Shown: positions 1 through 64,000 of the stretch, piece by piece
How positions within the stretch are numbered: the first letter of the stretch is position 1
Layout: each line of letters starts with the position of its first letter
Assembly: GCA_028281265.1 (NCBI GenBank)
Contig: JANQKE010000011.1
Location: forward strand, 1-64,000
DNA length: 64,000 nt
Direction: 5' to 3'
Source of the DNA: Alphaproteobacteria bacterium
GTDB taxonomy: Bacteria > Pseudomonadota > Alphaproteobacteria > DSM-16000 > Inquilinaceae
The notes under the pieces: generated by a model
The model's database searches: none
What the model saw: only the letters and a program-made list of their open reading frames with translations
What the model was told of the DNA's origin: nothing
Position numbers and translations under genes: made by a program

Positions 1-142
1 CTGCGGTCCTCATCAGGCCGCTTCTTTTTGCCTTGACCAAAAATAGTTATGTAAATATCTATCTAAAAGATTATGGGAACAGGGTTAATAAATCGTTAAG
101 AATAGATGAATTTTGAAAGCGATGACGCAATATATTTGAGGA

Positions 143-1759
143 TCAGCACATCGACAGAAGGTTTTTCTGTATTTTCCGTAGGCTGGTCAGATCAAGGCCG
201 GCCAGCCGGCAACGGGAGGGCGAGGAATAGTCGTATAGGGGCCTTGAAAGGTCTTCGAGCTTCGGAAACGCGCGATAGGCGGCGACGATATCCTCCGCCA
301 GCAGGATATGAGCGCCGTTCTCCCATCTGGGGTCGTCATAGACCCAGGCGGCTTTGCCCCCGCCCAATGTGGGGGATTCGGTCCATATGCTGATCTTCCA
401 TTCCGCATCGGGCCGGTTGACGAGCACGATCACCACATGCGGGTATCCTTCGATGATCGCCTGGGCGCAGGCCAGTTTCGCAACCTCGAAGGCGTCGCTT
501 CCCGGCGCGTCATTGACTTCGACGACCGCGGAACAGCCCATCAGCCGCGCGGCGGCTCCCAAAGCTTGCCAGTAGCCGAGATGGCGCAGGTCGCAGATAT
601 CGATATTGAGGCCGTCGACTGGCGACAGGGCGGCGGCGATCCTGAAGAGATGAAACACGGTGCGGCGCAGGACGGTTTTGTATCTCCAATAGAGTTCTGT
701 CCATTCCGCGCTGTATGGCGAAGGCCTGTCCCTGTTGCGGATATCGGCGAACAGGTCGAAATCGAACAGCCGCCGCCCATCGAAGCCGGGCAGAAGGCGC
801 TGATCGTCCCGCATATGCGCCTGCGGTTCGCCGAGCACCATGGTGAAAGCGGACGGATTGACCTTGTTGGCGCGGCGGCCCAGCAGGTTCTGCGTGCAAT
901 AGGACCGGAACGCCTTTTGATGCACGGTGGGGCCTTCCTCGTCCCGGATCACAACGTCCAGCACCTGAATCTTCAGTTTTGTACATTGATCGCGCAAATA
1001 CGGAATGAGGAGATAGACGAACTCCTGCTGCGCGAGACTGTAGGGATCGCACTCGTCGATGAAGTTGACGATAGCCATCGTCTGCGGCCGCTTGCGGCAA
1101 GCGTCGATATGCGCGTAGACATTGGACATGACGAAGTCGCCCTGCGCAGGGCGGCCGAAGCGCATATGGCGGCAATCGTTTCCCGCAAAGCGGCGGCTGA
1201 AGGCGGGACCGGTGCCGAGCCGCCGTTCGACCCGCTTACCGGTCATGACCTCATGCGGCGATGCGTAGAAGCGCTCGAGAGCCCGTAAAGGGCGCGTCAC
1301 CGGGATCTTGGAATGGGGGATGATCCCGCTCCCGCGCGCCCGGTCGACAAACGGGTCCTTGTACTGCTCCGAGAACCACGCATCATCGAGCGGGACGACA
1401 TCCGCCGCCGCATCCCGGCCCGATCCATGCCGGATGTCGTCGACCGACTTCCCGCTTTCGATGCAGCGGCGGCCTTCTATCCTGGACAGGCTCTCGATGT
1501 AGAACGTGTCGTCAAAGCCCGGAAACCGGTAGTAGCCCTTGGCGAGGGCACCGTCCTTAAGCTCCAGGTCGAAGAGGTTGCGCGGGATGCACAGCGTGAA
1601 GCGGTCCTCGCGATCCCATGCGACGATATGCTTGTCGAGCGCGGTCGGACCATCGAGGCGGATCGTCCGGAATACCGCCAGGACCCGCGCCTTGGTCAAC
1701 GCGGGCAAGCTCTTGAAGGCTTCCAGTACCGATGAATGAACGGCCAGTCTGAATTGCAT
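143..1759 (-). CDS. hypothetical protein, 538 aa
   Basis: A long open frame begins with MQFRLAVHSSVLEAFKSL and I do not recognise its family. The first 50 residues resemble the start of a RelE/ParE-like fold by eye (short helices, then a charged strand region), but the protein is far too long to be a simple toxin. The C-terminal third alternates hydrophobic strands (HVVIVLVNRP, WKISIWTES). No signal peptide or membrane segment is seen. It lies alone, with toxin-antitoxin modules upstream on the same strand, so an accessory or defence role is possible but unproven. Confidence 0.6.
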   Translation of the reverse strand: MQFRLAVHSSVLEAFKSLPALTKARVLAVFRTIRLDGPTALDKHIVAWDREDRFTLCIPRNLFDLELKDGALAKGYYRFPGFDDTFYIESLSRIEGRRCIESGKSVDDIRHGSGRDAAADVVPLDDAWFSEQYKDPFVDRARGSGIIPHSKIPVTRPLRALERFYASPHEVMTGKRVERRLGTGPAFSRRFAGNDCRHMRFGRPAQGDFVMSNVYAHIDACRKRPQTMAIVNFIDECDPYSLAQQEFVYLLIPYLRDQCTKLKIQVLDVVIRDEEGPTVHQKAFRSYCTQNLLGRRANKVNPSAFTMVLGEPQAHMRDDQRLLPGFDGRRLFDFDLFADIRNRDRPSPYSAEWTELYWRYKTVLRRTVFHLFRIAAALSPVDGLNIDICDLRHLGYWQALGAAARLMGCSAVVEVNDAPGSDAFEVAKLACAQAIIEGYPHVVIVLVNRPDAEWKISIWTESPTLGGGKAAWVYDDPRWENGAHILLAEDIVAAYRAFPKLEDLSRPLYDYSSPSRCRLAGLDLTSLRKIQKNLLSMC

Positions 1760-1812
1760 TGTTCAAAATCTCCCCATGAATAATATGGGGAATAGATCTT
1801 AAGAATCGGTAA

Positions 1813-1865
1813 ATGCTCATAGCGGGTTCTTGAGGCGGTAGCGCTGCCGCGGGTCGTAGAGCACG
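1813..1865 (-). repeat. 3'-end remnant A of the 3299-4021 gene
   Basis: On the minus strand this encodes VLYDPRQRYRLKNPL followed by a stop, a near copy of the last 15 residues of the HTH protein at 3299-4021 (VLYDPLRRYLLKDPL). It is the most diverged of three copies. It marks the downstream end of the second duplicated toxin-antitoxin unit. Confidence 0.75.
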
Positions 1866-1930
1866 CTACGGCGCGGTCCGCCGAAGCACCGGCCTGCCGC
1901 TGTGAGGCCACAAGCCCCGATCCGGGCGGA

Positions 1931-2233
1931 TCAGCCGCCCGACAGCCTGCCCGGCACATCCATGTTGCGATGCAGGACGCGGATGATCAGGATCTGTCCG
2001 TCCTTTTCGATCCGGTAGACGATCAGGTGCTTTTCGTAAGGGTGGAGACGGACCGGGGGGTCGAATTCACGGCGCTCCGGGGCGATGTAGGGTGAAGCCG
2101 CCAGCATGGCAAAGCGCTGCTCCAGCCCATCGAGATAGGCGCGGCGCTGCTTTGCGCCCCATTGCTCCTGGGTATAGCGCCCGATGTCCCGGATATCGCG
2201 GCCTGCCGCCGTGCTGACGCGATAGCTAGCCAG
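1931..2233 (-). CDS. parE: ParE-like toxin (RelE/ParE superfamily)
   Basis: The frame reads YRVSTAAGRDIRDIGRY, then QWGAKQRRAYLDGLEQRF, and ends in LIVYRIEKDGQILIIRVLH plus a short tail. This is the usual ParE order: Y-x-L/V-S-x-x-A, a two-helix hairpin, then beta strands ending in I-I-R-V/I-L-H. About 100 residues matches the family. No ATG is present; the frame opens at or near a CTG overlapping the end of the upstream parD by 8 bases, so the start is tentative. Family members poison gyrase or cleave mRNA; the target here cannot be told from sequence. Confidence 0.75.
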   Translation of the reverse strand: MASYRVSTAAGRDIRDIGRYTQEQWGAKQRRAYLDGLEQRFAMLAASPYIAPERREFDPPVRLHPYEKHLIVYRIEKDGQILIIRVLHRNMDVPGRLSGG

Positions 2234-2477
2234 CGTCCCGGTCGAGTTCGCGCTGAACCGCCTCCATCGAGAAATCCGCCTCCACGCCGCTCTCCAGCCC
2301 CTCGTCGATCAGCGTCTGCAGCTGCGCGATCTCTGCGGCGCGGTCCTGGTCGCGGCGGATCAGGTCGCGGACATAATCGCTGGCGTTGCTATAGCGCCCG
2401 CTGCGCGCCTGGGCCTCCACCCATTGCTTCATCGGGTCCGGCAAAGAGACATTCATCGTGGCCATGGCGTCCTCCAT
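2226..2477 (-). CDS. parD: ParD-like antitoxin, copy 2
   Basis: An 83-residue antitoxin with an N-terminal ribbon-helix-helix (MNVSLPDPMKQWVEAQ, then GRYSNASDYVRDLIRRD), the hallmark of ParD/CC2985-type antitoxins. The acidic C-terminal tail would wrap the cognate toxin. The N-terminal half is nearly identical to the parD at 2942-3205, whereas the tail differs. It sits directly upstream of, and overlapping, the ParE-like gene. Start choice is between MEDAMATMNVSL and the internal ATG of MATMNVSL. Confidence 0.85.
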   Translation of the reverse strand: MEDAMATMNVSLPDPMKQWVEAQARSGRYSNASDYVRDLIRRDQDRAAEIAQLQTLIDEGLESGVEADFSMEAVQRELDRDAG

Positions 2478-2569
2478 GAAACCAGCATGGCATCAAATGA
2501 CAATCTTTGTCAATTCTCATCACCTGCTGCGCCTTGCCGGTGCCATGAGGGCCATGGCCGTGTTCCGGC

Positions 2570-2625
2570 CCTATAGCGGGTCCTTGAGACGGTAGCGCCG
2601 CAGCGGGTCGTAGAGCACGGCGGCG
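2570..2625 (-). repeat. 3'-end remnant B of the 3299-4021 gene
   Basis: A second copy of the terminal codons of the 3299-4021 gene, preceded by the same downstream flank (GCCATGAGGGCCATGGCCG) that follows the intact gene at 3271. It separates the two parDE modules and implies tandem duplication of a unit of about 0.73 kb. Confidence 0.8.
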
Positions 2626-2664
2626 GCTGATTGCAATCAGGGTTCCCCGGCTCGTGCACGCCGC

Positions 2665-2955
2665 TCAGGGCAAGGCGTTGGTGTCTTCGCGCCCAAGGAT
2701 GCGCATGATGTCAACGCGGCCATTCGGGCCGACCCTGTAATAGATGGAATGCACGCCGAAAACGCTGCGCCGATAGCCGGGGCGGATGTGCTCGACAGAC
2801 GGGTAGAGATGCGGACGCTCAGCGATCTGTCCGAAACGCTCAAACAGTCCATCGAAATACAGGTCGGCCTGGGTCAGGCTGAAAGTCTCGATCCCGTAGC
2901 GGTAGAGCCGCCGGATATCGGCTTCGGCGTCTTCACTGAGCCTATAGGCGTCCAT
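2665..2955 (-). CDS. parE: ParE-like toxin
   Basis: 96 residues beginning MDAYRLSEDAEADIRRLYRYG with the later strand pair SVFGVHSIYYRV and VDIMRILGRED. Both blocks are characteristic of ParE toxins. It overlaps the upstream parD by 14 bases, giving a translationally coupled operon. Its sequence is clearly different from the ParE-like toxin at 1931-2233 even though the two antitoxins share an N-terminal half, so the toxin-specific parts have been exchanged or have diverged. Confidence 0.85.
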   Translation of the reverse strand: MDAYRLSEDAEADIRRLYRYGIETFSLTQADLYFDGLFERFGQIAERPHLYPSVEHIRPGYRRSVFGVHSIYYRVGPNGRVDIMRILGREDTNALP

Positions 2956-3205
2956 CGCCCCTCAGTTCCGCCTGCACTTCCGCGCGGATCGTCTCCATGC
3001 CGCTCTCGGAGAAACCGCTGTCCTCGGCACTCATCAAGGCGGCGCGGATGCTCTCGATCTCTGCGGTGCGGTCCTGGTCGCGGCGGATCAGGTCGCGGAC
3101 ATAATCGCTGGCGTTGCTGTAGCGCCCGCTGCGCGTCTGGGCCTCCACCCATTGCTTCATCGGGTCCGGCAAAGAGACATTCATCGTGGCCATGGCATCC
3201 TCCAT
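2942..3205 (-). CDS. parD: ParD-like antitoxin, copy 1
   Basis: 87 residues starting MEDAMATMNVSLPDPMKQ, a ribbon-helix-helix antitoxin. A longer frame begins at 3241, but the conserved start equivalent to the second copy is at 3205. The C-terminal half (IRAALMSAEDSGFSES) differs from copy 2, as expected if each tail is matched to its own toxin. Like other ParD proteins it would repress its own operon. Confidence 0.85.
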   Translation of the reverse strand: MEDAMATMNVSLPDPMKQWVEAQTRSGRYSNASDYVRDLIRRDQDRTAEIESIRAALMSAEDSGFSESGMETIRAEVQAELRGDGRL

Positions 3206-3298
3206 GAAACCAGCATGCCACGAAATGACAAGCTTTGTCAATTCTCGTCACCTGCTGCACCTTGCCGGTGCCATGAGGGCCATGGCCGTGTTCCGGCC

Positions 3299-4021
3299 CT
3301 ATAGCGGGTCCTTGAGCAGATAGCGGCGTAGCGGGTCGTAGAGCACGGTGGCGGGGTAGCGGTGCTCCGTCGCCCCATCCCGCAGAGCGGCGATTTCATC
3401 GATACTGATCACGCCCGGCATCCGCTCCACCGCCTTGCCGAAGCGCCGGATGAACCCTGCATAGTCCTCCAGGAAGCCTTCCGTCTGCATGTTCTCCCTG
3501 ATCCATCCGGAGATCGAGCCCATGATCTCGATCGCTTCGCGGGTTTCCGGGTTGAGATGTGAGGGCGGCGGTCCGGTCATGGCGATGTGGCAGAACATGC
3601 GGATCGTCACTTCGATCACCGCCCGGCCTCGGTCCCGGGGTGTTCGCAGGCGGAGGCCGTGCCGGGCGATATGGTCGCGGAACAGGCCGCTCTCGAAGAC
3701 AGTCTCGACGAAGTCATGGCCGCGCTTGCTGAGATAGCCGTCCTCGATCAGGTAATAGCCCGCCCAGCCGAAGTCGCGCGGCGATGCGATGGCCGCCTTG
3801 AGCAGGCTTTCCCTCAGCGCCGCGTAGAGCGCCCGCACCGATTTATCGGACAGGCGCATGCGCCGGGCGGTTTCGGTGGCGGGGACGTTGTCGGCAAAAG
3901 CGCGTAGGATGCGCAGGAAGCGGTATTCGGACAGCCTGGAATGCCGGTAGTACCGGTTGGCGGGGAGCCTTGTCCGGCTCCCGGTTTTCGAAACGGCGCT
4001 CCGGTTTTTCCATTGTTTCAT
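3299..4021 (-). CDS. helix-turn-helix protein of unknown function
   Basis: 240 residues. Residues about 30-75 (SEYRFLRILRAFADNVPATE, then ARRMRLSDKSVRALYAALRE) look like the HTH that precedes some IS1595-type transposases, but no DDE catalytic domain follows. The rest is helical and charged. The last 15 codons recur twice downstream as remnants. Role unknown; replication or transposon-accessory function is possible. It heads the duplicated toxin-antitoxin region, with no gene immediately upstream on the same strand. Confidence 0.55.
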   Translation of the reverse strand: MKQWKNRSAVSKTGSRTRLPANRYYRHSRLSEYRFLRILRAFADNVPATETARRMRLSDKSVRALYAALRESLLKAAIASPRDFGWAGYYLIEDGYLSKRGHDFVETVFESGLFRDHIARHGLRLRTPRDRGRAVIEVTIRMFCHIAMTGPPPSHLNPETREAIEIMGSISGWIRENMQTEGFLEDYAGFIRRFGKAVERMPGVISIDEIAALRDGATEHRYPATVLYDPLRRYLLKDPL

Positions 4022-4190
4022 AGAGGCTTATCGGGCGATGCCGCGCGCTTTGCTTCCCCAGGGCGTTCGACAGGATATTGATCCGCCGCTAGGGTGATGA
4101 AAGCCGCCGATGCCGGTGTCCCTTCGCCGCAGCCGGGCCGCTCCCTTCGGGAGAGGGGCCCACAGGTTCGGCAAGCACGGGAGAAGGGCG

Positions 4191-4628
4191 ATGGGTATGG
4201 CGCTGTGTGACGGCTGCTGGGGCGGCGGATACTGCCACAAGCGGCGGGCGGTGATGCTGAGCGATGCGGAGCTTGGCGATGCGGAGATCATCCGGGGCAT
4301 CCGGGCGACGGCGTATCGCCAGGGGGTGACGCCGGAGCACTGGCGGGACCATGCCGCCAATCTCTACCGCGATTTCCCGGGCTGGATCGCCGATGCGCGC
4401 GGGCGGGCGGTCTTCATCGACATGGAACCGCTCGAAGACGCCGGGCGCGAATGGTTCGAGGATTTCTGCTGCACGCCCTGCCCGGATCACGTGACACCGC
4501 GCGTGCGCCGCGAGGCATGGGAGCGCGTGCGGGCGCTCGGCACTATCCTGCGGGCCGCCTTCCCGGTCGAGGCGGCGCTGTGGGGTGTGCGTCCGGCCAA
4601 TGACAATGCGCCGCCGGGCGCGGTGTAA
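4191..4628 (+). CDS. hypothetical protein with two CxxC motifs, 145 aa
   Basis: The start ATG at 4191 follows GGAGAAGGGCG, a good ribosome-binding site, and is preferred over the upstream in-frame ATG at 4110. The protein has CDGCWGGGYC near its start and CCTPC near residue 106, so metal binding is plausible. The family is not recognised. It lies upstream of small membrane genes and a coupling-protein fragment typical of conjugative elements, which suggests element cargo. Confidence 0.5.
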   Translation: MGMALCDGCWGGGYCHKRRAVMLSDAELGDAEIIRGIRATAYRQGVTPEHWRDHAANLYRDFPGWIADARGRAVFIDMEPLEDAGREWFEDFCCTPCPDHVTPRVRREAWERVRALGTILRAAFPVEAALWGVRPANDNAPPGAV

Positions 4629-4769
4629 AGAAACTTTCTCAGCATAATCAAAGCGCTGGCAGGTGTTGGCGGGGGTTATCCCCCGCCTGCGCCCCTTGAT
4701 CCGGGGTATGACCGGCCGGGCGGCGGGCGATGGCGCACCGCCTGCCCGCACCGCATCAAAGGAGGCGCG

Positions 4770-5069
4770 ATGATCGGAACACAGGACAGGCACCGCGAGG
4801 CCGGGCGCTCGGTCTTCATGGGCTCGATGCAGGGGCTCGCGAACGTCCTGGCGCTGGTGGCGGCCTTTTTCGGCACCCCCATGGTGCACGGGCGGACCAG
4901 CGCCTGGGTGCAGGATTTCGTGGCGCGGCATTACGGCCACGGGCTGGCGGATATCACCGCCTTTGCCTGGTTCGTGATCTGCGCGCTGCTGATCTTTTTC
5001 ATCGCCAGGGCGTCGATCGGCACGGCCCTGGTTTTCGGCGGGCTGGCGATCGCCACCCGCTTCCTGTGA
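4770..5069 (+). CDS. small membrane protein, 99 aa
   Basis: Two hydrophobic segments (GLANVLALVAAFFGTPMV and ITAFAWFVICALLIFFIARA) flank a loop, and AAAGGAGGCGCG lies just before the ATG. It is followed by a 37-residue membrane peptide and a VirD4/TraG coupling protein in the same direction, with short gaps, consistent with a transfer-region operon. No family is recognised. Confidence 0.6.
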   Translation: MIGTQDRHREAGRSVFMGSMQGLANVLALVAAFFGTPMVHGRTSAWVQDFVARHYGHGLADITAFAWFVICALLIFFIARASIGTALVFGGLAIATRFL

Positions 5070-5101
5070 GAGACGGACCAACCCGAAAGAGGAACAGACT
5101 C

Positions 5102-5215
5102 ATGAGCAGATACCGCGAAATCGGACGCGTTTACAGGAAGGACAAGGACAAGGGCTGGATCGGGGGGCTGGCCGTGATCGGCCTCATCATCCTGGTCATC
5201 GCGGCGGCGGCGTAG
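5102..5215 (+). CDS. 37-residue single-pass membrane peptide
   Basis: A short gene encodes a basic N terminus (MSRYREIGRVYRKDKDKG) followed by one hydrophobic helix (LAVIGLIILVIAAAA). GAAAGAGGAACAGACTC precedes the ATG. It fits tightly between the 99-residue membrane protein and the coupling-protein gene. Function unknown. Confidence 0.5.
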   Translation: MSRYREIGRVYRKDKDKGWIGGLAVIGLIILVIAAAA

Positions 5216-5316
5216 AGGCCCGTACGCCGCCTCTGGCGGGGGCGAAGGGGGGCCGGATGCGGGGACACGGCACCCGGCCCCCTGTTCCACAATACAACCC
5301 AAAGGGGAACGCAGCG

Positions 5317-6213
5317 ATGCAGGCGCTCACCAATGAGATCGACCGCTTCGGCTCGGCGGCCTTCGCGGACCGGGCGGAGATCGCCCGCGCCGGGCTGTTC
5401 CGCCGGACCCCGGACAGCCTGCTGACGGGGTTCTTCGGGGACAAGCCGCTCTGGTATGGCGGGGCGGGCGGGGTGCTGATGGTCGCGGGCGCGCGCGGCG
5501 GCAAGCTGCGCGACATCCTGGCCTATAATCTGTGTACCGGGATCTGCACCGGCACCGTCCTGATCCTTGATATGAAGGGCGAATGCGCGGCCATCAGCCG
5601 GGACCAGACGGCGGACGCCAAGCATTGCTATTACTGGAACCCGTGCGGGCTGCACGGCCTGCCCAAGGACCGGGTCAACCCGGTCGACTATATCCGCGCG
5701 GACAGCCCCTCGCTGGTCTCGGACGTGAAAGTGTTCTGCGAGAACGCCGTTCCGCCCTCCGGCTCGGCGAACGGGGCCTATTTCGAGGGCCGCGCGCGCG
5801 AGCTCATCGAGGCGGTGATCCTGACCCTGGTGCGGCTGAACGGCGTGCTCACCCTGCCCGATCTGTACGGGGCGCTGAACCTGATCCCCGGCGGCGGCGC
5901 GGCGTGGCTCGATTTTGCCTTCGAGATGGCCGATTCCGGCGTCCCGCTCTCGGTCCGGATGGAGGAGGAGATCGCCGCCTCCCGCCATGAGAGCGGCGAC
6001 GGTTTCAAAAGCTTTTTAGGCGAGGTCTTCAAGGCCATCGCCCCGCTCTCTGACCCGGTGCTGATGGATTCGGTGTCCCCGCCCTATGATTTCTCGATGG
6101 CGCAGCTCTGTGATCCGGCCCGGGCGCATCAGGTCTATCTGATGCCGCCCGCGGAATTCGTGGCTGCCTGGGCACCGGTGATCAAGGCGATCTTCGTGGC
6201 CGGGAGGGCATGA
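5317..6213 (+). pseudogene. VirD4/TraG-type type IV coupling protein, C-terminally truncated
   Basis: 298 residues resemble the N-terminal half of TraG/VirD4 conjugative coupling ATPases: a substrate-tolerant N terminus, a Walker-A-like GARGGK at about 58-63 that lacks the usual Ser/Thr after Lys, a Walker-B-like VLILDMKGE, and later FEMADSGVPLSVRMEEEI. Family members are normally 550 residues or more. Here the frame stops shortly after APVIKAIFVAG, where homologues would continue, and the phage-like gene begins inside the last codons. It is therefore a remnant of a conjugative element broken at about 6195. Confidence 0.75.
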
Positions 6214-8702
6214 CCGACGAGCAGGCGGAGGCGTATTTTGAAGAACTGGTCGCACGTCAGCAGCTTGGCGATGCCGATGCGCTGCGGGAAGCCATGCGGG
6301 AAGCTGTTGCCGAGGTCCGTCAGGCCCAGGTCATGGAACGGCGCAACCGGCTCATGAACCTGCGCAAGCGGGTGGCCCGGCGTGGCTTCTATCGGCAGGC
6401 ACCCGGATCCGGTAGACGCTCGGGCGAGGCCATGGGTCTTGAGGCCACTTTGGTCGGGGTCAACACGCCGTTCGAAGGTGCTCGCAATTCGGTGGACGCG
6501 CACCGTACCGCGCTTGAACACGATTATGTGGTCGGCATGGTCAGCGAGTTGGACCGGACTGGCCTGATGCGCGACGCTCGGTCGGGCCGGTTCGACGATG
6601 ACATCGCCATCGAGGTGGCCGAACTGAACCGAGACGGCGGGCGGCCAGGCGCATCGGGCAACCAGCGGGCCGCCCGGATGGCGGCCATCATTCGCAGGTA
6701 TCAGCGGTTATCGGTCGACAATCTGAACGCCGAAGGCGCGTGGATCGGCAACTATGATGGGTACGTGGCTCGCACAAGTCATGATCCTGACTTGATTCGG
6801 GAGGCGGCCGGGCAGGGCCGTTCGCTCAACGACGCGTTCGACGCCTGGCGGCAGAAGATCGAACCGCTTTTGGACGAGCGGACGTTCGATGGCACCGGTG
6901 GTGCGCCGAACCGGACGCGCTTTCTGCGGTCGGTGTTCGACGGGCTGGTGTCAGGCGTGCATTTGAGGGGCGATGGGCTGGTCGGTGCGAAGGACCCGGC
7001 ATTCCGCGGACCCGGCAATCTGGGCCAGCGGCTGTCCAAGGCGCGACTGCTCCACTTCCGTGATGCGCGAGCCTGGATGCAATACCACCGGGAGTTCGCC
7101 CGCGGTACTTTGATGGAGAGCTATGTCAACAGCTTGCGGATCGCTGCGCAGAACACGGCGATCATGGCTCGGTTCGGGACCAATCCCCGGGCGGATTTCG
7201 AAGCCGATCTTCGCTGGGTTGTGGAGCGGATGCGGAAAGATGGCCGGGCGGATGCGGTACGGCGTTTCGAGACTTGGGAGCGCGGCGCACTTGAAAACCA
7301 GTTCGTGCACGTGTCCGGTGAGGGCTATATGCCCGCCAACCGGTTGGGAGCCCAGATCGGCGCCGGCTGGCGAGCGACTCAGAACATGGCCAAGCTCGGC
7401 GGCGCCGTGATTTCTTCTACGGGCGATGTGTTCGTCAAGGCGGGCGAGTTGCGCTACCACGGTATCGGGCTGCTGGACGGGTACGCAGACGGGATTGCGT
7501 CGATCGTGCGCGGTCGGGGGCAGGGCGAAATCCGTGAGATCGCGGATTTGCTGCGGGCCGGTGCAAGTGGCATGGTGGGATCGGTGGCGTCGCGTTTCTC
7601 CCCGACCGATCACATTCCGGGCCGGTTGTCGAAGCTGCAGGACACGTTCTTCCGGCTGTCAGGACTGCAGTATTGGACGGACGCGCAGAATGTCGGTGCG
7701 CAGCTCATGATGGCGCGCCATCTGGGAATGCAGCGCTCTGCGGCCTGGGCGCAGGTCAAGCCCCAAAGCCAGCGTTTGCTGTCCATGTACGGGATTGGCG
7801 CTCGGGAGTGGGAGGCGTTGCGGTCGGCCGACTGGAATCAGGCGAACGGCCGCCTCTATCTGACACCGGATGTCATCGACCGGATCAGCGCCGCTCGCAT
7901 GGTCGAGTATGCGCAGGCGAGCGGCAAGCTCGGACTTGACGCCAACGAGGACCGGGTTGCCAGGGCAGTGGCCAATGCAAGGCGGGATCTGCGGCACCGA
8001 CTGATCGGTTTCTATCATGATCGGGCCAATTTCGCTGTCGTCAGGCCCGGCGCGCGAGAACGGGCGTTGATGCTACGGAGCACCCGACCAGGCAGTGCAG
8101 AGGGCGAGGCGCTGCGGCTGATCATGCAGTTCAAGGCGTTCCCGGTGACGATGATCCAACGGACATTGGGCCGGGAGTTCTACGGCTATGGCGGTGATCC
8201 TGGCCGGTTCGTGGGCCTGGCGCACATGGCGGTAGCCTCGGTGATCTTCGGGTATGTCGCCATGAGCGCCAAGGATCTGATCAAGGGCCGTAGCCCGCGC
8301 GATCCGCAGAATCCGGAGACATGGCTTGCCGCAGCGATGCAAGGCGGCGGTGCCGGGATTTTCGGCGACTTCATGTTCGGCAAATTCAACCGGTTCGGTC
8401 AGGACTTGCTGACCACGGCGGCTGGACCGACGGCCGGCACGATCAACGATGTCGGCGCGCTGTGGGCCTCGGTAATCCGGGGTGAAGATATCGGCGCGCA
8501 AACGCTGCGGACGGTACTGGCCAACACGCCGTTCGCGAACCTGTTCTGGCTGCGGCCGGCGATGGACTATCTGTTCCTGTACCAGGTGCAGGAGGCGCTA
8601 TCGCCGGGGTACTTGCGTCGGATGGAGAGGCGCTTGGAGAGGGAGAACAATCAGCGGTTCTTCTTGCCGCCGAGCCAGAACGCGACTGTCTTCGGGGGTT
8701 GA
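6210..8702 (+). CDS. podovirus internal virion protein-like (830 aa)
   Basis: A very long, mostly helical protein whose C terminus (RLIMQFKAFPVTMIQRTLGR, then GFGYVAMSAKDL-type helices and FGDFMFGKFNRFGQDL) resembles the end of internal core or ejection proteins of T7-like and related phages. Such proteins are often over 1,000 residues, so the N terminus may be shortened at the junction with the coupling-protein remnant. Its ATG overlaps the stop of that remnant. It is the first gene of the phage-like block. Confidence 0.6.
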   Translation: MTDEQAEAYFEELVARQQLGDADALREAMREAVAEVRQAQVMERRNRLMNLRKRVARRGFYRQAPGSGRRSGEAMGLEATLVGVNTPFEGARNSVDAHRTALEHDYVVGMVSELDRTGLMRDARSGRFDDDIAIEVAELNRDGGRPGASGNQRAARMAAIIRRYQRLSVDNLNAEGAWIGNYDGYVARTSHDPDLIREAAGQGRSLNDAFDAWRQKIEPLLDERTFDGTGGAPNRTRFLRSVFDGLVSGVHLRGDGLVGAKDPAFRGPGNLGQRLSKARLLHFRDARAWMQYHREFARGTLMESYVNSLRIAAQNTAIMARFGTNPRADFEADLRWVVERMRKDGRADAVRRFETWERGALENQFVHVSGEGYMPANRLGAQIGAGWRATQNMAKLGGAVISSTGDVFVKAGELRYHGIGLLDGYADGIASIVRGRGQGEIREIADLLRAGASGMVGSVASRFSPTDHIPGRLSKLQDTFFRLSGLQYWTDAQNVGAQLMMARHLGMQRSAAWAQVKPQSQRLLSMYGIGAREWEALRSADWNQANGRLYLTPDVIDRISAARMVEYAQASGKLGLDANEDRVARAVANARRDLRHRLIGFYHDRANFAVVRPGARERALMLRSTRPGSAEGEALRLIMQFKAFPVTMIQRTLGREFYGYGGDPGRFVGLAHMAVASVIFGYVAMSAKDLIKGRSPRDPQNPETWLAAAMQGGGAGIFGDFMFGKFNRFGQDLLTTAAGPTAGTINDVGALWASVIRGEDIGAQTLRTVLANTPFANLFWLRPAMDYLFLYQVQEALSPGYLRRMERRLERENNQRFFLPPSQNATVFGG

Positions 8703-8707
8703 TGAAC

Positions 8708-8947
8708 TTACACGATAAGCCCGATTGTCCAGCCTATACCGTAGATGAGGGCTGCCGTTATCACTTGGCTGACATAGAGGCTAATCATGCGCCCCGCTGG
8801 GTTTGGCCCCAATATGTAATGCCAAGCCCATCCCTTGACTTCTGCATAACCAATACATCCAACAATCGCGAACAGCAACAGCCACAACATAGACTGTTCT
8901 TGGTATCCAAGGACTGCACAAGAGATAAATAGAAAAATATAGAACAT
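8708..8947 (-). CDS. small membrane protein, 79 aa
   Basis: Three hydrophobic stretches (MFYIFLFISCAVLGY, MLWLLLFAIVGCIGY, MISLYVSQVITAALIYGIGW) lie in a stretch noticeably lower in GC than its surroundings. It fits between the convergent internal virion gene and the OmpA-like gene. No family is recognised. The local composition suggests horizontal origin. Confidence 0.5.
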   Translation of the reverse strand: MFYIFLFISCAVLGYQEQSMLWLLLFAIVGCIGYAEVKGWAWHYILGPNPAGRMISLYVSQVITAALIYGIGWTIGLIV

Positions 8948-8994
8948 GTAAGTTCGCCTCGCTTCATTTGATTAGCAAGCCTATAACCAGAAAC

Positions 8995-10035
8995 CTACTC
9001 GGCTGGTCTCAGTTCCATGTGGATCTCTATCCGTCGGTTGGTAGCGTATGCTGCGAGTGTTTCCCTGGGATCAACGGGCTGGTAGTCGGCGTATCCGGCG
9101 GCGGCAAGCCTATTGCTGGGCACACCGGCACCTTCAAGAAACTTGACGACACTTACGGCGCGAGCAACAGACAGTTCCCAATTCGAGGCGAAATGCTCAT
9201 TGTTGATTGGCCTTCGATCTGTGTGGGCCTCTACTCGCAACAACCAATCCACATTTTCATCGAGATTGAGTAAGGGCAATTGGATATGGTCAGCAAACTG
9301 GGATAAGCGCGCTTCGCCAGAAGGTTGAAGATCAGCGGTTCCAGACGGAAACAGCAATTCGGATTGAATACGTACGTATCCTCGTTCATCAAACAAAACT
9401 TTTGCTGCATCACCTGTCACAGCATCTCTTAGGGCTTGATTAAGGGTGTTCAAGGCTCGGATATCTTGCTCCGAAGTTCGGATCGTATCCTGATATTGTT
9501 CTATTCTTGTATTCAAGTCTTGATTTTGCCGTATAAGTGGATTGAGAGTCGCCTCCATATCAGACAAATTTGATTGGAGGCTTCTGTTCTGCTGAATAAC
9601 GACCCAGTAGTTTCGTTCGCGCCGACGAGCCTCTTGCTGCGCCGTCTCCAGCGCTGTTGAGAGATCGTCTATCCGCTGTTCCAATGCTGAGAAGTCCGTC
9701 CCCGTAAAGAAGATGTCCCGATAGAAGGTAAAGTCTGAATAGCTGAACCACCCAATCTCTTCCCCTGAATGGAGACGAAGGGCAATTTCAGTATCACGAT
9801 GTTGGTCGAATAGACGTTGTAGCGCTGCTTCTGCGAGATGCACATAACCGCGACGCGTTTCAATGTTATCGGACGCTCTTGCTTGCTCCAGTGCTTCGAT
9901 TACTTGGAATACGAGTACATTGGGACGGTGATCCAAGCTGTACTCGACCCCGAACGCTGGCGAAGCGAGGGGCATTGATGCTGCGATTAGACAGCAGCCT
10001 ATCAGGAGGGCTCGCAAGGGCATACGCTTGATCAT
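8995..10035 (-). CDS. OmpA/MotB-type peptidoglycan-binding protein with coiled coil
   Basis: 346 residues from the ATG of MIKRMPLRAL. A signal peptide (LIGCCLIAASMPLASPAFG) is followed by a helical head, a heptad-rich coiled coil at about 120-220 (LEQRIDDLSTALETAQQEAR), and a C-terminal OmpA-like domain. Hallmarks of that domain are LLFPSGTADLQPSGEARLSQ, VEAHTDRRPI and ELSVARAVSVVKFLEGAGV, which bind diaminopimelate of peptidoglycan. It is divergent from the phage genes and low in GC for the window. It may be a bacterial envelope anchor carried as cargo. Confidence 0.8.
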   Translation of the reverse strand: MIKRMPLRALLIGCCLIAASMPLASPAFGVEYSLDHRPNVLVFQVIEALEQARASDNIETRRGYVHLAEAALQRLFDQHRDTEIALRLHSGEEIGWFSYSDFTFYRDIFFTGTDFSALEQRIDDLSTALETAQQEARRRERNYWVVIQQNRSLQSNLSDMEATLNPLIRQNQDLNTRIEQYQDTIRTSEQDIRALNTLNQALRDAVTGDAAKVLFDERGYVRIQSELLFPSGTADLQPSGEARLSQFADHIQLPLLNLDENVDWLLRVEAHTDRRPINNEHFASNWELSVARAVSVVKFLEGAGVPSNRLAAAGYADYQPVDPRETLAAYATNRRIEIHMELRPAE

Positions 10036-10064
10036 ATGCGAGCACCAAGGAGCGTCAATCGGTT

Positions 10065-10173
10065 GCTTCAATGAGGCCTGGGCGCTTTGGCCCAGAAGAG
10101 GACGATGCCGATGTAACACCATCGGAACTGCTCCGAGCTTCAATGAGGCCCGGGCGGTTTGGCCCGGGAGAGG
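10065..10173 (+). CRISPR. two-repeat CRISPR relic, distinct repeat type
   Basis: Two 37-nt repeats (10065-10101 and 10137-10173) flank one 35-nt spacer. Both begin GCTTCAATGAGGCC and end AGAGG. The central stem differs between copies but stays paired: CTGGGC/GCCCAG in the first, CCGGGC/GCCCGG in the second. The repeat is unrelated to those at 44 and 62 kb. No leader or further repeat is seen, so it is probably an orphan or decayed mini-array. Confidence 0.6.
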
Positions 10174-10430
10174 GGGAGGTTCGCAACCGATTGAGAAAGC
10201 ACGCCGAACCGGAGTGGATTCGAGCGGGTCTGGAAGTGACGGCAAGGATTGTTTGGGAGGTGCCGTCGGCGGTGCCGAATTGTCAAAGATCCGGTTCCCG
10301 ATGAAGCACTTGCATCCTGTGCGAGCGGGTGTCGGGAACGTCCCGATATTGAACCGTTCGCAGGTGAGGGGTGCAAGTGTTTTCTGATCAGAGCGCCACT
10401 CGCGGCTGGAGCATCGTTGCCGAGACGCGA

Positions 10431-10460
10431 AAGGCCCCAACCAGGGGTCGGGGCCTTTCC
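10431..10460. terminator. rho-independent-like terminator hairpin
   Basis: GGCCCC and GGGGCC form a stem around an 11-nt loop, with AAA before and TTTCC after. It lies in the 545-bp gap between the OmpA-like gene and the DUF2335-like gene. Apart from the mini-CRISPR at 10065-10173, nothing else in that gap is supported. Confidence 0.55.
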
Positions 10461-10579
10461 GAACACACGACGGTCTCGCGGGCTTGTTGTCGCCGATGCG
10501 AGACCCGCTACCCCATTGAAGGGGCAGTCTCCAAGCCCGATGCGGATGCAGAGCGGGAACGGGTGGCACGGCTGGGCGA

Positions 10580-11076
10580 TCACTTCCTTCTGAACAGTTC
10601 ACGGCTGCCGATGAGCCCCACCGCGAGGATAACAGTCACAAGCAAGGTCGTGCCGTAGAGAGGGAACCCGCAAGCGCGGTCCCGGTGCCGGCCGCAATCG
10701 CGCCGACGCCCAGTACGAAAGACATCCACTGTCCGCGCCCTTGAAGCTTCCTAGCCGCTTCGCTCTCCTGCACCTCAAGCTGTTGACGGTGCCGATACTG
10801 TGATTTGAAAGCCTCTAAGATGACGTCAGGGGCTTTTGGATGAGCCTCCTTGTATCGTCGCATCTCGGCTGCCGGAGGGAGCGGGCCACTGTGGGCCTGC
10901 ATATATGTGACACTGAAGAGCTGGGCGGCTCCTTCGACATCGCCGCGCTCAAGAGCTTCAAACAGCGCGTCGGGAGACAGTCCATACGCCTGGAGCCGCT
11001 CAGCAGCCTCTGGGCTGAGCGGTGGGCGCGGATCAGGCCGAGACGGCTCCTCCGGAAGCGGGTCCTGCTCGGTAAT
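10580..11076 (-). pseudogene. DUF2335-like membrane protein, frameshifted near the C terminus
   Basis: The minus strand encodes HSGPLPPAAEMRRYKEAHP, DVILEAFKSQYRHRQQLEVQ and SFVLGVGAIAAG, the signature of DUF2335 predicted membrane proteins. The reading frame then runs out at ARPCL. A one-base shift restores the expected second membrane segment (LYGTTLLVTVILAVGLIGSR), ending at 10580. The 5' end has no ATG before the internal MQAHSGPL; the frame opens within the end of the upstream gene, so the true start is uncertain. A sequencing error could also explain the shift. Confidence 0.6.
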
Positions 11077-11398
11077 GGCGGGTCAACTCCCCAAACGAGT
11101 CGGACGGCACATCTGACAGTCGACGCAATGGGACCTGATCTATCGCGATTCTCATGTCTCTGCCAACGGCCACCCAGTCGTCGGCGAGTGCCTGTGCGTC
11201 GGATCGAATGAACTCGAACCGTACCCTAGGCGCTATGGCCCATGCCCGAAACACCCCTTTGGCGAAATCTTCGAAGCGCAGTCGCTTTCGAATCCGGCCG
11301 AAGTGCGTTTTCATCTTTTTTCGGCTTCCCAAGCTGACGATGGAGTATGCCGGATAATGGCGAACTGTGGCGGTCAACCACGGCCTCCAAACTTGCAC
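11033..11398 (-). CDS. hypothetical protein upstream of the DUF2335-like gene
   Basis: A basic protein of about 121 residues (or about 93 from MKTHFGRIRKRLRFEDF) with FIRSDAQALADDWVAVGRDM near the middle. Its end overlaps the start of the DUF2335-like frame by roughly 40 bases, suggesting a translationally coupled pair. The family is not recognised. Confidence 0.45.
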   Translation of the reverse strand: MQVWRPWLTATVRHYPAYSIVSLGSRKKMKTHFGRIRKRLRFEDFAKGVFRAWAIAPRVRFEFIRSDAQALADDWVAVGRDMRIAIDQVPLRRLSDVPSDSFGELTRHYRAGPASGGAVSA

Positions 11399-11525
11399 GA
11401 GGGAACGTAGCGTTTGCGGATTACGCTTTCAATTACCCATAGTGTTTTGTGACGTTCGGCCGCGAGTTGGTATTGCTGGCCGGGATCAAGGCCGACCTTC
11501 TGCGCTTCGAGATGGGGGAGCCGAC

Positions 11526-12166
11526 ATGACCGCCGGTCGTTCCCTTCGACTTCGAGGGTCAGGCCATTCGCGTGCTCGACCGCGATGCGGAGAAGATGAC
11601 CCGCAATCTGGATGGCGAAGATGCTGATACCCACAATCTGGGTATCAGATCTCAGAACGGTGTCAGCCAGTCGCGGGCGATGACCATCATCAACGAGTCC
11701 GGTCTGTACGCGGCGGTGTTGTCGAGCCGTCGGCCGGAGGCCAGGCGCTTCAAGCGGTGGGTGACGGCGGACCGGTGGCTATGCCGTGGAAGGGATGCCG
11801 CTGGCGGGCGCGATGCGGGAGTTCATCGTCGAGGCCGCGCGGACGGTGGTGGAGCAGGAGCTACCGGCGCTGATCGACCGGCGGTTCCGGGAAGACCCGC
11901 GACTGACGGCTGTGGACTCGCTGCCGGCGCTCGACGTGGCGGTGCGCCAGAAGGTCCCGCAGAAGGGCCGGCGCCGTGTGGTGGCGCAGATCAGCCGGGA
12001 ACTGACCAAGGCGTGCGAGCGGATGGGTAAGCCGGTGCACCGGGATCTGACGGGCCGGCGCCTCTACCCGCGCGACGTGGTGGATGATTGGCTGAACAGC
12101 GGGGGTTGGGGCGCGATCGAACGCTACCGGGCCCAGGTGGCGGGTCAGAGAGAGTTGAGGGTGTAA
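11526..12166 (+). pseudogene. decayed BRO-N prophage antirepressor
   Basis: Fragments of one antirepressor appear in different frames. VVPFDFEGQAIRVLDRD is joined directly to EKMTRNLDGEDADTHNLGI, then ESGLYAAVLSSRRPEARRFK and RWVTAD. After a further frame change comes GGYAVEGMPLAGAMREFIVE with a C-terminal domain ending at 12166. Intact BRO-N proteins carry about 30 more residues between the first two blocks and the VLPxIRKTG motif before GGYA; both are missing. At least two deletions and two frame changes are needed, so the gene is dead. Confidence 0.75.
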
Positions 12167-12208
12167 GATCGTTCGTATTGCGAGCCGACCATAGTCGGGG
12201 CTGGCTCT

Positions 12209-12790
12209 CTATTCGTCCGCCATGAGGATCTCGAAGGGCTCTAACTGGGCCGCGAGCTTTGGCACGCCCGCCTTCTGCAGCGAATCCAAGTATCTCCCGT
12301 ACTCAAGAGGTGGTCGGTTGTAGTGATTGAAGTCTAGTCGTACTGCTTGGATAAACTGCGAGGGATTGATGCCGAACGCATCAATCAAAAAATCGTCCGG
12401 ATGCTTGGTGTGGATCCGGAACTTCTCTACTTGATTGGAGGGAAAGTCTTTTTGATTAAATGTGACAATCACATTCGCTCGTGTCATGATCGCCGCTGCT
12501 AGAACATGGCGATCATTTGGATCGGGTAGGGTCACGCATGGAATGAGGGGCTCGAATCCCTCGACAAGACAGTCATCGACGGAGTCATTCATCAGGTTGC
12601 ACCAATGTGTCAGTGTAGCCCTTCCGACATCGGGGTGGTCCCTCAAAACTGCCGCAGTCCATTCGTCGTGGACGCGCTGAGACCACCGCGCCCGGAACAG
12701 TTTCGTCCCGGCCACATAGATGAGGAGGCTTCGAAGCCTTGCTCCGTAGAACACGTTGGCGTCAATGAATGCGGTAAAAGTAGATATCAT
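12209..12790 (-). CDS. PIN-domain toxin
   Basis: 193 residues opening with FTAFIDANVFYGARLRSLL, the first acidic residue of the PIN nuclease site. Later comes LPDPNDRHVLAAAIMTRANV followed by VTFNQKDFP, the usual second acidic cluster and strand. The C-terminal helices extend beyond the minimal VapC fold. It overlaps the upstream HTH gene by four bases (ATGA), the standard arrangement for an antitoxin-toxin pair. Its likely activity is RNA cleavage; the substrate is unknown. Confidence 0.85.
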   Translation of the reverse strand: MISTFTAFIDANVFYGARLRSLLIYVAGTKLFRARWSQRVHDEWTAAVLRDHPDVGRATLTHWCNLMNDSVDDCLVEGFEPLIPCVTLPDPNDRHVLAAAIMTRANVIVTFNQKDFPSNQVEKFRIHTKHPDDFLIDAFGINPSQFIQAVRLDFNHYNRPPLEYGRYLDSLQKAGVPKLAAQLEPFEILMADE

Positions 12791-13272
12791 TCCAATCCCA
12801 ATTCTACTGCCTCTCTATTCATGGCCGCAAGTGCCTTAAGTCGTTTTGCTTTGGTTTGGGCTTCGTATTCGAGCAGATCACTGAACTTGATACGGCGGTG
12901 TGACCCTATTTTACGGTACGGTATTTCATCGCCTTCAAGCTTCTTGATAAGGTAAGGACGGGAAACGTTGAGGTAGTCCGCCGCTTGCTGGGTTGTCAGT
13001 TCGGCTTCATGGGGGATCAGCGAGAGCGGCGTCTGCTCCGCCATTGCCTCTAGGACGGTGTATATGAGTTGAACGGCTCTGGCCGGCAGAGGGACAATAA
13101 CAGAGGCGCGATCGTCCTCCTTGACGGCGATCTTGATATCGTGACCGCCATCCGCGAGTGGTTTGAGGCGGTTGGCCGCCTCCCGCGCAATCACAGCTTC
13201 AGCCTGGTCCGCGACAAACGGGGCATTCGTTTGGTCTAGGAGAGCAAGCATTTTCAGATCCCTATGTTTCAT
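12787..13272 (-). CDS. excisionase-type HTH antitoxin
   Basis: 161 residues. The central HTH (LTTQQAADYLNVSRPYLIKK, then IPYRKIGSHRRIKFSDLLEY) is the MerR/excisionase-like helix-turn-helix found in antitoxins partnered with PIN toxins. The helical N terminus likely dimerises. It is transcribed first and coupled to the PIN gene. Autoregulation is expected from family behaviour, but no operator is obvious in the upstream 13273-13440 interval, where I see nothing else. Confidence 0.85.
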   Translation of the reverse strand: MKHRDLKMLALLDQTNAPFVADQAEAVIAREAANRLKPLADGGHDIKIAVKEDDRASVIVPLPARAVQLIYTVLEAMAEQTPLSLIPHEAELTTQQAADYLNVSRPYLIKKLEGDEIPYRKIGSHRRIKFSDLLEYEAQTKAKRLKALAAMNREAVELGLE

Positions 13273-13440
13273 AAGCCACTGCAGTCAACCGACATCGCGG
13301 AACACACATGGCCTTGCGCTATGCAGCCCGCGAAGAATGCCGTGTAGGTGACGCCGGACATTTCGTCCGCACAACATAGTCTCCAATCGAAATATCCGCA
13401 ACGCTCGGCGGCACTGTACGCGGCTCAGCGCGCATGTGCG

Positions 13441-13479
13441 TGCGTTGTGGCGGATCGGCCGGCTGACTGATCTGCTGGC
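13441..13479 (+). promoter_or_regulatory. repeated upstream element, copy 1
   Basis: A 39-nt block starting TGCGTTGTGG and containing CGGCCGGCTGACTGATCTG ends exactly at the ATG of the heme-oxygenase-like gene. It is highly similar to the 39 nt before the tail-fibre gene at 14048, with identical spacing to the start. A phage promoter or translation-control element is likely. Confidence 0.5.
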
Positions 13480-14004
13480 ATGGTAACGTCCCACGCCGAC
13501 AGCCGCCCCTTGCTTGCCCGGGCGACGGATGATCTCCACCACGCGGTGGAACAGACACCGCTTGGGCAGGCTCTGGCGGACGGTTCGGTGACGGTCGATC
13601 AATATCACCTGTGGTTGTCGTCGCTCTGGCATATCCACGTTCACATCGATCCTGAGACACCGACAAGCCTGAGACGATGGTTCGCGCTAAGCACGGACAT
13701 CAACACGCTGGGGCGGGTGCCGCGCCCGACCATGGCGACGATTGCCTATACGTCCATGATGCATTCGGCCGAGGCATCTGACGCGGCCATCTACGTCCTG
13801 GGCGGGGCAACGCTGATGGGCGGGCCAGTGCTGGCCAAGGCGCTGGGACCGGCGGGGCTGCCGATCGCGCATCTGGTGATGACACCGGCTGAGAAGAAGC
13901 GAGCGCTGGCCGACTGGCGCCCGTACCGCCAACGCGAGGACCTGTGCGGACATGCCCGGCAGTGTTTCCGGGCGCTGATAGACGTCGCTTACGAGTGCTG
14001 GTGA
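13480..14004 (+). CDS. heme-oxygenase-like protein
   Basis: 174 residues with the bacterial heme oxygenase layout. LLARATDDLHHAVEQTPLG supplies the candidate proximal histidine (H20), followed by VDQYHLWLSSLWHIHVHID. The distal helix AAIYVLGGATLMGGPVLAKAL matches the family pattern YVLEGSTLGG. Family members open heme to biliverdin, or in phages feed bilin synthesis. The gene shares its upstream element with the adjacent tail-fibre gene, so it behaves as part of the phage-like transcription unit. Activity is not provable here; the fold assignment is by motif only. Confidence 0.6.
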   Translation: MVTSHADSRPLLARATDDLHHAVEQTPLGQALADGSVTVDQYHLWLSSLWHIHVHIDPETPTSLRRWFALSTDINTLGRVPRPTMATIAYTSMMHSAEASDAAIYVLGGATLMGGPVLAKALGPAGLPIAHLVMTPAEKKRALADWRPYRQREDLCGHARQCFRALIDVAYECW

Positions 14005-14008
14005 CCCG

Positions 14009-14047
14009 TGCGCTGTGAGTGATTGGCCGGTTGGTTGATCTGTCACC
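14009..14047 (+). promoter_or_regulatory. repeated upstream element, copy 2
   Basis: A block starting TGCGCTGTGAGTGATTGG and continuing GGTTGGTTGATCTG ends at the tail-fibre ATG. About 33 of 43 positions match copy 1 when the ATG and following base are included. Confidence 0.5.
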
Positions 14048-15694
14048 ATGGCGCACGTGATCATGGACAGCCAGCGGCCGTACCAGGCCTTTACCGTGCT
14101 CACGGCCACGACGGGGCCGTTCGGCTTCACATTCCCGTTCATCGATGCCAGCGACATCAAGGTCTACCGGGTCAAGAGCGGCGTCCGGGCGCCGCTGGAA
14201 AGCCTGGGCATCAGCTACACGGTCACCGGCGCTGCGGCCGGTGACGGCGGGTTCAACGGCGGTACGGTCATCCTGGGCACGGCGCAGTCGAACTGCGCGA
14301 TCTGGGTCGAGCGGCACACCGATCCGGCGCGGCTGACCGACTTCCCGAACTCTGCGGCGTTCCGGCCGAACGCGCTCAACTCGGCATTGGACCGGCTGCA
14401 CGGGATCGCCGTCGAGCATGACGACATACTGTTGAGGTCGATCCGCGCTCCGGTTCGAGACGGGCCGCTCGACATGGTGTTGCCGCCGGCGGTTGCGCGG
14501 GCCAACCAGTATTTGAAGTTCAACTCGGCAGGGCAGCCGGAAGTCGGGGTCGGTCCCAACGTTGCGGAATCCCTGATCAAGAACCGGCTGTATGTCAGCA
14601 AGTCCGGTGCGGACGCCAACGACGGTCAGACGTGGGCAGCGGCCAAGGCATCGATCAAGGCCGCGTGCGAGCGGGCTCAAGAACTGATCGACGCCGGCGA
14701 GATCGAGCGGTGCACGATCCTGGTCGCGACGGGTCACTACATCGAGAGCTGCCCGATCACGGTGCCGCCGAAGGTGGCGATCATGGGCGACGCGCTACGG
14801 TCGGTGCTCGTTCAGCCGTCTGTGGCGACAAGCAACGTGTTCCTGCTGAACAGCCATTGCTATGTTGGTCAACTCTGGGTCTACGGGCATCAACTCAGCC
14901 CGACGGCGTTTGACATCACCCCGACGGGTTACGCGGGGTTCAACGGCACGAACGCGCCGCGGAACACCGAACAGACCGGGTGGGCCTTCAGCTTCGCGCC
15001 GGGTGCCTCGATCCAGGTCAGTCCGTACATCCAGAACGTCACGTCCGTATCGGGATCAGGCACGTTCGGTCAGCCTGGATTTGTGCCCGGCGGCGGGGGC
15101 GTTCTGGTCGACCCCAGCACCTGCGTGGAAGGCAACCTGGTCAACTCGATCGTGCTGGACGCCTTCACCCAGGTGAACCTGGGTGGCATCGGCTCCAAAG
15201 TCGTTGGCCTGGGCTACATGCAGCAGGTCAGTTTCTTCAAGAACTTCTGCCAGTTCGGCATCCTCTGCGTCGACGGCGGCCACATCACGGCGCTGAATAG
15301 CAACAGCTCGTTCGGCAACTACGCGCTGTGGGCCGAAGGGAGCCGGCAGATCCAAGGCCCTTCCGGCGCAGAAGATTTCGGCTCACTGATCGAAGCTTCG
15401 GGCTACACACTGACCTATGCCGGTGCCGGATTGGATTACTCGCAGCTGCCTTATGCCCAGGGTGGCACGGGCGTTGAGGATACCGCGAAATACTTCACCG
15501 AACTGAACGGTGGGAGGATCTACTCGACCGTCACAGACAATCTCGGCGATTTCTACGTGGGCACCTTCACCTCATCGGGGCAACCGAAATTCCGCATCAA
15601 CCAGCGGCAAGGCATCATCGAGGGCCGGGCGTTCTACCAGAGCGTGTTCGGCTTCATGGCGCCGTTGGTTCAAACCCTGTTCGGCAAGAGGTAA
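14048..15694 (+). CDS. T7-type tail fibre with beta-helix
   Basis: 548 residues. Residues 1-130 match the T7 gp17 N-terminal connector domain: GPFGFTFPFIDASDIKVYRV, ISYTVTGA, ERHTDPARLTDF and LNSALDRLHGIAVEHD. From about 180 (LYVSKSGADANDGQTWAAAK) the protein takes on a right-handed beta-helix pattern used for host polysaccharide binding or cleavage. It is followed in the same direction by two further structural genes with gaps or overlaps of a few bases. Confidence 0.85.
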   Translation: MAHVIMDSQRPYQAFTVLTATTGPFGFTFPFIDASDIKVYRVKSGVRAPLESLGISYTVTGAAAGDGGFNGGTVILGTAQSNCAIWVERHTDPARLTDFPNSAAFRPNALNSALDRLHGIAVEHDDILLRSIRAPVRDGPLDMVLPPAVARANQYLKFNSAGQPEVGVGPNVAESLIKNRLYVSKSGADANDGQTWAAAKASIKAACERAQELIDAGEIERCTILVATGHYIESCPITVPPKVAIMGDALRSVLVQPSVATSNVFLLNSHCYVGQLWVYGHQLSPTAFDITPTGYAGFNGTNAPRNTEQTGWAFSFAPGASIQVSPYIQNVTSVSGSGTFGQPGFVPGGGGVLVDPSTCVEGNLVNSIVLDAFTQVNLGGIGSKVVGLGYMQQVSFFKNFCQFGILCVDGGHITALNSNSSFGNYALWAEGSRQIQGPSGAEDFGSLIEASGYTLTYAGAGLDYSQLPYAQGGTGVEDTAKYFTELNGGRIYSTVTDNLGDFYVGTFTSSGQPKFRINQRQGIIEGRAFYQSVFGFMAPLVQTLFGKR

Positions 15695-15697
15695 CGC

Positions 15698-16069
15698 ATG
15701 GTCGCGCCTATCTACCGGTACCGAGAAGAACGCGCTGAGTTGGGCACGAGCCTGGCCGATCTCTATGGGGTCACCACGGCCTTCATGCGCACCGGCACGA
15801 CGAAGAGCGAGATCACGGCCACCGTCAATGCGATGCAACTGGCCAACCGGCATTCCTCGGCCGTGACCATCGACGTCGCCACCACTGACGGCTCAACCGT
15901 GCGGTACTTGGCCAAGGGCCTCTCCATCCCGGCCGGTGCGGCGCTCGACCCGCTTAGCGGTCAGTTGAACCTTGAGGAAGACATGGTGATTCAGGCGTTG
16001 GCCAGCGTGGCCGACGTGGTCGACGTGCACATCAGCTTGGTGGAGGTAGCCCTTGCCACAGCAAGTTAG
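15698..16069 (+). CDS. small phage structural protein, 123 aa
   Basis: AAGAGGTAACGC precedes the ATG, three bases after the tail-fibre stop. The sequence (ATTDGSTVRYLAKGLSIPAG, GQLNLEEDMVIQALASVADV) is beta-rich and resembles small virion decoration or joining proteins, but I recognise no precise family. It overlaps the following fibre gene by 17 bases. Confidence 0.55.
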   Translation: MVAPIYRYREERAELGTSLADLYGVTTAFMRTGTTKSEITATVNAMQLANRHSSAVTIDVATTDGSTVRYLAKGLSIPAGAALDPLSGQLNLEEDMVIQALASVADVVDVHISLVEVALATAS

Positions 16070-17915
16070 CATCCGCTTCGTCGATCTGATCGAGACGCCG
16101 GCCGATCTTGCCGGGTCGGGCAATCAATATGTCCGGGTGAAGTCCGACGAAACCGGTATCGAGTTCGTCAGCGTGGCGCCTGGCAGCGGGGCGAGCACGT
16201 TCACCGATCTGACCGACACGCCGGCCAACTACACCGGTCACTCGGGCAAGGTACCGCGTGTGAACACGGGCGAAACGGCGTTGGAGTTCGTGCTGCCCGG
16301 GGACATCTCGGGTGCGTCCACATTCCTGCAGCTGACCGACACCCCAGCCGCCTATGCGGGGTTCGGTGGCGCTGTGGTTACCGTAAAGGCTGGTGAGGAC
16401 GGGCTTGAGTTCACGCCCACCACGCCGGACCTGTTGGCAGAACTGCTGGATCTGTACGCCGAGAATTACACCGGCGGTACCAAGCCCTCGGCGATGGGGG
16501 CCAATGCGATTGCCATGGGCGAGTCTGGTACTGCCTCAGGGAGCCGGGCGACTGTCACCGGCGGTCAGAACAATTCAGCCTCGGGCAACCACGCCACCGT
16601 TGGCGGCGGTCAGAACAATTCAGCGACCGGCACGGCGGCAACGGTGGCCGGTGGCGCCACCAACAGCGCTTCCCACAACTCCTTTGTGGGTGGTGGTGAG
16701 CGCAACGATGCGTCTGGTAAAGACGCCGTGATCGCCGGTGGCGAGGACAACGTCATTCAGACGGACACGCAAGAAGCCTTTATCGGCGGAGGGAAGTCGA
16801 ACGAGATCCTGTCTCAGAGCGTTGTACTGGCAAGCAGCTATCCGACAGGTGTCTTGCTGCCGGCGCGAGCGAATCTCGGCCAAGGTTTCGCGGGCACCAT
16901 CGCGTCGGGCGGTACCGTAGCTATCAGCGACGATGCTGCAGGTAACATCAATCCGACCACGGTGGCCGACGGTGATCCGATCCCCGCGGGCAAGTACCTG
17001 CAATCCGGCGGCACCGGCGATGTCGGCATCGTCGCCACGCTGCACATGCCAGCGATCGTTGGCGGCCGGGCGAATACGATCGACTGGCAAGACACCACGA
17101 TCGATGGCTCTCTGGCTGCGATCGCCGGCGCCGGATCGGTGACGCAAGCGCTACTTGACGAAGCGGCGCAGTATCGGTGGACACCCCACTTCTCGTATAT
17201 CGGTGGCGGGCGGGACAACACCGTCCGGAGCAGCTTCGGCGTCATCGGTGGCGGGCGGGACAACACCGTGACGACGCTGTATGGTGCGGTCCTGGGAGGC
17301 ATCGATAACTCGGTGACGGGTGATGGTGCGTCGGCCGTGGGCAGCTATCACCGCCTGACAGCGCCGTACGCGGTTGGGCTCGGGTCAGGCGCCACTGACC
17401 GCGGCCACTTCGGGGCACAGGTGTTCGCCGCTCGCCCCGGGACGGCGGGTTATCCCGCTGTGACCGATCAAGGCGCGGTGCAGTCGATGCGCGTGATCGG
17501 CGGGGTCACCACGACGGACGCGACCTGGACGGCGATCGGCCTGGACGACGGGGTGGATCTGCGGATGCAGCGGAACGCTGCATCGGCCGCTCCGAGCTAT
17601 CTGGCGAAGCTGACCTTGCCGGATGCCCGCTGCGCCTTCTTCGTCACGGCGCGCGTCCTGGGGCGGGACACCACCGTATCGGCCGCGCACGCCGCAGCGT
17701 ACGAACTGAAGGCGTTGGTTCGCGTGGAAGCCAGTACGGCGACGATGCCGTGTTCGTACAGCAAGCACATCGTTTGCGAATGCGGGCCGGGCTCGACTCC
17801 GTGGGATGCGAGACTGCGGCTCGACGGCCTTGTGGTGGAGCTGGAGGTCTTGGGTACGGCGAGCCAGACCATCCGATGGGGTGCGACGCTCGAAACGGTC
17901 GAGGTGGTTCTGTAG
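16053..17915 (+). CDS. phage fibre with YadA-like head repeats
   Basis: 620 residues, starting at a TTG (CCACAGCAAG follows) with GGAGGT five bases upstream. The first 130 residues contain three fibre repeats of the type LTDTPANYTGHSGKVPRVN. Residues about 145-230 carry short repeats (SGSRATVTGGQNNSASGNHA, GGGQNNSATG) like the left-handed beta-roll of trimeric autoadhesin heads. The C terminus is a separate beta domain. It probably forms a trimeric receptor-binding fibre beside the T7-type fibre. Confidence 0.75.
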   Translation: MPQQVSIRFVDLIETPADLAGSGNQYVRVKSDETGIEFVSVAPGSGASTFTDLTDTPANYTGHSGKVPRVNTGETALEFVLPGDISGASTFLQLTDTPAAYAGFGGAVVTVKAGEDGLEFTPTTPDLLAELLDLYAENYTGGTKPSAMGANAIAMGESGTASGSRATVTGGQNNSASGNHATVGGGQNNSATGTAATVAGGATNSASHNSFVGGGERNDASGKDAVIAGGEDNVIQTDTQEAFIGGGKSNEILSQSVVLASSYPTGVLLPARANLGQGFAGTIASGGTVAISDDAAGNINPTTVADGDPIPAGKYLQSGGTGDVGIVATLHMPAIVGGRANTIDWQDTTIDGSLAAIAGAGSVTQALLDEAAQYRWTPHFSYIGGGRDNTVRSSFGVIGGGRDNTVTTLYGAVLGGIDNSVTGDGASAVGSYHRLTAPYAVGLGSGATDRGHFGAQVFAARPGTAGYPAVTDQGAVQSMRVIGGVTTTDATWTAIGLDDGVDLRMQRNAASAAPSYLAKLTLPDARCAFFVTARVLGRDTTVSAAHAAAYELKALVRVEASTATMPCSYSKHIVCECGPGSTPWDARLRLDGLVVELEVLGTASQTIRWGATLETVEVVL

Positions 17916-17978
17916 CCGTGCGTTGTGAGGGGCCGGACGCGTCCTGACACTGGCATCGTCCTCAACATCGAGGTTCCG

Positions 17979-18239
17979 ATGCCGAACTTATCCAACAACG
18001 AGGTGCGCCTTGGGCTGGGCTTGGTGGTGGCGATCCTGGTCGCCATCGGCAGTCCGCTGTTTCAACTGGGCGGATTTCACTCAGCGGTAGAGGACCTGGA
18101 TCGCCGCGTGGTGACGCTTGAGCAATCCCGGGCCGCTTCGGATGTGAGCGTGGCCGACAGGCTCGCAAGGCTGGAGGAACGAACGGGTCGGATCGAGAGC
18201 CTGCTGTTGCGGGCGCTCCAAACAGAGGGACCCTATTGA
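17979..18239 (+). CDS. membrane protein with coiled coil, holin/spanin-region
   Basis: 86 residues: one hydrophobic helix (LGLGLVVAILVAIGSPLF) and a C-terminal heptad region (VEDLDRRVVTLEQSRA, RLARLEERTGRIESLLL). It starts a chain of overlapping small genes (TGATG, ATGA) that looks like a phage lysis cassette. It could be a holin or an inner-membrane spanin. Confidence 0.55.
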   Translation: MPNLSNNEVRLGLGLVVAILVAIGSPLFQLGGFHSAVEDLDRRVVTLEQSRAASDVSVADRLARLEERTGRIESLLLRALQTEGPY

Positions 18240-18433
18240 TGGAGCAGCTTATTGCATGGGCCGGCGGACTGGCTGGCTTGCTGGCGATCGCGGCTGTGAT
18301 CGTCGATCAGATCGTGCGGCGCACGCCGTCAAAGAAGGACGACGCGTTGTTCGACGGCGTGCGGGAGACGATCGAGAAGGTCGTTGAGATTGCCCGCGAT
18401 GAGCGGGACAAGCGGGAGCGCGGCGATCAATGA
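18239..18433 (+). CDS. putative holin-like membrane protein
   Basis: 64 residues with one N-terminal membrane helix (GLAGLLAIAAVIVDQIV) and a charged tail (ETIEKVVEIARDERDKRER). Its ATG overlaps the stop of the preceding gene (TGATG). Size and topology fit a small holin or spanin component; there is no sequence-level proof. Confidence 0.5.
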   Translation: MEQLIAWAGGLAGLLAIAAVIVDQIVRRTPSKKDDALFDGVRETIEKVVEIARDERDKRERGDQ

Positions 18434-18681
18434 GGACGGCGGCGCTACTTATGGCAGCCGGGTTGCTGGCGGGATGCGGCGGCCTTGGTCAGATCGAGAG
18501 TCGGACTGTCGAAGTGATCCGGGAAGCCGAGGCGGCGGCCGACCGAGTGCGGGATGCGGCCGTGGAAGACGGCCACGACGATGTGTGCGAGCGGATGCGG
18601 GTCGGTGATCTGCGGGCTCGCACGCAGGCGGATCCGACTTATGCGGAGCGTCACGCAGCGTTCTGTCACGGCGGGCAATGA
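18430..18681 (+). CDS. small lipoprotein, o-spanin-like
   Basis: 83 residues with a lipoprotein signal (TAALLMAAGLLAGCGG; acylated Cys about 16). The mature part is helical and charged (VEVIREAEAAADRVRDAA) and has two further cysteines. Overlap with the preceding membrane gene by four bases fits an Rz/Rz1-like arrangement, though spanin assignment is inference. Confidence 0.55.
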   Translation: MRTAALLMAAGLLAGCGGLGQIESRTVEVIREAEAAADRVRDAAVEDGHDDVCERMRVGDLRARTQADPTYAERHAAFCHGGQ

Positions 18682-19004
18682 CCATGGCAACGGTCCACAT
18701 TACTTTCACCCAGCTTGAATCGGGCAACGGCGCGTCAACAAACGGCACGGTCATGGATGGTGCGCAGATTGTGTCCGAGATGATCCTCAACCCGACGACG
18801 TCGGCCGCGACCACAGCGACGGCTCTGCTGAGCGACCCGCGCAATGTCGCGATGGTGACGGTGATCGGTGGAGCGGTGTGGCTGGCGTTCGGCGAAGCGC
18901 CAACGGCGGCCGTTGGTGGTGCTGGCTCTGTCTACGTACCGGAGGGCTCGACCCTGTATGTGGCGCTTCGCAACGGCTGGAAGGTCGCTGCGATCAATGC
19001 TTAG
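18678..19004 (+). CDS. phage virion-associated protein, 108 aa
   Basis: Beta-rich protein (ATVHITFTQLESGNGAST, NVAMVTVIGGAVWLAFGEAP, GSTLYVALRNGWKVAAI) overlapping its neighbours on both sides by a few bases. The pattern resembles small decoration or fibre-joining proteins. No family is recognised. Confidence 0.5.
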   Translation: MTMATVHITFTQLESGNGASTNGTVMDGAQIVSEMILNPTTSAATTATALLSDPRNVAMVTVIGGAVWLAFGEAPTAAVGGAGSVYVPEGSTLYVALRNGWKVAAINA

Positions 19005-19506
19005 GATGACTTCACATGTCGGTACACTCGGCCGTCAAGCCGCGGACGCTGTAGCGATCACTGGCGGGACCATCGACGTCGACACATTGATCTGTGAGAC
19101 GACATTGGCGGCATCGACTGATGCGACCTATTCCAATCTGCAGGATGGGATATCGACCACTTTCACCGACAGTGGGTCAGAGGCGCCGGAGCAATTCAGC
19201 ACCATCCTTACGGTGAATCTCACTCAGTTCCGCGTGTTCCAAATTGCGTGTGCGTCTCTGACCGATAGCCTGGCCTTCCGAGCCTATCGGTCAGGTTCCG
19301 GATGGCGAGACTGGCAGGCGCTGCAGTGCCAGGACACGCCGCTCAAGCCATCAAGCTACACCGTCGCGACGCTTCCGTCCGCATCGGCCGAAGGCGTGGG
19401 TGCGATCGTGTATGTGACCGATGACGTAGGCGGCGCGGTGCCAGCCTTTTCGGACGCAACGGCGTGGCGGCGCACAACGGACCGTGCCGTCGTGTCTACG
19501 ACTTAG
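18997..19506 (+). CDS. tail/fibre accessory protein, 169 aa
   Basis: The ATG at 18997 overlaps the stop of the preceding gene. The middle (QFRVFQIACASLTDSLAFRA, then SGSGWRDWQALQ) resembles the short domain often found at the ends of tail fibres. The C terminus (GVGAIVYVTDDVGGAVPAFS, then ATAWRR) is a motif common at the ends of phage fibres and tail-spike proteins. Probably structural. Confidence 0.55.
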   Translation: MLRMTSHVGTLGRQAADAVAITGGTIDVDTLICETTLAASTDATYSNLQDGISTTFTDSGSEAPEQFSTILTVNLTQFRVFQIACASLTDSLAFRAYRSGSGWRDWQALQCQDTPLKPSSYTVATLPSASAEGVGAIVYVTDDVGGAVPAFSDATAWRRTTDRAVVSTT

Positions 19507-19517
19507 GAGCCGGTTTC

Positions 19518-19805
19518 ATGACTGAGCGAATCCTGACTGAAGAAACCCGGCCGTATGAGATCCTGATGAGGTTCTGGCCCGGTCGCCCGGTCGCAGCGCA
19601 TCAGCAGCGTCTGTGGCGACTGATCGATCCGGCCACGGGCGAAATCGTCACGGAGAAGGCGCTGCCGGCGGAGTCGATCGATCTCGGCAACCCGGAGCAG
19701 ATGGCCGCACTGTCGGCGGTGATCGAGCCGCAGCTGCTACGCGACCTTCAGGCCGCAAGGCAGGAACTGGATAACCTGATCGCGTTGGCGAACGGGGAAG
19801 TGTGA
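19518..19805 (+). CDS. hypothetical phage protein, 95 aa
   Basis: GGAGCCGGTTTC precedes the ATG. The protein is charged (RPYEILMRFWPGRPVAAHQQ, LLRDLQAARQELDNLIALA) and resembles small tail-fibre assembly or chaperone proteins in size and position at the end of the structural block. Function not recognised. Confidence 0.5.
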   Translation: MTERILTEETRPYEILMRFWPGRPVAAHQQRLWRLIDPATGEIVTEKALPAESIDLGNPEQMAALSAVIEPQLLRDLQAARQELDNLIALANGEV

Positions 19806-19903
19806 GAACGGTCGGAGAACATCTTCCCCTCGTTTTCCCCACGTTTTTCACCGAGTTCCGCCAACGTTCACCAATGTTCGCCAAGAACGGCTCGTCTCGG
19901 CAC

Positions 19904-19925
19904 TGCGCTAGTTGGTTGATCTGTA
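19904..19925 (+). repeat. partial copy of the phage upstream element
   Basis: TGCGCTAGTTGGTTGATCTG retains both ends of the element seen at 13441 and 14009 but lacks the middle. No gene start follows. It sits 11 bases before the tRNA, at the edge of the phage-like block. A fainter trace of the 5' half also occurs at 17919. Confidence 0.4.
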
Positions 19926-19935
19926 AGGGAAAAAA

Positions 19936-20010
19936 TGGTGCTGCTGGAGAGATTTGAACTCTCGGCCTCTCCCTTACCAAGGGAGTGCTCTACCCCTGAG
20001 CTACAGCAGC
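19936..20010 (-). tRNA. tRNA-Thr (anticodon GGU)
   Basis: On the minus strand the acceptor GCTGCTG pairs with CAGCAGC, followed by A and an encoded CCA. The anticodon stem CTCCC/GGGAG carries the loop TTGGTAA, giving anticodon GGT. The T arm reads GAGAGTTCAAATCTCTC. The 3' end faces the phage-like block, as in many elements integrated at tRNA genes, but no duplicated tRNA end is seen elsewhere in the window. Confidence 0.95.
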
Positions 20011-20312
20011 ATCGGCCCGGGACCCGGCGCGAGCCTGGGCATCGCAGAACGGCTGGGCCCGGTCAAGGCCGAACCGGCATGCGGCGCCGGCATGACCGGG
20101 GCGGACAGCGATGCCGTGAGCCGCCGGGACCGGCCGGACCGCCCCGGTGCCGGCGCGTACGATCTCCGGCCATTTCCCGGCCGTTACGGGTCTGCTAAGG
20201 TCGTCGACGGGCGGATGGGCAGGCCGTGGCCGACCGGCGGGGCGGCTGCGGCCCCCACGACCCCCGCACCGGCCCCGGCGAGCCGGTGCCCATGCCGGAG
20301 GCGAGGGACAGG

Positions 20313-20720
20313 ATGCAACGCTACTCGATCATCTCGGCGCTGACCTACGCCGCCCTGATCGCCCTGTGCGCCTTCGTGACCGTCTGGGTGCTGATCAGCG
20401 CATGGTTCGGCCTGGTGGCGGCCGGGGGGGCGTTCCTGGCGGCCCTGTTCTCCTGGTGGCTGGTGATGGCGCCGCGGCGGCGGCCGTCGGTCTGGCGGCA
20501 CGCCTGGCTGGGCTTCTTCACCGGCATGCTGTCGCCGGCTCTGCTGGCGGTCGTGCTGTCGGGACCGGCGGCCCCGGTGATCGCCTGGCCGATGGTGGTG
20601 GGCCTGGGGGTGCCGGCGGCGGCATTTGCGATCCCGTTTGCCTTGTTGTTCGGCGGCCTGGCCCGGTCGATGGATATCGGCCGGCAAGACGACGAGGCGA
20701 CCGGCGGGGCGACGGCATGA
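20313..20720 (+). CDS. four-helix membrane protein
   Basis: 135 residues from the ATG at 20313, preceded by GAGGGACAGG; an in-frame ATG at 20292 and a GTG at 20226 are alternatives. Four membrane segments are visible, including IALCAFVTVWVLISAWFGLV and AFAIPFALLFGGLA. Coupled to the next small gene by ATGA. No family is recognised with confidence. Confidence 0.6.
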   Translation: MQRYSIISALTYAALIALCAFVTVWVLISAWFGLVAAGGAFLAALFSWWLVMAPRRRPSVWRHAWLGFFTGMLSPALLAVVLSGPAAPVIAWPMVVGLGVPAAAFAIPFALLFGGLARSMDIGRQDDEATGGATA

Positions 20721-20905
20721 CCGAAGACCCCCTCCGCAGGCCCGGGGCCCCGGCCAAGCGGGCCGACGGGCCGGCCCCGCGGGCCGACCGGGAAGCCGAG
20801 GCGTTACGGGCCAATCTGCTCAAGCGCAAGGCGCAGAGCCGGGCCCGCAAGGCGCAGGACCGGCCCCCGCCCGCCCCCGATACCGATGATACCGAGAGGC
20901 GCTGA
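20717..20905 (+). CDS. small basic protein, 62 aa
   Basis: The start overlaps the stop of the membrane-protein gene. The composition is Arg/Lys/Pro-rich, with EAEALRANLLKRKAQSRARK near the centre. Proteins with this central motif are common as small uncharacterised proteins in Alphaproteobacteria. Convergent with the kynureninase-like gene. Confidence 0.5.
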   Translation: MTEDPLRRPGAPAKRADGPAPRADREAEALRANLLKRKAQSRARKAQDRPPPAPDTDDTERR

Positions 20906-20965
20906 GGTGATCTCGTCTCGCGCCGTCCTCCGCGGCCAAGCGCCCGGCGAGGCTTGCCGCGTATC

Positions 20966-21070
20966 AGATCAACCTGCGTCCGGATGCACCCATCTGAACC
21001 CAGGTAGGTTGATCTATTTCAAAGATTTAGAGCATCCTATCTGCGTCCGTTAGAACGCAGGATGCTCTAG
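20966..21070. terminator. nested hairpins between convergent genes
   Basis: Two inverted repeats are stacked. AGATCAACCTG pairs with CAGGTAGGTTGATCT, and TAGAGCATCCT with a bulge then GCGT pairs with ACGCAGGATGCTCTA (21028-21069). The position between convergent genes fits a bidirectional terminator. Related arms occur at 32783 and 60736. Confidence 0.6.
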
Positions 21071-21088
21071 TGGACGCGCGGGCCGCCG

Positions 21089-22330
21089 CTACCCGCGGGC
21101 CGCCGCCGCGACCCGCTCCACCATCGCCGGCATGTCCGCCATCCGGTGGTAGAGACCGAAGCCGAAGCGCAGCCGGTCGCCGCGGACATCGGTGACGATG
21201 CGGTGGGCCATCAGCCGCTCGTGCAGCGCCGCCGCCATCGGGGACCGATAGGTCAGGAAGTTGCCGCGCGCCGGCCGGTCGAGCCCGACCACCAGGTCCG
21301 CCTGGCGCAGCCCGGGGATCGCGTACCGGTCCACGCCCGTGGCAAAGGCCGCCTGCAGCCGGGTGGCGTGGCGGTGGATGGCCGCCACCGTCAGCCCCTG
21401 ATCGGCCAGCCAGCCGAGCACCGCCCGCTGCCGGTACAGCCCGGACGGATCGAAGGTCGCCCCCATGAAGCGCCAGCCATCCCCGGCATAGGGCACGCCC
21501 TCCGACCGCGGCGCCGACAGGGCCCCGAAGGCGGCGTACCAGCCGGTGTCCCGCGGGCGCGGCCCGTAGCCCGGCGGCACGTGCAGGAAGCACACCCCCT
21601 CCCCCGCCATGGCGTATTTGTAGCCGCCGGACAGGTAGAAGGCCCGATCCGCGATCCGTGCGAGATCGGTCGGCCGGGCGAGGAACCCGTGATAGCCGTC
21701 AATGACGATGAAGGTCTCCGGATCCGGCACGGCGGCGACCAGCCCGTCGAGATCCTCGACCGCGAAGCCCGAATTGAAGAACACCTGGCTGACCCAGACC
21801 AGATCGAACGGTGCGCCCGTGCCCGGGTGCCGGGCCGATGCGGCCGCCCCGAAGCGGTCGGCGAAACCGTCGAACGGCTCGGTCGGGACCAGGGTCAGGT
21901 CGACCAGCCCATCCTCGGCCCAGCGGGCCGTCTGGCGGGAGAAGGTGTGGAACTCGGAATCGGTCGACAGGATCCGGATCGGCCGGTCCGTCGGCAGGCA
22001 CGACACGATCCGCTTGAGGAACTCGTGGGTGTTCGGTGCGAACACCAGGCTGGCCGGATCGGGCAGGCCCAGAAAACCGGCGATCCCGCGCTGCACCGCC
22101 GGCATCACCGCGTCCAGGATCGGGCCCCATTTGCTGTCGGCGTAGCGGGCCGCGTCGGTCAGCGCCTGGTTCTGGGCGTCCCAGACCACGTCGGGCCAAT
22201 AGTGGTGGCTGTGGGCGGCCAGGTGCAGCCGGTCCGGCGCGGCGGCGGCGAACCGGCCGAACGCGGCACCGAGATCGACGGTGCCGTCGGCCAGCGCCGC
22301 CGGTGGTGCGGGGGTGATGTCGGCGGGCAT
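21089..22330 (-). CDS. kynureninase-like PLP enzyme
   Basis: 413 residues from the ATG preceded by GGGAGGTCCGAGC; an alternative ATG at 22363 overlaps the upstream stop. It is a fold-type I PLP protein: HLAAHSHHYWPDVVWDAQNQ, PNTHEFLKRIVSCLP, and IDGYHGFLARP with the PLP aspartate region. The Schiff-base lysine lies in YLSGGYKYAMAGEGVCFLHV. Kynureninase cleaves kynurenine to anthranilate and alanine. The gene directly follows a 2-aminobenzoyl-CoA monooxygenase/reductase, which consumes anthranilate as its CoA ester, so this assignment is favoured over a generic class V aminotransferase. Confidence 0.65.
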   Translation of the reverse strand: MPADITPAPPAALADGTVDLGAAFGRFAAAAPDRLHLAAHSHHYWPDVVWDAQNQALTDAARYADSKWGPILDAVMPAVQRGIAGFLGLPDPASLVFAPNTHEFLKRIVSCLPTDRPIRILSTDSEFHTFSRQTARWAEDGLVDLTLVPTEPFDGFADRFGAAASARHPGTGAPFDLVWVSQVFFNSGFAVEDLDGLVAAVPDPETFIVIDGYHGFLARPTDLARIADRAFYLSGGYKYAMAGEGVCFLHVPPGYGPRPRDTGWYAAFGALSAPRSEGVPYAGDGWRFMGATFDPSGLYRQRAVLGWLADQGLTVAAIHRHATRLQAAFATGVDRYAIPGLRQADLVVGLDRPARGNFLTYRSPMAAALHERLMAHRIVTDVRGDRLRFGFGLYHRMADMPAMVERVAAAARG

Positions 22331-22362
22331 GCTCGGACCTCCCGTCCGGCCGGTGGGAGACA

Positions 22363-24654
22363 TCAGACCGTGATCGCCATCTCGGCGGCGCGTTCGAGAT
22401 TGCGGATATACTGGGCCCGGCCGGCGTCGTAGGGCTTCGGCCAGGGCTGGGCGGCATAGCCGAGCTGGGCGGCCGCGTGCAGGCCCCAATAGGGGTCGGC
22501 CAGATGCGGCCGGGCGAGCGCGGTCAGGTCGGCGCGGCCGGCGGCGATGATCGAGTTGGCATGGTCGGTCTCGTAGATGTTGCCGACCGCCATGGTCGCA
22601 CAGCCGAGCTCGTTGCGGATCACGTCCGAGAACGGGGTCTGGAACATCCGGCCGTAGACCGGCTTGGCGTCGACCGTGGTCTGACCGGCGGAGACGTCGA
22701 TCAGGTCCGCCCCATGGGCGACGAACGCCCGGGCGATCGCCAGCGTGTCGTCCTGGGTGATGCCGTCGGGGTGCCAGTCGGTCGCCGACAGGCGCACCGA
22801 CATCGGCTTGTCCGCCGGCCAGACCGCCCGCATCGCGTCGAGCACGGCGAGGGGAAACCGGAGCCGGTCGTCCACCGACCCGCCATAACCGTCCGTGCGG
22901 CGGTTCTTGAGCGGGGTCAGGAACGCCGACAGCAGATAGCCATGGGCGCAGTGCAGCTCCAGAAGGTCGAAGCCGGCCTCGACACCGTAGCGGGTGGCGC
23001 GCACGAAATCCTCGATCACCCGGGCCATGTCGTCTTCGGTCATCGCCCGAGGCACCGCGTTGTCGGTCGACCAGGCAATGGCGCTGGGGGCGATCAGCGG
23101 CCAGGGGCCGCTGTCGAGCGGCTGGTCCATGCCCTCCCACCCCCGCCTGGTCGCGCCCTTGGGCCCGGCATGGCCGAGCTGGAGCGCCACCTTGGCCGGG
23201 GTGTACGCGTGGATGAAGCCGACGATCCGGGCGTACGCGTCCCGGTGCTCCGGCGCGTACAGCCCGCAGCAGCCCGGGGTGATGCGGGCGTCCGCCGACA
23301 CGCAAGTCATCTCCGTGAACACCAGGCCCGCGCCGCCTTGCGCCCGGGCCCCCAGATGCACCAGGTGGAAATCGTCGGGCATCCCGTCGGTCGCGGAGTA
23401 CATCGCCATCGGCGAGACGACGATCCGGTTGGGCAGCGTCACCGAGCGCAAGGTGAACGGGGTGAACATCGGCGGCACCGGCACCTGCTGCGGCCGGCCG
23501 GTCGCGCGCTCCGCCACCCAGGTCTCGTACCCTTCGAGATAGCCCTTGTCGCGCAGGCGCAGGTTCTCGTGGCTGATGCGCTGCGACCGGGTCAGCAGGG
23601 AATACGCGAACTGCTCGGGCGGCAGTTTGGCGTAACGGTGGACGTTCTCGAACCATTCGGTCGAGTTGCGCGCCGCGGACTGGATCTTCAGCACCTCGAC
23701 CGTACGCTCGTCCTCATAGGCCTTAAGGGCGGCCGCCACATCGTCGTCCGTCTCCCGGAACGCCCGGGTCAGCGCGATCGCGTCTTCGAGCGCGAGCTTG
23801 GTGCCGGAACCGATCGAGAAATGCGCGGTGTGCGCCGCGTCGCCCATCAGCACCACATTGCCCCTGATCCAGGTCCGGTTCAGCACCCTGGGAAACCGGA
23901 TCCAGATGCCCGAGCCGCGCAGATGGCGGGCGTTCGACATCAGGGCGTGGCCGTCGAGATAGGGGGCGAACAGCCGCTCGCAGAACGCGATCGACTCCGC
24001 ACCGTCCATCGTGTCCAGCCCATGGGCCTGCCAGACCGGCTCCGGCGTTTCGACGATGAAGGTCGAGGTCTCGTCGTCGAACCGGTAGGCATGGGCCTGG
24101 AACCAGCCATGCTCGGTCCGTTCGAAAGCGAAGGTGAACGCCTCGAAGATCTTCTTCGTCCCCAGCCAGACGAACCGGCACCGGCGCAGGTCGATGTCGG
24201 GCTGAAAATGGTCGGCGTAGCGTGTCCGGATCTTGGAGTTGATGCCGTCGGCGGCGACGATCAGATCGGCATCGGGAAACCGCTCGGGGCCGTCCACCTC
24301 GGCTTCGAACACCAGCTTGACCCCGAGCGCCTCGGCCCGGGCCTGCAGGATGTTCAGCAGCTTCTTCCGGCCGATACCGCAGAAGCCGTGGCCGCCCGAC
24401 GTCATGGTCCGGCCGTTGATGTGGACGTCGATATCGTCCCAATGGGCCAGTGAATCGATGATCTCCTGCTTGGAGATCTCATCGGCGCCTTCGAGGTTTT
24501 CCAAGGTCTGGTCGGAGAACACCACCCCCCAGCCGAAGGTATCGTAAGGACGATTGCGTTCATAGACCGTGATATCGTGGCTGGGGTCCTGCTTTTTCAT
24601 CAGGATGGCGAAGTACAAACCGGCCGGCCCGCCGCCGATGGAAACGATCTTCAT
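22363..24654 (-). CDS. anthraniloyl-CoA monooxygenase/reductase-like, two-domain flavoprotein
   Basis: 763 residues. The N-terminal half is a class A flavin monooxygenase: [15 protein letters not shown] at the start, [14 protein letters not shown] in the middle, and [20 protein letters not shown]. From about 400 an Old Yellow Enzyme domain follows ([56 protein letters not shown]). This fusion is typical of 2-aminobenzoyl-CoA monooxygenase/reductase and the related salicylyl-CoA 5-hydroxylase group. The kynureninase-like neighbour favours the anthraniloyl-CoA role. The CoA ligase and later steps are not in the window. Confidence 0.85.
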
Positions 24655-24656
24655 CT

Positions 24657-25163
24657 CTACAGATCCGTATGCTGGTCTTCGGGACGCCGGACGACCGGGT
24701 GTTTTCGGGTCGGGGCCGGGCTTCCTGCTTGCCCCGACAACAGTAGCGCGACGGCTGCGGAAATCGAGCCGGGACGGGCCACCACCACCAGATGATCGAG
24801 CCGATCCATCTCGATCGTTCGCCTCTTACAGCCCGTCTTGCCCTGACGCGCTGCGACCGGGCAGGTGTAACAGCGATAATGCTTGGCCTTGCCGGAGATA
24901 CGCAGGGTCATCGCGCCGCGTTTACGCCGCCTGCTGAACTCCCGGCCTCCCTCATCCGCTGAAACTCCGGACGTCGATCGTCGGTCGCGGACGCGCCCGG
25001 CTCGACAGAGGTTTCGACCAGCTCATAACCACGAGATTCATGATAGGCCTCGCCCTGGCGCCGCTGGTCGGGGATCCAGACGTCATGCCCGGCCTGCCGC
25101 GCCATCGAGACACGCAGGTAAAGCAACCGCTCGCAGTTTCACGCCGTTTTTCGCAGCCCTCAT
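24657..25163 (-). pseudogene. broken large serine recombinase
   Basis: The minus strand begins MRAAKNGVKLRAV, then after a one-base shift LYLRVSMARQAGHDVWIPDQ, RRQGEAYHESRGYELVETSV and DRRPEFQRMREAG: the resolvase N-terminal domain with its catalytic Ser. It then jumps to the C-terminal zinc ribbon ([32 protein letters not shown]). The intervening recombinase domain of some 250 residues or more is missing. It follows the TumE/TumA-like pair, overlapping by ATGA, and marks a decayed mobile element. Confidence 0.8.
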
Positions 25164-25555
25164 GACCGTCCTCCCGCGGCTTTGCGGCGTTTAGGCTCGA
25201 TCAATTGCAGGTCGAGCGATACCCGCTCATACGCGACCTTCGGCTTCAAGCGCCGGCCTTCGCCGGGCTCAATCTCGACGAGACCGTAATCAGCCATCTT
25301 CTTCAGGGTGCGCGACAGGTTCGACTTGGCCCGGCCGGTCATCTGCGCCAGTTCATCCAGGGAGGCCGGCGCTCGCTCGGCGATCGTGCGCAGGAGTTCG
25401 CGGTTGCCCGCCGAAAGGATCCGGGCGAACGACTCCGTGGACGTGAACCACACCTTCGGATCGTTCGGACCCGGACGCTCCTCGCCGCGCGCGATGCGGA
25501 GCGTGCGGGCCTTCATGCTCTCATAGTCGGCGATCCCGACCTTCAGCGTCTTCAT
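25160..25555 (-). CDS. HVO_A0114/TumA-type winged-helix antitoxin
   Basis: 131 residues. The N terminus MKTLKVGIADYESMKARTLR precedes a MarR-like winged helix (ASLDELAQMTGRAKSNLSRT, LKKMADYGLVEIEPGEGRR). This is the HVO_A0114 family of putative DNA-binding proteins that accompany TumE-type toxins. The start overlaps the toxin stop by four bases. It likely represses the operon by binding the palindromic site upstream. Confidence 0.8.
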   Translation of the reverse strand: MKTLKVGIADYESMKARTLRIARGEERPGPNDPKVWFTSTESFARILSAGNRELLRTIAERAPASLDELAQMTGRAKSNLSRTLKKMADYGLVEIEPGEGRRLKPKVAYERVSLDLQLIEPKRRKAAGGRS

Positions 25556-25911
25556 GGCGTCACTCCGCGCTCCTTCAGCACCGCATCGACCGTCGCCCAG
25601 AAATCGGCGAGCAGCGTCGCCGCATCCTGATAGTCGTAGGGGCGCACGGTCCGCAGCCGGTGACGGTGGTCCTGCGGCTCGCCGCGCTTTCGGTCGCCCA
25701 CCGGATGGGCGTTGTCGAAGCCGACCAGCCGCGCGCCGTCCGGTCCGTGAAGCGTCAGCGCATAGTCGAGCCCATGAGGCTTTTCCGGGCTGACCGGGAC
25801 CTTGGTGACGACGAACTTGACCCAATGCTCGCCCGCCGGATCGACGACCAGCGCTTCACCGTCGAGATCGAGCAAGGCGTCAAGGCTCGGATCGTGCGCC
25901 TCCCGCGTCAT
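25552..25911 (-). CDS. TumE-family (DUF6516) toxin
   Basis: 119 residues with the family pattern: LDLDGEALVVDPAGEHWVKF, PHGLDYALTLHGPDGARLVG followed by FDNAHP, then DHRHRLRTVRPYDYQDAATL and LADFW. Proteins of this type pair with HVO_A0114-family antitoxins. The toxin gene comes first in the operon. Biochemical target unknown. Confidence 0.8.
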   Translation of the reverse strand: MTREAHDPSLDALLDLDGEALVVDPAGEHWVKFVVTKVPVSPEKPHGLDYALTLHGPDGARLVGFDNAHPVGDRKRGEPQDHRHRLRTVRPYDYQDAATLLADFWATVDAVLKERGVTP

Positions 25912-25938
25912 GATAAGTTATCTTTTGATGATAACATT
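25912..25938 (-). promoter_or_regulatory. putative autoregulatory operator of the TumE/TumA-type operon
   Basis: Immediately upstream of the toxin ATG, GATAAGTTATC is followed by TTTT and GATGATAAC. This AT-rich inverted repeat stands out in GC-rich DNA. Its position suits promoter and repressor binding. Confidence 0.5.
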
Positions 25939-25939
25939 G

Positions 25940-26080
25940 TCAAGGGCGATCCGGGTCTTTCGGACCGAAAAGCCCGTCCAGAATGTCGCCGAACCAGCGT
26001 TCGATCACGTCCCCCTCTTCGGGCGTGACCGGCACTTTCTCGGGCCTGTCGTCGACGAGCCACCGCGGGCGGCCGCTTAC
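25940..26080 (-). other. possible gene remnant, 46 codons
   Basis: The open frame reads GRPRWLVDDRPEKVPVTPEE, GDVIERWFGDILDGLFGPKD, then PDRP and a stop. Codon composition looks protein-like, but no usual start codon lies in the frame; it begins at the roxA stop. It may be the tail of a truncated gene or a short gene with an unusual start. The rest of the 25912-26076 interval holds only the operator. Confidence 0.3.
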
Positions 26081-27237
26081 CCGTCCTCGTCCTCGCTCGT
26101 CATCACGCCGCCGACGGTGAACAGCCAGGCCGCCAGGGTCTGACCGGCGGGGTCGAGCGGCCGCGGCACGGTCTCCCCGGCGGCGAAGGCCTCGACCCAG
26201 GCCACCTGATCGGTCGGCACCGCATAGGCCTCCCCGTTCACATACAGCACCAGCCCGCCGTCCCGGTCGGAGACCGTGGCCGCCCGCGCCGCCGGATCGA
26301 GCGCGAGGGAGTCGACCGACCCGAGAAGGCCGATCGCGTCCTCCGTCGGCATCGTGTCCAGCAAATCCTCGATCTTCGGTTCGGTGACGAAGCGGGCGAA
26401 CCAGTCGGCGAGCCTCTCCTCGTCGTCGATCATGCGCCGCAACAGCCCCCGCAGACGATCGAGATCGGCGGCACCGATATGCGCCCCCGCACCGGCAACG
26501 GGCGGGCGGCCGGGGTCGGCGAACCGGGCGAACTCGCCTTCCCGATCCGTCACCGCACCGGCCAGGCCCAACAGGGCCTGTTCGGCACTCGGCGCCCGGA
26601 AGCCGACCGAATAGGTCAGCGACGGCTCGATCGCCACGCCGTCATGGGCGAAGCCCGGCGGGATGTAGAGCATGTCGCCGGGTTCGAGGACCCAGTCCTC
26701 GACCGCTTCGAAACCGGGCAGGAGCTTGAGGTCCGGGTGCGGCTGGAGCCGCGTGTCGCCGTCGCAGCGACCGCCGACCCGCCACCGCCGGCTGCCCATG
26801 CCCTGGATCAGGAAGACGTCGTAATGGTCGAAATGCGGGCCCACGCCGCCCTGGGGGGCGGCGAAGGAGACCATGATATCGTCGACCCGCCAGGCCGGCA
26901 GGAAGGCGAACCGCTCGCGCAGGCGTGCGACCGCCGGCATCCAGCAATCGGCCGCCTGGACCAGCAGCGACCAGCCCCGCACCGGCAGGGCCGCCAGCAC
27001 CGCCTCCGTGAAGGGGCCGTGGTCGACGGCGTAGTCGGCCGGCCCGTCCCCGGTGCGGTGCACCAGACGGGCCTCGGCCGCCGGCTCCATGGCCAGCCCG
27101 CCGAGATCGTCCGGGTCGATCGGGTCGACGAAATCGGCGAACGCGCCGCGCAGCAAGGCCGGACGGCGCTGCCAGACCCCGGCCAGGAAAGCCTCGACCG
27201 TCATGGTGCCCAAGGGCGGGGCGGGTTGGCTGGACAT
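26077..27237 (-). CDS. roxA: RoxA-like ribosomal protein L16 arginine hydroxylase
   Basis: 386 residues from the ATG preceded by GGAGAGGTCCACCCG. The JmjC/cupin core shows the iron triad HFDHYD (H135, D137) and GFAHDG (H198). FLIQGMGSRRWRVGGR and LLPGFEAVEDWVLEPGDMLY match YcfD/RoxA proteins, which hydroxylate an arginine of L16 with 2-oxoglutarate and Fe(II). The C-terminal region with the winged-helix end is present, so it is full length. It is monocistronic, or coupled at most to the doubtful downstream remnant. Confidence 0.9.
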   Translation of the reverse strand: MSSQPAPPLGTMTVEAFLAGVWQRRPALLRGAFADFVDPIDPDDLGGLAMEPAAEARLVHRTGDGPADYAVDHGPFTEAVLAALPVRGWSLLVQAADCWMPAVARLRERFAFLPAWRVDDIMVSFAAPQGGVGPHFDHYDVFLIQGMGSRRWRVGGRCDGDTRLQPHPDLKLLPGFEAVEDWVLEPGDMLYIPPGFAHDGVAIEPSLTYSVGFRAPSAEQALLGLAGAVTDREGEFARFADPGRPPVAGAGAHIGAADLDRLRGLLRRMIDDEERLADWFARFVTEPKIEDLLDTMPTEDAIGLLGSVDSLALDPAARAATVSDRDGGLVLYVNGEAYAVPTDQVAWVEAFAAGETVPRPLDPAGQTLAAWLFTVGGVMTSEDEDG

Positions 27238-27417
27238 CGGGTGGACCTCTCCGACGTTGCGGGCTTTCAACGGGGTGTCGCCCGACGCGACGGCCCCGGC
27301 GCGCCGGTCTGATGTCTCGGCGTGCGAGGCGTCAAGGGCGGCGCAGCCGGTTCACCGTTGACGTCCGGAACGCCTCAAGACAGCCCATATCAGAGACAAC
27401 CCGTTGAGGATCCACAT

Positions 27418-27933
27418 CTACCGGTCGTAGGCAAGCAGCGATTTGACCGGGATGTCGAGCGTGTCCCGACCGTTCAGGAAGGTCAGCTCGATGATGCAGG
27501 CCGCCCCGCGCACATTGGCTTCGACCTTGCGCAGCAGATCGACCGACGCCTTCAAGGTGCCGCCGGTTGCCAGCAGATCGTCGAGCACGACGACTTTTTC
27601 CCCGGGCTTGATGGCGTCCGCCTGGATTTCGATGGTATCCGTGCCGTACTCCAGGGCGTACTCATACCGAATCGTCGGACCGGGAAGCTTGCCCTTCTTC
27701 CGCAGCATCGAAAAGCCGAGCCCCATTTCGTGCGCCAGGGGGGCCGCGGTCAGGAACCCCCGGCTTTCCACCCCGATCAGCCGATCGGGTTGCATCGGCG
27801 CGACCACGGCGGCGAGTTGCCGGACGGTCTCCCGCCAGGCCCCGGCATTCGCGAGCAGGGTGGAGATGTCGTAGAACAGGATGCCGGGCTTTGGGAAATC
27901 CGGGACTTCGCGGATATGCTGCTTGAGATCCAT
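27418..27933 (-). CDS. apt: adenine phosphoribosyltransferase
   Basis: 171 residues from [17 protein letters not shown]; an upstream in-frame ATG at 27972 is less likely. [27 protein letters not shown] and the PRPP loop [13 protein letters not shown] are diagnostic. The enzyme salvages adenine to AMP with PRPP in the cytosol. It is divergent from the lipid-transport operon that begins at 28095. No regulatory site was identified. Confidence 0.95.
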
Positions 27934-28094
27934 CAGCGGCGGGTCCAGCCAACGAGGGAAGAGGGGATGCATTCGAGCGATCAGCGCCCGATCGGCACCG
28001 GCGGCCAGACCATGACCGATGCCGGCCGGGACGACAAGCCGCTCGCCGCCCCGATCCCGCCGGGCCGTCCCGGCGCGGTTCGCGCGGGGCGGCC

Positions 28095-29297
28095 GTGACG
28101 GTGGCGACCGCCAATCCGATCCGCGCCCGGCAGGGCGGGCAGCGACGACCCGGCCGCGGCCCCGCGGAACGATCGCCGGCCGCGCTGTCGAGCGACCGGC
28201 AGGGCGATGCGTTGACCCTGAGCCTGTCGGGGCCGTGGACGCTCGCCACGGTCAGCCGGATCAACCCGGAGGTCGAGGCCGCCCTGACGCCCGGCCCGCG
28301 CCGCCTGGTGATCGACGGCAGCGGTGTGACGGCGCTCGATACGGCCGGCGGCTGGCTGATCGAGCGCAGCCTGCGCCATGTCCGGGCCGGGGGCGGCCGT
28401 GCGGAGGTGACCGGCCTGCGCGACGATCTGGCCGGCCTGCTGGCGGCCGTCGCCGGCACCGACGAGCAGGCCGACGTCGCCGACCACCGGCCACCGAAGC
28501 TGATCGAGATCGTCAACCATCTCGGCGCGGCCACGTTCGACGTCTGCCGCGCGGCCAAGGAGCTGATCAACTTCTTCGGCCTGATCCTGGTTCGGGCGAC
28601 CGGGGTGATCCTCCAGCCCCGGCGGATGCGACCGGCGGCCCTGGTCACCCATATGGAGAACACGGGCCTCAACGCGATGCCGATCGTGGGCCTGCTGTCG
28701 TTCCTGATCGGCGTCGTGCTGGCCTATCAGGGGGCGGCCCAACTCCGCCAGTTCGGGGCCGAGATCTTCGTGGTCAACCTGCTCGGGGTGTCGATCCTGC
28801 GGGAGCTGGGCGTGCTGCTGACCGCGATCATCGTCGCCGGCCGGTCGGGCTCCGCGTTCACGGCCGAGATCGGGGCGATGAAGGGCAACCAGGAGATCGA
28901 CGCGATGACCACCCTCGGTCTCGACCCGGTCGATATCCTGGTGCTGCCGCGGGTCATCGCGCTGATGATCACGCTGCCGCTGCTGGCCTTCTTCGCCTCG
29001 ATCATGGGACTGCTCGGCGGCGGGCTGATGAGCTGGGTCGCGCTGGGGGTCACCCCTTACGCCTTCATCGAGCAGTTCCAGTTGTCGATCCCGATCGAGA
29101 ATTTCTGGGTCGGGATCGTCAAGGCGCCGGTGTTCGCGTTCACCATCGCGATGGTCGGCTGCTACGAAGGGCTCAAGGTCACCGGTACGGCCGACAGCGT
29201 GGGCCGGCAGACGACCCGCTCGGTGGTCGAATCGATCTTCCTGGTGATCGTGCTGGACGCGCTGTTCTCCGTGCTGTTCGCGCGGCTGGGGGTGTGA
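28095..29297 (+). CDS. mlaE: MlaE-type permease with N-terminal STAS domain
   Basis: 400 residues. The N terminus (about 35-120) is a STAS-like domain ([38 protein letters not shown]). It is followed by the MlaE permease: [60 protein letters not shown]. It forms the inner-membrane channel of an MCE lipid transporter. It overlaps the ATPase gene at TGATG. The STAS fusion is common in Alphaproteobacteria, replacing a separate MlaB. Confidence 0.9.
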
Positions 29298-30163
29298 TGC
29301 CCGAAGCGCCCGTCCCCGACGCCGTGCCGCAGGCATCCGAGCCGGCGGGCGTCCCGCCGATCGAGGTCTGCGATCTGGTCACCCGGTTCGGCCCCCAGAC
29401 CGTGCATGACGGCCTGAACCTGCGCGTGCGCCGGGGCGAGGTGCTGGGGGTCGTGGGCGGCTCCGGCACCGGCAAGTCGGTCCTGCTCAAGGAGATCGTC
29501 AGCCTGATCCGGCCGGCGGCGGGAACGGTCAGCCTGCTTGGCACGGACATGCACCGGGCCGAGCGCCGGCAGCGGGAGGCGGCGCTGCGCCGGACCGGCG
29601 TGCTGTTCCAGGACGGGGCGCTGTTCTCCTCCCTGACGGTGGCGCAGAACATCCAAGTCCCGCTGCGGGAATACACCGACCTGCCGCAACGGCTGATCGA
29701 CGAGATCACCCGGGTCAAGATCGCCATGGTCGGCCTGCCAGCCCATGCCGGGGCCAAGCTGCCCTCGGAGCTGTCGGGCGGCATGCGCAAGCGCGCCGGG
29801 CTGGCCCGCGCCCTGGCGCTGGACCCGGAAGTCGTGTTCCTGGACGAGCCGACCGCGGGGCTCGACCCGATCGGTGCGGCCAGGTTCGACCGGCTGATCC
29901 TGGACCTGTCCCGCAGTCTCAGGCTGACCGTGTTCATGGTGACCCATGACCTCGACAGCCTGGGCACGATCTGCGACCGCATTGCCGCGCTGATCGACAA
30001 GAGGATCCTGGTCGACACGATGGAGGCGCTGATGGCCCACGACCATCCCTGGATCAGGGACTATTTCCACGGCCCCCGGGCCCGGGCGGCGATGGAGTCG
30101 ATCGACCGCGCGGGCGCGATGGGCCACGGCGCGCCGGCGCCGCGGGCCGCGGCGGGGGACTGA
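29297..30163 (+). CDS. mlaF: MlaF-type ABC ATPase
   Basis: 288 residues. Walker A GGSGTGKS at 54-61, ABC signature LSGGM, Walker B VVFLDEPTAGLDP and H-loop VTHD are all present. YTDLPQRLIDEI and RTGVLFQDGALFSSLTVAQN are typical of the MlaF/Ttg2A subfamily. It powers phospholipid traffic between membranes together with the permease and the MCE protein that follows after six bases. Confidence 0.93.
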   Translation: MPEAPVPDAVPQASEPAGVPPIEVCDLVTRFGPQTVHDGLNLRVRRGEVLGVVGGSGTGKSVLLKEIVSLIRPAAGTVSLLGTDMHRAERRQREAALRRTGVLFQDGALFSSLTVAQNIQVPLREYTDLPQRLIDEITRVKIAMVGLPAHAGAKLPSELSGGMRKRAGLARALALDPEVVFLDEPTAGLDPIGAARFDRLILDLSRSLRLTVFMVTHDLDSLGTICDRIAALIDKRILVDTMEALMAHDHPWIRDYFHGPRARAAMESIDRAGAMGHGAPAPRAAAGD

Positions 30164-30169
30164 CCGGCC

Positions 30170-31165
30170 ATGGAGACCCGGGCAAGCTACATCCTCGTCG
30201 GCTCCTTCGTCGCGGTGCTGATGCTGGGTCTGGTGGCGTTCGTCGGCTGGCTGGGCGGCACCTCGCTGACCCAGACCTACGACCGCTACCGCATCCTGTT
30301 CGAAGGCACGGTGACCGGATTGCAGATCGGCAGCCCCGTTCGGTTCCAGGGCATCACGGTCGGTTCGGTCGCCAGCATCCGGCTCGACCCCACCAATATC
30401 GACCGAGTCCTGGTCGTGGTGGATCTGGAACCGGGCACCCCGGTGCGCGAAGGCAGCGTCGCCACCTTGCAGGCGCAAGGCATCACCGGCGTGGTGTTCG
30501 TCCTGATCTCCGGCGGCGAGGGCACGCCGCCGCTGCGGGCCGACGCCGGCGCGCCGGACCGGCCGCCGCTGATCGACAGCCAGCCCTCCGGCTTGCAGGC
30601 GGCCTTCGACGCCATTCCGGCGGTGGTCGAAGGGGTCAACGACCTGATCGCCCGGGCCAACACGCTGCTGGGCCCGGACAACCAGCGATCGATCACCGAG
30701 ATCCTGATCAACGTCAACACGCTGTCGGCCGCCCTGGCGGACCAGGCGGCGACCTTCGACTCGACGTTGGAGAACACCAATCAGGTGCTCGAGAACCTGG
30801 CCGCGATCACCACCGATATCCGCGACCGCTCAGGCCCGCTGCTCGATCAGGCCCAGGCGACGCTGGCGAGCGCGGAAGCCGGCCTCGATACCGCGTCGTC
30901 GGAGTTCGCGCTGACGGCCGCGGAGGTCCGGGACCTGTCGGATGCGTTCCAGCGCTCGGCGGACCAGGTGACCGCCCTGATCCAGGAGAACCGGGTCGGC
31001 ATCCAGACATTCACCGAGAACGGGCTGTTCGAGTTCACGCTGATGGTGGCGGAGATCCGGCAGCTCGCCAACAACCTGTCCCGCGTGGCCGAAGGCCTGG
31101 AGCGGGACCGGGCGAATTTCCTGTTCGGCGGCGGCCAGGGGGTGAACGCCAATGTCAACCGGTAA
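30170..31165 (+). CDS. mlaD: MlaD/MCE substrate-binding protein
   Basis: 331 residues. One N-terminal membrane helix (ILVGSFVAVLMLGLVAFVGW) precedes the MCE domain (LQIGSPVRFQGITVGSVASI, ATLQAQGITGVVFVLISGG). A long helical region with coiled-coil character follows (about 150-320), probably forming a tunnel or bridge in the periplasm. It overlaps the lipoprotein gene by 14 bases. Confidence 0.92.
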   Translation: METRASYILVGSFVAVLMLGLVAFVGWLGGTSLTQTYDRYRILFEGTVTGLQIGSPVRFQGITVGSVASIRLDPTNIDRVLVVVDLEPGTPVREGSVATLQAQGITGVVFVLISGGEGTPPLRADAGAPDRPPLIDSQPSGLQAAFDAIPAVVEGVNDLIARANTLLGPDNQRSITEILINVNTLSAALADQAATFDSTLENTNQVLENLAAITTDIRDRSGPLLDQAQATLASAEAGLDTASSEFALTAAEVRDLSDAFQRSADQVTALIQENRVGIQTFTENGLFEFTLMVAEIRQLANNLSRVAEGLERDRANFLFGGGQGVNANVNR

Positions 31166-31811
31166 GCCCGTAGCGCCGGTCGGCCGGCGACGGACCCTGG
31201 TCCTGCTGGCCACGGCCGGCGGCGTCGCAGCATTGCCGGGCTGTGCCGGCATCCCGCTCGCCGGCACCCCCAACACGCTCTACACCCTGACGCCGAAAAG
31301 CACGTTCGACCCGGACCTGCCGACGGTGTCGTGGCAGTTGCTGGTCGAGCTGCCGGTGGCCGCCGCCGGGCTCGACACCACCCGCATCGCGCTGACCGAG
31401 AACTATCTCCAGCTCGACTACTACGCCCAGGCGTCCTGGACCGAGCGGGCACCGATCATGGTGCAGACGCTGATGATGGAGAGCTTCGAGAACAGCGGCC
31501 GCATCATCTCGATCGGGCGCGAGACCTTCGGGCTGCGCTCGGACTTCGTCCTGAAGTCCGAGCTCCGGGAGTTCCAGGCGGACTACCTCGAGGGCCGCCG
31601 GGTCCGGGTGCGGATCAACGCCAAGCTGGTGCGCAATCCGCAGCGCGCGATCATCGCCGGCGCGACCTTCGAGCGCATCGAACCGATCCGCGGCGTCGCG
31701 TTCATCGACATCGTCCGGGCGTTCGACGATGCCCTGGGCGGGGTGATGCGCGACCTGGTCGGCTGGGCCCTGATCGAAGGGGAGCGGAACTGGATCGAAC
31801 AGCCGCGATGA
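31152..31811 (+). CDS. ABC transport auxiliary lipoprotein
   Basis: 219 residues with a basic N terminus, hydrophobic stretch LVLLATAGGVAA and a candidate lipid-attachment Cys at 31 (LPGC). The body (WQLLVELPVAAAGLDTTRIA, IVRAFDDALGGVMRDLVGWA) matches the auxiliary lipoprotein family (PqiC-like) found downstream of mlaD in Alphaproteobacteria. It probably anchors the transporter at the outer membrane. It overlaps both neighbours. Confidence 0.85.
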   Translation: MSTGKPVAPVGRRRTLVLLATAGGVAALPGCAGIPLAGTPNTLYTLTPKSTFDPDLPTVSWQLLVELPVAAAGLDTTRIALTENYLQLDYYAQASWTERAPIMVQTLMMESFENSGRIISIGRETFGLRSDFVLKSELREFQADYLEGRRVRVRINAKLVRNPQRAIIAGATFERIEPIRGVAFIDIVRAFDDALGGVMRDLVGWALIEGERNWIEQPR

Positions 31812-32848
31812 AGCCGGGGCGGCGAGGAACCGGGCGGCACGCCCGCATCGGGGCCGGTATCGCCCTGGTGCTGGCCGCGCTGGGCGGGCCGGTCGGGGCG
31901 CAGACCGGCGACCCGGAGGTGCTGATCGTCGGCACCGGGGATCCGCGCGGCCTCTACGTCCCTGCGGGCTACGCCCTGGCCCAGATCGTCGGGATGACCG
32001 CCCCCGACGTGCCGGCACTGGCGATCGAGCAGACCGGCGGGTCGATCGAAAACCTGGTCCGGCTGCGGGACGGGGAGTTCGATCTGGTGATCGCGACCTC
32101 CGGCCGGGCCTACCAGGCCGTCAACGGGCTGCCGCCGTTCGATGCGTTGACCGCCGTGCGGGACCTCGAAGCGGTGCTGTCGCTCTATCCCGAGCCGCTG
32201 ACCGTGATCGCCCGCGCCGAGGCCGATGTGACGACGCTGGACGATCTGTGGGGGAAGCGGATCAATCTCGGCGTGCCGGGCACGGCGACGCGGGAGCTGC
32301 TCGACCTGCTGCTCGACGCCCAGGGCTGGGCGGCCGAGCAGGCGTTCACCCAGGCGCTGGAGCTTCCGATCGCCGATCAGCATATCGCGCTGTGCAGCGG
32401 GGCGGTGGATGCGGTCGCCTATATCTCCGCGGTGCCCAGCAGCACCGTCGCCGTCCTGGCGGAGGCCTGCCCGGTCACCTTCGTGGCGATCGAGGGCGAC
32501 GTGGTCGAGCGGATCCTGGCCGGCGCCCCCTATCTGGCGCCGACCGTGCTGCCGGCCGGCGCGTATGCGGGTCTCGACCGGGCGGTGCCGACGATCGGTC
32601 CTTCGGCCCTTCTGGTGACCCGCCGCGGGCAGCGGGCGGCGTGGACGGAGGCGATCCTGCAGTCGCTGCGGACGCGCGCGGCGCTGGCGGCGGACCTGCA
32701 TCCGGTCCTGGCCGGGTTCGATGCGGCGGCCCCCCTGGCGGGCGCGGCCTTCCTGCCCCCGCATGAGGGCGTGCGGACCGCCCTGCAGCGTCCCGCGTCC
32801 GCTCGGACGCAGGACGCTGCAGCGACCGGGGACCGGGACGGCGGGTAG
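31808..32848 (+). CDS. TAXI-family solute-binding protein
   Basis: 346 residues with a signal peptide (IGAGIALVLAALGGPVGAQT). The TAXI pattern is clear: GTGDPRGLYVPAGYALAQIV, ALAIEQTGGSIENLVRLRDG and ELDLVIA-type strands, then LDDLWGKRINLGVPGTATRE. Such proteins bind small organic acids for TRAP transporters. No TRAP membrane gene is nearby. Its start overlaps the lipoprotein stop (ATGA), so it is expressed with the Mla-like operon and may serve it or be a stand-alone receptor. Confidence 0.87.
   Translation: MKPGRRGTGRHARIGAGIALVLAALGGPVGAQTGDPEVLIVGTGDPRGLYVPAGYALAQIVGMTAPDVPALAIEQTGGSIENLVRLRDGEFDLVIATSGRAYQAVNGLPPFDALTAVRDLEAVLSLYPEPLTVIARAEADVTTLDDLWGKRINLGVPGTATRELLDLLLDAQGWAAEQAFTQALELPIADQHIALCSGAVDAVAYISAVPSSTVAVLAEACPVTFVAIEGDVVERILAGAPYLAPTVLPAGAYAGLDRAVPTIGPSALLVTRRGQRAAWTEAILQSLRTRAALAADLHPVLAGFDAAAPLAGAAFLPPHEGVRTALQRPASARTQDAAATGDRDGG
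32783..32822. terminator. long hairpin at the 3' end of the TAXI gene
   Basis: CTGCAGCGTCC, one mismatch, GCGTCCG, a two-base loop, then the complementary arm CGGACGC and GGACGCTGCAG: 18 pairs with a single mismatch. It lies within the last codons, just before the convergent exporter operon. It could terminate transcription or be a REP-like insertion that was read into the gene. Confidence 0.6.
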
Positions 32849-32873
32849 GATCCGGGCCGACCCGCCGTCCGTC

Positions 32874-34106
32874 CTATTCGTGCCGCAGCGCGTCGATCGG
32901 GTTCAGGCCGGCGGCCCGCTGGGCGGGGAAGAACCCGAAAAGCACGCCGATCCCGGCCGAGGCCGCCAGCGCCAGCACCACCACGGGCAGGTCGATCGTC
33001 CCCGGCCATCCGGCCGCCGACGCCACGCCCAGCGACCCCGCGGCCCCCAGGGCGACGCCGATCGCCCCGCCGATCCCGCACAGACAGATCGCCTCCACCA
33101 GGAACTGCGCCCGGATGTCGGACGGGCGGGCACCGACGGCGATCCTCAGGCCGATCTCCCGGGTCCGTTCGGTGACCGAAACCAGCATGATGTTCATGAT
33201 CCCGATCCCGCCGACGATCAGCGCCACCCCGGCGGTCGCGGCGAGCAGAATCCCCAACGTGCGCTGCGTCTGGGTCCGCGCACTGATCAACTCGGTCAGG
33301 TTGCGGACCCGGAAATCGTCCTGGCCGCCGGGCGGGACACCGCGGCGGTCCCGGAGCACATCGGCGATCCGGTCTTCGACATAGCCCTGCGGCAGCCCGT
33401 CGAGGGCTTCGGCCAGCACGGTGTCGACGGGGTTCGGGACGATCTCATGGCCGCCGAGCAGCCGGCTGCGGGCCGTGGTGATCGGCACGATCAGCACGTC
33501 GTCATTGTCGGTCCCCCAGCTCGACTGGCCCTTCTCTCCCAACAGGCCGACGATCCGGAACGGCACCCCGTCGACCCGGATCGCGGCATCGATGGGAGTC
33601 GCACCGCCGAACAACTCGGTCGCCACGGTCTGGCCGACCAGGGCGACCTTGGCGCCGGCCCGCACGTCCGACGCTGTGATGTTGCGGCCTTCGATCAGCG
33701 GCCAGTCACGCACTTCGAGATACGCCTCGTCCGTGCCGACCAGGCTGGTGGGCCAGTTCACCCCGATGCCGACCACCGTCGACCGGCCGCGCAGCATCCC
33801 GGACACCGCCCGCACGCCGTCGACCCGGTCCCGCAGGCTTTCGACATCCCGGTCGGTGAAGGGTATCCGCCCTTCCTCCCCCCCTTGGCGCGGGCCGTCG
33901 TCGACCGACCGCGGGGTGATGGTGATCAGGTTGGTGCCCAGCGTGTTGATGAACCTGTCGATCTCCCGCCCCGCCCCTTGGCTGATCGACACCATAACGA
34001 TCACCGCGGCCACCCCGATGATGATGCCGAGCATGGCCAGGATCGTACGCAAGGCGTTGGCCCGCAGGGCTCTGAGGGCGGTGGCCAGGGTCGCGGCAAA
34101 GCTCAT
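32874..34106 (-). CDS. MacB/FtsX-type ABC transporter permease
   Basis: 410 residues. N-terminal helix ILAMLGIIIGVAAVIVMVSI is followed by a large periplasmic domain and three C-terminal helices, including GVALIVGGIGIMNIMLVSVT, then ERTREIGLRIAVGARPSDIR. That is the MacB permease signature. It is the last gene of a three-gene exporter operon, overlapping the ATPase gene by four bases. Substrate unknown; antibiotic or lipopeptide export is typical. Confidence 0.9.
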   Translation of the reverse strand: MSFAATLATALRALRANALRTILAMLGIIIGVAAVIVMVSISQGAGREIDRFINTLGTNLITITPRSVDDGPRQGGEEGRIPFTDRDVESLRDRVDGVRAVSGMLRGRSTVVGIGVNWPTSLVGTDEAYLEVRDWPLIEGRNITASDVRAGAKVALVGQTVATELFGGATPIDAAIRVDGVPFRIVGLLGEKGQSSWGTDNDDVLIVPITTARSRLLGGHEIVPNPVDTVLAEALDGLPQGYVEDRIADVLRDRRGVPPGGQDDFRVRNLTELISARTQTQRTLGILLAATAGVALIVGGIGIMNIMLVSVTERTREIGLRIAVGARPSDIRAQFLVEAICLCGIGGAIGVALGAAGSLGVASAAGWPGTIDLPVVVLALAASAGIGVLFGFFPAQRAAGLNPIDALRHE

Positions 34107-34852
34107 CGGCCGGTATCCTCGACCAGGCGGCCGTCCCGGAAGGTCAGCCGGCGGCGCGCATGGGCGGCGATCTCCGCCTCGTGGGTGACCAGGATGATCG
34201 TGATCCCCTCGGCGTTCAGCGCGCCGAACAGCGTCATGATCTCCGCCGAGGTGGCGGTGTCCAACGCACCGGTCGGCTCGTCGGCCAACAGCAGGCGCGG
34301 TCGGGTGACCAGGGCGCGGGCGATCGCCACCCGCTGCTGCTGGCCGCCGGATAGCTGGGTCGGCCAGTGGTCGGCCCGGTCGGCCAGGCCGACCCGGTCG
34401 AGCGCGGCCAGCGCGCGGCGGCGGCGGTCCCGGGCCGAGAGCCCGGCATAGAGCAACGGCAGGGCGACGTTGTCGGTCGCCCGGGTGCGCGGCAGCAGGT
34501 TGAACTGCTGGAACACGAACCCGACGGTGCGGTTGCGGAACGCCGCCAGCGCCGGAGCCGGCAGGCGTTCCAGCGGCGTGCCGTCGATCGCCAGGGTGCC
34601 GTGACTGGGCCGGTCCAGCGCCCCCAAGAGGTTCATGAACGTCGACTTGCCCGACCCCGACGGCCCCATGATGGCGACGTAGTCGCCGGCGGCGATGTCG
34701 AGATCGACATCGGTCAGCGCGACGACGTCGCCGCCGCCCATCCGATAGGTTTTGCCCAGCGCATGGCAGCGGATCAGCGGCGCATCGGCCGCCGGACGGG
34801 GCCGGCGCGCCGCGCGGCCGCCCCCCGGCACGGCGCGGTCGAACAGCCTCAC
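34103..34852 (-). CDS. MacB/LolD-type ABC ATPase
   Basis: 249 residues. Walker A GPSGSGKST, LSGGQQQRVAIARALVTR, LLLADEPTGALD and ILVTHE are all present. The N-terminal extension of about 25 residues before the core is basic. It pairs with the MacB-like permease downstream and the adaptor upstream; both junctions overlap by four bases. Confidence 0.93.
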   Translation of the reverse strand: MRLFDRAVPGGGRAARRPRPAADAPLIRCHALGKTYRMGGGDVVALTDVDLDIAAGDYVAIMGPSGSGKSTFMNLLGALDRPSHGTLAIDGTPLERLPAPALAAFRNRTVGFVFQQFNLLPRTRATDNVALPLLYAGLSARDRRRRALAALDRVGLADRADHWPTQLSGGQQQRVAIARALVTRPRLLLADEPTGALDTATSAEIMTLFGALNAEGITIILVTHEAEIAAHARRRLTFRDGRLVEDTGR

Positions 34853-36096
34853 GACGCCGCCTCCACCACGCGCAGGACGACCTCGTCGCCGACGGCGAGC
34901 CGACCGCCGGTCACTTCCGCCACCCGGTCGTCGATCAGCCCGATAGCGACCGACCGGGCTTCGATGGAGCCGTCGGCGCGGGCGACCCAGAGCTGTGCCC
35001 GCGGCTCCCGGCTCCGGCGCTCGGCCCGGTCGCCGCCGGTATCGGTGCCGGGGTCGGTGCCGGCCGCATCGGCGGCGGCGATCAGGGCTTCCGCGGCGGC
35101 CCCACGCGGCCGGAAGCGGAGCGCTTCGACCGGCACGGTGAGCACATCGTCCCGCTCCCCGGTCAGGATCTCCACCGTCGCCGTCATGCCCGGCAGCAGA
35201 AGCGTCTCGGGGTTCGCGGCGGCGATGATCACCGAATAGGTCACCACCGCCTGCTCGGTATCCGCGCCCAGACGCACCTGTTCGACCACACCGTCGAACC
35301 GGCGATCGGGATAGGCGTCGACGGTGAACTCGACCGGGGCACCGGCCCGCACCTGGCCGATATCGGCCTCGTCCACCTGGGCGTCGATTTCGATCAGCGA
35401 GAGGTCCTGGGCGATGGTGAACAGCGTCGGTGCGGCGAACGAAGCGGCCACCGTCTGCCCGGGATCGACCTGACGGTCGATCACCACGCCGTCGATCGGG
35501 GAGCGGATCTCCGTACGGTCGAGGTCGATCTCCGCGGATCGCAGCGACGCCCGCGCACGGGCGCGTTGGGCTTGGGCGTCGGCGATCTGCGCCTCGGCCA
35601 CGGCGATGTCGGCCTGCGTGGTCTCGAAGCCGGCCAGGGCGGCGTCCAGCGCCTGATCGGACACCGTGCCGCGGTCCCGCAGCGCCAGGGTGCGGTCGAG
35701 ATCACGGCTGGCTTGCGTGAACAGCGCCCGGGCCCGGTCCCGGCGGGCCTGCTGCAGCCGCAGATTGGCCTGGGCAACGGCGACCGCGGCCTCCGCCTCG
35801 GCCACCCGGGTGGCGAAGGTGCGCGGGTCGATCCGGGCGATCAGTTGTCCCCGGGTCACCGGATCGTTGAAGTCGGCCAGCACCTCGGAGACCAAGCCCG
35901 ACAGCTCCGAGCCGACCTCCACCGTCACCAGCGGGGAGACCGAGCCAGCCGTCGACACCAGCGCCCGGACCGAGCCACGGTCGACCGTGGCGGTGCGCAG
36001 GTCGACCATGGGCTCTCCGCCGCGGGCCCAGAACCACCAGCCGCCGGTGCCGGCCAGGCCCAACACCAGGACGAATGTCACGATCCACCGCAGCAT
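34849..36096 (-). CDS. MacA-like periplasmic adaptor
   Basis: 415 residues: N-terminal membrane anchor (IVTFVLVLGLAGTGGWWFWA), lipoyl-like half motifs (VSTAGSVSPLVTVEVGSELS), a helical hairpin (about 95-190, heptads rich in Ala/Arg/Glu), then IRSPIDGVVIDRQVDPGQTV and beta-barrel domains. It bridges the MacB-like transporter to an outer-membrane factor not encoded here. It is the first gene of the operon. Confidence 0.9.
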   Translation of the reverse strand: MLRWIVTFVLVLGLAGTGGWWFWARGGEPMVDLRTATVDRGSVRALVSTAGSVSPLVTVEVGSELSGLVSEVLADFNDPVTRGQLIARIDPRTFATRVAEAEAAVAVAQANLRLQQARRDRARALFTQASRDLDRTLALRDRGTVSDQALDAALAGFETTQADIAVAEAQIADAQAQRARARASLRSAEIDLDRTEIRSPIDGVVIDRQVDPGQTVAASFAAPTLFTIAQDLSLIEIDAQVDEADIGQVRAGAPVEFTVDAYPDRRFDGVVEQVRLGADTEQAVVTYSVIIAAANPETLLLPGMTATVEILTGERDDVLTVPVEALRFRPRGAAAEALIAAADAAGTDPGTDTGGDRAERRSREPRAQLWVARADGSIEARSVAIGLIDDRVAEVTGGRLAVGDEVVLRVVEAAS

Positions 36097-36105
36097 CGGT
36101 GCCTT

Positions 36106-36366
36106 AGAGCGTCTTCAGGGACGGCCGGGTGGATCTGTCGGCGTGTGCCGGATCGATCCGCGAAGGCGCGTAGCACGGCACCATTGGGCCAGCGGCGCAC
36201 CGTGAGGGGCGGCCGGCACACGCCGACCCGAAGGGCCGGGCGGATGGGCCCCGCTGCGGTATGGCTCGTCGTCGAACAGGCTGGGGCATGTCCTTCCTCC
36301 TCAGCTCCTGGCATCAGGGCCCCTCCACCTCGGCAGATCCACCCCGGCGGTCCCTGAATGCGCTCC
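36106..36366. mobile_element. MITE-like element with nested inverted repeats
   Basis: The ends carry imperfect inverted repeats of about 30 bp, with GAGCG and TTCAGGGAC shared, then GCCGGG and GGATCTG. A perfect 15-bp inverted pair, GTCGGCGTGTGCCGG at about 36137 and its complement at about 36212, lies inside. No coding frame is convincing. Most of the 477-bp gap between the exporter operon and the EamA gene is this element; the remainder (36367-36573) shows nothing I can name. Confidence 0.5.
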
Positions 36367-36573
36367 GGATCCCTCAAGCGTGAGCGTGCGTGCCACGCCG
36401 ATTGGGGGGTGCGTGGTCCTTCGGTTGGCCGGCAGCCCAACGGGTGGGGTTGATCTGCGACCTTGTGTCGTCACATGGGCCCGATCCCCCCGGGTTGCGA
36501 GGGACGCAGGGTCGCGGCGGGTGCCGTGACAAGGACTACACGCCCGTGGCGGCGAGACCCGTCGGTCGGCGGG

Positions 36574-37464
36574 CTACCGGCGGGTTTCCGCCCGGAGGTT
36601 GAGAAGATTGCCGCCCACGATCAGCAACGCTCCGACGAACACCGCGATCTCCAGCGGTTCCCCATAGAGCAGCATGCCGACCACGGCGATCAGCGGCAGC
36701 CGGAAGAAGTCCATCGGCGCGACGATCGAGGCCGGGGCCGCCTGCAGGGCGGAGGTGATGCATAGATGGGCGACCAGCCCGCCCAGCCCGACCGCGACGA
36801 TCCAGTGCCACTGATCGGCCGACGGCAGCGCGATGTCGCCATCGAAGCCGGCGCAGACCAGACCCAGGACGGTCTGCATCACCGTCATCCAGAACAGGAT
36901 GGTCCACACGCTTTCGGTCCGTGACAGGGCCTTGGTGGCGAGCACGCTGCCGGCGAAGCCGATCGCCGCGGCCAGCGCGGCCACCTGACCGGCCCCGACC
37001 TCGATCATCCCCGGCCGGGCGACGACCAGGATGCCGGCGAAGCCCAGCACCGCCGCCACCAGCCGGGCGCGCGTCAACCGCTCGCCCAGAACCAGCGGCG
37101 CCAGGATCGCCACCCAGATCGGCGTAGTGAACTCCAGCGCGAACACCTGGGCCAGCGGGATCAGCGCCAGCGCGTAGAACCACAGGTTCTGGCCGGTGAA
37201 ATGGAAGACGTTGCGGACCAGGTGCAGCCCCAGCCGGTGCCGCCGGGTCACCAACCCGCCCAGCCGGCCGGCCAGCGCACCGAACCCGGCGACGATCGCC
37301 ACCCCGATCAGCGATCGGTAGAGCATGATCTCGAACGTATCGAGGGTGACCGCCATCTCCCGCCCGGCGACCGCCATCACCGAGAACGCCGCGATCGCGC
37401 CGGTCATCCACAGCGCGGCCGTCAGGGCCGCACGGCCGGCGGCGGGGTCGACCCGATCGGTCAT
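36574..37464 (-). CDS. EamA/DMT-family transporter
   Basis: 296 residues with ten predicted membrane helices in two EamA repeats: LYRSLIGVAIVAGFGALAGR and FYALALIPLAQVFALEFTTP are typical of the first, HLCITSALQAAPASIVAPMD of the second. Members export amino acids or related metabolites. The gene stands alone. Substrate cannot be predicted. Confidence 0.9.
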   Translation of the reverse strand: MTDRVDPAAGRAALTAALWMTGAIAAFSVMAVAGREMAVTLDTFEIMLYRSLIGVAIVAGFGALAGRLGGLVTRRHRLGLHLVRNVFHFTGQNLWFYALALIPLAQVFALEFTTPIWVAILAPLVLGERLTRARLVAAVLGFAGILVVARPGMIEVGAGQVAALAAAIGFAGSVLATKALSRTESVWTILFWMTVMQTVLGLVCAGFDGDIALPSADQWHWIVAVGLGGLVAHLCITSALQAAPASIVAPMDFFRLPLIAVVGMLLYGEPLEIAVFVGALLIVGGNLLNLRAETRR

Positions 37465-37584
37465 CCGGCCGGGGTCCGGCCGGCGGGATGACGCGGGGGC
37501 TGGGAGGACGGCATGGACGACGGGCCGGCTGGGGTGAACACGAACACAGCCGAGCCTACGCCGCGCCGTGGTGTCGAGCCAGGG

Positions 37585-38028
37585 TCACGGCTGCGGGGCC
37601 GGGTCCCCACCGATCGCCCCACCGATCGCCCCACCGATCTCCACGCCGGCCTCCACCCCCGCCCCCAGTGCGGCCAGGACGGCGATCAGGAGCACCCGCA
37701 GGCCGGTTCGATAGAGGGCCAGGACCAGCCCGATCCGGTCGGTCACCGCGGCCATGCGGGCAGCATGGCGGTGGCACAGGGCCGCCGACGGGATACCGGG
37801 TGCGGCCGTGGTGATCGCCGAACCGGTGATCTGCAGATGGCTGTGCAGCACCTCGCCCGAGCCATGGGTCCAGACGTCGAAGGGCCGCCCCCAGCTGATG
37901 GCCGCGGCGACGGCGCGCACCGACGGCAGATCGGCGCCGCGATCACGGTTCAGGGCGCCAAGGCCCCGCCACAGGCCGATCAGATCGGGACCGATGGTGA
38001 CGATCAGCCGCCCCAGATAGCCGATCAT
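37585..38028 (-). CDS. hypothetical protein, third gene of an unknown operon
   Basis: 147 residues with a hydrophobic C-terminal half (IGLVLALYRTGLRVLLIAVL) and Gly-rich tail (GGAIGGAIGG, encoded by a short tandem repeat near 37610). The N-terminal part IGYLGRLIVTIGPDLIGLWR may be amphipathic. It lies 42 bases after the gene at 38071. Not recognised. Confidence 0.5.
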   Translation of the reverse strand: MIGYLGRLIVTIGPDLIGLWRGLGALNRDRGADLPSVRAVAAAISWGRPFDVWTHGSGEVLHSHLQITGSAITTAAPGIPSAALCHRHAARMAAVTDRIGLVLALYRTGLRVLLIAVLAALGAGVEAGVEIGGAIGGAIGGDPAPQP

Positions 38029-38070
38029 GCTCAGGGGCCCACCTTCGCCGCCCTGTTGGGGCTCATCCCG

Positions 38071-38976
38071 CTACTCCCCGCCCGACGGCCCGGGCGGGCC
38101 GCGGCCGGTCCGATTGCCGGTGACCGTGCCCACGAGCCCGGTGATCAGGGCGGAGACGGTCTGGATCAGCGTCGACCACATGGTCATCGATGCCTCCACC
38201 GACTGGCGGTGCAGGGCATGCAGGTCCCTGTGGGCCTCGCGGGCATAGTAGGGCTGGACATAGGTCACCACATCGCCGTCGATCTGGATGACGGTCTGCA
38301 TGGCGATGTCGGCGGTGCCGATCTCCCAGATCTTGCGGATGCGCAGCCGGTCGTCGGTGCTCAGCCACCGGTCGAAGCCCTCGACCGTCCCGGGGGTCGC
38401 CGACACGGCGGCCTTTCGCCGCCCGGATGCCGATACCGCCGGCGCGGTCTCCTGCCGGTAGCGGCGCAGGATTTCGCACAGGCCGTCGGCGTTGCGCTCG
38501 ATCCGGCCCAGCAGGACGAGGTCCCGCTGCCGGGCGTTGGCCGGCGTATGCGGGGTTTCCGCGCTGCCATCGTCCGGCGGGGTCGCGGCGTCGAGGATGG
38601 CCCGGGTCAGCCGGCGCGAGACGGCCAGCAGCGTGCCGAACGCGCCGGCCAGGTCCTCGGCATGGTCCGGCTCGTCGCCGGACAGGGTGCTGCCGCGGCT
38701 CCGGCACCAGTCGGGAAAGCCTGTGTCGTCGGCCGGCGGCAGGACCAGGCGCGCCGCCTGCTCCCGGGTGATGCCGTAGCCGAGCGGCCCGTCGGGATAG
38801 CGGCCGACCCACCGGTGATAGGCATGGGCGATCGCCCGGAGCGCTTCGACCGAGCTGGTCGGGGTGACGGCCTGCAGGGCCGGTTTGAGGATTGTGTTGA
38901 TCTCGAGCCGGGTGACGTCGCGCAGGGCGCGGGTCATCTGCCGGTGGACACCGGCCAGCAGCGATCGCCCCGTCAT
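38071..38976 (-). CDS. hypothetical protein, second gene of an unknown operon
   Basis: 301 residues, mostly helical, with WVGRYPDGPLGYGITREQAA, FPDWCRSRGSTLSG and a hydrophobic C-terminal helix (MWSTLIQTVSALITGLVGTV) that could insert in a membrane. No family is recognised. Spacing to both neighbours is under 50 bases. Confidence 0.55.
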   Translation of the reverse strand: MTGRSLLAGVHRQMTRALRDVTRLEINTILKPALQAVTPTSSVEALRAIAHAYHRWVGRYPDGPLGYGITREQAARLVLPPADDTGFPDWCRSRGSTLSGDEPDHAEDLAGAFGTLLAVSRRLTRAILDAATPPDDGSAETPHTPANARQRDLVLLGRIERNADGLCEILRRYRQETAPAVSASGRRKAAVSATPGTVEGFDRWLSTDDRLRIRKIWEIGTADIAMQTVIQIDGDVVTYVQPYYAREAHRDLHALHRQSVEASMTMWSTLIQTVSALITGLVGTVTGNRTGRGPPGPSGGE

Positions 38977-39006
38977 GGATCGTCCCCCGCCCGTGCCGCC
39001 CGGCGG

Positions 39007-39444
39007 TCAGCGACCGGCCGGGTCGGGTCCGGTGCCGCCGGCTTCGCTCCCGGCCGGGTCTTCGCCGGTCTGCCGGCTCTGGACCCACAGGTCGTCGAGC
39101 AGGCCGATCAGCGAGCGCACGGCCGCGATATTGTCGGTGACGATCTGCCGGCCGTTGCCGACCTGGGCCTCGTGGAACGCCCGGACGGACTGGTAGTCGC
39201 CGGTGACGAACGCCGCGTCCATCAGCGTCGTCGTGTCGCCGCTCACCAGACCGATCCGGCTCTCCATCGCCTTGGCGGTACCGCTGATGACCTGCTGTGG
39301 TCTGCCGGCGTCGTCCCCTACCGTCTCCAGCGTGACGCTGCCGACGGCCGTGACGATCCTGAGCTCGGTCAGGGCGGCGGCCTGCTCCCCCAGCGTCTTG
39401 ACGGTGGTGGCCAGCCAGGTGCCGGTGGTGTTGGTGTCGGTCAT
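39007..39444 (-). CDS. hypothetical protein, first gene of an unknown operon
   Basis: 145 residues. The middle (AMESRIGLVSGDTTTLMDAA, FVTGDYQSVRAFHEAQVGNG, RQIVTDNIAAVRSLIGLLDD) is helical and looks conserved in character, but I cannot name it. A strong promoter-like sequence lies about 95 bases upstream. Confidence 0.55.
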   Translation of the reverse strand: MTDTNTTGTWLATTVKTLGEQAAALTELRIVTAVGSVTLETVGDDAGRPQQVISGTAKAMESRIGLVSGDTTTLMDAAFVTGDYQSVRAFHEAQVGNGRQIVTDNIAAVRSLIGLLDDLWVQSRQTGEDPAGSEAGGTGPDPAGR

Positions 39445-39538
39445 GGTCGACGCCCTCCTCAGCGGGGTCTGCCCCTGTCCAGCGGAATGGCACGAGGGCG
39501 ATCCGAACGCGCGTCATGCCGCTGTAGGTACATACCGC

Positions 39539-39567
39539 ATTATAGGACCGTGGGCGCCCGACGTCTA
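39539..39567 (-). promoter_or_regulatory. sigma70-like promoter
   Basis: On the minus strand TAGACG and TATAAT are separated by exactly 17 bases. The -10 box is perfect and the -35 matches four of six. It points to the unknown operon beginning at 39444. Confidence 0.6.
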
Positions 39568-39590
39568 GGAATTTATGCTAAAGTGGGATT

Positions 39591-39633
39591 CAGGCGTCAG
39601 GTGCGACCGCGCGGCGATCGCGCCTGACGTCTG
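39591..39633. terminator. hairpin between the 39690 gene and the unknown operon
   Basis: CAGGCGTCAGG and CCTGACGTCTG form a stem with one mismatch around a GC-rich inner part. It lies just past the 3' end of the minus-strand gene at 39690, as expected for a terminator. Confidence 0.5.
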
Positions 39634-39689
39634 AACCCCGCTCTCACTCTCTTCCCGCTCCAGCGAGGCGGCCGGGCCCGGGCGAGCGG

Positions 39690-40439
39690 TCAGATCGTCC
39701 GCGCCGGGGCCGGACGGACGGTACCGATCGCGCCGGCTTGCAGCAGGGTGGCGGCCGGTTCGCCCTGGGCGGGCAGTTCGATCAGCACCGGCACGTGATC
39801 CTCGGCAGCCGCGGAGATCAGCCCCGGAATGACCACCGGCAACGCCAGCCAGTGTTCGGGCGCCTGGATGAAGGCCGGCGGCCCCTCGGCCATGGGCGGC
39901 AGCCGCCCGGTCAGGCGCAGATGCGCGACTTCCCACAGGGTTGCCGGGGCGCAGACGCCGGGCCCGAGAACGCGCCGGAGCCAGAGCAGGCGGGCGTCCG
40001 GCACCGGGGCGACGGCCACGACACGCCAGGCGTTTCGCCGACGGATCGTGCGCGCCAGCAGGAACGCCGCATGCTCGGACACGGGCCGCACGAACAGGCG
40101 CAGCCCATCGGGCAGCATGTCCAGGGCGTCGTCCAGGGTCGGGGCCAGGCGGGCGGCGGGGTCGGCGGCGCCGAGCAGCGCGGCATCGTCCGCACCGGTG
40201 GACAGGTCCACCACGGCCCCGCAAGCTCCTCGGTGCCGGGCCTCGGCGATCCCCGCCAAACCCTGGTCCGGCCGCGGCGTGACGATCGAAAACGGGCGCG
40301 TCCGCCCGAACAGAGGATGCGGCCGCGGGGTCGGTCGTTTCGGCCACCCGATCGGGTCGGCGGCCACGGCCGGCAGCCACGCCCCGCTACCGATAGGTTC
40401 GACGGAACCGTACGCTCCTGGCATTTCTGAGCACTCCAA
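39690..40439 (-). CDS. hypothetical protein, possibly degenerate GDPD-like barrel
   Basis: Up to 249 residues. FSIVTPRPDQGLAGIAEARH, GACGAVVDLS, LAPTLDDALDMLPDGLRLFV and the end VPVLIELPAQGEPAATLLQA resemble the strand order of glycerophosphodiester phosphodiesterase barrels. However, the catalytic HRG and ELD motifs are absent. Function is therefore open. The start overlaps the upstream zinc-ribbon gene; a later start is possible. Confidence 0.45.
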   Translation of the reverse strand: MECSEMPGAYGSVEPIGSGAWLPAVAADPIGWPKRPTPRPHPLFGRTRPFSIVTPRPDQGLAGIAEARHRGACGAVVDLSTGADDAALLGAADPAARLAPTLDDALDMLPDGLRLFVRPVSEHAAFLLARTIRRRNAWRVVAVAPVPDARLLWLRRVLGPGVCAPATLWEVAHLRLTGRLPPMAEGPPAFIQAPEHWLALPVVIPGLISAAAEDHVPVLIELPAQGEPAATLLQAGAIGTVRPAPARTI

Positions 40440-40749
40440 CAGCCAGCAGGATCACCCCCAAGGCGGGCCATTTGTGGGCGATCACGAAACGGGCGATCGC
40501 GCCCTCGGCCGGTATCCCCAGGTCCCGGACGGTGCGCCAGCCGGCCCACAATGCCGCATCAAGCTCCGAATCCCACGCAAAGTACCACACCAAGGCCCGG
40601 GCGGCGCAGACGATCGACACCGTCACAAAAACTTCTCGGATCCAGTCCGGCCCATAGCGCACCCTGGCCTCGCAATGCGGGCAGTGTCTGTCGCCCCACC
40701 GCACCCGGGCGCGGCAATGGGGGCACATGATGATCGATGACCGGGCCAT
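40387..40749 (-). CDS. zinc-ribbon membrane protein
   Basis: 120 residues from MARSSIIMCPHC. Paired CPHC and HCPHC motifs form a short zinc ribbon. Two hydrophobic segments follow (VFVTVSIVCAARALVWYFAW and ALGVILLAVGVL). Not assigned to a family. It is the last gene before the CRISPR locus. The 40750-41019 interval holds nothing I can support beyond GC-rich sequence. Confidence 0.55.
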   Translation of the reverse strand: MARSSIIMCPHCRARVRWGDRHCPHCEARVRYGPDWIREVFVTVSIVCAARALVWYFAWDSELDAALWAGWRTVRDLGIPAEGAIARFVIAHKWPALGVILLAVGVLRNARSVRFRRTYR

Positions 40750-41019
40750 GGGCCTCCGACAGGCGGTGACCAGGGCAGTATACAGTATTCGCCCTATGGT
40801 GGCGTGCCCCCTCCGGCGGATCGCGGGCTCGGGGCGGAGGGGCATGCGCCATCGCCGATCGCGGCGGCGTTTCCGGCCGCCCCAGCCGGAGGGCCGGCGG
40901 CTCCCCTGCCCTTCGCCCGGTCGGAGGGCCGACGACGATGGCCATGCGCGCCCCGGCCGCGACCCGTCACGCCCGCCCGCCGGACCGGAACCCCCGGCAG
41001 GGGCGGGCCCGCCACCGGC

Positions 41020-42222
41020 TCAGCCCTCGATCCCGATATCCTCGGCCGGCAGCAGAAGGCCGAACCGGCGCGGCCCACCGGCCGGACGTCGCTGCGCCAC
41101 GCCGATGCGGTGAGCGAGATACGGGTTGTCGATCTTCTGCTTCAGCAGACGCCCCAGCTTGGATTTCGCTTCGGTAACGAACCGCTCCAGCGCCTCGAAG
41201 CGATCGGCCGTCGGGTCGCGCCTGACATCGGCCAGCCGCGCCGACAACGCCTCGGCGCGGGCGCTGCCGGTCAGGAACGCCTGCTCGTAGAACCGGGCGA
41301 AAGTCCTCACGGCCGCGCCGTCGGGGTCGCGGAAACCGTCCATCGTCACCCAGCCGTAATGACCGTCGCCGACCCCGTCCGGGCCGGCCCCCGGCCAGCC
41401 ATCGACCGCGGCCGTCGCCAAGGTGGCGTACAGGGCGAACTCCCGGTGCGGCAGAACGATGTCCATCGATCCGATACGGAGCGTCCGCGCACCGCACCGG
41501 AGGGTGACCCCCGACAGGTCGAGCGCGTCCTGCACCGCGCGGACGACGCTGCGGTAATCCACCGCCGGGCCGCTGAGCGACCCCCGCTTCACGAACCGGT
41601 TGAGCCGGATGAACGGTGTGGGCACCAGATCCACCCGGGCCGCCCCGACCCCGGTGGGCAGCGGCCGACCGTCACGATCGGGGACCGTCGCCTCCGGCTG
41701 GCCGGGCCACCAGAAATCCGGGCACGTCTCCAGCGCAGCTGGTTCGACCAGCACATGGGAGAGGCTGTCCTGCTCCCGGCCGAACAGCATCAACGCGGAA
41801 TGGTCGTAGCAGGTCATCGACTTGCGGCCCCCCGCCACGGAGACATGCACCCGCGTTTCAGGCCGGGCGGTGAACCGCTCGACCAGCCGGGTGACATGAT
41901 TGGCGTAGGCGATCGTCTCGGCCTCGGTCCGGATGTCGGCGATCGGCCCCCCGTCCGCACCGGTCGGCACGGTCACCGACAGGCGGGCGGGCGGCACGCC
42001 CTGCTGCCGCATCAGCGTCGCCAGACGACCGGCCAGATCCTGCCGTTCGAGCCGATCGCGGCTCGCCGCGGTGGCCACCAGATGGATCTCGGACGGGATG
42101 AAGACGTCACGCTTGCGGTGGCCGGGGTCGATCAGATGCTGCGGGTTCATCAGCGCCCAGACGGTCTCGGTCACCACCTGCGGCGCCAGGCCGATCGACC
42201 CGATCAGCACATCCTTCGTCAT
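41020..42222 (-). CDS. NE0113-family (TIGR02584-like) CARF protein
   Basis: 400 residues. The CARF N terminus is clear: VLIGSIGLAPQVVTETVWAL, EIHLVATAASRDRLERQD, and VHVSVAGGRKSMTCYDHSAL, the second nucleotide-binding strand-loop. This matches the NE0113 family of CRISPR-associated CARF proteins. The C-terminal part is helical with a putative winged-helix or linker, and no HEPN or PD-D/ExK motif stands out. It may bind or degrade cyclic oligoadenylate. It is transcribed divergently from the cas2-cas1-cas2 cassette. Confidence 0.8.
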   Translation of the reverse strand: MTKDVLIGSIGLAPQVVTETVWALMNPQHLIDPGHRKRDVFIPSEIHLVATAASRDRLERQDLAGRLATLMRQQGVPPARLSVTVPTGADGGPIADIRTEAETIAYANHVTRLVERFTARPETRVHVSVAGGRKSMTCYDHSALMLFGREQDSLSHVLVEPAALETCPDFWWPGQPEATVPDRDGRPLPTGVGAARVDLVPTPFIRLNRFVKRGSLSGPAVDYRSVVRAVQDALDLSGVTLRCGARTLRIGSMDIVLPHREFALYATLATAAVDGWPGAGPDGVGDGHYGWVTMDGFRDPDGAAVRTFARFYEQAFLTGSARAEALSARLADVRRDPTADRFEALERFVTEAKSKLGRLLKQKIDNPYLAHRIGVAQRRPAGGPRRFGLLLPAEDIGIEG

Positions 42223-42264
42223 CGTCGCACGTCCCGTTCTGTGGCTGCCGGAGCGGCGCTGCCG

Positions 42265-42316
42265 GCCATCGGTTTTGGCCCAGCCATCGGTTTTGGCCCG
42301 GCCATCGGTTTTGGCA
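42265..42316. repeat. three 18-bp tandem repeats in the divergent cas promoter region
   Basis: The unit GCCATCGGTTTTGGCCC plus one base occurs at 42265, 42283 and 42301, the last slightly shortened. It sits between the divergent CARF and cas2 starts, so it could bind a regulator or be polymerase slippage. Confidence 0.7.
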
Positions 42317-42363
42317 AGGTCGCCAATCCGCCGATCGCGCGCCAACCGTGGTCCGATACCGTC

Positions 42364-42645
42364 ATGACGCGCAACCGGTTGTACCTGATCGCCTATGACG
42401 TTCCCTGTCCCCGCCGGCGCGCCCGGGTGCTGCGGGCGGTGAAGGCCCATGGCGTGGACGGGCAGAAATCCGCCCATGAATGCGCGCTGACCCGGCGCGC
42501 CTATCGGGACCTCCGCCGCAGCCTCGACCGGGTGATGGATCGTGGGGCCGACCGGCTGCTGGTGCTCCGGCTCGACCCGCGCAGCCCGATCGACGGCCTG
42601 GGCATCGCACGGCCCGCGACCCCGGACTGGTTCTACATCGGTTAG
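42364..42645 (+). CDS. cas2: Cas2, first copy
   Basis: 93 residues: NRLYLIAYDVPCPRRRARVL carries the first strand and conserved Asp 12. ECALTRRAYRDLRRSLDRVM and DRLLVLRLDPRS follow, in the standard Cas2 ferredoxin fold order. Cas2 dimerises between Cas1 dimers in the spacer integrase. It is 18 bases upstream of cas1. It differs strongly from the second cas2 that follows cas1. Confidence 0.85.
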   Translation: MTRNRLYLIAYDVPCPRRRARVLRAVKAHGVDGQKSAHECALTRRAYRDLRRSLDRVMDRGADRLLVLRLDPRSPIDGLGIARPATPDWFYIG

Positions 42646-42663
42646 CAAGGGGGAGACCAGGCC

Positions 42664-43668
42664 ATGTCCACGCTCTACATCGACCGCAAAGGGGCGGAGG
42701 TCGACGCCGATGCTGGGACCATCACCGTCCGGACCGATGGGGAGCGGCGCGGCACCGTGCCGATGGGGCCCCTGGACCGGGTGGTGGTCAAGGGCACCGC
42801 CACCCTGACCACCCGGCTGATCGCCCGCCTGGTCGAGCGCGGCATCGGGCTGACCGTGCTGGCGGGGCGCGACGCGCGGCCGGTGGTCCAGCTCCCCTCC
42901 CTTGCGGCCGGCGACAGCGGGGCGCGGCTGGCGCAATACGCCCTGATGGCGGACGAGGACCACCGCGCCGCCCTGTCGCGGACGCTGGTGCTGGCCAAGC
43001 TGCGCGCCCAGCGCCGCATTCTGGCCGAGCTGTCGGATGCCGGGCCGGCCCCCGCCATCCGCGACGGGCTGGCCCTCCTCGACCGGTCGGTCCGCCGGCT
43101 GGACCGGGCCTCGGCCCCGCCGGCCCGCAGCACCCTGCGCGGGATCGAGGGGGCGGCGGCGGCCGGCTATTTCCGCGCCTTGGCGACGCTGTTTCCGCCG
43201 GCGGCCGGGTTCGAAGGACGCAACCGGCGCCCCCCGCGCGATCCGGTCAACGCCTGCCTGTCGCTGGGCTACACCCTGCTGCACGGCGATGCCATCCGCG
43301 CCGCGGCGGCCCACGGGCTGGACGTCATGCTCGGGGTCTATCACGACATCGCGCCGGGGCGGGAGAGCCTGGCCTGCGATCTGGCCGAACCGGTCCGGCC
43401 GCTGATCGACCGCACCGTCCACACCCTGTTCCGGGACCAGACCGTGCGGGCGGAGGATTTCACCCGGACCAAGGCCGGCTGCCGGCTGAAGAAGTCCGCC
43501 CGGCGGTCGGTCTACCGCGCCTTCGAGGCCGCCGCCCCCCTGCACCGCCGTCTGCTCGACCGGGCCGCCCGCCGGTTCGCCGCGGGGCTGCGCACCCGGC
43601 CGGACCCGCCCGCTCCGCCGGCCTTGCCACCGCCACCGGACGGTGCTGCCGCCCCGCAAGACCTCTGA
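42664..43668 (+). CDS. cas1: Cas1 integrase
   Basis: 334 residues. The N-terminal beta domain (STLYIDRKGAEVDADAG) precedes the helical catalytic domain with E162 (RGIEGAAAAGYF), H227 (YHD) and D239/E242 (CDLAEPVRP). LSLGYTLLHGDAIRAAAAHG matches the usual central helix. All metal-binding residues are present. No RT or Cas6 domain is fused to it; the RT of this locus is encoded 17 kb away on the other strand. The C-terminal tail is Pro-rich. Confidence 0.95.
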   Translation: MSTLYIDRKGAEVDADAGTITVRTDGERRGTVPMGPLDRVVVKGTATLTTRLIARLVERGIGLTVLAGRDARPVVQLPSLAAGDSGARLAQYALMADEDHRAALSRTLVLAKLRAQRRILAELSDAGPAPAIRDGLALLDRSVRRLDRASAPPARSTLRGIEGAAAAGYFRALATLFPPAAGFEGRNRRPPRDPVNACLSLGYTLLHGDAIRAAAAHGLDVMLGVYHDIAPGRESLACDLAEPVRPLIDRTVHTLFRDQTVRAEDFTRTKAGCRLKKSARRSVYRAFEAAAPLHRRLLDRAARRFAAGLRTRPDPPAPPALPPPPDGAAAPQDL

Positions 43669-43683
43669 CCGCAGGAGGCTCGA

Positions 43684-44046
43684 ACGGCCAAGCGCCAGAC
43701 CTGGCTGATCGCCTACGACATCGCCGATCCCCGGCGGCTGGGCCGGGTGCACCGGCTGCTGCGCAAGCGGGCCCGGGCAGTGCAATACTCGGTGTTCCTG
43801 GCCGAGCTGACGCCGTACCGCAAGGCGCGGCTGATCCGCGCCTTGGCCGACCTCATCGATCCCCGGTTCGACGACGTCCGGTTCTACCCGGTGCCACCGG
43901 GCTCGGCGCTGACGGTCCACGGCCCGTCGCTGCTGCCCGACGGGGTGATGCTGTTCGACGGTACGGGCGACAGGGCGACCGAGGCGCCCGAGCGGCCGCC
44001 CGCCCGTAATACGGGCGCCCGGCTTCCCACCGACGACCGGATTTGA
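43684..44046 (+). CDS. cas2: Cas2, second copy, apparent ACG start
   Basis: 120 residues reading AKRQTWLIAYDIADPRRLGR, then VQYSVFLAELTPYRKARLIR, DDVRFYPVPPGS: Cas2 with its catalytic-site Asp. No ATG, GTG or TTG occurs between the in-frame stop of cas1 and the first strand. ACG at 43684, five bases after AGGAGG, is the best start; CTG at the LIAYD codon would truncate the strand. The C-terminal 40 residues extend beyond typical Cas2. The leader of array 1 follows 65 bases later. Confidence 0.85.
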   Translation, partial: TAKRQTWLIAYDIADPRRLGRVHRLLRKRARAVQYSVFLAELTPYRKARLIRALADLIDPRFDDVRFYPVPPGSALTVHGPSLLPDGVMLFDGTGDRATEAPERPPARNTGARLPTDDRI

Positions 44047-44111
44047 TACGCTCGACCCATCAGGGACGGGGCAGAACCCCCGTCACGACCGGTCGGATCG
44101 GGGTGAGTGAC

Positions 44112-44192
44112 GTGTTTACAATTAGATGCGATTCATTCTCACTAACACCACCTCCAAGCCCTTGGAATCAGGGTGCTTTCTAGGGGTCAGCG
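44112..44192 (+). promoter_or_regulatory. CRISPR array 1 leader
   Basis: 81 nt immediately before the first repeat, with TGTTTACAATT and ATTCTCACTAACAC near its start and GGGTCAGC at its end. It aligns without gaps to the 81 nt before array 2. It is expected to carry the array promoter and the Cas1-Cas2 docking site. Confidence 0.8.
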
Positions 44193-47100
44193 GTCCGGCC
44201 GAAGTCCTGAAGAAGAAGGAACTGAAACAGTTCAACGGGGTCGGGGGCAACATATTGTTGGTCCGGCCGAAGTCCTGAAGAAGAAGGAACTGAAACTAAC
44301 GTTGTCGCACGCCTCCGCGACGGTCAACCGTCCGGCCGAAGTCCTGAAGAAGAAGGAACTGAAACGGTGAACCAGAAGGTCTGGCTCGGGACATCGTGTC
44401 CGGCCGAAGTCCTGAAGAAGAAGGAACTGAAACATGATAGCGCTGCCCACGCTGGTCGGTTGTGCGTCCGGCCGAAGTCCTGAAGAAGAAGGAACTGAAA
44501 CAGCTCACACGCCGCCGCCACACCGGCGGATACAGTCCGGCCGAAGTCCTGAAGAAGAAGGAACTGAAACCCATGCCGGAGTCCACGACCGCATCGATGT
44601 CGTCCGGCCGAAGTCCTGAAGAAGAAGGAACTGAAACGTTTTGCCAGCGCCTTGCGCAACTTGTTGCCCGTCCGGCCGAAGTCCTGAAGAAGAAGGAACT
44701 GAAACTTCAGGAACGGCCCGTGGGTACGGCGGCTGCGGTCCGGCCGAAGTCCTGAAGAAGAAGGAACTGAAACGACACGGATGACTTCAGCACTCTTGCG
44801 AGCGCGTCCGGCCGAAGTCCTGAAGAAGAAGGAACTGAAACTCGGCCGGCCGCGTGGTGGCGGCGATGGTCCCAGGTCCGGCCGAAGTCCTGAAGAAGAA
44901 GGAACTGAAACGATGTTTTGGTCCCTTTCCCAAGGGGACCAAAGTCCGGCCGAAGTCCTGAAGAAGAAGGAACTGAAACAGAACTTCGGTATCCTTACGT
45001 TTTCTTCCCAGGTCCGGCCGAAGTCCTGAAGAAGAAGGAACTGAAACACGCGCATGGCGCCCTCCTGTGTTAAGGTTCAGTCCGGCCGAAGTCCTGAAGA
45101 AGAAGGAACTGAAACAGGCAGGTCGCGACTAACACTAACTTCTCCATCGTCCGGCCGAAGTCCTGAAGAAGAAGGAACTGAAACGCCTGGGCCACGCGGC
45201 TCCTGAGGTCTGCCCGTCCGGCCGAAGTCCTGAAGAAGAAGGAACTGAAACAAATCGACGAGGGCGATTCTTTCCCCCCTCTCGGTCCGGCCGAAGTCCT
45301 GAAGAAGAAGGAACTGAAACATGAAATGGATACATGGTTCAGTCGCTGGCGTCCGGCCGAAGTCCTGAAGAAGAAGGAACTGAAACGTGAACACGGTGTT
45401 CACGATGATGTGACGATTAGTCCGGCCGAAGTCCTGAAGAAGAAGGAACTGAAACCGAAGCCCTCCGCCAGACACGTGATGTATTCGTCCGGCCGAAGTC
45501 CTGAAGAAGAAGGAACTGAAACCTGGTGTCATGACTGGCAGCTCGGTCAAGTTTGTCCGGCCGAAGTCCTGAAGAAGAAGGAACTGAAACGAGACTACAC
45601 GCCGAATACCTCGCATGAATAGTCCGGCCGAAGTCCTGAAGAAGAAGGAACTGAAACACGGCGGCCGTCGCTGCCCTCGAGCGTATTACGTCCGGCCGAA
45701 GTCCTGAAGAAGAAGGAACTGAAACCCGAAAACCCTGGTGTGGCGGCGACGGTAGCGGTCCGGCCGAAGTCCTGAAGAAGAAGGAACTGAAACCAGCCGC
45801 CTCGCGCGGCCTCCCATGGCGGCGATGTCCGGCCGAAGTCCTGAAGAAGAAGGAACTGAAACCCCAAGCTGAATCCAAACGACGGGGCACTGCGTCCGGC
45901 CGAAGTCCTGAAGAAGAAGGAACTGAAACATCCAGTTCACGCCGACGTTGTCTGCCGCCAGTGTCCGGCCGAAGTCCTGAAGAAGAAGGAACTGAAACGG
46001 TAGACCGAACTTGGTCACGATGAACCATGAGTCCGGCCGAAGTCCTGAAGAAGAAGGAACTGAAACCTGCCGGCGGCGGTGGCGGAGCGGCTACGGGGTC
46101 CGGCCGAAGTCCTGAAGAAGAAGGAACTGAAACGCACCGGGCCGAGCGCTTGGAGACCGAGGTCGAGTCCGGCCGAAGTCCTGAAGAAGAAGGAACTGAA
46201 ACTTGTGCGATGGCCATCATCTGCTGCACTTGCTGTGTCCGGCCGAAGTCCTGAAGAAGAAGGAACTGAAACGCTCCCTCGTGCGGTACTGGACGAGCAT
46301 GTTGAGTCCGGCCGAAGTCCTGAAGAAGAAGGAACTGAAACTTTCTTCGTCGGTGTCATCGGCAGGCATGAGGGTCCGGCCGAAGTCCTGAAGAAGAAGG
46401 AACTGAAACTTTACTCGAGGAACCCGCCTCCCTAGGTAAAAGTCCGGCCGAAGTCCTGAAGAAGAAGGAACTGAAACAAACCGGCCAGGACACAGCAGAC
46501 CCAAAATGTCGTCCGGCCGAAGTCCTGAAGAAGAAGGAACTGAAACGTATGGTGAACCGTCAGGACCAATACGTTCGTCCGGCCGAAGTCCTGAAGAAGA
46601 AGGAACTGAAACTTGGCGCACTCAGCCATAAGCCGCCTTCTAGGGTCCGGCCGAAGTCCTGAAGAAGAAGGAACTGAAACGTAGCGGTGTTCTTGTATAT
46701 TCACCACCATCTGTCCGGCCGAAGTCCTGAAGAAGAAGGAACTGAAACGGCAAGCCTTTGCCAATATCGTCTCTGACTGTGTCCGGCCGAAGTCCTGAAG
46801 AAGAAGGAACTGAAACCCTCGGAGAGGTGCCGGCGACGAGCAAAGTACGGTCCGGCCGAAGTCCTGAAGAAGAAGGAACTGAAACCGAGGTAGCACCACG
46901 ACTGGCCGGTCAGTTGCCGTCCGGCCGAAGTCCTGAAGAAGAAGGAACTGAAACGCGCCCTTCGTTCGCTACCCGCGCCCACACACGTCCGGCCGAAGTC
47001 CTGAAGAAGAAGGAACTGAAACAAGGGAGCACTGGCCGAGATGATGCCCCGCGACCGTCCGGCCGAAGTCCTGAAGAAGAAGGAACTGAAACATAAGGTA

Positions 47101-47500
47101 GGGGGGTATTTGAACCCCCCCGTCCGGCCGAAGTCCTGAAGAAGAAGGAACTGAAACATACGGGTACCGTTTGTTGGCAAGCGGTAGTAGTCCGGCCGAA
47201 GTCCTGAAGAAAAAGGAACTGAAACAGTGATTCGAACCTTAGTGGGCCACCGTAGCGTCCGGCCGAAGTCCTGAAGAAGAAGGAACTGAAACCTGCCTCC
47301 CGGCCCCAAGCTCAGATTCTTTTCGTCCGGCCGAAGTCCTGAAGAAGAAGGAACTGAAACCTGGACCAGGAGCCTGCGCGGTAACCCCCCAAAGTCCGGC
47401 CGAAGTCCTGAAGAAGAAGGAACTGAAATGTGCTGGGCGATAGCGGGTCGACATTCAGCCAGGGTGCGGCTGAAGTTCTGAAGGAGAAGGAACGGAGAAT
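44193..47500 (+). CRISPR. type III CRISPR array 1, 48 repeats plus a degenerate terminal copy
   Basis: 36-nt repeats start GTCCGGCCGAAGTCCTGAAG and end GGAACTGAAAC; spacers are 29-34 nt and the repeat period is 65-70. The last full repeat (47394-47429) ends in T instead of C, one repeat (47190) has a GAAAAAGG variant, and a strongly decayed copy lies at 47464-47500. Decay at the right end and the leader at the left give + strand transcription. The final eight bases ACTGAAAC fit the canonical type III 5' handle. Confidence 0.98.
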
Positions 47501-47702
47501 TTGATCTTGGTGGTCTTGGTGTCTTGGTGGTGCCCGACCAAAACCATGGCTCAAGAGAAACGGAAACCCGCGGGCACGGTGGCAGGGGCGGCGGTCACCG
47601 GCGGCGCGGGACCGGGGGGCAGGGCCGATCGGCGGCCGTCAAAGGAGAGGAGGAGGGGGAGGGGGAGGCCGTGCCGACCCGAGCGGCCGCGCCGCCGCCC
47701 GG

Positions 47703-48818
47703 CTATCCGTGCAGGGCCGCGTCCAGGCGGTCGACATGGCACAGGTCGCCGGCGAAATGCAGATACAGGCGCCGGGCGTCCTGGTCGGACCAGGCGTTGG
47801 CTTCGTGCGTGCTGGGCCGCATCGCCCCGGACCGGACCGGGCGCACCGCCAGGCGGTCCGGGTTGGGGCGGTCCGGCCGCTCCATGAACCGGGCGAGCTC
47901 GTCGATCCGCGTGTTGAGCTCGACCCGCCGGTCCCGCTCCAGCGCCCGGGCCGCCCGGACCACGGCATCGGCGATCCGCACCTGCGGGCTGGGGGAGGGC
48001 AGCACCGCTTCGCCATAGACGTCGTCGCGGCAGGCGATCCACAGCGTCTCCCCCCACCCGGACAGGGCGCTGGCCCCGTCCAGCGTGAGGGTCAGCGTCT
48101 CCGGCAGGGCCGACAGGTCCCCGGCCGCGACCGGAAGGCCGAGGGCGAGCCGCCGCACGATGCCGACATGGGCGCGCAGCACATCGTCGGGGGTGAAGCG
48201 GACCGGCAGGCGCGGGATGCGTAAAAGCGGGTTCGCCCCCTGATAGATGTACACGCACTCGTCGGCCGTGAACGTGCCCAACGTCTGCAGGAAGCCCTGG
48301 ACCAGCTTGAAGCCGCCGGTCAGGTTGAACACCACCCGATAGCCCCGGTCGCGATAGGCCTGCGCCGCCATCTGGATGCTCCGCGCCAGATCCGCCAGGC
48401 CGCTCTGGGCGCGGACCGGATCGTCGGTCACCAGATCCGGGATCACCCGGCATTCGGCCGACTGGCCGTGGGTCTGCAGCCATGCGGCGATCAACCCGGC
48501 GGCGGTCTCGCCCAGCCAGGTGGGGGTGACCACCAGCAGGTGATGGTCGGGCGGACCGGCCGGCACGGCCGGGCCGGCGGCGGCCTGATAGGTCAGGATG
48601 CCGTTGAGCTCGGCGCTCAGCGCCCGGGCCTGGTCCGGCGTCGTCTCGGCCATCTCCTGCCGCCGCCGCTCGATCCAGCCGGTGATGGCGGCGCGGTCGT
48701 CAGCCGGGACCTGGCCTTCCGCGGCGTTGGCGTAGCGATGCAGCACCCCGGCCCGGTCACCGGCCCGGTTGGTCAGCGAACTCGTACCGCAGGTCGACAC
48801 GATGAGCGTGTTGGTCAC
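47703..48818 (-). CDS. APE2256-type CARF protein (Csx family)
   Basis: 371 residues starting at GTG (GGGAGGCCGGCA upstream). NTLIVSTCGTSSLTN is the CARF signature of TIGR02619/APE2256 proteins. LLVVTPTWLGETAAGLIAAW and VVFNLTGGFKLVQGFLQTLG supply the second strand-loop. The C-terminal portion contains RRLYLH, which fits R-x4-H, the HEPN pattern, but the context is too short to call a nuclease. It is the last gene of the cas operon. Likely cyclic oligoadenylate binding; effector or ring nuclease. Confidence 0.75.
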   Translation of the reverse strand: MTNTLIVSTCGTSSLTNRAGDRAGVLHRYANAAEGQVPADDRAAITGWIERRRQEMAETTPDQARALSAELNGILTYQAAAGPAVPAGPPDHHLLVVTPTWLGETAAGLIAAWLQTHGQSAECRVIPDLVTDDPVRAQSGLADLARSIQMAAQAYRDRGYRVVFNLTGGFKLVQGFLQTLGTFTADECVYIYQGANPLLRIPRLPVRFTPDDVLRAHVGIVRRLALGLPVAAGDLSALPETLTLTLDGASALSGWGETLWIACRDDVYGEAVLPSPSPQVRIADAVVRAARALERDRRVELNTRIDELARFMERPDRPNPDRLAVRPVRSGAMRPSTHEANAWSDQDARRLYLHFAGDLCHVDRLDAALHG

Positions 48819-48846
48819 TGCCGGCCTCCCCTCCTTGCCGTCGAGG

Positions 48847-49779
48847 TCACCCCATGAAGCCGGCGAAATCCACGCGCATGTCGTAGAATTTCGCTTCACC
48901 GTCGGGGTTGAGGTAGCTCATCTTGGTCTTGGTATTCAACGTCACCATTGCCGCGGCGATACTGAATGTCTTCTGTCCGGATGTGCAATCGATACACACC
49001 TGTTCCTCCGTCACATATGTCGACATCGTTACTTCCCGCACAATTCTTCTTAGATTCTTATACATGAAATCGTAGTCTTCATATATCGATCGTTTTGATG
49101 TCGATTCGGCCGCGGTGTTGGCAGAACGGGAGAAACGTGGATCGAACTCCAGTGTGATCGTGGAATCGGAGCCGAACAGCGTGGAAAAATACGCCTCGAA
49201 CTGCTCGCTCTGCCGTACGCTCTGCTCGGATGGGATGACGATCACGCGCTTCAGGTGATGTCTGTGGGCATGGATTGAGCGAATGTTCTGTTGCCATGGG
49301 GAGGATAGTATCCTTGATCCTTCCGGTCGGTTTTGGTTTTGGTTTCGCTCTTTGAAATCATGTGTGTTGAGCACGAGATCCTGGAGATGTGACGGTTCCG
49401 TCGACTCCACGAGGTTCTGCGCGCTTTCGGGCTCTCCCGGCTTGGGATCGTTCTCGTCCTTGATCTTCGACAGCCCCATGATGAGCACCGTCGGCGGGGT
49501 CTCCAGCTCCGTCGTCATCCGGGCCGTGCTGGTGACGATCCTGTTGGCGACCTTCACCGCGATACGGACGAGCCCATAGATGCCGCCAAGGGAGACCGCG
49601 GCGACCACCAGGTCGATGGCTTCCCAGGCCGGCGGCTGTACCAAATGCGCATCCGGATGCCGCAGCCGGTAGAACAGCGCGTCGCCGCCCCATGTCAGCA
49701 GCGCACTGCCATAGCCGCCCAGGACGGTCGTGAAGACCGCCAAGCCGACGATGACCACGACGATCAGCAGCAAGGTCAT
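48847..49779 (-). CDS. membrane-anchored CARF-like protein
   Basis: 310 residues. Two N-terminal membrane helices (LLLIVVVIVGLAVFTTVLGG and AIDLVVAAVSLGGIYGLVRI) are followed by a soluble CARF-like domain: TVLIMGLSKIKD, RVIVIPSEQSVRQSEQFEAY, and CIDCTSGQKTFSIAAAMVTL, the Asp/Thr-Gly-x-Lys strand-loop of CARF folds. It follows cas7-insertion after 10 bases. Membrane CARF proteins such as Cam1 act in type III immunity by altering membrane potential. Here the CARF domain follows the helices. Lower GC than its neighbours suggests a recent addition. Confidence 0.7.
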   Translation of the reverse strand: MTLLLIVVVIVGLAVFTTVLGGYGSALLTWGGDALFYRLRHPDAHLVQPPAWEAIDLVVAAVSLGGIYGLVRIAVKVANRIVTSTARMTTELETPPTVLIMGLSKIKDENDPKPGEPESAQNLVESTEPSHLQDLVLNTHDFKERNQNQNRPEGSRILSSPWQQNIRSIHAHRHHLKRVIVIPSEQSVRQSEQFEAYFSTLFGSDSTITLEFDPRFSRSANTAAESTSKRSIYEDYDFMYKNLRRIVREVTMSTYVTEEQVCIDCTSGQKTFSIAAAMVTLNTKTKMSYLNPDGEAKFYDMRVDFAGFMG

Positions 49780-49789
49780 TATTGGGCTC

Positions 49790-52552
49790 TCACCGCCGCC
49801 CGCCCCGCGACGCCGGCTCGGGCCACAGGGGCAAACCCTCGCCGTCGGCCAAGGCGGCCAGCCCCACCCGGTTGCCGGCGGGCGCATCCTGACCGGTTCT
49901 TTCGTTCCGGGTGAACCACTCGAAGTTCTTGCCTTCGGGATCGGGCCGTTCGGCCGCACGGGGGTAGTGGATCGGCAGATCGTCCTCCGGCCCGCAGGCG
50001 GCGGCCAGGAAGGCCTTGATGAACGCTACGTCGGCAAACCCGTCCGCCTGATCCGGATAGCACTTGCCGATCGCTTGTCGGAACCGGTCGATGAACCGCT
50101 TCGCCGCCGCGCGTACCTTGTCGGTGCCGCCGGCGGTCGCGGCATCGATGCGGCAGCGATCACCGTCGGCCGCCATGGCGGGGTCGGGTGCGAGCAGGAA
50201 CGACAGATACTCCGCGCGCTTGCCCGACCCATTGGCGAGGTCCAGGCCTTCGAGCCGCACCCGGGTGCTGCCGAAGCCCAGCGGCTTGCCACCGCCGAGC
50301 CGCAGCACCGGATCCCCTTTGACCGTCGGGTCGTCGGGCAAGGACAACAGCCACAGCAGCGCCCCCAGCTCCGCGTCATCGAGGTTGACCACGTCGATCC
50401 AGGTGGAGAACCGGGTGCCCGGGCGGACCCAGGCCTTGATCGACCGGTTCTGGTCGTCGCGCAGCTCGCCCGGGTTCTTGGCGCGGCGGCGATACTCCCG
50501 ATAGACGGTCTGCCGGCCGGCGGTCAGCGCCTGCGGCTGTGCCGGCGGTTCCTTACCGGCGGCCTGGGGGTCCCAATAGGTCTCCGCCAGCCCGGCCCGG
50601 TCGAGATAGGCCGGGTGCGGGTAGACCTTGCGGCCGCGCAAGCCCTTATGGGCGGCATAGGCCGCGTCGGCCTTGCTGAGATGGTCGGCCTGCGGCGTGC
50701 CCTCCTTGTCCTTGCCGACATAGAACCGGGCCTGCTGCGGCTTGGGCGTCGACAGGATCGCCAGCGGCAGGGGATCGGCGAACCGGTCGATCGCCCGCTC
50801 CACCGCCGTCTCACAGGTGATCGGGCCGATCCGCAACTGCCCGCGCCAGGCTCCGTCCCCGGCCTGGCTGGCCCAGCCGAACACCCGATCGGCGGGGGAA
50901 AGCTGCCGGAACCGCTTGACGTGGGTGGTCACGTCCCCTTTCGCCGCCGGTTGTTCCAGCTTGGCCGGCAGCAGCTCAGGCGGCAGCAGGGTGGACGGCG
51001 GTACGTCCGCCAGTTCCCGCGAGATCATCACGGGGTAGAGGGCGACGACCGCATTGCCGTCCATCTTGGCGTAGCCCAGGGTGCCGGCTTCGAGCTTCCG
51101 GTCTTCGGGCGTGTAGACGTGACGCGACCAGGCGGTCTTGCCCGGCTCGTGGCCGAGGAAGCGGTCGGGGGGCTCCTTCCGCTTCTTCAGATCGTCTTCG
51201 TGGGTCTTCTGATAGTTGGCGATCAGCTCCCGCCAGGCCTTGCCGAGGTCCTCCATATCGGCCGCAACCCGGCGCGGCCGCTGGTTGGGTAGGGTGAAGA
51301 ACACCCGCTCATCATGTTTGCCGCCGATATTCTGGTTGGTCACGCAGACATGGCCGTCGACCCGCAGCAGCGGTTCTCCGCCGACCGGCCGGTGGTTGCG
51401 GCTCCCCCACCGGGACGGTTGCGGCTTGGGCAGAGTGTCCCGGTCCTTCCGGCCGATGGCGATCACCCGCCAATAGGTGAAGCCGCGGACATGCTCGTAA
51501 AGCTGTAGCCAGCAGGTCACCGGGTCGCGATGGGCGGGCAGTTCGCCGTCCGGATAGCGGACCGCATGACGGTCGATGCCGCCCTGCCTGGCGATGTACC
51601 GCGGCAGCCAGGCCGCGTACATCGTCGCCGGCTTGGCGGTGACCTCACGCCGGTCCCCCAACCACAGCTCGATACCGCCGCCGTCATCGGTCACCCGGGC
51701 CGGGACGACGGATAGGCCGCCGCGCGCCTCCATCCGGTGGGCCAGGCGATCCTCGTGCCCGGTGAACACGGCCAGCCGCGAATTGGTGATCGCCTCATAG
51801 GCCGCGCGCAAGGCCCCCTTGAGCGAGGTCGGCGGCAGATAGGGGCCACCGCCCCGCCCGGTGCGCAGATCGAAGGTCTTGTGGCCGTCCGAGCGGGTCT
51901 CGGCCGAGCCCGCGTCGGGGATCAGCATCGGCGTCACCGCCTCCAGGCCGATGCGGATGCGGCCCGTCCACCGATCCTCATGGTAGCGGTCGTGCCCCTT
52001 GGGTGCGCCTTGCTTCATCCCGTCAGCACAGGCGCCCTCGGTCCCCATGGCGGGCGGCCGGTCCTCATGGTAGCGGTCGTGCCCCTTGGGTGCGCCTTGC
52101 TTCATCCCGTCGGCACAGGCACCGTCAGTCCCCATGGCGGGCGGCACCGCCGGGATGAAGTTGTAGGGATTGTGAAACGCTGCCGGCGGCCGCTGCGACG
52201 GTCGGGGCCGATCGGTGTTGCGCCCGGCACCCGCCGCGTGCCGGCCGGGACCGGTCGGTCCGCGGCTCTGGGTCTTCTGCTGGACCGGCGGCGGCGGCGG
52301 GGCGGTGCTTCCCGCCCAGGCCTCGCCTGCGGGACGGATGCGCACCTTCCGGCCGCCATGGTCTTCGAAATCGACCGCCTGTTCGGTGTCGCTCGGGGTC
52401 TTCAGGGACGGGGCGAGCTGTGCGCGGTCCTTGACCTCGCTTTCGGCCGGGTTGCCCTTTTTCGACTGGAAGCACAGATAGGGTCTGGGGGTAGGGTCGG
52501 CGCCCTGTCCCGGTTTCCAGACCAGCGTGCCGCGCTGCGGATCGGCCATCAC
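49790..52552 (-). CDS. Cas7-insertion RAMP protein (TIGR03986-like)
   Basis: 920 residues. A long low-complexity N-terminal part contains PYNFIPAVPPA. The RAMP core then starts RIRIGLEAVTPMLIPDAG and has GGPYLPPTSLKGALRAAYEA, the Cas7 glycine-rich loop. Central and C-terminal segments (YAKMDGNAVVALYPVMISRE; LRLGGGKPLGFGSTRVRLEG) fit TIGR03986. This is the subunit called Cas7-insertion in the Synechocystis III-D variant. A tandem duplication lies at 136-193. Overlaps csx19 by four bases. Confidence 0.8.
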   Translation of the reverse strand: MMADPQRGTLVWKPGQGADPTPRPYLCFQSKKGNPAESEVKDRAQLAPSLKTPSDTEQAVDFEDHGGRKVRIRPAGEAWAGSTAPPPPPVQQKTQSRGPTGPGRHAAGAGRNTDRPRPSQRPPAAFHNPYNFIPAVPPAMGTDGACADGMKQGAPKGHDRYHEDRPPAMGTEGACADGMKQGAPKGHDRYHEDRWTGRIRIGLEAVTPMLIPDAGSAETRSDGHKTFDLRTGRGGGPYLPPTSLKGALRAAYEAITNSRLAVFTGHEDRLAHRMEARGGLSVVPARVTDDGGGIELWLGDRREVTAKPATMYAAWLPRYIARQGGIDRHAVRYPDGELPAHRDPVTCWLQLYEHVRGFTYWRVIAIGRKDRDTLPKPQPSRWGSRNHRPVGGEPLLRVDGHVCVTNQNIGGKHDERVFFTLPNQRPRRVAADMEDLGKAWRELIANYQKTHEDDLKKRKEPPDRFLGHEPGKTAWSRHVYTPEDRKLEAGTLGYAKMDGNAVVALYPVMISRELADVPPSTLLPPELLPAKLEQPAAKGDVTTHVKRFRQLSPADRVFGWASQAGDGAWRGQLRIGPITCETAVERAIDRFADPLPLAILSTPKPQQARFYVGKDKEGTPQADHLSKADAAYAAHKGLRGRKVYPHPAYLDRAGLAETYWDPQAAGKEPPAQPQALTAGRQTVYREYRRRAKNPGELRDDQNRSIKAWVRPGTRFSTWIDVVNLDDAELGALLWLLSLPDDPTVKGDPVLRLGGGKPLGFGSTRVRLEGLDLANGSGKRAEYLSFLLAPDPAMAADGDRCRIDAATAGGTDKVRAAAKRFIDRFRQAIGKCYPDQADGFADVAFIKAFLAAACGPEDDLPIHYPRAAERPDPEGKNFEWFTRNERTGQDAPAGNRVGLAALADGEGLPLWPEPASRGGRR
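51973..52146. repeat. 87-bp tandem duplication within the Cas7-insertion gene
   Basis: Two 87-bp units give 29-residue protein repeats (PPAMGTDGACADGMKQGAPK followed by GHDRYHEDR). They are almost identical and in frame, inserted between YNFIPAV and the first core strand. Confidence 0.9.
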
Positions 52553-53184
52553 GCGCCTCCCTGCTCGGATCGTTTAGGAGCATAGGCCTCGAAGCCGGTC
52601 AGGCGCTGGTCGACCACGGCGACGTTGCCATGTGGCCCGGTCTCCAGATACTCGACGGCCGTCAGCCAGAGACGCCGGCGGTCCGTATCCGGCCCGACAA
52701 ACGGCACCCAGAGCCGGCCGATCCGGTTGCTGGTCAGTGCGGTCCAGCCCGCCGGATCTGTCGTCTCCTTCTCACCCCACAGCACATAATGCTGGGACAG
52801 CCGGGCGTGGAGCGGTCGGGTCCCTGTCTCCCCACTATCCAGTCGCTGCCGCAGGATGTCAGGCGCCCGATCTCCCTTCGCCAGCATCGCCGCAGCACCG
52901 GTCATCCCGTCGCGCAGCCACCGGAGTTCCCAATCCGCGCAGAACAGCTTGATCTCATAGGCCTGGGCGCGGACGGCATCCGTGAACGAAGAGTGCTGGC
53001 CGAGCTTGAAGCCGGGCGGGCCTTCGAGCCTCCCGCCGCCTGTCATCCGGCCGAACACGCAGAAGCGCGGCGCATAGATCAACGCGGCGACGCCGATCGC
53101 CGGCACATTGCCAGCGGCGGCCAGTAGGTCTTCGAGGGCCACACCGCGTGCCGTCCAGGTGTGAAGCTGATGGGCTTCGGTCAT
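52549..53184 (-). CDS. csx19: Csx19-like subunit
   Basis: 211 residues. AYEIKLFCADWELRWLRDG is the characteristic motif of the TIGR03984/Csx19 group, and the protein has the size and gene position of Csx19 in III-D variant systems: between Cas7-2x and Cas7-insertion. Overlaps both neighbours by four bases. It is thought to be a structural subunit of the effector complex. Confidence 0.75.
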   Translation of the reverse strand: MTEAHQLHTWTARGVALEDLLAAAGNVPAIGVAALIYAPRFCVFGRMTGGGRLEGPPGFKLGQHSSFTDAVRAQAYEIKLFCADWELRWLRDGMTGAAAMLAKGDRAPDILRQRLDSGETGTRPLHARLSQHYVLWGEKETTDPAGWTALTSNRIGRLWVPFVGPDTDRRRLWLTAVEYLETGPHGNVAVVDQRLTGFEAYAPKRSEQGGA

Positions 53185-55055
53185 CCCGCCATCCCCTCCT
53201 CACCGCAGCAGCGACGCCAGGCGGTCTGAAACGCCGCCAGCCGCACATCGATGCGGGTGCCGGTGCCGAGGGAAGAGGGCCCGAAGCTCTCTTGCGTCAG
53301 CGTCAGATCGTCGAGCTCCTTCAGGCCGTCCTGGCCCAAGCTTGCATCGTCCGGGGCCGTCACCGTGAAGGCGATGCTCTCGACCGCGATCGCCCCCAGC
53401 CCGCGATTGCCGCCGAAGCCGATGGGGATCCGCTGGAACAGCAGGTCCCGCAAGACCAGCAGCAACAGGGCGACGGCCGATTGCCGCCAGGCGATGGGGT
53501 CCTTCTCCAGCCGCTCCCATCCCGGGTCCGCGCCGTCGGCCGGGGGGCAGGCCAGCCGGGTCGGGTCCAGGCTGAGGCGGATCGGCTCCCAACGGACCGG
53601 CCCGGGTTCGAGGACGCTGTAGAGGAGGTGCTCGGCCGCCCCGCCGGTCCAGCGGTCGATGGCGACATGGGTGACGGGGGTGAACCCGCTCAACCCGGCC
53701 GCGGCGAGGGCCTGGTTCAGGCTGGTACCCCGCTTCGCTTGCCGTTGGGCTTTCGGCGAGTCGGTTTGCTCCTCGACCGCGGCCGCATCCTGTGCCCGGA
53801 CGATCGCCTGCCACTGCTCCGGCGTGACATGGGCGGCGGCGGTGGCGAAGCAATCATCGACCGACACCGCACCCAGGCCGGGGCGTATCGGCTCGGGACC
53901 GTCTCGCTCGGACCGCTTGTCGTCGTCTTCGCCTTCGCTGCCCGTGTCCCCCGTCTCGGCGCTGCCCCGACCTTTCTCGCCACCGCTGCCCTTGCCCTTC
54001 GGCGCCGGTGCACCGAACAGGCTCTCGGCCAGGGCGAACGTCGCGAGATGCTCCAGGAAACGGTTCTGGCCGCCGGTTGGGTTGGGGTTCCGGCAGATCC
54101 GCAGCACGGTCCCCAAGATCCGCTCCGCCTGGCTGCGCAGAGCCCCCTTGAGAGACGAACCCGGCAACACCGGCGCCATCCGGTCGCCGATGCCGCTGAA
54201 CAGCGGCACCATATCGACGGCGATGCCCTCGACATCGGATTTCACCATGACCGGGCCGACCGGTTCCCATTTGATGGTCACGTCGATGCGCGGGCGGACC
54301 CTCGGCCGCGGTTCGGTGCCGTCGGCCCCCGCCAGCAAGGCCTCGATGGTCAACACCGTGCCGGCCGTTGCGGTCTTGCCGGCCGACAAAAGGGCGAGCA
54401 CACCGTCGGCCGTATCCAGCACCTGCTCGTGGATGGCGACATCGGGCTCCAGCCGGACCCGGCCCAGGCCGCGGGTCTTGCCTGCCCCCAGCCGGACCGC
54501 GCCGTCGCGCAACGAGGCCAGGAGATGTCCCAGCGCCAGCTTGACCACCGCGGGGTCGACACGGGTCGCCGGCACCTCCACCGTCATGTCCAGCGCGATC
54601 CGGCTGCCGACCGGCAGGATCTGCCGGTCGTATTTGATCCGGTCGGCGGCCCGCCCCTCGACCCGGTCGATGCCCACCCCGTCGCGGATCTCTAGCGCCC
54701 CGGACGGGGTCACGCGGGCGTCTTCCACGATCACGAAGCTCGCCATCCCGGCTTTGGCGTCGGGCTCCCCACGGTCGGGCGTGAAGCCCCAGAGCTGGGC
54801 GGCGAAGCTCTTGCCCTTCACACCGGTCACCGGATCGCCGACCTTCCCGAGCCACGCCTCGTCGGCGCAGGCCCAGGCGTGCCAGGCGCGCAAGGCCCCG
54901 GCCAGGCTGGTGCCCGGCAGATAGGGCCGGCCTCTGCCGTCGAGGGCCACCGGCAGGTCCGTGGCGATCCGCGACCCCGCCCCGCCGACATGCAGCGGGG
55001 TGACGGCGACCAGCGTGCCGACGACCCGGAAGCGACCGTGCAGCGGCCTAGCCAT
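53181..55055 (-). CDS. Cas7-2x, fused double Cas7/Csm3-like protein
   Basis: 624 residues with two Cas7 modules. Module 1: GTLVAVTPLHVGGAGSRIAT, D33 as candidate RNA-cleaving Asp, then GRPYLPGTSLAGALRAW and LGAGKTRGLGRVRLE. Module 2 starts about 258 with VTIKWEPVGPVMVKSDVEGI and has MAPVLPGSSLKGALRSQAER and IGFGGNRGLGAIAVESI. An acidic, low-complexity linker (GSEGEDDDKRSERDG) separates parts of module 2. Two backbone subunits in one chain is the III-Dv arrangement. Overlaps cas7-5-11 by eight bases. Confidence 0.87.
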   Translation of the reverse strand: MARPLHGRFRVVGTLVAVTPLHVGGAGSRIATDLPVALDGRGRPYLPGTSLAGALRAWHAWACADEAWLGKVGDPVTGVKGKSFAAQLWGFTPDRGEPDAKAGMASFVIVEDARVTPSGALEIRDGVGIDRVEGRAADRIKYDRQILPVGSRIALDMTVEVPATRVDPAVVKLALGHLLASLRDGAVRLGAGKTRGLGRVRLEPDVAIHEQVLDTADGVLALLSAGKTATAGTVLTIEALLAGADGTEPRPRVRPRIDVTIKWEPVGPVMVKSDVEGIAVDMVPLFSGIGDRMAPVLPGSSLKGALRSQAERILGTVLRICRNPNPTGGQNRFLEHLATFALAESLFGAPAPKGKGSGGEKGRGSAETGDTGSEGEDDDKRSERDGPEPIRPGLGAVSVDDCFATAAAHVTPEQWQAIVRAQDAAAVEEQTDSPKAQRQAKRGTSLNQALAAAGLSGFTPVTHVAIDRWTGGAAEHLLYSVLEPGPVRWEPIRLSLDPTRLACPPADGADPGWERLEKDPIAWRQSAVALLLLVLRDLLFQRIPIGFGGNRGLGAIAVESIAFTVTAPDDASLGQDGLKELDDLTLTQESFGPSSLGTGTRIDVRLAAFQTAWRRCCGEEGMAG

Positions 55056-57630
55056 CGATCCTCTCCCGTTGCCGGGCCGGCGATCCGTGATCGTGATCGT
55101 GATCGCCGGCCGGCCGCTCGATCGACCGCTTGTGGGCCTGCATCGCGGCCAGCAGCAGGTCGCGGACGGCGGCCTGACGGAACCGCTCCCGCAAGCGGTC
55201 CCGGTCGGTCACCAGGGGGGCCGGCGGGGGTGTCCCGAGTTCCTTCAGCCACGTCCAAATCCTGGCCGCGTCGTCGGGTCCTTCAGGGTCAAGCAGCGTC
55301 TTGAGTGCGGCGCGGGCCTTCTGCCCCCATTTGTCGGCCCGGGCGGGGCTCTCGGTCATCTGGGCGAACCACTGCCTGGCACTGGCGACGTCATGCGCGT
55401 CGGCATAGGCGCCCATGGCGGCGCGGAGCGCGCCGAGCTGGCTCATCGGCGGTTTGGGTCTGCCGTTGGCGGTGTCCCAGTGCAGCGACTTCTTTCGCCA
55501 GGTGTCGTCATTGGCCAGGGTGAACGCGGCCTCCTCGACGAACGCTTCCCACGCCGCCGTCTCGACCGCCTTGGCGAAGCGCCGGGTGGGGTCGTCTTTC
55601 GGCAGTCCAGCCAGGGGTGGGGGTAGTGCCTCGGCTCTCCGTTCCGGTCGGTCCTTGCGTGAGGAGCCCGACCAGCCCGAAGCCTTGCCCGTCAGATGGG
55701 GCGGGTTGATCCACACCTCCCCGAAGCCTTCGGCCCGGCGTTCCCCCAGCCCGTTGCGCTCCAGCGCCTCCAGCGCGGCGCCCGGCACCGGCTCTGCCGC
55801 TCTCACCTTGACGAACGATCCGGCTTGCAGCGCGATCAGGCTCGGCCGCGGCAACTGCCAGGCCGCCACCCAGCTTTCCAGCCGGCGGAGACGCAAACCG
55901 TAGGTGACCTGATCCGGCGTCGTCGGCTCAACCGCCTCGACCGTGACCCCCAGCGCGTCGCCCAAGGCCGTCACCCAGTCGCCCAGGGCACTGCCGGTGC
56001 CCAACAGGGGGGAACGCAGCAGGACATCCGAGGTCAGCCAGACCGTGAACGGCTTGTTGGCCGCCTGGTCCTTACGCCCACTGTTCCCGGCCTTCACCGC
56101 CGGCCCGGCGCTCAAGCGGACGACGCCGTAGCCGGCCTTGGTCGCCCGCCCCAAGCGCAGCTCCACCGGGTCGGTCGGCGCCACGGCCGCCTGCCAGTTC
56201 GGCAGCCGGCGCGCCACGCCCGTGCGCACCCGCACCAAGGCCCGGTAGCGGACGCGGCCGGGGCTGATCGCCTCATAGCTGTAGACACCGTTTTCGGTCG
56301 GCCGCTGGACGGCATCGTCGATGCGGTTATGGGTCCGGACCACGGTGTCGACCGCCGTCAGCAGCGTCGGCCGCTCCGCGTCGTAGCGGACATAGCCCGA
56401 CCGCATCGGTCTGGTCTGACCTTCGGGAGTCAGCAGCTTCGGCCGCTCCGCGTCGTAGCGGACATAGCCCGACCGCATCGGTCTGGTCTGACCTTCTGTT
56501 CGGGGGCGCTCGACGAGCCGGTTGTAGATCTTGCCTTTGCCGTCCGGCCCGCCGGTGTCGTCCTTCTCCCGCTGCCAGGCCAGGGGGATCGGCAGGCTGC
56601 GCTCGCCGCCGAGGATCGGGGTGGCGTGGCCGACCCGGATGTCACCGGCGGTGATCGCGGCGGAGACCGGCGGGCCGCCCTGGACGACCGTCTCGAGACG
56701 CTTGGCCACATAGGGCAGCAGGTAGGTGCCGGGGATGAAGTCGAAGCTGGTGACGACGTTGCCCAGCACCGCCTCGGCGATCACCAGCGGCGTCACCAGG
56801 TCGAGATCGAGCGCCACCGTCTCCCACCCGTCGGCCGGGGTCGCGGCCCCGAACGCCGGGGCCGGGGTCGGAGCCGGGCCGTCCGGTGCCTTCGGTGCCT
56901 CCTGCTTGAGCACCGCGATCGCCGTGTTCAGATCGCGGACCGGCGGGTTTTGATGATCGATGGCGATCGACCAGGTGCTGCGGCCGGCCCCGCGGCGGCG
57001 CTTGCCGCCCAGACGCTCAACCATCCCCGTCGAGCCGACCAGCACCGCCGCCAGCGCCCGGTTCCAACGATCGCCGGGATCGCCGTGCAGCAGCAGCCGA
57101 CCTTGGGCGGTCAGCACCGCCCCCTGGCGCGCCACCTCCTCGAACCGCAGGAATTTGGGCGTCACCCGACCGGATTGCGGGTCGATCTGCACGCCGGGTT
57201 TGACGAAGGTCAGCGCCTGACGCAGCCGGCGGCGGCCCGGATCGGTGTCGCCGCCCTGCGCCTGCTGCCACAGGGCGTCGCGCAGGTCCTGCGGCAGCCG
57301 GCCCGCGGCGATGCTGAGGCAACCTGGTTTCGGCGTACCGCCGTCCGGCACGGTCCGGTCGACCGGCTGGTCGCCGAACAGCGCCTCGACCAGCGCGGCC
57401 CATCCGGACGTCGAGCCCGTCGTGCCGCCATCGAGGCCATAGGCCAGCCGCTCGGCCGCGTCGCGCCAGATCCCCCGCACCGTGGAGGCCGGGATGAACG
57501 GCAGATCGTCCACGTCCCGTTCGATCAGCCGGTCGATGGCGCCGTGCCGGCCGCCGCCGGTGCCGACATGCCAGTCCGACCGCATGGTGATCGTCAGGGT
57601 GAAGGCGATCTCGGTGGGCGAAGGGCTCAT
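55048..57630 (-). CDS. Cas7-Cas5-Cas11 fusion protein
   Basis: 860 residues. N-terminal Cas7/Csm3 module (TLTITMRSDWHVGTGGG, candidate catalytic D33, DLPFIPASTVRGIWRDAAER, KRRRGAGRSTWSIAI). A Cas5/Csx10-like module from about 270 (VALDLDLVTPLVIAEAVLGN, FDFIPGTYLLPYVAKRLETV, TKAGYGVVRLS). An alpha-helical C terminus from about 690 (AFVEEAAFTLANDDTWRKKS, LGALRAAMGAYADAHDVASA) fits Cas11. Such a triple fusion is the hallmark of the III-Dv complex. A 24-residue tandem duplication sits at about 379-426. Starts two bases after the cas10 stop. Confidence 0.82.
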   Translation of the reverse strand: MSPSPTEIAFTLTITMRSDWHVGTGGGRHGAIDRLIERDVDDLPFIPASTVRGIWRDAAERLAYGLDGGTTGSTSGWAALVEALFGDQPVDRTVPDGGTPKPGCLSIAAGRLPQDLRDALWQQAQGGDTDPGRRRLRQALTFVKPGVQIDPQSGRVTPKFLRFEEVARQGAVLTAQGRLLLHGDPGDRWNRALAAVLVGSTGMVERLGGKRRRGAGRSTWSIAIDHQNPPVRDLNTAIAVLKQEAPKAPDGPAPTPAPAFGAATPADGWETVALDLDLVTPLVIAEAVLGNVVTSFDFIPGTYLLPYVAKRLETVVQGGPPVSAAITAGDIRVGHATPILGGERSLPIPLAWQREKDDTGGPDGKGKIYNRLVERPRTEGQTRPMRSGYVRYDAERPKLLTPEGQTRPMRSGYVRYDAERPTLLTAVDTVVRTHNRIDDAVQRPTENGVYSYEAISPGRVRYRALVRVRTGVARRLPNWQAAVAPTDPVELRLGRATKAGYGVVRLSAGPAVKAGNSGRKDQAANKPFTVWLTSDVLLRSPLLGTGSALGDWVTALGDALGVTVEAVEPTTPDQVTYGLRLRRLESWVAAWQLPRPSLIALQAGSFVKVRAAEPVPGAALEALERNGLGERRAEGFGEVWINPPHLTGKASGWSGSSRKDRPERRAEALPPPLAGLPKDDPTRRFAKAVETAAWEAFVEEAAFTLANDDTWRKKSLHWDTANGRPKPPMSQLGALRAAMGAYADAHDVASARQWFAQMTESPARADKWGQKARAALKTLLDPEGPDDAARIWTWLKELGTPPPAPLVTDRDRLRERFRQAAVRDLLLAAMQAHKRSIERPAGDHDHDHGSPARQRERIDG
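56357..56496. repeat. 72-bp tandem duplication within the cas7-5-11 fusion
   Basis: Two copies of about 68 bp with period 72 (56357-56424 and 56429-56496) encode EGQTRPMRSGYVRYDAERP followed by K/T-LLT. In frame, with only a few differences, so recent. Confidence 0.92.
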
Positions 57631-57632
57631 GA

Positions 57633-59564
57633 CTACTTGCCCCCCTCCAGCTCCGCCAGCGCCATCGCGTCCAGCAGCCAGGTGCGGACGATGTCGGGCG
57701 GAGGTTCTTCGCCTTCTGCCGGTGGGGTCCGACTCATTGGCGGATCGTCGAAGAACAGGCGCCGGGTGCCGTCTCGGCCTTCGCCGGCCGGATGCAGGGC
57801 GCTCCAGTGGACGTCGCGGTAGCGGTGTCGGATCTGGTCGCACCGGGCCTCCGCCGTCGCCGGCCCCAGGAAGACGCCTTCGCGCAAGTAATGCTGTTGG
57901 GTCCGGGGCAGCAACCCGCGGTCATCATCGTCGCGCTCCTCACCCGCCCGCAAGGCGATGGCGGCCTGACGAAGACCCGATCGGCACTTGTCCCCCTCCC
58001 AGAGCCGATTGATGGTCCAGCAGCACCGGTCTTCGGCGGTTGGCCAGCCGTTTGCCGTCTTTTGTGGCAGGCCGTCGAGCACGGCCAGCGGAGTTGTGAT
58101 GAAGGGTCCGCCCGCCAACACCACCACCGGATCGCGGTTCTCGTTCCGTGTTGTCCGATGCTCCCGAAGGGCATCGAGATCGGCGCCGGAGCTGTCGAAA
58201 TGGACGTGGAAATCGAGCGCCGAGCAGAACCGGCCGACATTCCGCTTCACCGACTTCGCCGATCGGCACAGCGCCTCGGCCAGCTCGTAGGCCCGGTGGG
58301 CGGGGAAGTGCGGCTTGACCACGGCGATGCCGGCGCAGGCGGACAGGCCGGGGCCGCCGGTCACCGCCTTCGCGATGGCCGGGAGCGCATCCCCGAACCG
58401 CTTCGAAGGCCGGCCCGTGAGCCTTTCGAACGCTTGCAGGAACGTCGCGGCGAAGTCGATCGCCCGCTGGCCGTCGCAGACCGCGGTCAGATCGTCGCCG
58501 CCGAGGATCACGGGCACGAGGGGGACGGATTTTCTCTTCTTCTCTTTCTTGCCGTCACCTTGCGTGTCTGCATCCGCATTCTCCTTTACCGTGACCGGCG
58601 GCGGGAGCAGCTTGTCCATCGCGGTCTCGACGGCCTTGATCGTGCAGTGATCCAGATGCAGCGACAGCTTGCGATAGTCGTCGATATACGACCGGGCATT
58701 GTGGAGGTCAGGGCGCCTGGCCGTTTCGCGAGCGTTCTGGAAGTCCTGGAAGATCCTGCCGAGCTCGTTGCCGTCGGCATGGATGTAGGCCAGCCAGTCG
58801 GCATCGAACGCTTCGAGGTCCTGGATCGACACTTCCGGGACGACACCGCCCAGCTCCCCAAGCTGCCACAGCCTTGCCCGCGCCCGCTTCAACTGGCAAG
58901 TCTTGGCCTTGACCGGCGGCGACATCAGGTAGGTGTCGGTGCCCACCGTCCCTTCTTCAGAGGCCGGCAACCCGCTGGTGGTGCAGACTTCCGTAACCGG
59001 CAGCAGCGGAAACCGGGCCGCCGGCGCCGGCAGCAGGGCCCGGGTGGTCTCCAGGGTCTGGTGAACGGTCCGCACCACCTCGTGGAGGGTCTCCGCCTTG
59101 CCGAACCGGAACGGCTCGGACACCACCCCACACACCGCAACCCCCGGCGCCTCTGTCAGCGCCCGGCAGGTGACCCGCCGGACGATCTCCTCCCCGATGC
59201 CCCGCTCCTTGACCAGCAGCAGCGCCTTGCCGGAGGTGGCGACCAGGATCTCGACCGCTTTCTTCTCGTCCGTTCGCTTTTCGATGGGCGGGTTCGCGGT
59301 CTCCGCATCGAGCAGATACGCGCTGACCTTGGCCGTCGTCAGCACTTGTTGAGCCGTCTTGAAGCCGGGCGGCTCGATGCACTCGACGGGTGGCCGCTTC
59401 CGCCCCGTCACGTCCGCGGCGGCTTTCAGCACGAAGTCGACGCCGACCCTCCGGATGATCTCCGAGGCACCGATTTGCTCACGCAACCGGTTGGTGCCGA
59501 AAATATAGGCTTGATTGCCGGCCGTCTCGATCAGCACGAGATGGACGTCGACATCCTCGGTCAT
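57633..59564 (-). CDS. cas10: Cas10 without HD domain, GGDD polymerase
   Basis: 643 residues. The protein opens with a Cmr2-like palm (HLVLIETAGNQAYIFGTNRL, REQIGASEIIRRVG) rather than an HD nuclease. YIHADGNELG at about 260 and the active site VPVILGGDDLTAVCDG (GGDD at 355-358) follow, so cyclic oligoadenylate synthesis is expected while single-strand DNase activity is not. A Lys-rich loop (GDGKKEKKRKS) precedes the palm strand. ATG overlaps the RT stop by four bases, coupling the two genes. Confidence 0.92.
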   Translation of the reverse strand: MTEDVDVHLVLIETAGNQAYIFGTNRLREQIGASEIIRRVGVDFVLKAAADVTGRKRPPVECIEPPGFKTAQQVLTTAKVSAYLLDAETANPPIEKRTDEKKAVEILVATSGKALLLVKERGIGEEIVRRVTCRALTEAPGVAVCGVVSEPFRFGKAETLHEVVRTVHQTLETTRALLPAPAARFPLLPVTEVCTTSGLPASEEGTVGTDTYLMSPPVKAKTCQLKRARARLWQLGELGGVVPEVSIQDLEAFDADWLAYIHADGNELGRIFQDFQNARETARRPDLHNARSYIDDYRKLSLHLDHCTIKAVETAMDKLLPPPVTVKENADADTQGDGKKEKKRKSVPLVPVILGGDDLTAVCDGQRAIDFAATFLQAFERLTGRPSKRFGDALPAIAKAVTGGPGLSACAGIAVVKPHFPAHRAYELAEALCRSAKSVKRNVGRFCSALDFHVHFDSSGADLDALREHRTTRNENRDPVVVLAGGPFITTPLAVLDGLPQKTANGWPTAEDRCCWTINRLWEGDKCRSGLRQAAIALRAGEERDDDDRGLLPRTQQHYLREGVFLGPATAEARCDQIRHRYRDVHWSALHPAGEGRDGTRRLFFDDPPMSRTPPAEGEEPPPDIVRTWLLDAMALAELEGGK

Positions 59565-60583
59565 CCGGGACCCCCCTGACCCGATCCATCGTTTTTACCG
59601 AGATTACGATAATCTGGTGCGCACGCAAGTCGGGAAATCGACAAGGTTGCCGGAATCTCGTCCCGGCCCCCTCGCGCGGCAGGCGCCGACGGGTCATCAC
59701 CCTCCGTCTCGGCCGCGGGCGGCAGCGGTGTCACCGCGGCCCCGTGGAACCGGTGGCCGAGGAACTCGAACCCCCGGGCAAAGGTGGTGACGTCCGTCTT
59801 GTCCGGGTGCAGCGCCAGGCCATAGGTCGCCAGAACCGCCGTCAGCCGCGTCCGGCACGCTTGCGCTGCCGCCCGATCCCGGCACAGCACGACGAAATCG
59901 TCGGCATAGCGGACCAGCCGGCTGGTCTTCCGATCGATCGCCCGGTCCACCGGATCGAGATAGAGATTGGCCAGCAGCGGGGAGATCGGGGCCCCTTGCG
60001 CCACCCCATACGCCCCCCATTTGCCGATCCGGGCCTGGCGGAACCCGGCCAGCCAGCCCGCCACCAGCCCGCGCACCGCCGGGCAGTCCACCCGGCCGGC
60101 CAGGGCCCGCAGCAGCGGGCCGTGCGGGATCGTATCGAAATAGCGGCGGATGTCGCCGTCCACCACCCATCCACAGCCCCACAGCCGATAGGTCGTCACC
60201 CGGCCGATCGCATGCGCCACCGACCGGCCGCGCCGATAGGCGAAGCTGGCGTCCGACAGGGTCGGGTCGATCAGCCGGTCCAGTTCGATCGCCGCGGCCG
60301 TCTGCACCACCCGATCGGCCACCGCCGGGATCGCCAGCACCCGCTGCCCGCCATCGGGTTTCGCCAGCACCGCCCGACGCAGCCGGCCCGGCCGATAACG
60401 GCCGTCGAGCAAGGACCGGGACAGTGTCGCGATGGCCTGCTCGCTGTCCGCGGCGAAGGCCACGACCCCATCCTGGTCCGGCCGGCCGGACCCGGCGGCG
60501 GCGCGGGCGTTGCGCCGCACCCGGCGCCACGCTTGCCGCAACGCCGACGGGGCCGCCAGACGCTCGAACAGGGCTGAGACCAC
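59561..60583 (-). CDS. stand-alone CRISPR-associated reverse transcriptase
   Basis: 340 residues from a GTG preceded by GAAGGGGGGTCC. Polymerase motifs: LLDGRYRPGRLRRAVLAKPD, RVLAIPAVADRVVQTAAAIE, GDIRRYFDTIPH (D144, D150), QGAPISPLLANLYLD, RLVRYADDFVVLC (YADD 226-229), then GLALHPDKTDV and GFEFLGHRF. This is group II-intron-like RT core only: no maturase or endonuclease domain is seen. It is translationally coupled to cas10, so it belongs to the CRISPR operon. Related RTs fused or adjacent to Cas1 capture spacers from RNA. Confidence 0.92.
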   Translation of the reverse strand: MVSALFERLAAPSALRQAWRRVRRNARAAAGSGRPDQDGVVAFAADSEQAIATLSRSLLDGRYRPGRLRRAVLAKPDGGQRVLAIPAVADRVVQTAAAIELDRLIDPTLSDASFAYRRGRSVAHAIGRVTTYRLWGCGWVVDGDIRRYFDTIPHGPLLRALAGRVDCPAVRGLVAGWLAGFRQARIGKWGAYGVAQGAPISPLLANLYLDPVDRAIDRKTSRLVRYADDFVVLCRDRAAAQACRTRLTAVLATYGLALHPDKTDVTTFARGFEFLGHRFHGAAVTPLPPAAETEGDDPSAPAARGGRDEIPATLSISRLACAPDYRNLGKNDGSGQGGPG

Positions 60584-60839
60584 GGACCCCCCTTCACCGC
60601 GACGACAGGACCGGCCCCACGGCCGGACGATCGCCCCCGTCATAGCCGAAACGACCGCCCGCTCGGGAATTGGCAACCTTGCCGGAATGCCCATCGGCCG
60701 AAAGCGGCGCCACGATACGCCGCAAGACCGCCCTGCCGAGAGCATCCTGCGTCCGACCGGACACAGAGTTAAGAGGCTCGAATGTCCGCCGTGACACCGG
60801 GGCGCCCGGCGGCCCGCCGCGATGAGGAGGCATCCCCCC

Positions 60840-61727
60840 ATGACCCTGTCGATCCCAGACCGAGCCGGCAGCGGCGCCATCACGGCATCGCCCCCCTATC
60901 CGGAAGCGCCGGGCGGACGGGCACGCGCGGTCTTCCCTCTGGTGACCGGGTGGCGGCGCATGCGCCTGACCGGTCCGTCCCGGGCGATCGATGCCGGTCC
61001 GGCGCCCATCGCTGACACGGTCTGCACGGCCTTGGCCACGGTGGTGGAGCGGCGGGCGACGCTGGCCGATCTGGACGCCGACATCGAGGCCGACGGGGCG
61101 GAGATCACCGCGCCGCCCTGGTCGTCGCGCAGCGGGGGACTGGCCTTGGCCGCGGCCATGGCAGCCGCCCTGCCCGGCGGATGGACCGTCGCCGCCAGCG
61201 TCACCGACGGGGCCGCGGCCGGCTTCCTGGCGGCCGGCCTGGCCGCCTATCTGGTCGCCACCGCCCGGATGGCGGGGCGGCTCGGCCGCTCCGCCCTGGC
61301 CGGCCGGTCCTGCCGCGTCGGACGGGGGAGCCTCGCCACGCTGGCGCTCGGCCAGACGGGGCTGGTCGCATCGCTGCCCGCGATGGTCGGTGCCGCACCG
61401 GGGTGGACCGTCCTGGGCGTCGCCGGCCTCGGTCTGGCCCTGGCCGCCGGGGCGCTGACCACCGCCGCTGATCCGCACGCGGCACGGCTGCTCGAAGACC
61501 GGGCCGCCGCCGCCCGGGATCTCGCCTCGGCGGAGCGCCACGCCCAGACCCTGTTGGACCGGGCACGCCGTCGCCTGGCCGACGAGTTGAGCCGGCTCGA
61601 CGATCAACGGGCCGCCTTGGAGGCCGAGGCGAAGGGGGGCGGTCGCGACGGCACCGCGGGGGATCAGAGCTTGTCCCGTCCCCGTTGGCGGGTGGTGGTC
61701 GCCCGACTCACGACCCTTGTGACCTGA
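60840..61727 (+). CDS. membrane/coiled-coil protein of unknown function inside the CRISPR locus
   Basis: 295 residues from the ATG nine bases after AGGAGG. Central hydrophobic helices (GLALAAAMAAALPGGWTVAA; GAAAGFLAAGLAAYLVATA; LASLPAMVGAAPGWTVLGVA-like) are followed by a charged coiled coil (AAAARDLASAERHAQTLLDR, ARRRLADELSRLDDQRAALE). No family is recognised. It is divergent from the RT operon (256-bp gap, with a REP-like arm near 60736) and directly upstream of the leader of array 2. Its position makes a CRISPR-linked role plausible but unproven. Confidence 0.55.
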   Translation: MTLSIPDRAGSGAITASPPYPEAPGGRARAVFPLVTGWRRMRLTGPSRAIDAGPAPIADTVCTALATVVERRATLADLDADIEADGAEITAPPWSSRSGGLALAAAMAAALPGGWTVAASVTDGAAAGFLAAGLAAYLVATARMAGRLGRSALAGRSCRVGRGSLATLALGQTGLVASLPAMVGAAPGWTVLGVAGLGLALAAGALTTAADPHAARLLEDRAAAARDLASAERHAQTLLDRARRRLADELSRLDDQRAALEAEAKGGGRDGTAGDQSLSRPRWRVVVARLTTLVT

Positions 61728-61828
61728 CACTGCCTCGGTTTACGGTAGGAGCTCGGCCAGCCGCCGACCTGTGCGCGATCGTTCGGCCGGATTGGGTGGG
61801 AGAAATCAGGAACAGATCGTGAACGCAG

Positions 61829-61909
61829 ATGTTTACAATTTGTTGCGAGTAATTCTCACTAACACGCCTCGTAAGCCATTGATTTTCAAAGGTGTTTTCG
61901 GGGTCAGCA
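61829..61909 (+). promoter_or_regulatory. CRISPR array 2 leader
   Basis: 81 nt ending at the first repeat: TGTTTACAATTTGTTGCGA, ATTCTCACTAACAC and GGGTCAGC are shared in register with leader 1. It is the likely array promoter and integration site. Confidence 0.8.
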
Positions 61910-63989
61910 GTCCGGCCGAAGTCCTGATGAAGAAGGAACTGAAACAACAACCGACCCGGAACCGAAATCACCGGCAGTCCGGCCGAAGTCCTGATGAAGA
62001 AGGAACTGAAACTACCTCTGGGCAACCTTCCTGCCCGCAGAACAGTCCGGCCGAAGTCCTGATGAAGAAGGAACTGAAACGGCACGGGATGAGGGTTACG
62101 TAAGCGTTGCCGTCCGGCCGAAGTCCTGATGAAGAAGGAACTGAAACCCAATATCGTTTCTGACTGTTCCCCCGCAGGCGTCCGGCCGAAGTCCTGATGA
62201 AGAAGGAACTGAAACAGGGATGTTATCCCCCATCCAAGGCGGCGTACGTCCGGCCGAAGTCCTGATGAAGAAGGAACTGAAACATATACGGGGGTATCCT
62301 CACCCCCCGTTGAACGTCCGGCCGAAGTCCTGATGAAGAAGGAACTGAAACACAGGTTGTGTCCCTATCCTTAAATTCCTCCCCGTCCGGCCGAAGTCCT
62401 GATGAAGAAGGAACTGAAACGCGAGCGGCTGGCCGGAGCCGGTGCCCCGCGGCGTCCGGCCGAAGTCCTGATGAAGAAGGAACTGAAACCTGTGAGGCGC
62501 CCTTGCTACGGCTTGTAGCAAGGTCCGGCCGAAGTCCTGATGAAGAAGGAACTGAAACCGGTTGCAATGTTGTTTTGCAAGGTATTGGCAGTCCGGCCGA
62601 AGTCCTGATGAAGAAGGAACTGAAACACATCACCCTCCCTGTACAGAAATACCGGCCGTCCGGCCGAAGTCCTGATGAAGAAGGAACTGAAACCCTCTCT
62701 TTCATATCTGAGAGAGAGATTTTTTGGTCCGGCCGAAGTCCTGATGAAGAAGGAACTGAAACGTATGCGTACATGCCACTTCTCCTCACCAGTTTGTCCG
62801 GCCGAAGTCCTGATGAAGAAGGAACTGAAACGAGGAACCCGCCTCCCTAAGCAGAGAAGCGAGCGTCCGGCCGAAGTCCTGATGAAGAAGGAACTGAAAC
62901 CAGTCGGTTGATCCCCTGGGGGAACACTCCGAGTCCGGCCGAAGTCCTGATGAAGAAGGAACTGAAACCCTCGGCCGCCGCCAATGGAAATTGAGAGAGA
63001 GTCCGGCCGAAGTCCTGATGAAGAAGGAACTGAAACAAAGAACGTTGAGCTTTCGCACCTCGTCTCCCGTCCGGCCGAAGTCCTGATGAAGAAGGAACTG
63101 AAACCTGGCATGCCGTTTCCTCTTTGAAAACCGCAGTCCGGCCGAAGTCCTGATGAAGAAGGAACTGAAACACCAACACGACGCTGCGCGTGCGTGGGTT
63201 GTGTCCGGCCGAAGTCCTGATGAAGAAGGAACTGAAACGTTACCTGCATGCGCCACCTTCCTACCACCACCGTCCGGCCGAAGTCCTGATGAAGAAGGAA
63301 CTGAAACATGGCGCCCTCCTCTCCTTGTTAAGGTTCACCCGTCCGGCCGAAGTCCTGATGAAGAAGGAACTGAAACCGTTTCCGACACGGCACCCGAGAT
63401 ACTTGGCTAGTCCGGCCGAAGTCCTGATGAAGAAGGAACTGAAACGTAAACGTGTGGTTCCTCCCACGCGAGGGAGGGTCCGGCCGAAGTCCTGATGAAG
63501 AAGGAACTGAAACGCCGGGGCGGTGCCCCGCGGCCCCCTTCTCTGTCCGGCCGAAGTCCTGATGAAGAAGGAACTGAAACATGCCGCCGAAGAGCGGCAC
63601 GACCGTCTCTGGTGTCCAGCCGAAGTCCTGATGAAGAAGGAACTGAAACACTTATCAGGAAGCACCCTGATACGTTCTAAAGTCCGGCCGAAGTCCTGAT
63701 GAAGAAGGAACTGAAACCGTACAACAGTAACGTTACTGAGTCCGAGAGCGTCCGGCCGAAGTCCTGATGAAGAAGGAACTGAAACGGTGGTGCAACCCGC
63801 CAACAGGCAGGCCAGCGTCCGGCCGAAGTCCTGATGAAGAAGGAACTGAAACCCTCCTCATGGCTGACAGCACGAACGATTCGGTCCGGCCGAAGTCCTG
63901 ATGAAGAAGGAACTGAAACAATAAGAACTTCCTCCACTCCTGCGCGCCCGTTGGTCCGGCCGAAGTCCTGATGAAGAAGGAACTGAAAC
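61910..63989 (+). CRISPR. type III CRISPR array 2, 31 repeats visible, continues past the window
   Basis: 36-nt repeats identical to array 1 except for one base: TGATGAAG instead of TGAAGAAG in every copy. One repeat (63614) has GTCCAGCC. Thirty complete spacers of 31-34 nt are visible, and the window ends 11 bases into the next. Same handle (ACTGAAAC) and direction as array 1. Confidence 0.98.
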
Positions 63990-64000
63990 CACCCCATCGC

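Follow-up and report, generated by a model that had tools for sequence, protein, structure and literature searches.

To our knowledge, a symmetric homodimer of Cas2 underlies every Cas1-Cas2 integrase known so far; in the complexes that are known, a single Cas1 in each dimer does the cutting. The locus examined for the current report has in common with the canonical integrase, in which Cas1 dimers are bridged by one Cas2 homodimer (PDB 8d3l, 7mi4), the E/H/D triad of Cas1, Cas2-fold partners and leader-repeat arrays, but it is one of a set of loci in which each Cas1 comes with two different Cas2 genes that are inherited together, and usually with a further, degenerate Cas1. With the type III systems that encode a fusion of reverse transcriptase (RT) and Cas1 (Tistrella locus L106; PDB 7kft) it shares effector genes of type III-D and an RT that is related at 45% identity, whereas its own RT is unfused, its Cas1 belongs to a different clade and it has two Cas2s instead of one. 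The cas2-cas1-cas2 genes of the Sphaerotilus sulfidivorans plasmid pSna507_unt13 have the same order and both Cas2 types, but there the ATG of the second cas2 overlaps the cas1 stop and no RT was found in a 17-kb stretch. The cas2-cas2-cas1 genes of Allochromatium vinosum pALVIN01 likewise include both Cas2 types and a Cas1 of the same clade, although both cas2 genes lie upstream of cas1 and a degenerate Cas1 is absent. No description of a double-Cas2 module was found in a search of open-licence full texts, among them PMC12669027, PMC9048733, PMC6753606, PMC5541045 and PMC6013744, and an account elsewhere is possible.

We propose, with a probability of about 0.6, that the cassette is a type III adaptation module whose predicted integrase combines one catalytic Cas1 with two obligate and anciently diverged Cas2 proteins, likely as a heterodimer, and that the second of these proteins (Cas2b) is translated from a derived ACG. 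Two Cas2s conserved as a pair within a single Cas1 clade would be a testable candidate for the built-in asymmetry that might orient spacers in PAM-independent type III systems, and would also give a rationale for the "second" Cas1.

The cassette and the type III-D genes around it

The window, by which we mean the whole stretch of 64,000 nucleotides that was analysed, comes from a 4.33-Mb draft genome in 232 contigs. Its features are the following:

41020..42222, minus strand: NE0113-type Csm6/ring nuclease, divergent from cas2a
42364..42645, plus strand: cas2a, 93 aa, ATG start, GQKS motif
42664..43668, plus strand: cas1, 334 aa, catalytic E162/H227/D239 present
43673..43678, plus strand: AGGAGG, presumed Shine-Dalgarno sequence of cas2b
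43684..44046, plus strand: cas2b, 120 codons from a putative ACG start at 43684-43686, QYSVF and DDVR motifs
44047..44192, plus strand: leader of CRISPR array 1, its 3' part alignable with the array 2 leader
44193..47360, plus strand: CRISPR array 1, 46 exact 36-nt repeats, the first at 44193 and the last beginning at 47325
47703-48899 and 48847-49959, minus strand: two CARF-type signalling proteins (PADLOC: one CARF-RelE profile, one membrane CARF profile)
49790..52552, minus strand: TIGR03986 type III RAMP protein
52549..53184, minus strand: Csx19 (type III-D)
53181..55055, minus strand: Csx7/Csm3-like Cas7 protein
55048..57843, minus strand: Cas5_IIId/Csx10-like plus Cas7-like protein
57633..59564, minus strand: Cas10 (III-D like)
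59561..60883, minus strand: unfused group II-like RT of the same locus
61910..63989, plus strand: CRISPR array 2, 31 repeats that carry a diagnostic change at one base (A to T), running to the window end

The three cassette genes are intact and stand head to tail. The original prediction of dissimilar Cas2 proteins on either side of Cas1 is borne out by the NCBIfam models, since cas2a and cas2b score 28.3 and 29.1 bits against TIGR01573 (cas2, cut-off 24.5) and BLASTP aligns merely 14 residues of the two proteins; cas1 reaches 189.9 bits against TIGR00287 (cut-off 71.7). The composition of cas2b is normal for coding DNA, with GC contents at codon positions 1/2/3 of 0.73/0.53/0.91 as compared with 0.78/0.58/0.92 for cas1. 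A single-sequence AlphaFold2 model of Cas2b was poor (pLDDT 43.6). The three genes also share one reading frame, broken only by stop codons (TAG, TGA) and short spacers, an arrangement that is not general among relatives.

Membership of the effector genes in type III-D is indicated by Csx19 (84.3 bits, cut-off 35) and the TIGR03986 protein (271.6 bits, cut-off 161), together with PADLOC matches to Cas10d (1e-67) and Cas5_IIId (9e-23); the NCBIfam Csx10 and Cas10 models fall below their cut-offs. The TIGR03986 gene contains a tandem 87-nt duplication (51971-52144, 94% identical) that repeats 29 residues in frame.

Recurrence of the Cas2 pair in one Cas1 clade

Loci were sought by Cas1 alone, so the Cas2 pair was not preselected. 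When a Cas1 profile was run against 398 genomes of the phylum and 30 loci were fetched, the best 8 matches (at least 288.7 bits, window included) were all double-Cas2 loci, one of them on a contig that ends before cas2b, whereas each of the 22 weaker fetched matches (at most 266.3 bits) had one Cas2. The nearest Cas1 in a class-wide search, in genome G146 (46% identity), also has a Cas2 on both sides. A search of 369 genomes of another class, round genome G640, gave 25 loci in 23 genomes, all 25 with both Cas2 types (one cas2b being cut off by the end of its stretch), so that the Cas1 clade is not rare in this sample. The class search round G438 and the order search covered the same 78 genomes. 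Scans of genome contigs with a single protein query and of viral contigs each produced two loci, with one Cas2 match apiece, the former in Competibacteraceae.

Altogether the clade, gathered by Cas1 similarity, comprises 35 loci including the window, with Cas2a in 35/35 and a Cas2b with a readable start in 33/35; in the remaining two (L064, L090) Cas2b runs off the contig or stretch. A locus that was fetched twice enters the counts a single time (L008=L027; L033=window; L034-L040=L063-L069; L073-L078; L002/L025=L028; L062=L012). L053, which duplicates L022, is represented in the Cas2 tree and not in the Cas1 tree, and a type II locus on contig C36 (L001/L029) was left out of both. L108-L115 are wider stretches around loci already counted, and L107 is another contig of G640. 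In the Cas1 tree, one change (support 99) divides the 35 double-Cas2 loci from 40 single-Cas2 outgroup loci, with the Cas1 of the window among the former at the same support. The active site (E162, H227, D239) is kept in all 35 loci, and no gene reached a dN/dS of 1 in any of the seven pairs of related loci tested. The linkage of both cas2 genes to cas1 persists in three different gene orders, and the module accompanies III-A-, III-B- and III-D-type effector genes, as exemplified by the III-B genes of G640 and G495 and a Csm3-type gene in G146.

The two Cas2 types fall apart in a tree of 109 Cas2 proteins, which is drawn from few columns and contains many weak forks: 35 Cas2a proteins lie on one side of a branch (95/71), 33 Cas2b proteins on one side of another (95/98), and 41 Cas2s from single-Cas2 loci outside both groups. 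A GQ[KLHY]S or RQKS motif occurs in 35/35 Cas2a and 0/33 Cas2b proteins, and DD[VIL]R in 32/33 Cas2b and 0/35 Cas2a, while the Asp after strand 1 ([YT]D[IV]) is common to all 35 and all 33. As judged from these comparisons of sequence, Cas2a and Cas2b constitute two anciently separate families, co-inherited with one active-site-bearing Cas1 and under purifying selection. Decay of the first cas2, which had been named as an outcome that would undo the prediction, is contradicted by the greater conservation of Cas2a (mean column identity in first alignments 57%, against 41% for Cas2b). Cas2a as a decayed copy is ruled out by its conservation in 35 loci and by dN/dS values of 0.09-0.26 in the seven pairs.

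A few loci depart from the common pattern. On Allochromatium tepidum plasmid pAt1 (L032 8339-8983), which is outside the 35 since it has no complete Cas2 pair, cas1 is accompanied by a partial cas2b, in which a piece of a PEGA-domain gene takes the place of the start, and cas2a is missing; this represents either decay of the pair or its dispensability. The cas2b frame of genome G763 (L092 123-260) ends after 50 codons, from a possible frameshift or in a decaying copy, and was kept in the counts. In genome G992 the module is adjoined by a gene for an adenosine-deaminase-domain protein with a weak ring-nuclease/CARF match (L112 3050-5215).

The start codon of cas2b

The frame that follows the cas1 stop reads TGA CCG CAG GAG GCT CGA ACG GCC AAG. 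It confirms to the letter the original statement that ATG, GTG and TTG are absent between the in-frame TGA and the first strand of Cas2b, and that ACG stands 5 nt after AGGAGG; it also lies 15 nt after cas1. The earliest canonical in-frame start within cas2b is a GTG at 43747, the use of which would delete strand 1 and the conserved Asp. The plus strand of the window has only 10 copies of AGGAGG, and the chance of finding one at any of six allowed spacings is ~0.0009. Translation of cas2b would most likely begin at the ACG at 43684, behind this strong signal, with ACG derived from ATG, and the ribosomes that end on cas1 15 nt upstream might perhaps feed such initiation.

Among the 33 readable cas2b starts (33 of the 35 loci; L064 and L090 end too early), 26 are ATG, 4 GTG and 2 TTG, the ACG of the window being the remaining one and aligning with the starts of its orthologues. 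A search at the level of the order for a close relative with the locus matched 1 of 17 genomes, that of the window itself. RNA folding of the cas1-cas2b junction was no stronger than that of shuffled sequences (z -0.03), so that structural coupling is unsupported there. The AGGAGG could pair with a CCTCT before the cas1 stop (43660-43680) in a possible ribosome-opened hairpin, again no stronger than chance. The ACG probably lowers Cas2b output, but the suggestion that a weak start sets the stoichiometry of the integrase finds no support as a property of the module when 32/33 starts are canonical. From the sequences at hand, the ACG seems to be a quirk of the window genome rather than a conserved regulatory device.

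The ACG of the window might be a weak start of derived origin or the mark of a decaying allele; a sequence error is less likely. The alignment of junctions, which had been proposed as a check, did bring out a canonical codon at the aligned position in 32/33 loci, ATG at that codon being what the original prediction named as pointing to a sequence error, but an error is judged the less likely cause, it being improbable that a random one would fall precisely on a start codon. That the cas2b of the window is hobbled, either by a recent change from ATG to ACG that leaves a decaying gene and a Cas1 working with Cas2a alone, or by a mistaken base over a true ATG, seems to us an unlikely though still serious reading: ACG is one transition away from ATG, the assembly is in 232 contigs, the relatives' starts are as counted above and the window is without the degenerate Cas1 too, yet the frame, conserved motifs and codon composition are all intact and AGGAGG is retained at a good spacing. 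It is highly improbable that the UGA is read through to give a Cas1-Cas2b fusion in which a start codon is unneeded. The two genes share a frame with just five sense codons from UGA to ACG, but a strong Shine-Dalgarno sequence precedes the ACG, and in 17/32 relatives the start of cas2b and the stop of the gene before it overlap, most commonly by 4 or 10 nt, which places cas2b in another frame and rules out read-through as a conserved strategy.

Partners and composition of the predicted integrase

A gene of ~260 codons follows cas1 in 26 of the 35 double-Cas2 loci (complete in 25) and in most relatives lies between cas1 and cas2b. Its product is a degenerate Cas1: Pfam Cas_Cas1 was matched by all 6 members scanned, and 77 N-terminal columns of its profile align with the Cas1 profile (probability 95). 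It retains the N-terminal beta domain and not the catalytic residues; alignment of the 25 complete sequences reveals no conserved histidine, a proline being the sole invariant column. All 25 match PADLOC PDLC01185 ("Cas1, diverged variant, second in the loci"; best E 1.2e-75), so that the protein is already catalogued and our "Cas1x" is a handle only; the label is silent on paired Cas2s and on function, and a search of the open-licence literature did not find the publication from which PDLC01185 originates. A search of the window's own genome for the gene found none (best E 0.074, on another cas1), and a search of plasmids gave no match. The order cas2a-cas1-cas2b occurs in four loci (window, L030, L065, L083) whose places in the Cas1 tree are scattered, which fits repeated loss of Cas1x; the lineage of the window would be one that lost it. 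Where present, the degenerate Cas1 could serve as a Cas1 subunit set aside for a non-catalytic role.

The RT (59561-60883, minus strand) and Cas1 (42664-43668, plus strand) of the window are separate polypeptides and do not form an RT-Cas1 fusion. At 1e-45, a search of 289 genomes of the class matched the RT in its own genome and two others. Of these two, the one inspected, Tistrella genome G273, holds the nearest kin found: there the RT is fused to a Cas1 that lies outside the double-Cas2 clade (L106 10876-12867), with a single Cas2 after it and III-D genes alongside. In the flanks fetched for 17 further double-Cas2 loci, which amount to 355,137 bases over 21 stretches (one of these being a different contig), no RT relative was present. 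On account of these two results the locus appears to pair a III-D/RT effector half with an adaptation module that stems from type III systems lacking an RT. Those 17 loci also rule out the RT as an explanation for the presence of two Cas2s. As to the proposed check of whether both Cas2 types recur with this RT, the pair recurred in loci whose fetched flanks hold no relative of the RT, which appears incidental.

The two arrays have the same orientation, a conserved leader and repeats one base apart, and the 73 spacers scored are all different. Repeats end mostly in GGGATTAAGAC in related loci as opposed to GGAACTGAAAC in the window. A phage search with array 1 and a search of Rfam gave no match.

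Two homodimeric integrases, serving different arrays or different substrates (DNA versus RNA/cDNA), might be imagined for a locus that is flanked by two arrays and encodes an RT. We consider this quite improbable. The arrays agree in orientation, in leader and in every repeat base except one, which does not suggest separate integrases and rules out a need for them on the arrays' account; the idea of two substrates gains nothing from an RT that has no relative in 17 other loci and whose kin makes do with one Cas2, and the module is found alike with III-A-, III-B- and III-D-type effectors. Rather doubtful, too, is the proposal that one Cas2 alone is the integrase subunit and the other an accessory nuclease or regulator travelling with the operon. 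The separate private motifs and the different C-terminal tails, that of Cas2a being strongly conserved, speak in its favour, but both proteins have the Cas2 fold, their closest solved relatives are Cas2 proteins, several out of integrase complexes, and both genes are tightly linked to cas1 across three gene orders.

The reading that we prefer is that a Cas2a-Cas2b heterodimer most likely bridges the Cas1 dimers, because one such complex best explains why the pair stays linked across three gene orders and alongside effectors of several types; as an alternative, Cas2a and Cas2b could each homodimerise. A hybrid integrase was the best supported of the original ideas: the co-occurrence of both Cas2 types throughout the Cas1 clade stood, while their union in a single complex is something that we infer. 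Since the pair recurs across many bacteria, it is probably a mixed-subunit memory-writing enzyme. Speculatively, Cas1x might fill the non-catalytic place in each Cas1 dimer, and a mixed Cas2 dimer might make the integrase intrinsically asymmetric, such that spacer orientation would be fixed without a PAM or Cas4. We advance tentatively, and at something short of even odds, the broader possibility of a widespread heteromeric type III integrase of the Pseudomonadota, with an obligate Cas2a-Cas2b pair and usually a dead Cas1 subunit, in which asymmetry encodes spacer orientation without a PAM.

The genome of the window has two more CRISPR loci, one a single-Cas2 cas1-cas2 locus with its own array (L028 1431-2742) and the other a Cas9-type, type II locus (L029 3084-7563).

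Follow-up and report, generated by a model that had tools for sequence, protein, structure and literature searches.

Gene organisation of the type III-D locus

The window, meaning the whole 64,000-nucleotide stretch of DNA analysed, carries a type III-D CRISPR operon on its minus strand, with the gene order reverse transcriptase (RT), cas10d, cas7/cas5-IIId, cas7-IIId, csx19, cas7-IIId (Csm3-like), a gene for a protein with two transmembrane (TM) helices and a CARF domain (2TM-CARF), and CARF7-RelE, followed by a CRISPR array (Table 1). The 2TM-CARF gene starts with an ATG at 49779 and stops at 48847, encoding 310 residues. It lies 10 nt downstream of the cas7-type gene, and CARF7-RelE begins 28 nt after it, so the gene is next to last rather than at the end of the operon, where a previous reading made from the sequence alone (the sequence-only reading) had placed it. 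A scan for sigma-70 promoters and terminators between the genes found none, a result consistent with a single transcript but no proof of one. Profile searches and a motif scan identified the Cas10 of this type III locus as one that bears the GGDD cyclase motif.

Table 1 Features of the 2TM-CARF gene and its operon (positions in the window)
Feature	Position	Strand	Details
2-TM + CARF effector gene (candidate)	48847..49779	-	310 aa; ORF, PADLOC PDLC01168 E=1.9e-18, homologs
TM helix 1, residues 3-21	49717..49773	-	mean Kyte-Doolittle 2.93; model helix 2-20
W30-x-x-D33 after TM1	49681..49692	-	alignment of full-length relatives
TM helix 2, residues 57-75	49555..49611	-	mean Kyte-Doolittle 2.05; model helix 51-81
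CARF domain (predicted), residues 95-301, six strands, Rossmann order	48877..49497	-	AF2 model, Foldseek
Enlarged polar loop, beta-1 (S104) to W162, inside CARF domain	49297..49467	-	57 residues
CARF motif D264-C-T-S-G-Q-K270	48970..48990	-	invariant D, T, G, K columns in alignments
CARF7-RelE (Cami1-like), last operon gene	47703..48818	-	PDLC01934 E=3.4e-95; Cas_APE2256 8.3e-22
Type III-D RAMP/Cas7, Csx19 (Cas11), Cas5 genes	49790..57843	-	
Cas10d	57840..59564	-	GGDD cyclase motif intact (residue 355), no HD dipeptide

Two membrane helices precede a predicted CARF domain

Hydropathy analysis revealed exactly two strong hydrophobic segments in the 310-residue protein (residues 3-21 and 57-75), the remainder being soluble, and with the CARF domain starting at residue 95 this agrees with the claim that two membrane helices stand ahead of a CARF-like domain. 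A stretch containing Lys and Arg follows TM helix 2. In the alignment, the window protein shares the Trp and Asp of W30-x-x-D33 with the 10 full-length relatives closest to it, and the Asp equivalent to D33 is missing in five remoter full-length relatives.

Because the AF2 model of the whole protein was too weak (pLDDT 66, with Foldseek top matches that were mostly noise), residues 89-310 were folded alone from an alignment of 18 sequences, resulting in a model with a pLDDT of 81.7 and a pTM of 0.81. This model places strands at residues 98-103, 178-183, 209-212, 261-264, 286-290 and 296-299, with helices between them. Ranks 1-24 of its Foldseek matches in the PDB are all CARF proteins, including Card1, Cam1, Cad1, Csm6, Cdn1, Cami1, Can2, Sis0455 and Sso2081, most of them with probabilities of 0.9-1.0 (0.92-1.00 for Card1, Cam1, Csm6, Cdn1, Cami1 and Can2). 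Despite the modest E-values (0.0035 upward) and TM-scores of about 0.34-0.40 by query length, such unanimity among the top matches of a predicted structure would be hard to get by chance. The soluble part also contains VCIDCTSGQKTFSIAAAMVTL, which aligns with a DxTxGxK signature that is invariant across every aligned family member. The CARF-like strands proposed by the sequence-only reading are therefore borne out, and the outcome named as contrary to it, a fold lacking a CARF-like Rossmann core, is not what the model of the soluble part (a monomer) predicts.

Csx23 and Cap1 likewise have two N-terminal TM helices (PMC11014256, PMC12642688), so the window protein might also be a TM effector whose sensor is non-canonical, either of novel fold or CARF-like with a tetrameric pocket. 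Csx23 combines its helices with a cytosolic cA4 sensor whose tetrameric fold is novel and unrelated to CARF (PMC11014256), while Cap1, a type III protein described in a preprint, continues into a cyclic oligoadenylate (cOA) sensor consisting of a smaller CARF-like domain with cA4 at the centre of the tetramer (PMC12642688). The predicted domain of the window protein, in contrast, matches canonical CARF structures throughout the top 24 Foldseek ranks, Csx23 is absent from the 50 matches listed for the CARF model, and the signature residues are invariant. Moreover, DUF4579, which is C-terminal in Cap1, has no Pfam match at E<=1 in the window protein, which terminates shortly beyond the last strand. 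A sensor of either non-canonical kind thus seems very unlikely here.

When the family profile was compared with PDB sequences, the best match was SSO2081 (7.6e-5), followed by Cam1 (1.2e-3) and Sis0455 (7z55, 0.014); the single sequence of the window protein gave only chance matches in the PDB, and a BFVD search returned nothing informative. Since SSO2081 is a CARF ring nuclease, and both it and the more weakly matching Sis0455 are in the Foldseek list, we considered whether the protein might be a membrane-tethered ring nuclease, in which the CARF domain would cleave cOA and damp the signal and the helices would merely serve as an anchor. No dedicated ring nuclease was identified among the locus genes examined, which also fits this idea. 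However, the helices are kept in full-length members and the W..D pair in the close clade, which is more than an anchor needs, and among membrane proteins of known structure Cam1 is the nearest. In addition, the related TM-CARF profile PDLC01940 has a separate Csx16 domain, and the window protein matches only positions 138-383 of its 390. Taken together, these observations make a tethered ring nuclease improbable, if less so than the non-canonical sensors.

A divergent member of a catalogued family

No model in Pfam or NCBIfam scored above threshold for the window protein. In PADLOC, on the other hand, residues 26-297 matched positions 19-191 of the 200 in CARF_2M, "CARF, 2 TMs" (PDLC01168; E-value in Table 1), and further matches were obtained with CARF8--CARF_CSX16_TM (4.1e-18), "Csx1 TM+CARF" (PDLC01053, 1.2e-17) and CARF8--CARF_TM (PDLC01947, 5e-15), each of the four covering both the membrane and the CARF parts. 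Judged by these profile scores the similarity is far beyond chance, and since a profile for two TM helices plus CARF exists, the architecture has already been catalogued. The CARF_2M, CARF8--CARF_TM and Csx1 TM+CARF families share with the window protein the two N-terminal TM helices, the C-terminal CARF domain and the location in type III loci, and the profile match runs nearly the whole length; the window protein differs from them in an enlarged loop after strand beta-1. It is thus a divergent but ordinary member of the catalogued two-TM CARF family, 18-30% identical to its full-length relatives in the alignment.

The loop accounts for the Ser/Asn-rich stretch that the sequence-only reading had described as a linker and offered, together with the helix-first order, as grounds for a different class. 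Strand beta-1 (residues 98-103), where VLIMGLS aligns with VILFLS of the relatives, precedes the stretch, which therefore is not a linker between the TM helices and the CARF domain: residues 105-161 form a loop of the CARF domain that leads from beta-1 to its first conserved helix. Its 57 residues make it the longest of the set, the one feature that favours a genuinely new class, but the length varies within the family, most close relatives having 22-28 residues and several other relatives 33-51. The order of parts is no more distinctive, because Cam1 of Nitrosococcus halophilus, from a III-A system, likewise has an N-terminal TM helix and a C-terminal CARF domain (PMC10808066), and PADLOC already has profiles for the architecture. 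A new class on these grounds is hence highly improbable.

Relatives are distributed patchily, as expected for defence genes. The family profile matched in three of 385 genomes of the class (the genome itself, one other strong match and one marginal), and a search with the window protein found no relative in 16 further genomes of the taxonomic family it comes from. Across the phylum, the CARF_2M profile matched in 21 of 398 genomes, a count that includes longer CARF proteins of other architecture, with carriers among Mariprofundaceae, Ghiorsea (Zetaproteobacteria), Desulfuromonadales, Geobacter and Brocadia, and a second phylum sample added five more full-length members. A single-protein pattern scan of genome contigs, a search of viral contigs and a tblastn search of plasmids each yielded zero relatives.

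The HMM search suggested along with the sequence-only reading did recover relatives in other type III loci, and in the neighbourhoods checked the gene directly follows the last RAMP gene. In locus L042 it comes after cas10d, cas7, cas5 and cas7-IIId and before RT-Cas1; in L041 it comes after cmr1, cas10, cmr3, cmr4 and cmr6, with RT-Cas1 two genes further on. The preceding gene is cmr6 in L044 and csm5-like in L048. An effector of one kind therefore occupies the same position in operons of types III-D and III-B, and perhaps also III-A. The RT differs in arrangement: L041 and L042 have it downstream of the 2TM-CARF gene as a fusion with Cas1, and in the window it is unfused and lies upstream of cas10d. 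The family profile showed no useful similarity to the neighbouring CARF7-RelE, and hence there is no sign of a recent duplication of the two CARF genes; CARF7-RelE itself matches the Cami1 structures 8phb/8phj weakly in sequence.

Base composition differs between the two halves of the gene

The sequence-only reading was right that the gene is low in GC (56.7% vs 66-73% in the other operon genes). This is limited to the CARF part (Fisher p=3e-4): the first 90 codons, encoding the membrane part, have a GC of 65.9% and a GC3 of 0.88, and the 220 codons for residues 91-310 have 53.0% and 0.68, this last value being below every sampled 220-codon window of the neighbouring cas genes (minimum 0.78, mean 0.87, sd 0.03). 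The CARF part may possibly be of foreign origin. Late recruitment, which had been read from the GC content, is compatible with these figures, but only half of the gene is low and seven of eight relatives likewise have a gene with less GC than its locus, so composition alone is no proof of it.

The low GC of the CARF half and the lack of a relative in the 16 genomes of the same family might instead indicate a recently transferred gene that is decaying and without function. Against this, the frame is intact, the signature residues are all kept, the operon spacing is tight and the neighbouring genes are intact, and we give this explanation very little weight.

A candidate cOA-gated membrane effector

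The PADLOC profiles, the fold model and the conserved neighbourhood together uphold the proposal of a membrane CARF effector belonging to a type III system. We think it probable that the protein is a CARF-TM effector gated by cOA, presumably cA4, which would form a pore or depolarise the membrane in the manner of Cam1 and Cap1, both of which depolarise membranes upon cA4 signalling (PMC10808066, PMC12642688). The likeness to Cam1 comprises the N-terminal TM part, the C-terminal CARF domain supported by fold and profile match, and the type III context; Cam1, however, has one TM helix, 206 aa and a III-A system, as against two helices, 310 aa and III-D here. Cam1 has a pore-lining Asp in its TM helix; in the window protein, W30-x-x-D33 after TM1 is conserved in the close clade.

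Since HD occurs in only 3% of III-D Cas10s, type III-D is believed to work chiefly through cOA (PMC11229360). At this locus, binding of phage RNA by the type III-D complex would lead the Cas10d cyclase to make cOA, most likely cA4, which the cytosolic CARF domains would bind as a dimer or a dimer of dimers. Movement of the CARF domains could then open a pore built from two TM helices per subunit, and by analogy with Cam1 and Cap1 this bundle of paired helices would depolarise the membrane and stop growth, with the neighbouring Cami1-like CARF-RelE meanwhile shutting down translation. A more speculative idea, which we hold to be doubtful, is that the 57-residue polar loop and the W..D pair after TM1 make the protein a two-TM CARF channel that is gated or limits itself (slow cOA cleavage being one example) in a way that differs from Cam1 and Cap1.

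To our knowledge, only a few type III CRISPR membrane effectors have been studied experimentally, namely Cam1, Csx23, Cap1 and CorA, and our literature search found no experimental study of a two-TM canonical-CARF family member. With such a protein, a Cami1-like predicted translation blocker and an HD-less Cas10d at one locus, the operon offers a clean test case for whether two cOA effectors with different targets act together.

Other features of the locus

The stand-alone RT (59561-60883, minus strand; RVT_1 3.3e-31) lies directly upstream of cas10d, and its match to the Cas1_IIIb RT-Cas1 profile is confined to the RT half. Neither Cas1 nor Cas6 was found among the scanned ORFs of the window, and a Cas2 domain is located near the first array (about 42379-42579, plus strand). 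Two CRISPR arrays with an identical repeat flank the locus (44193-47500 and 61909-64000), and beside each is a sequence that is 79% similar to the other (44113-44164 and 61830-61881). Beyond the array, the third CARF protein of the region (41020-42216, minus strand; CARF5 / Cas_NE0113, E=1.9e-61) could be another effector, a regulator or a ring nuclease. Finally, two RAMP genes contain tandem duplications, at 51971-52144 (87 bp, 94% identical) and 56357-56496 (72-bp period, 99% identical), both of which are multiples of three and look recent.
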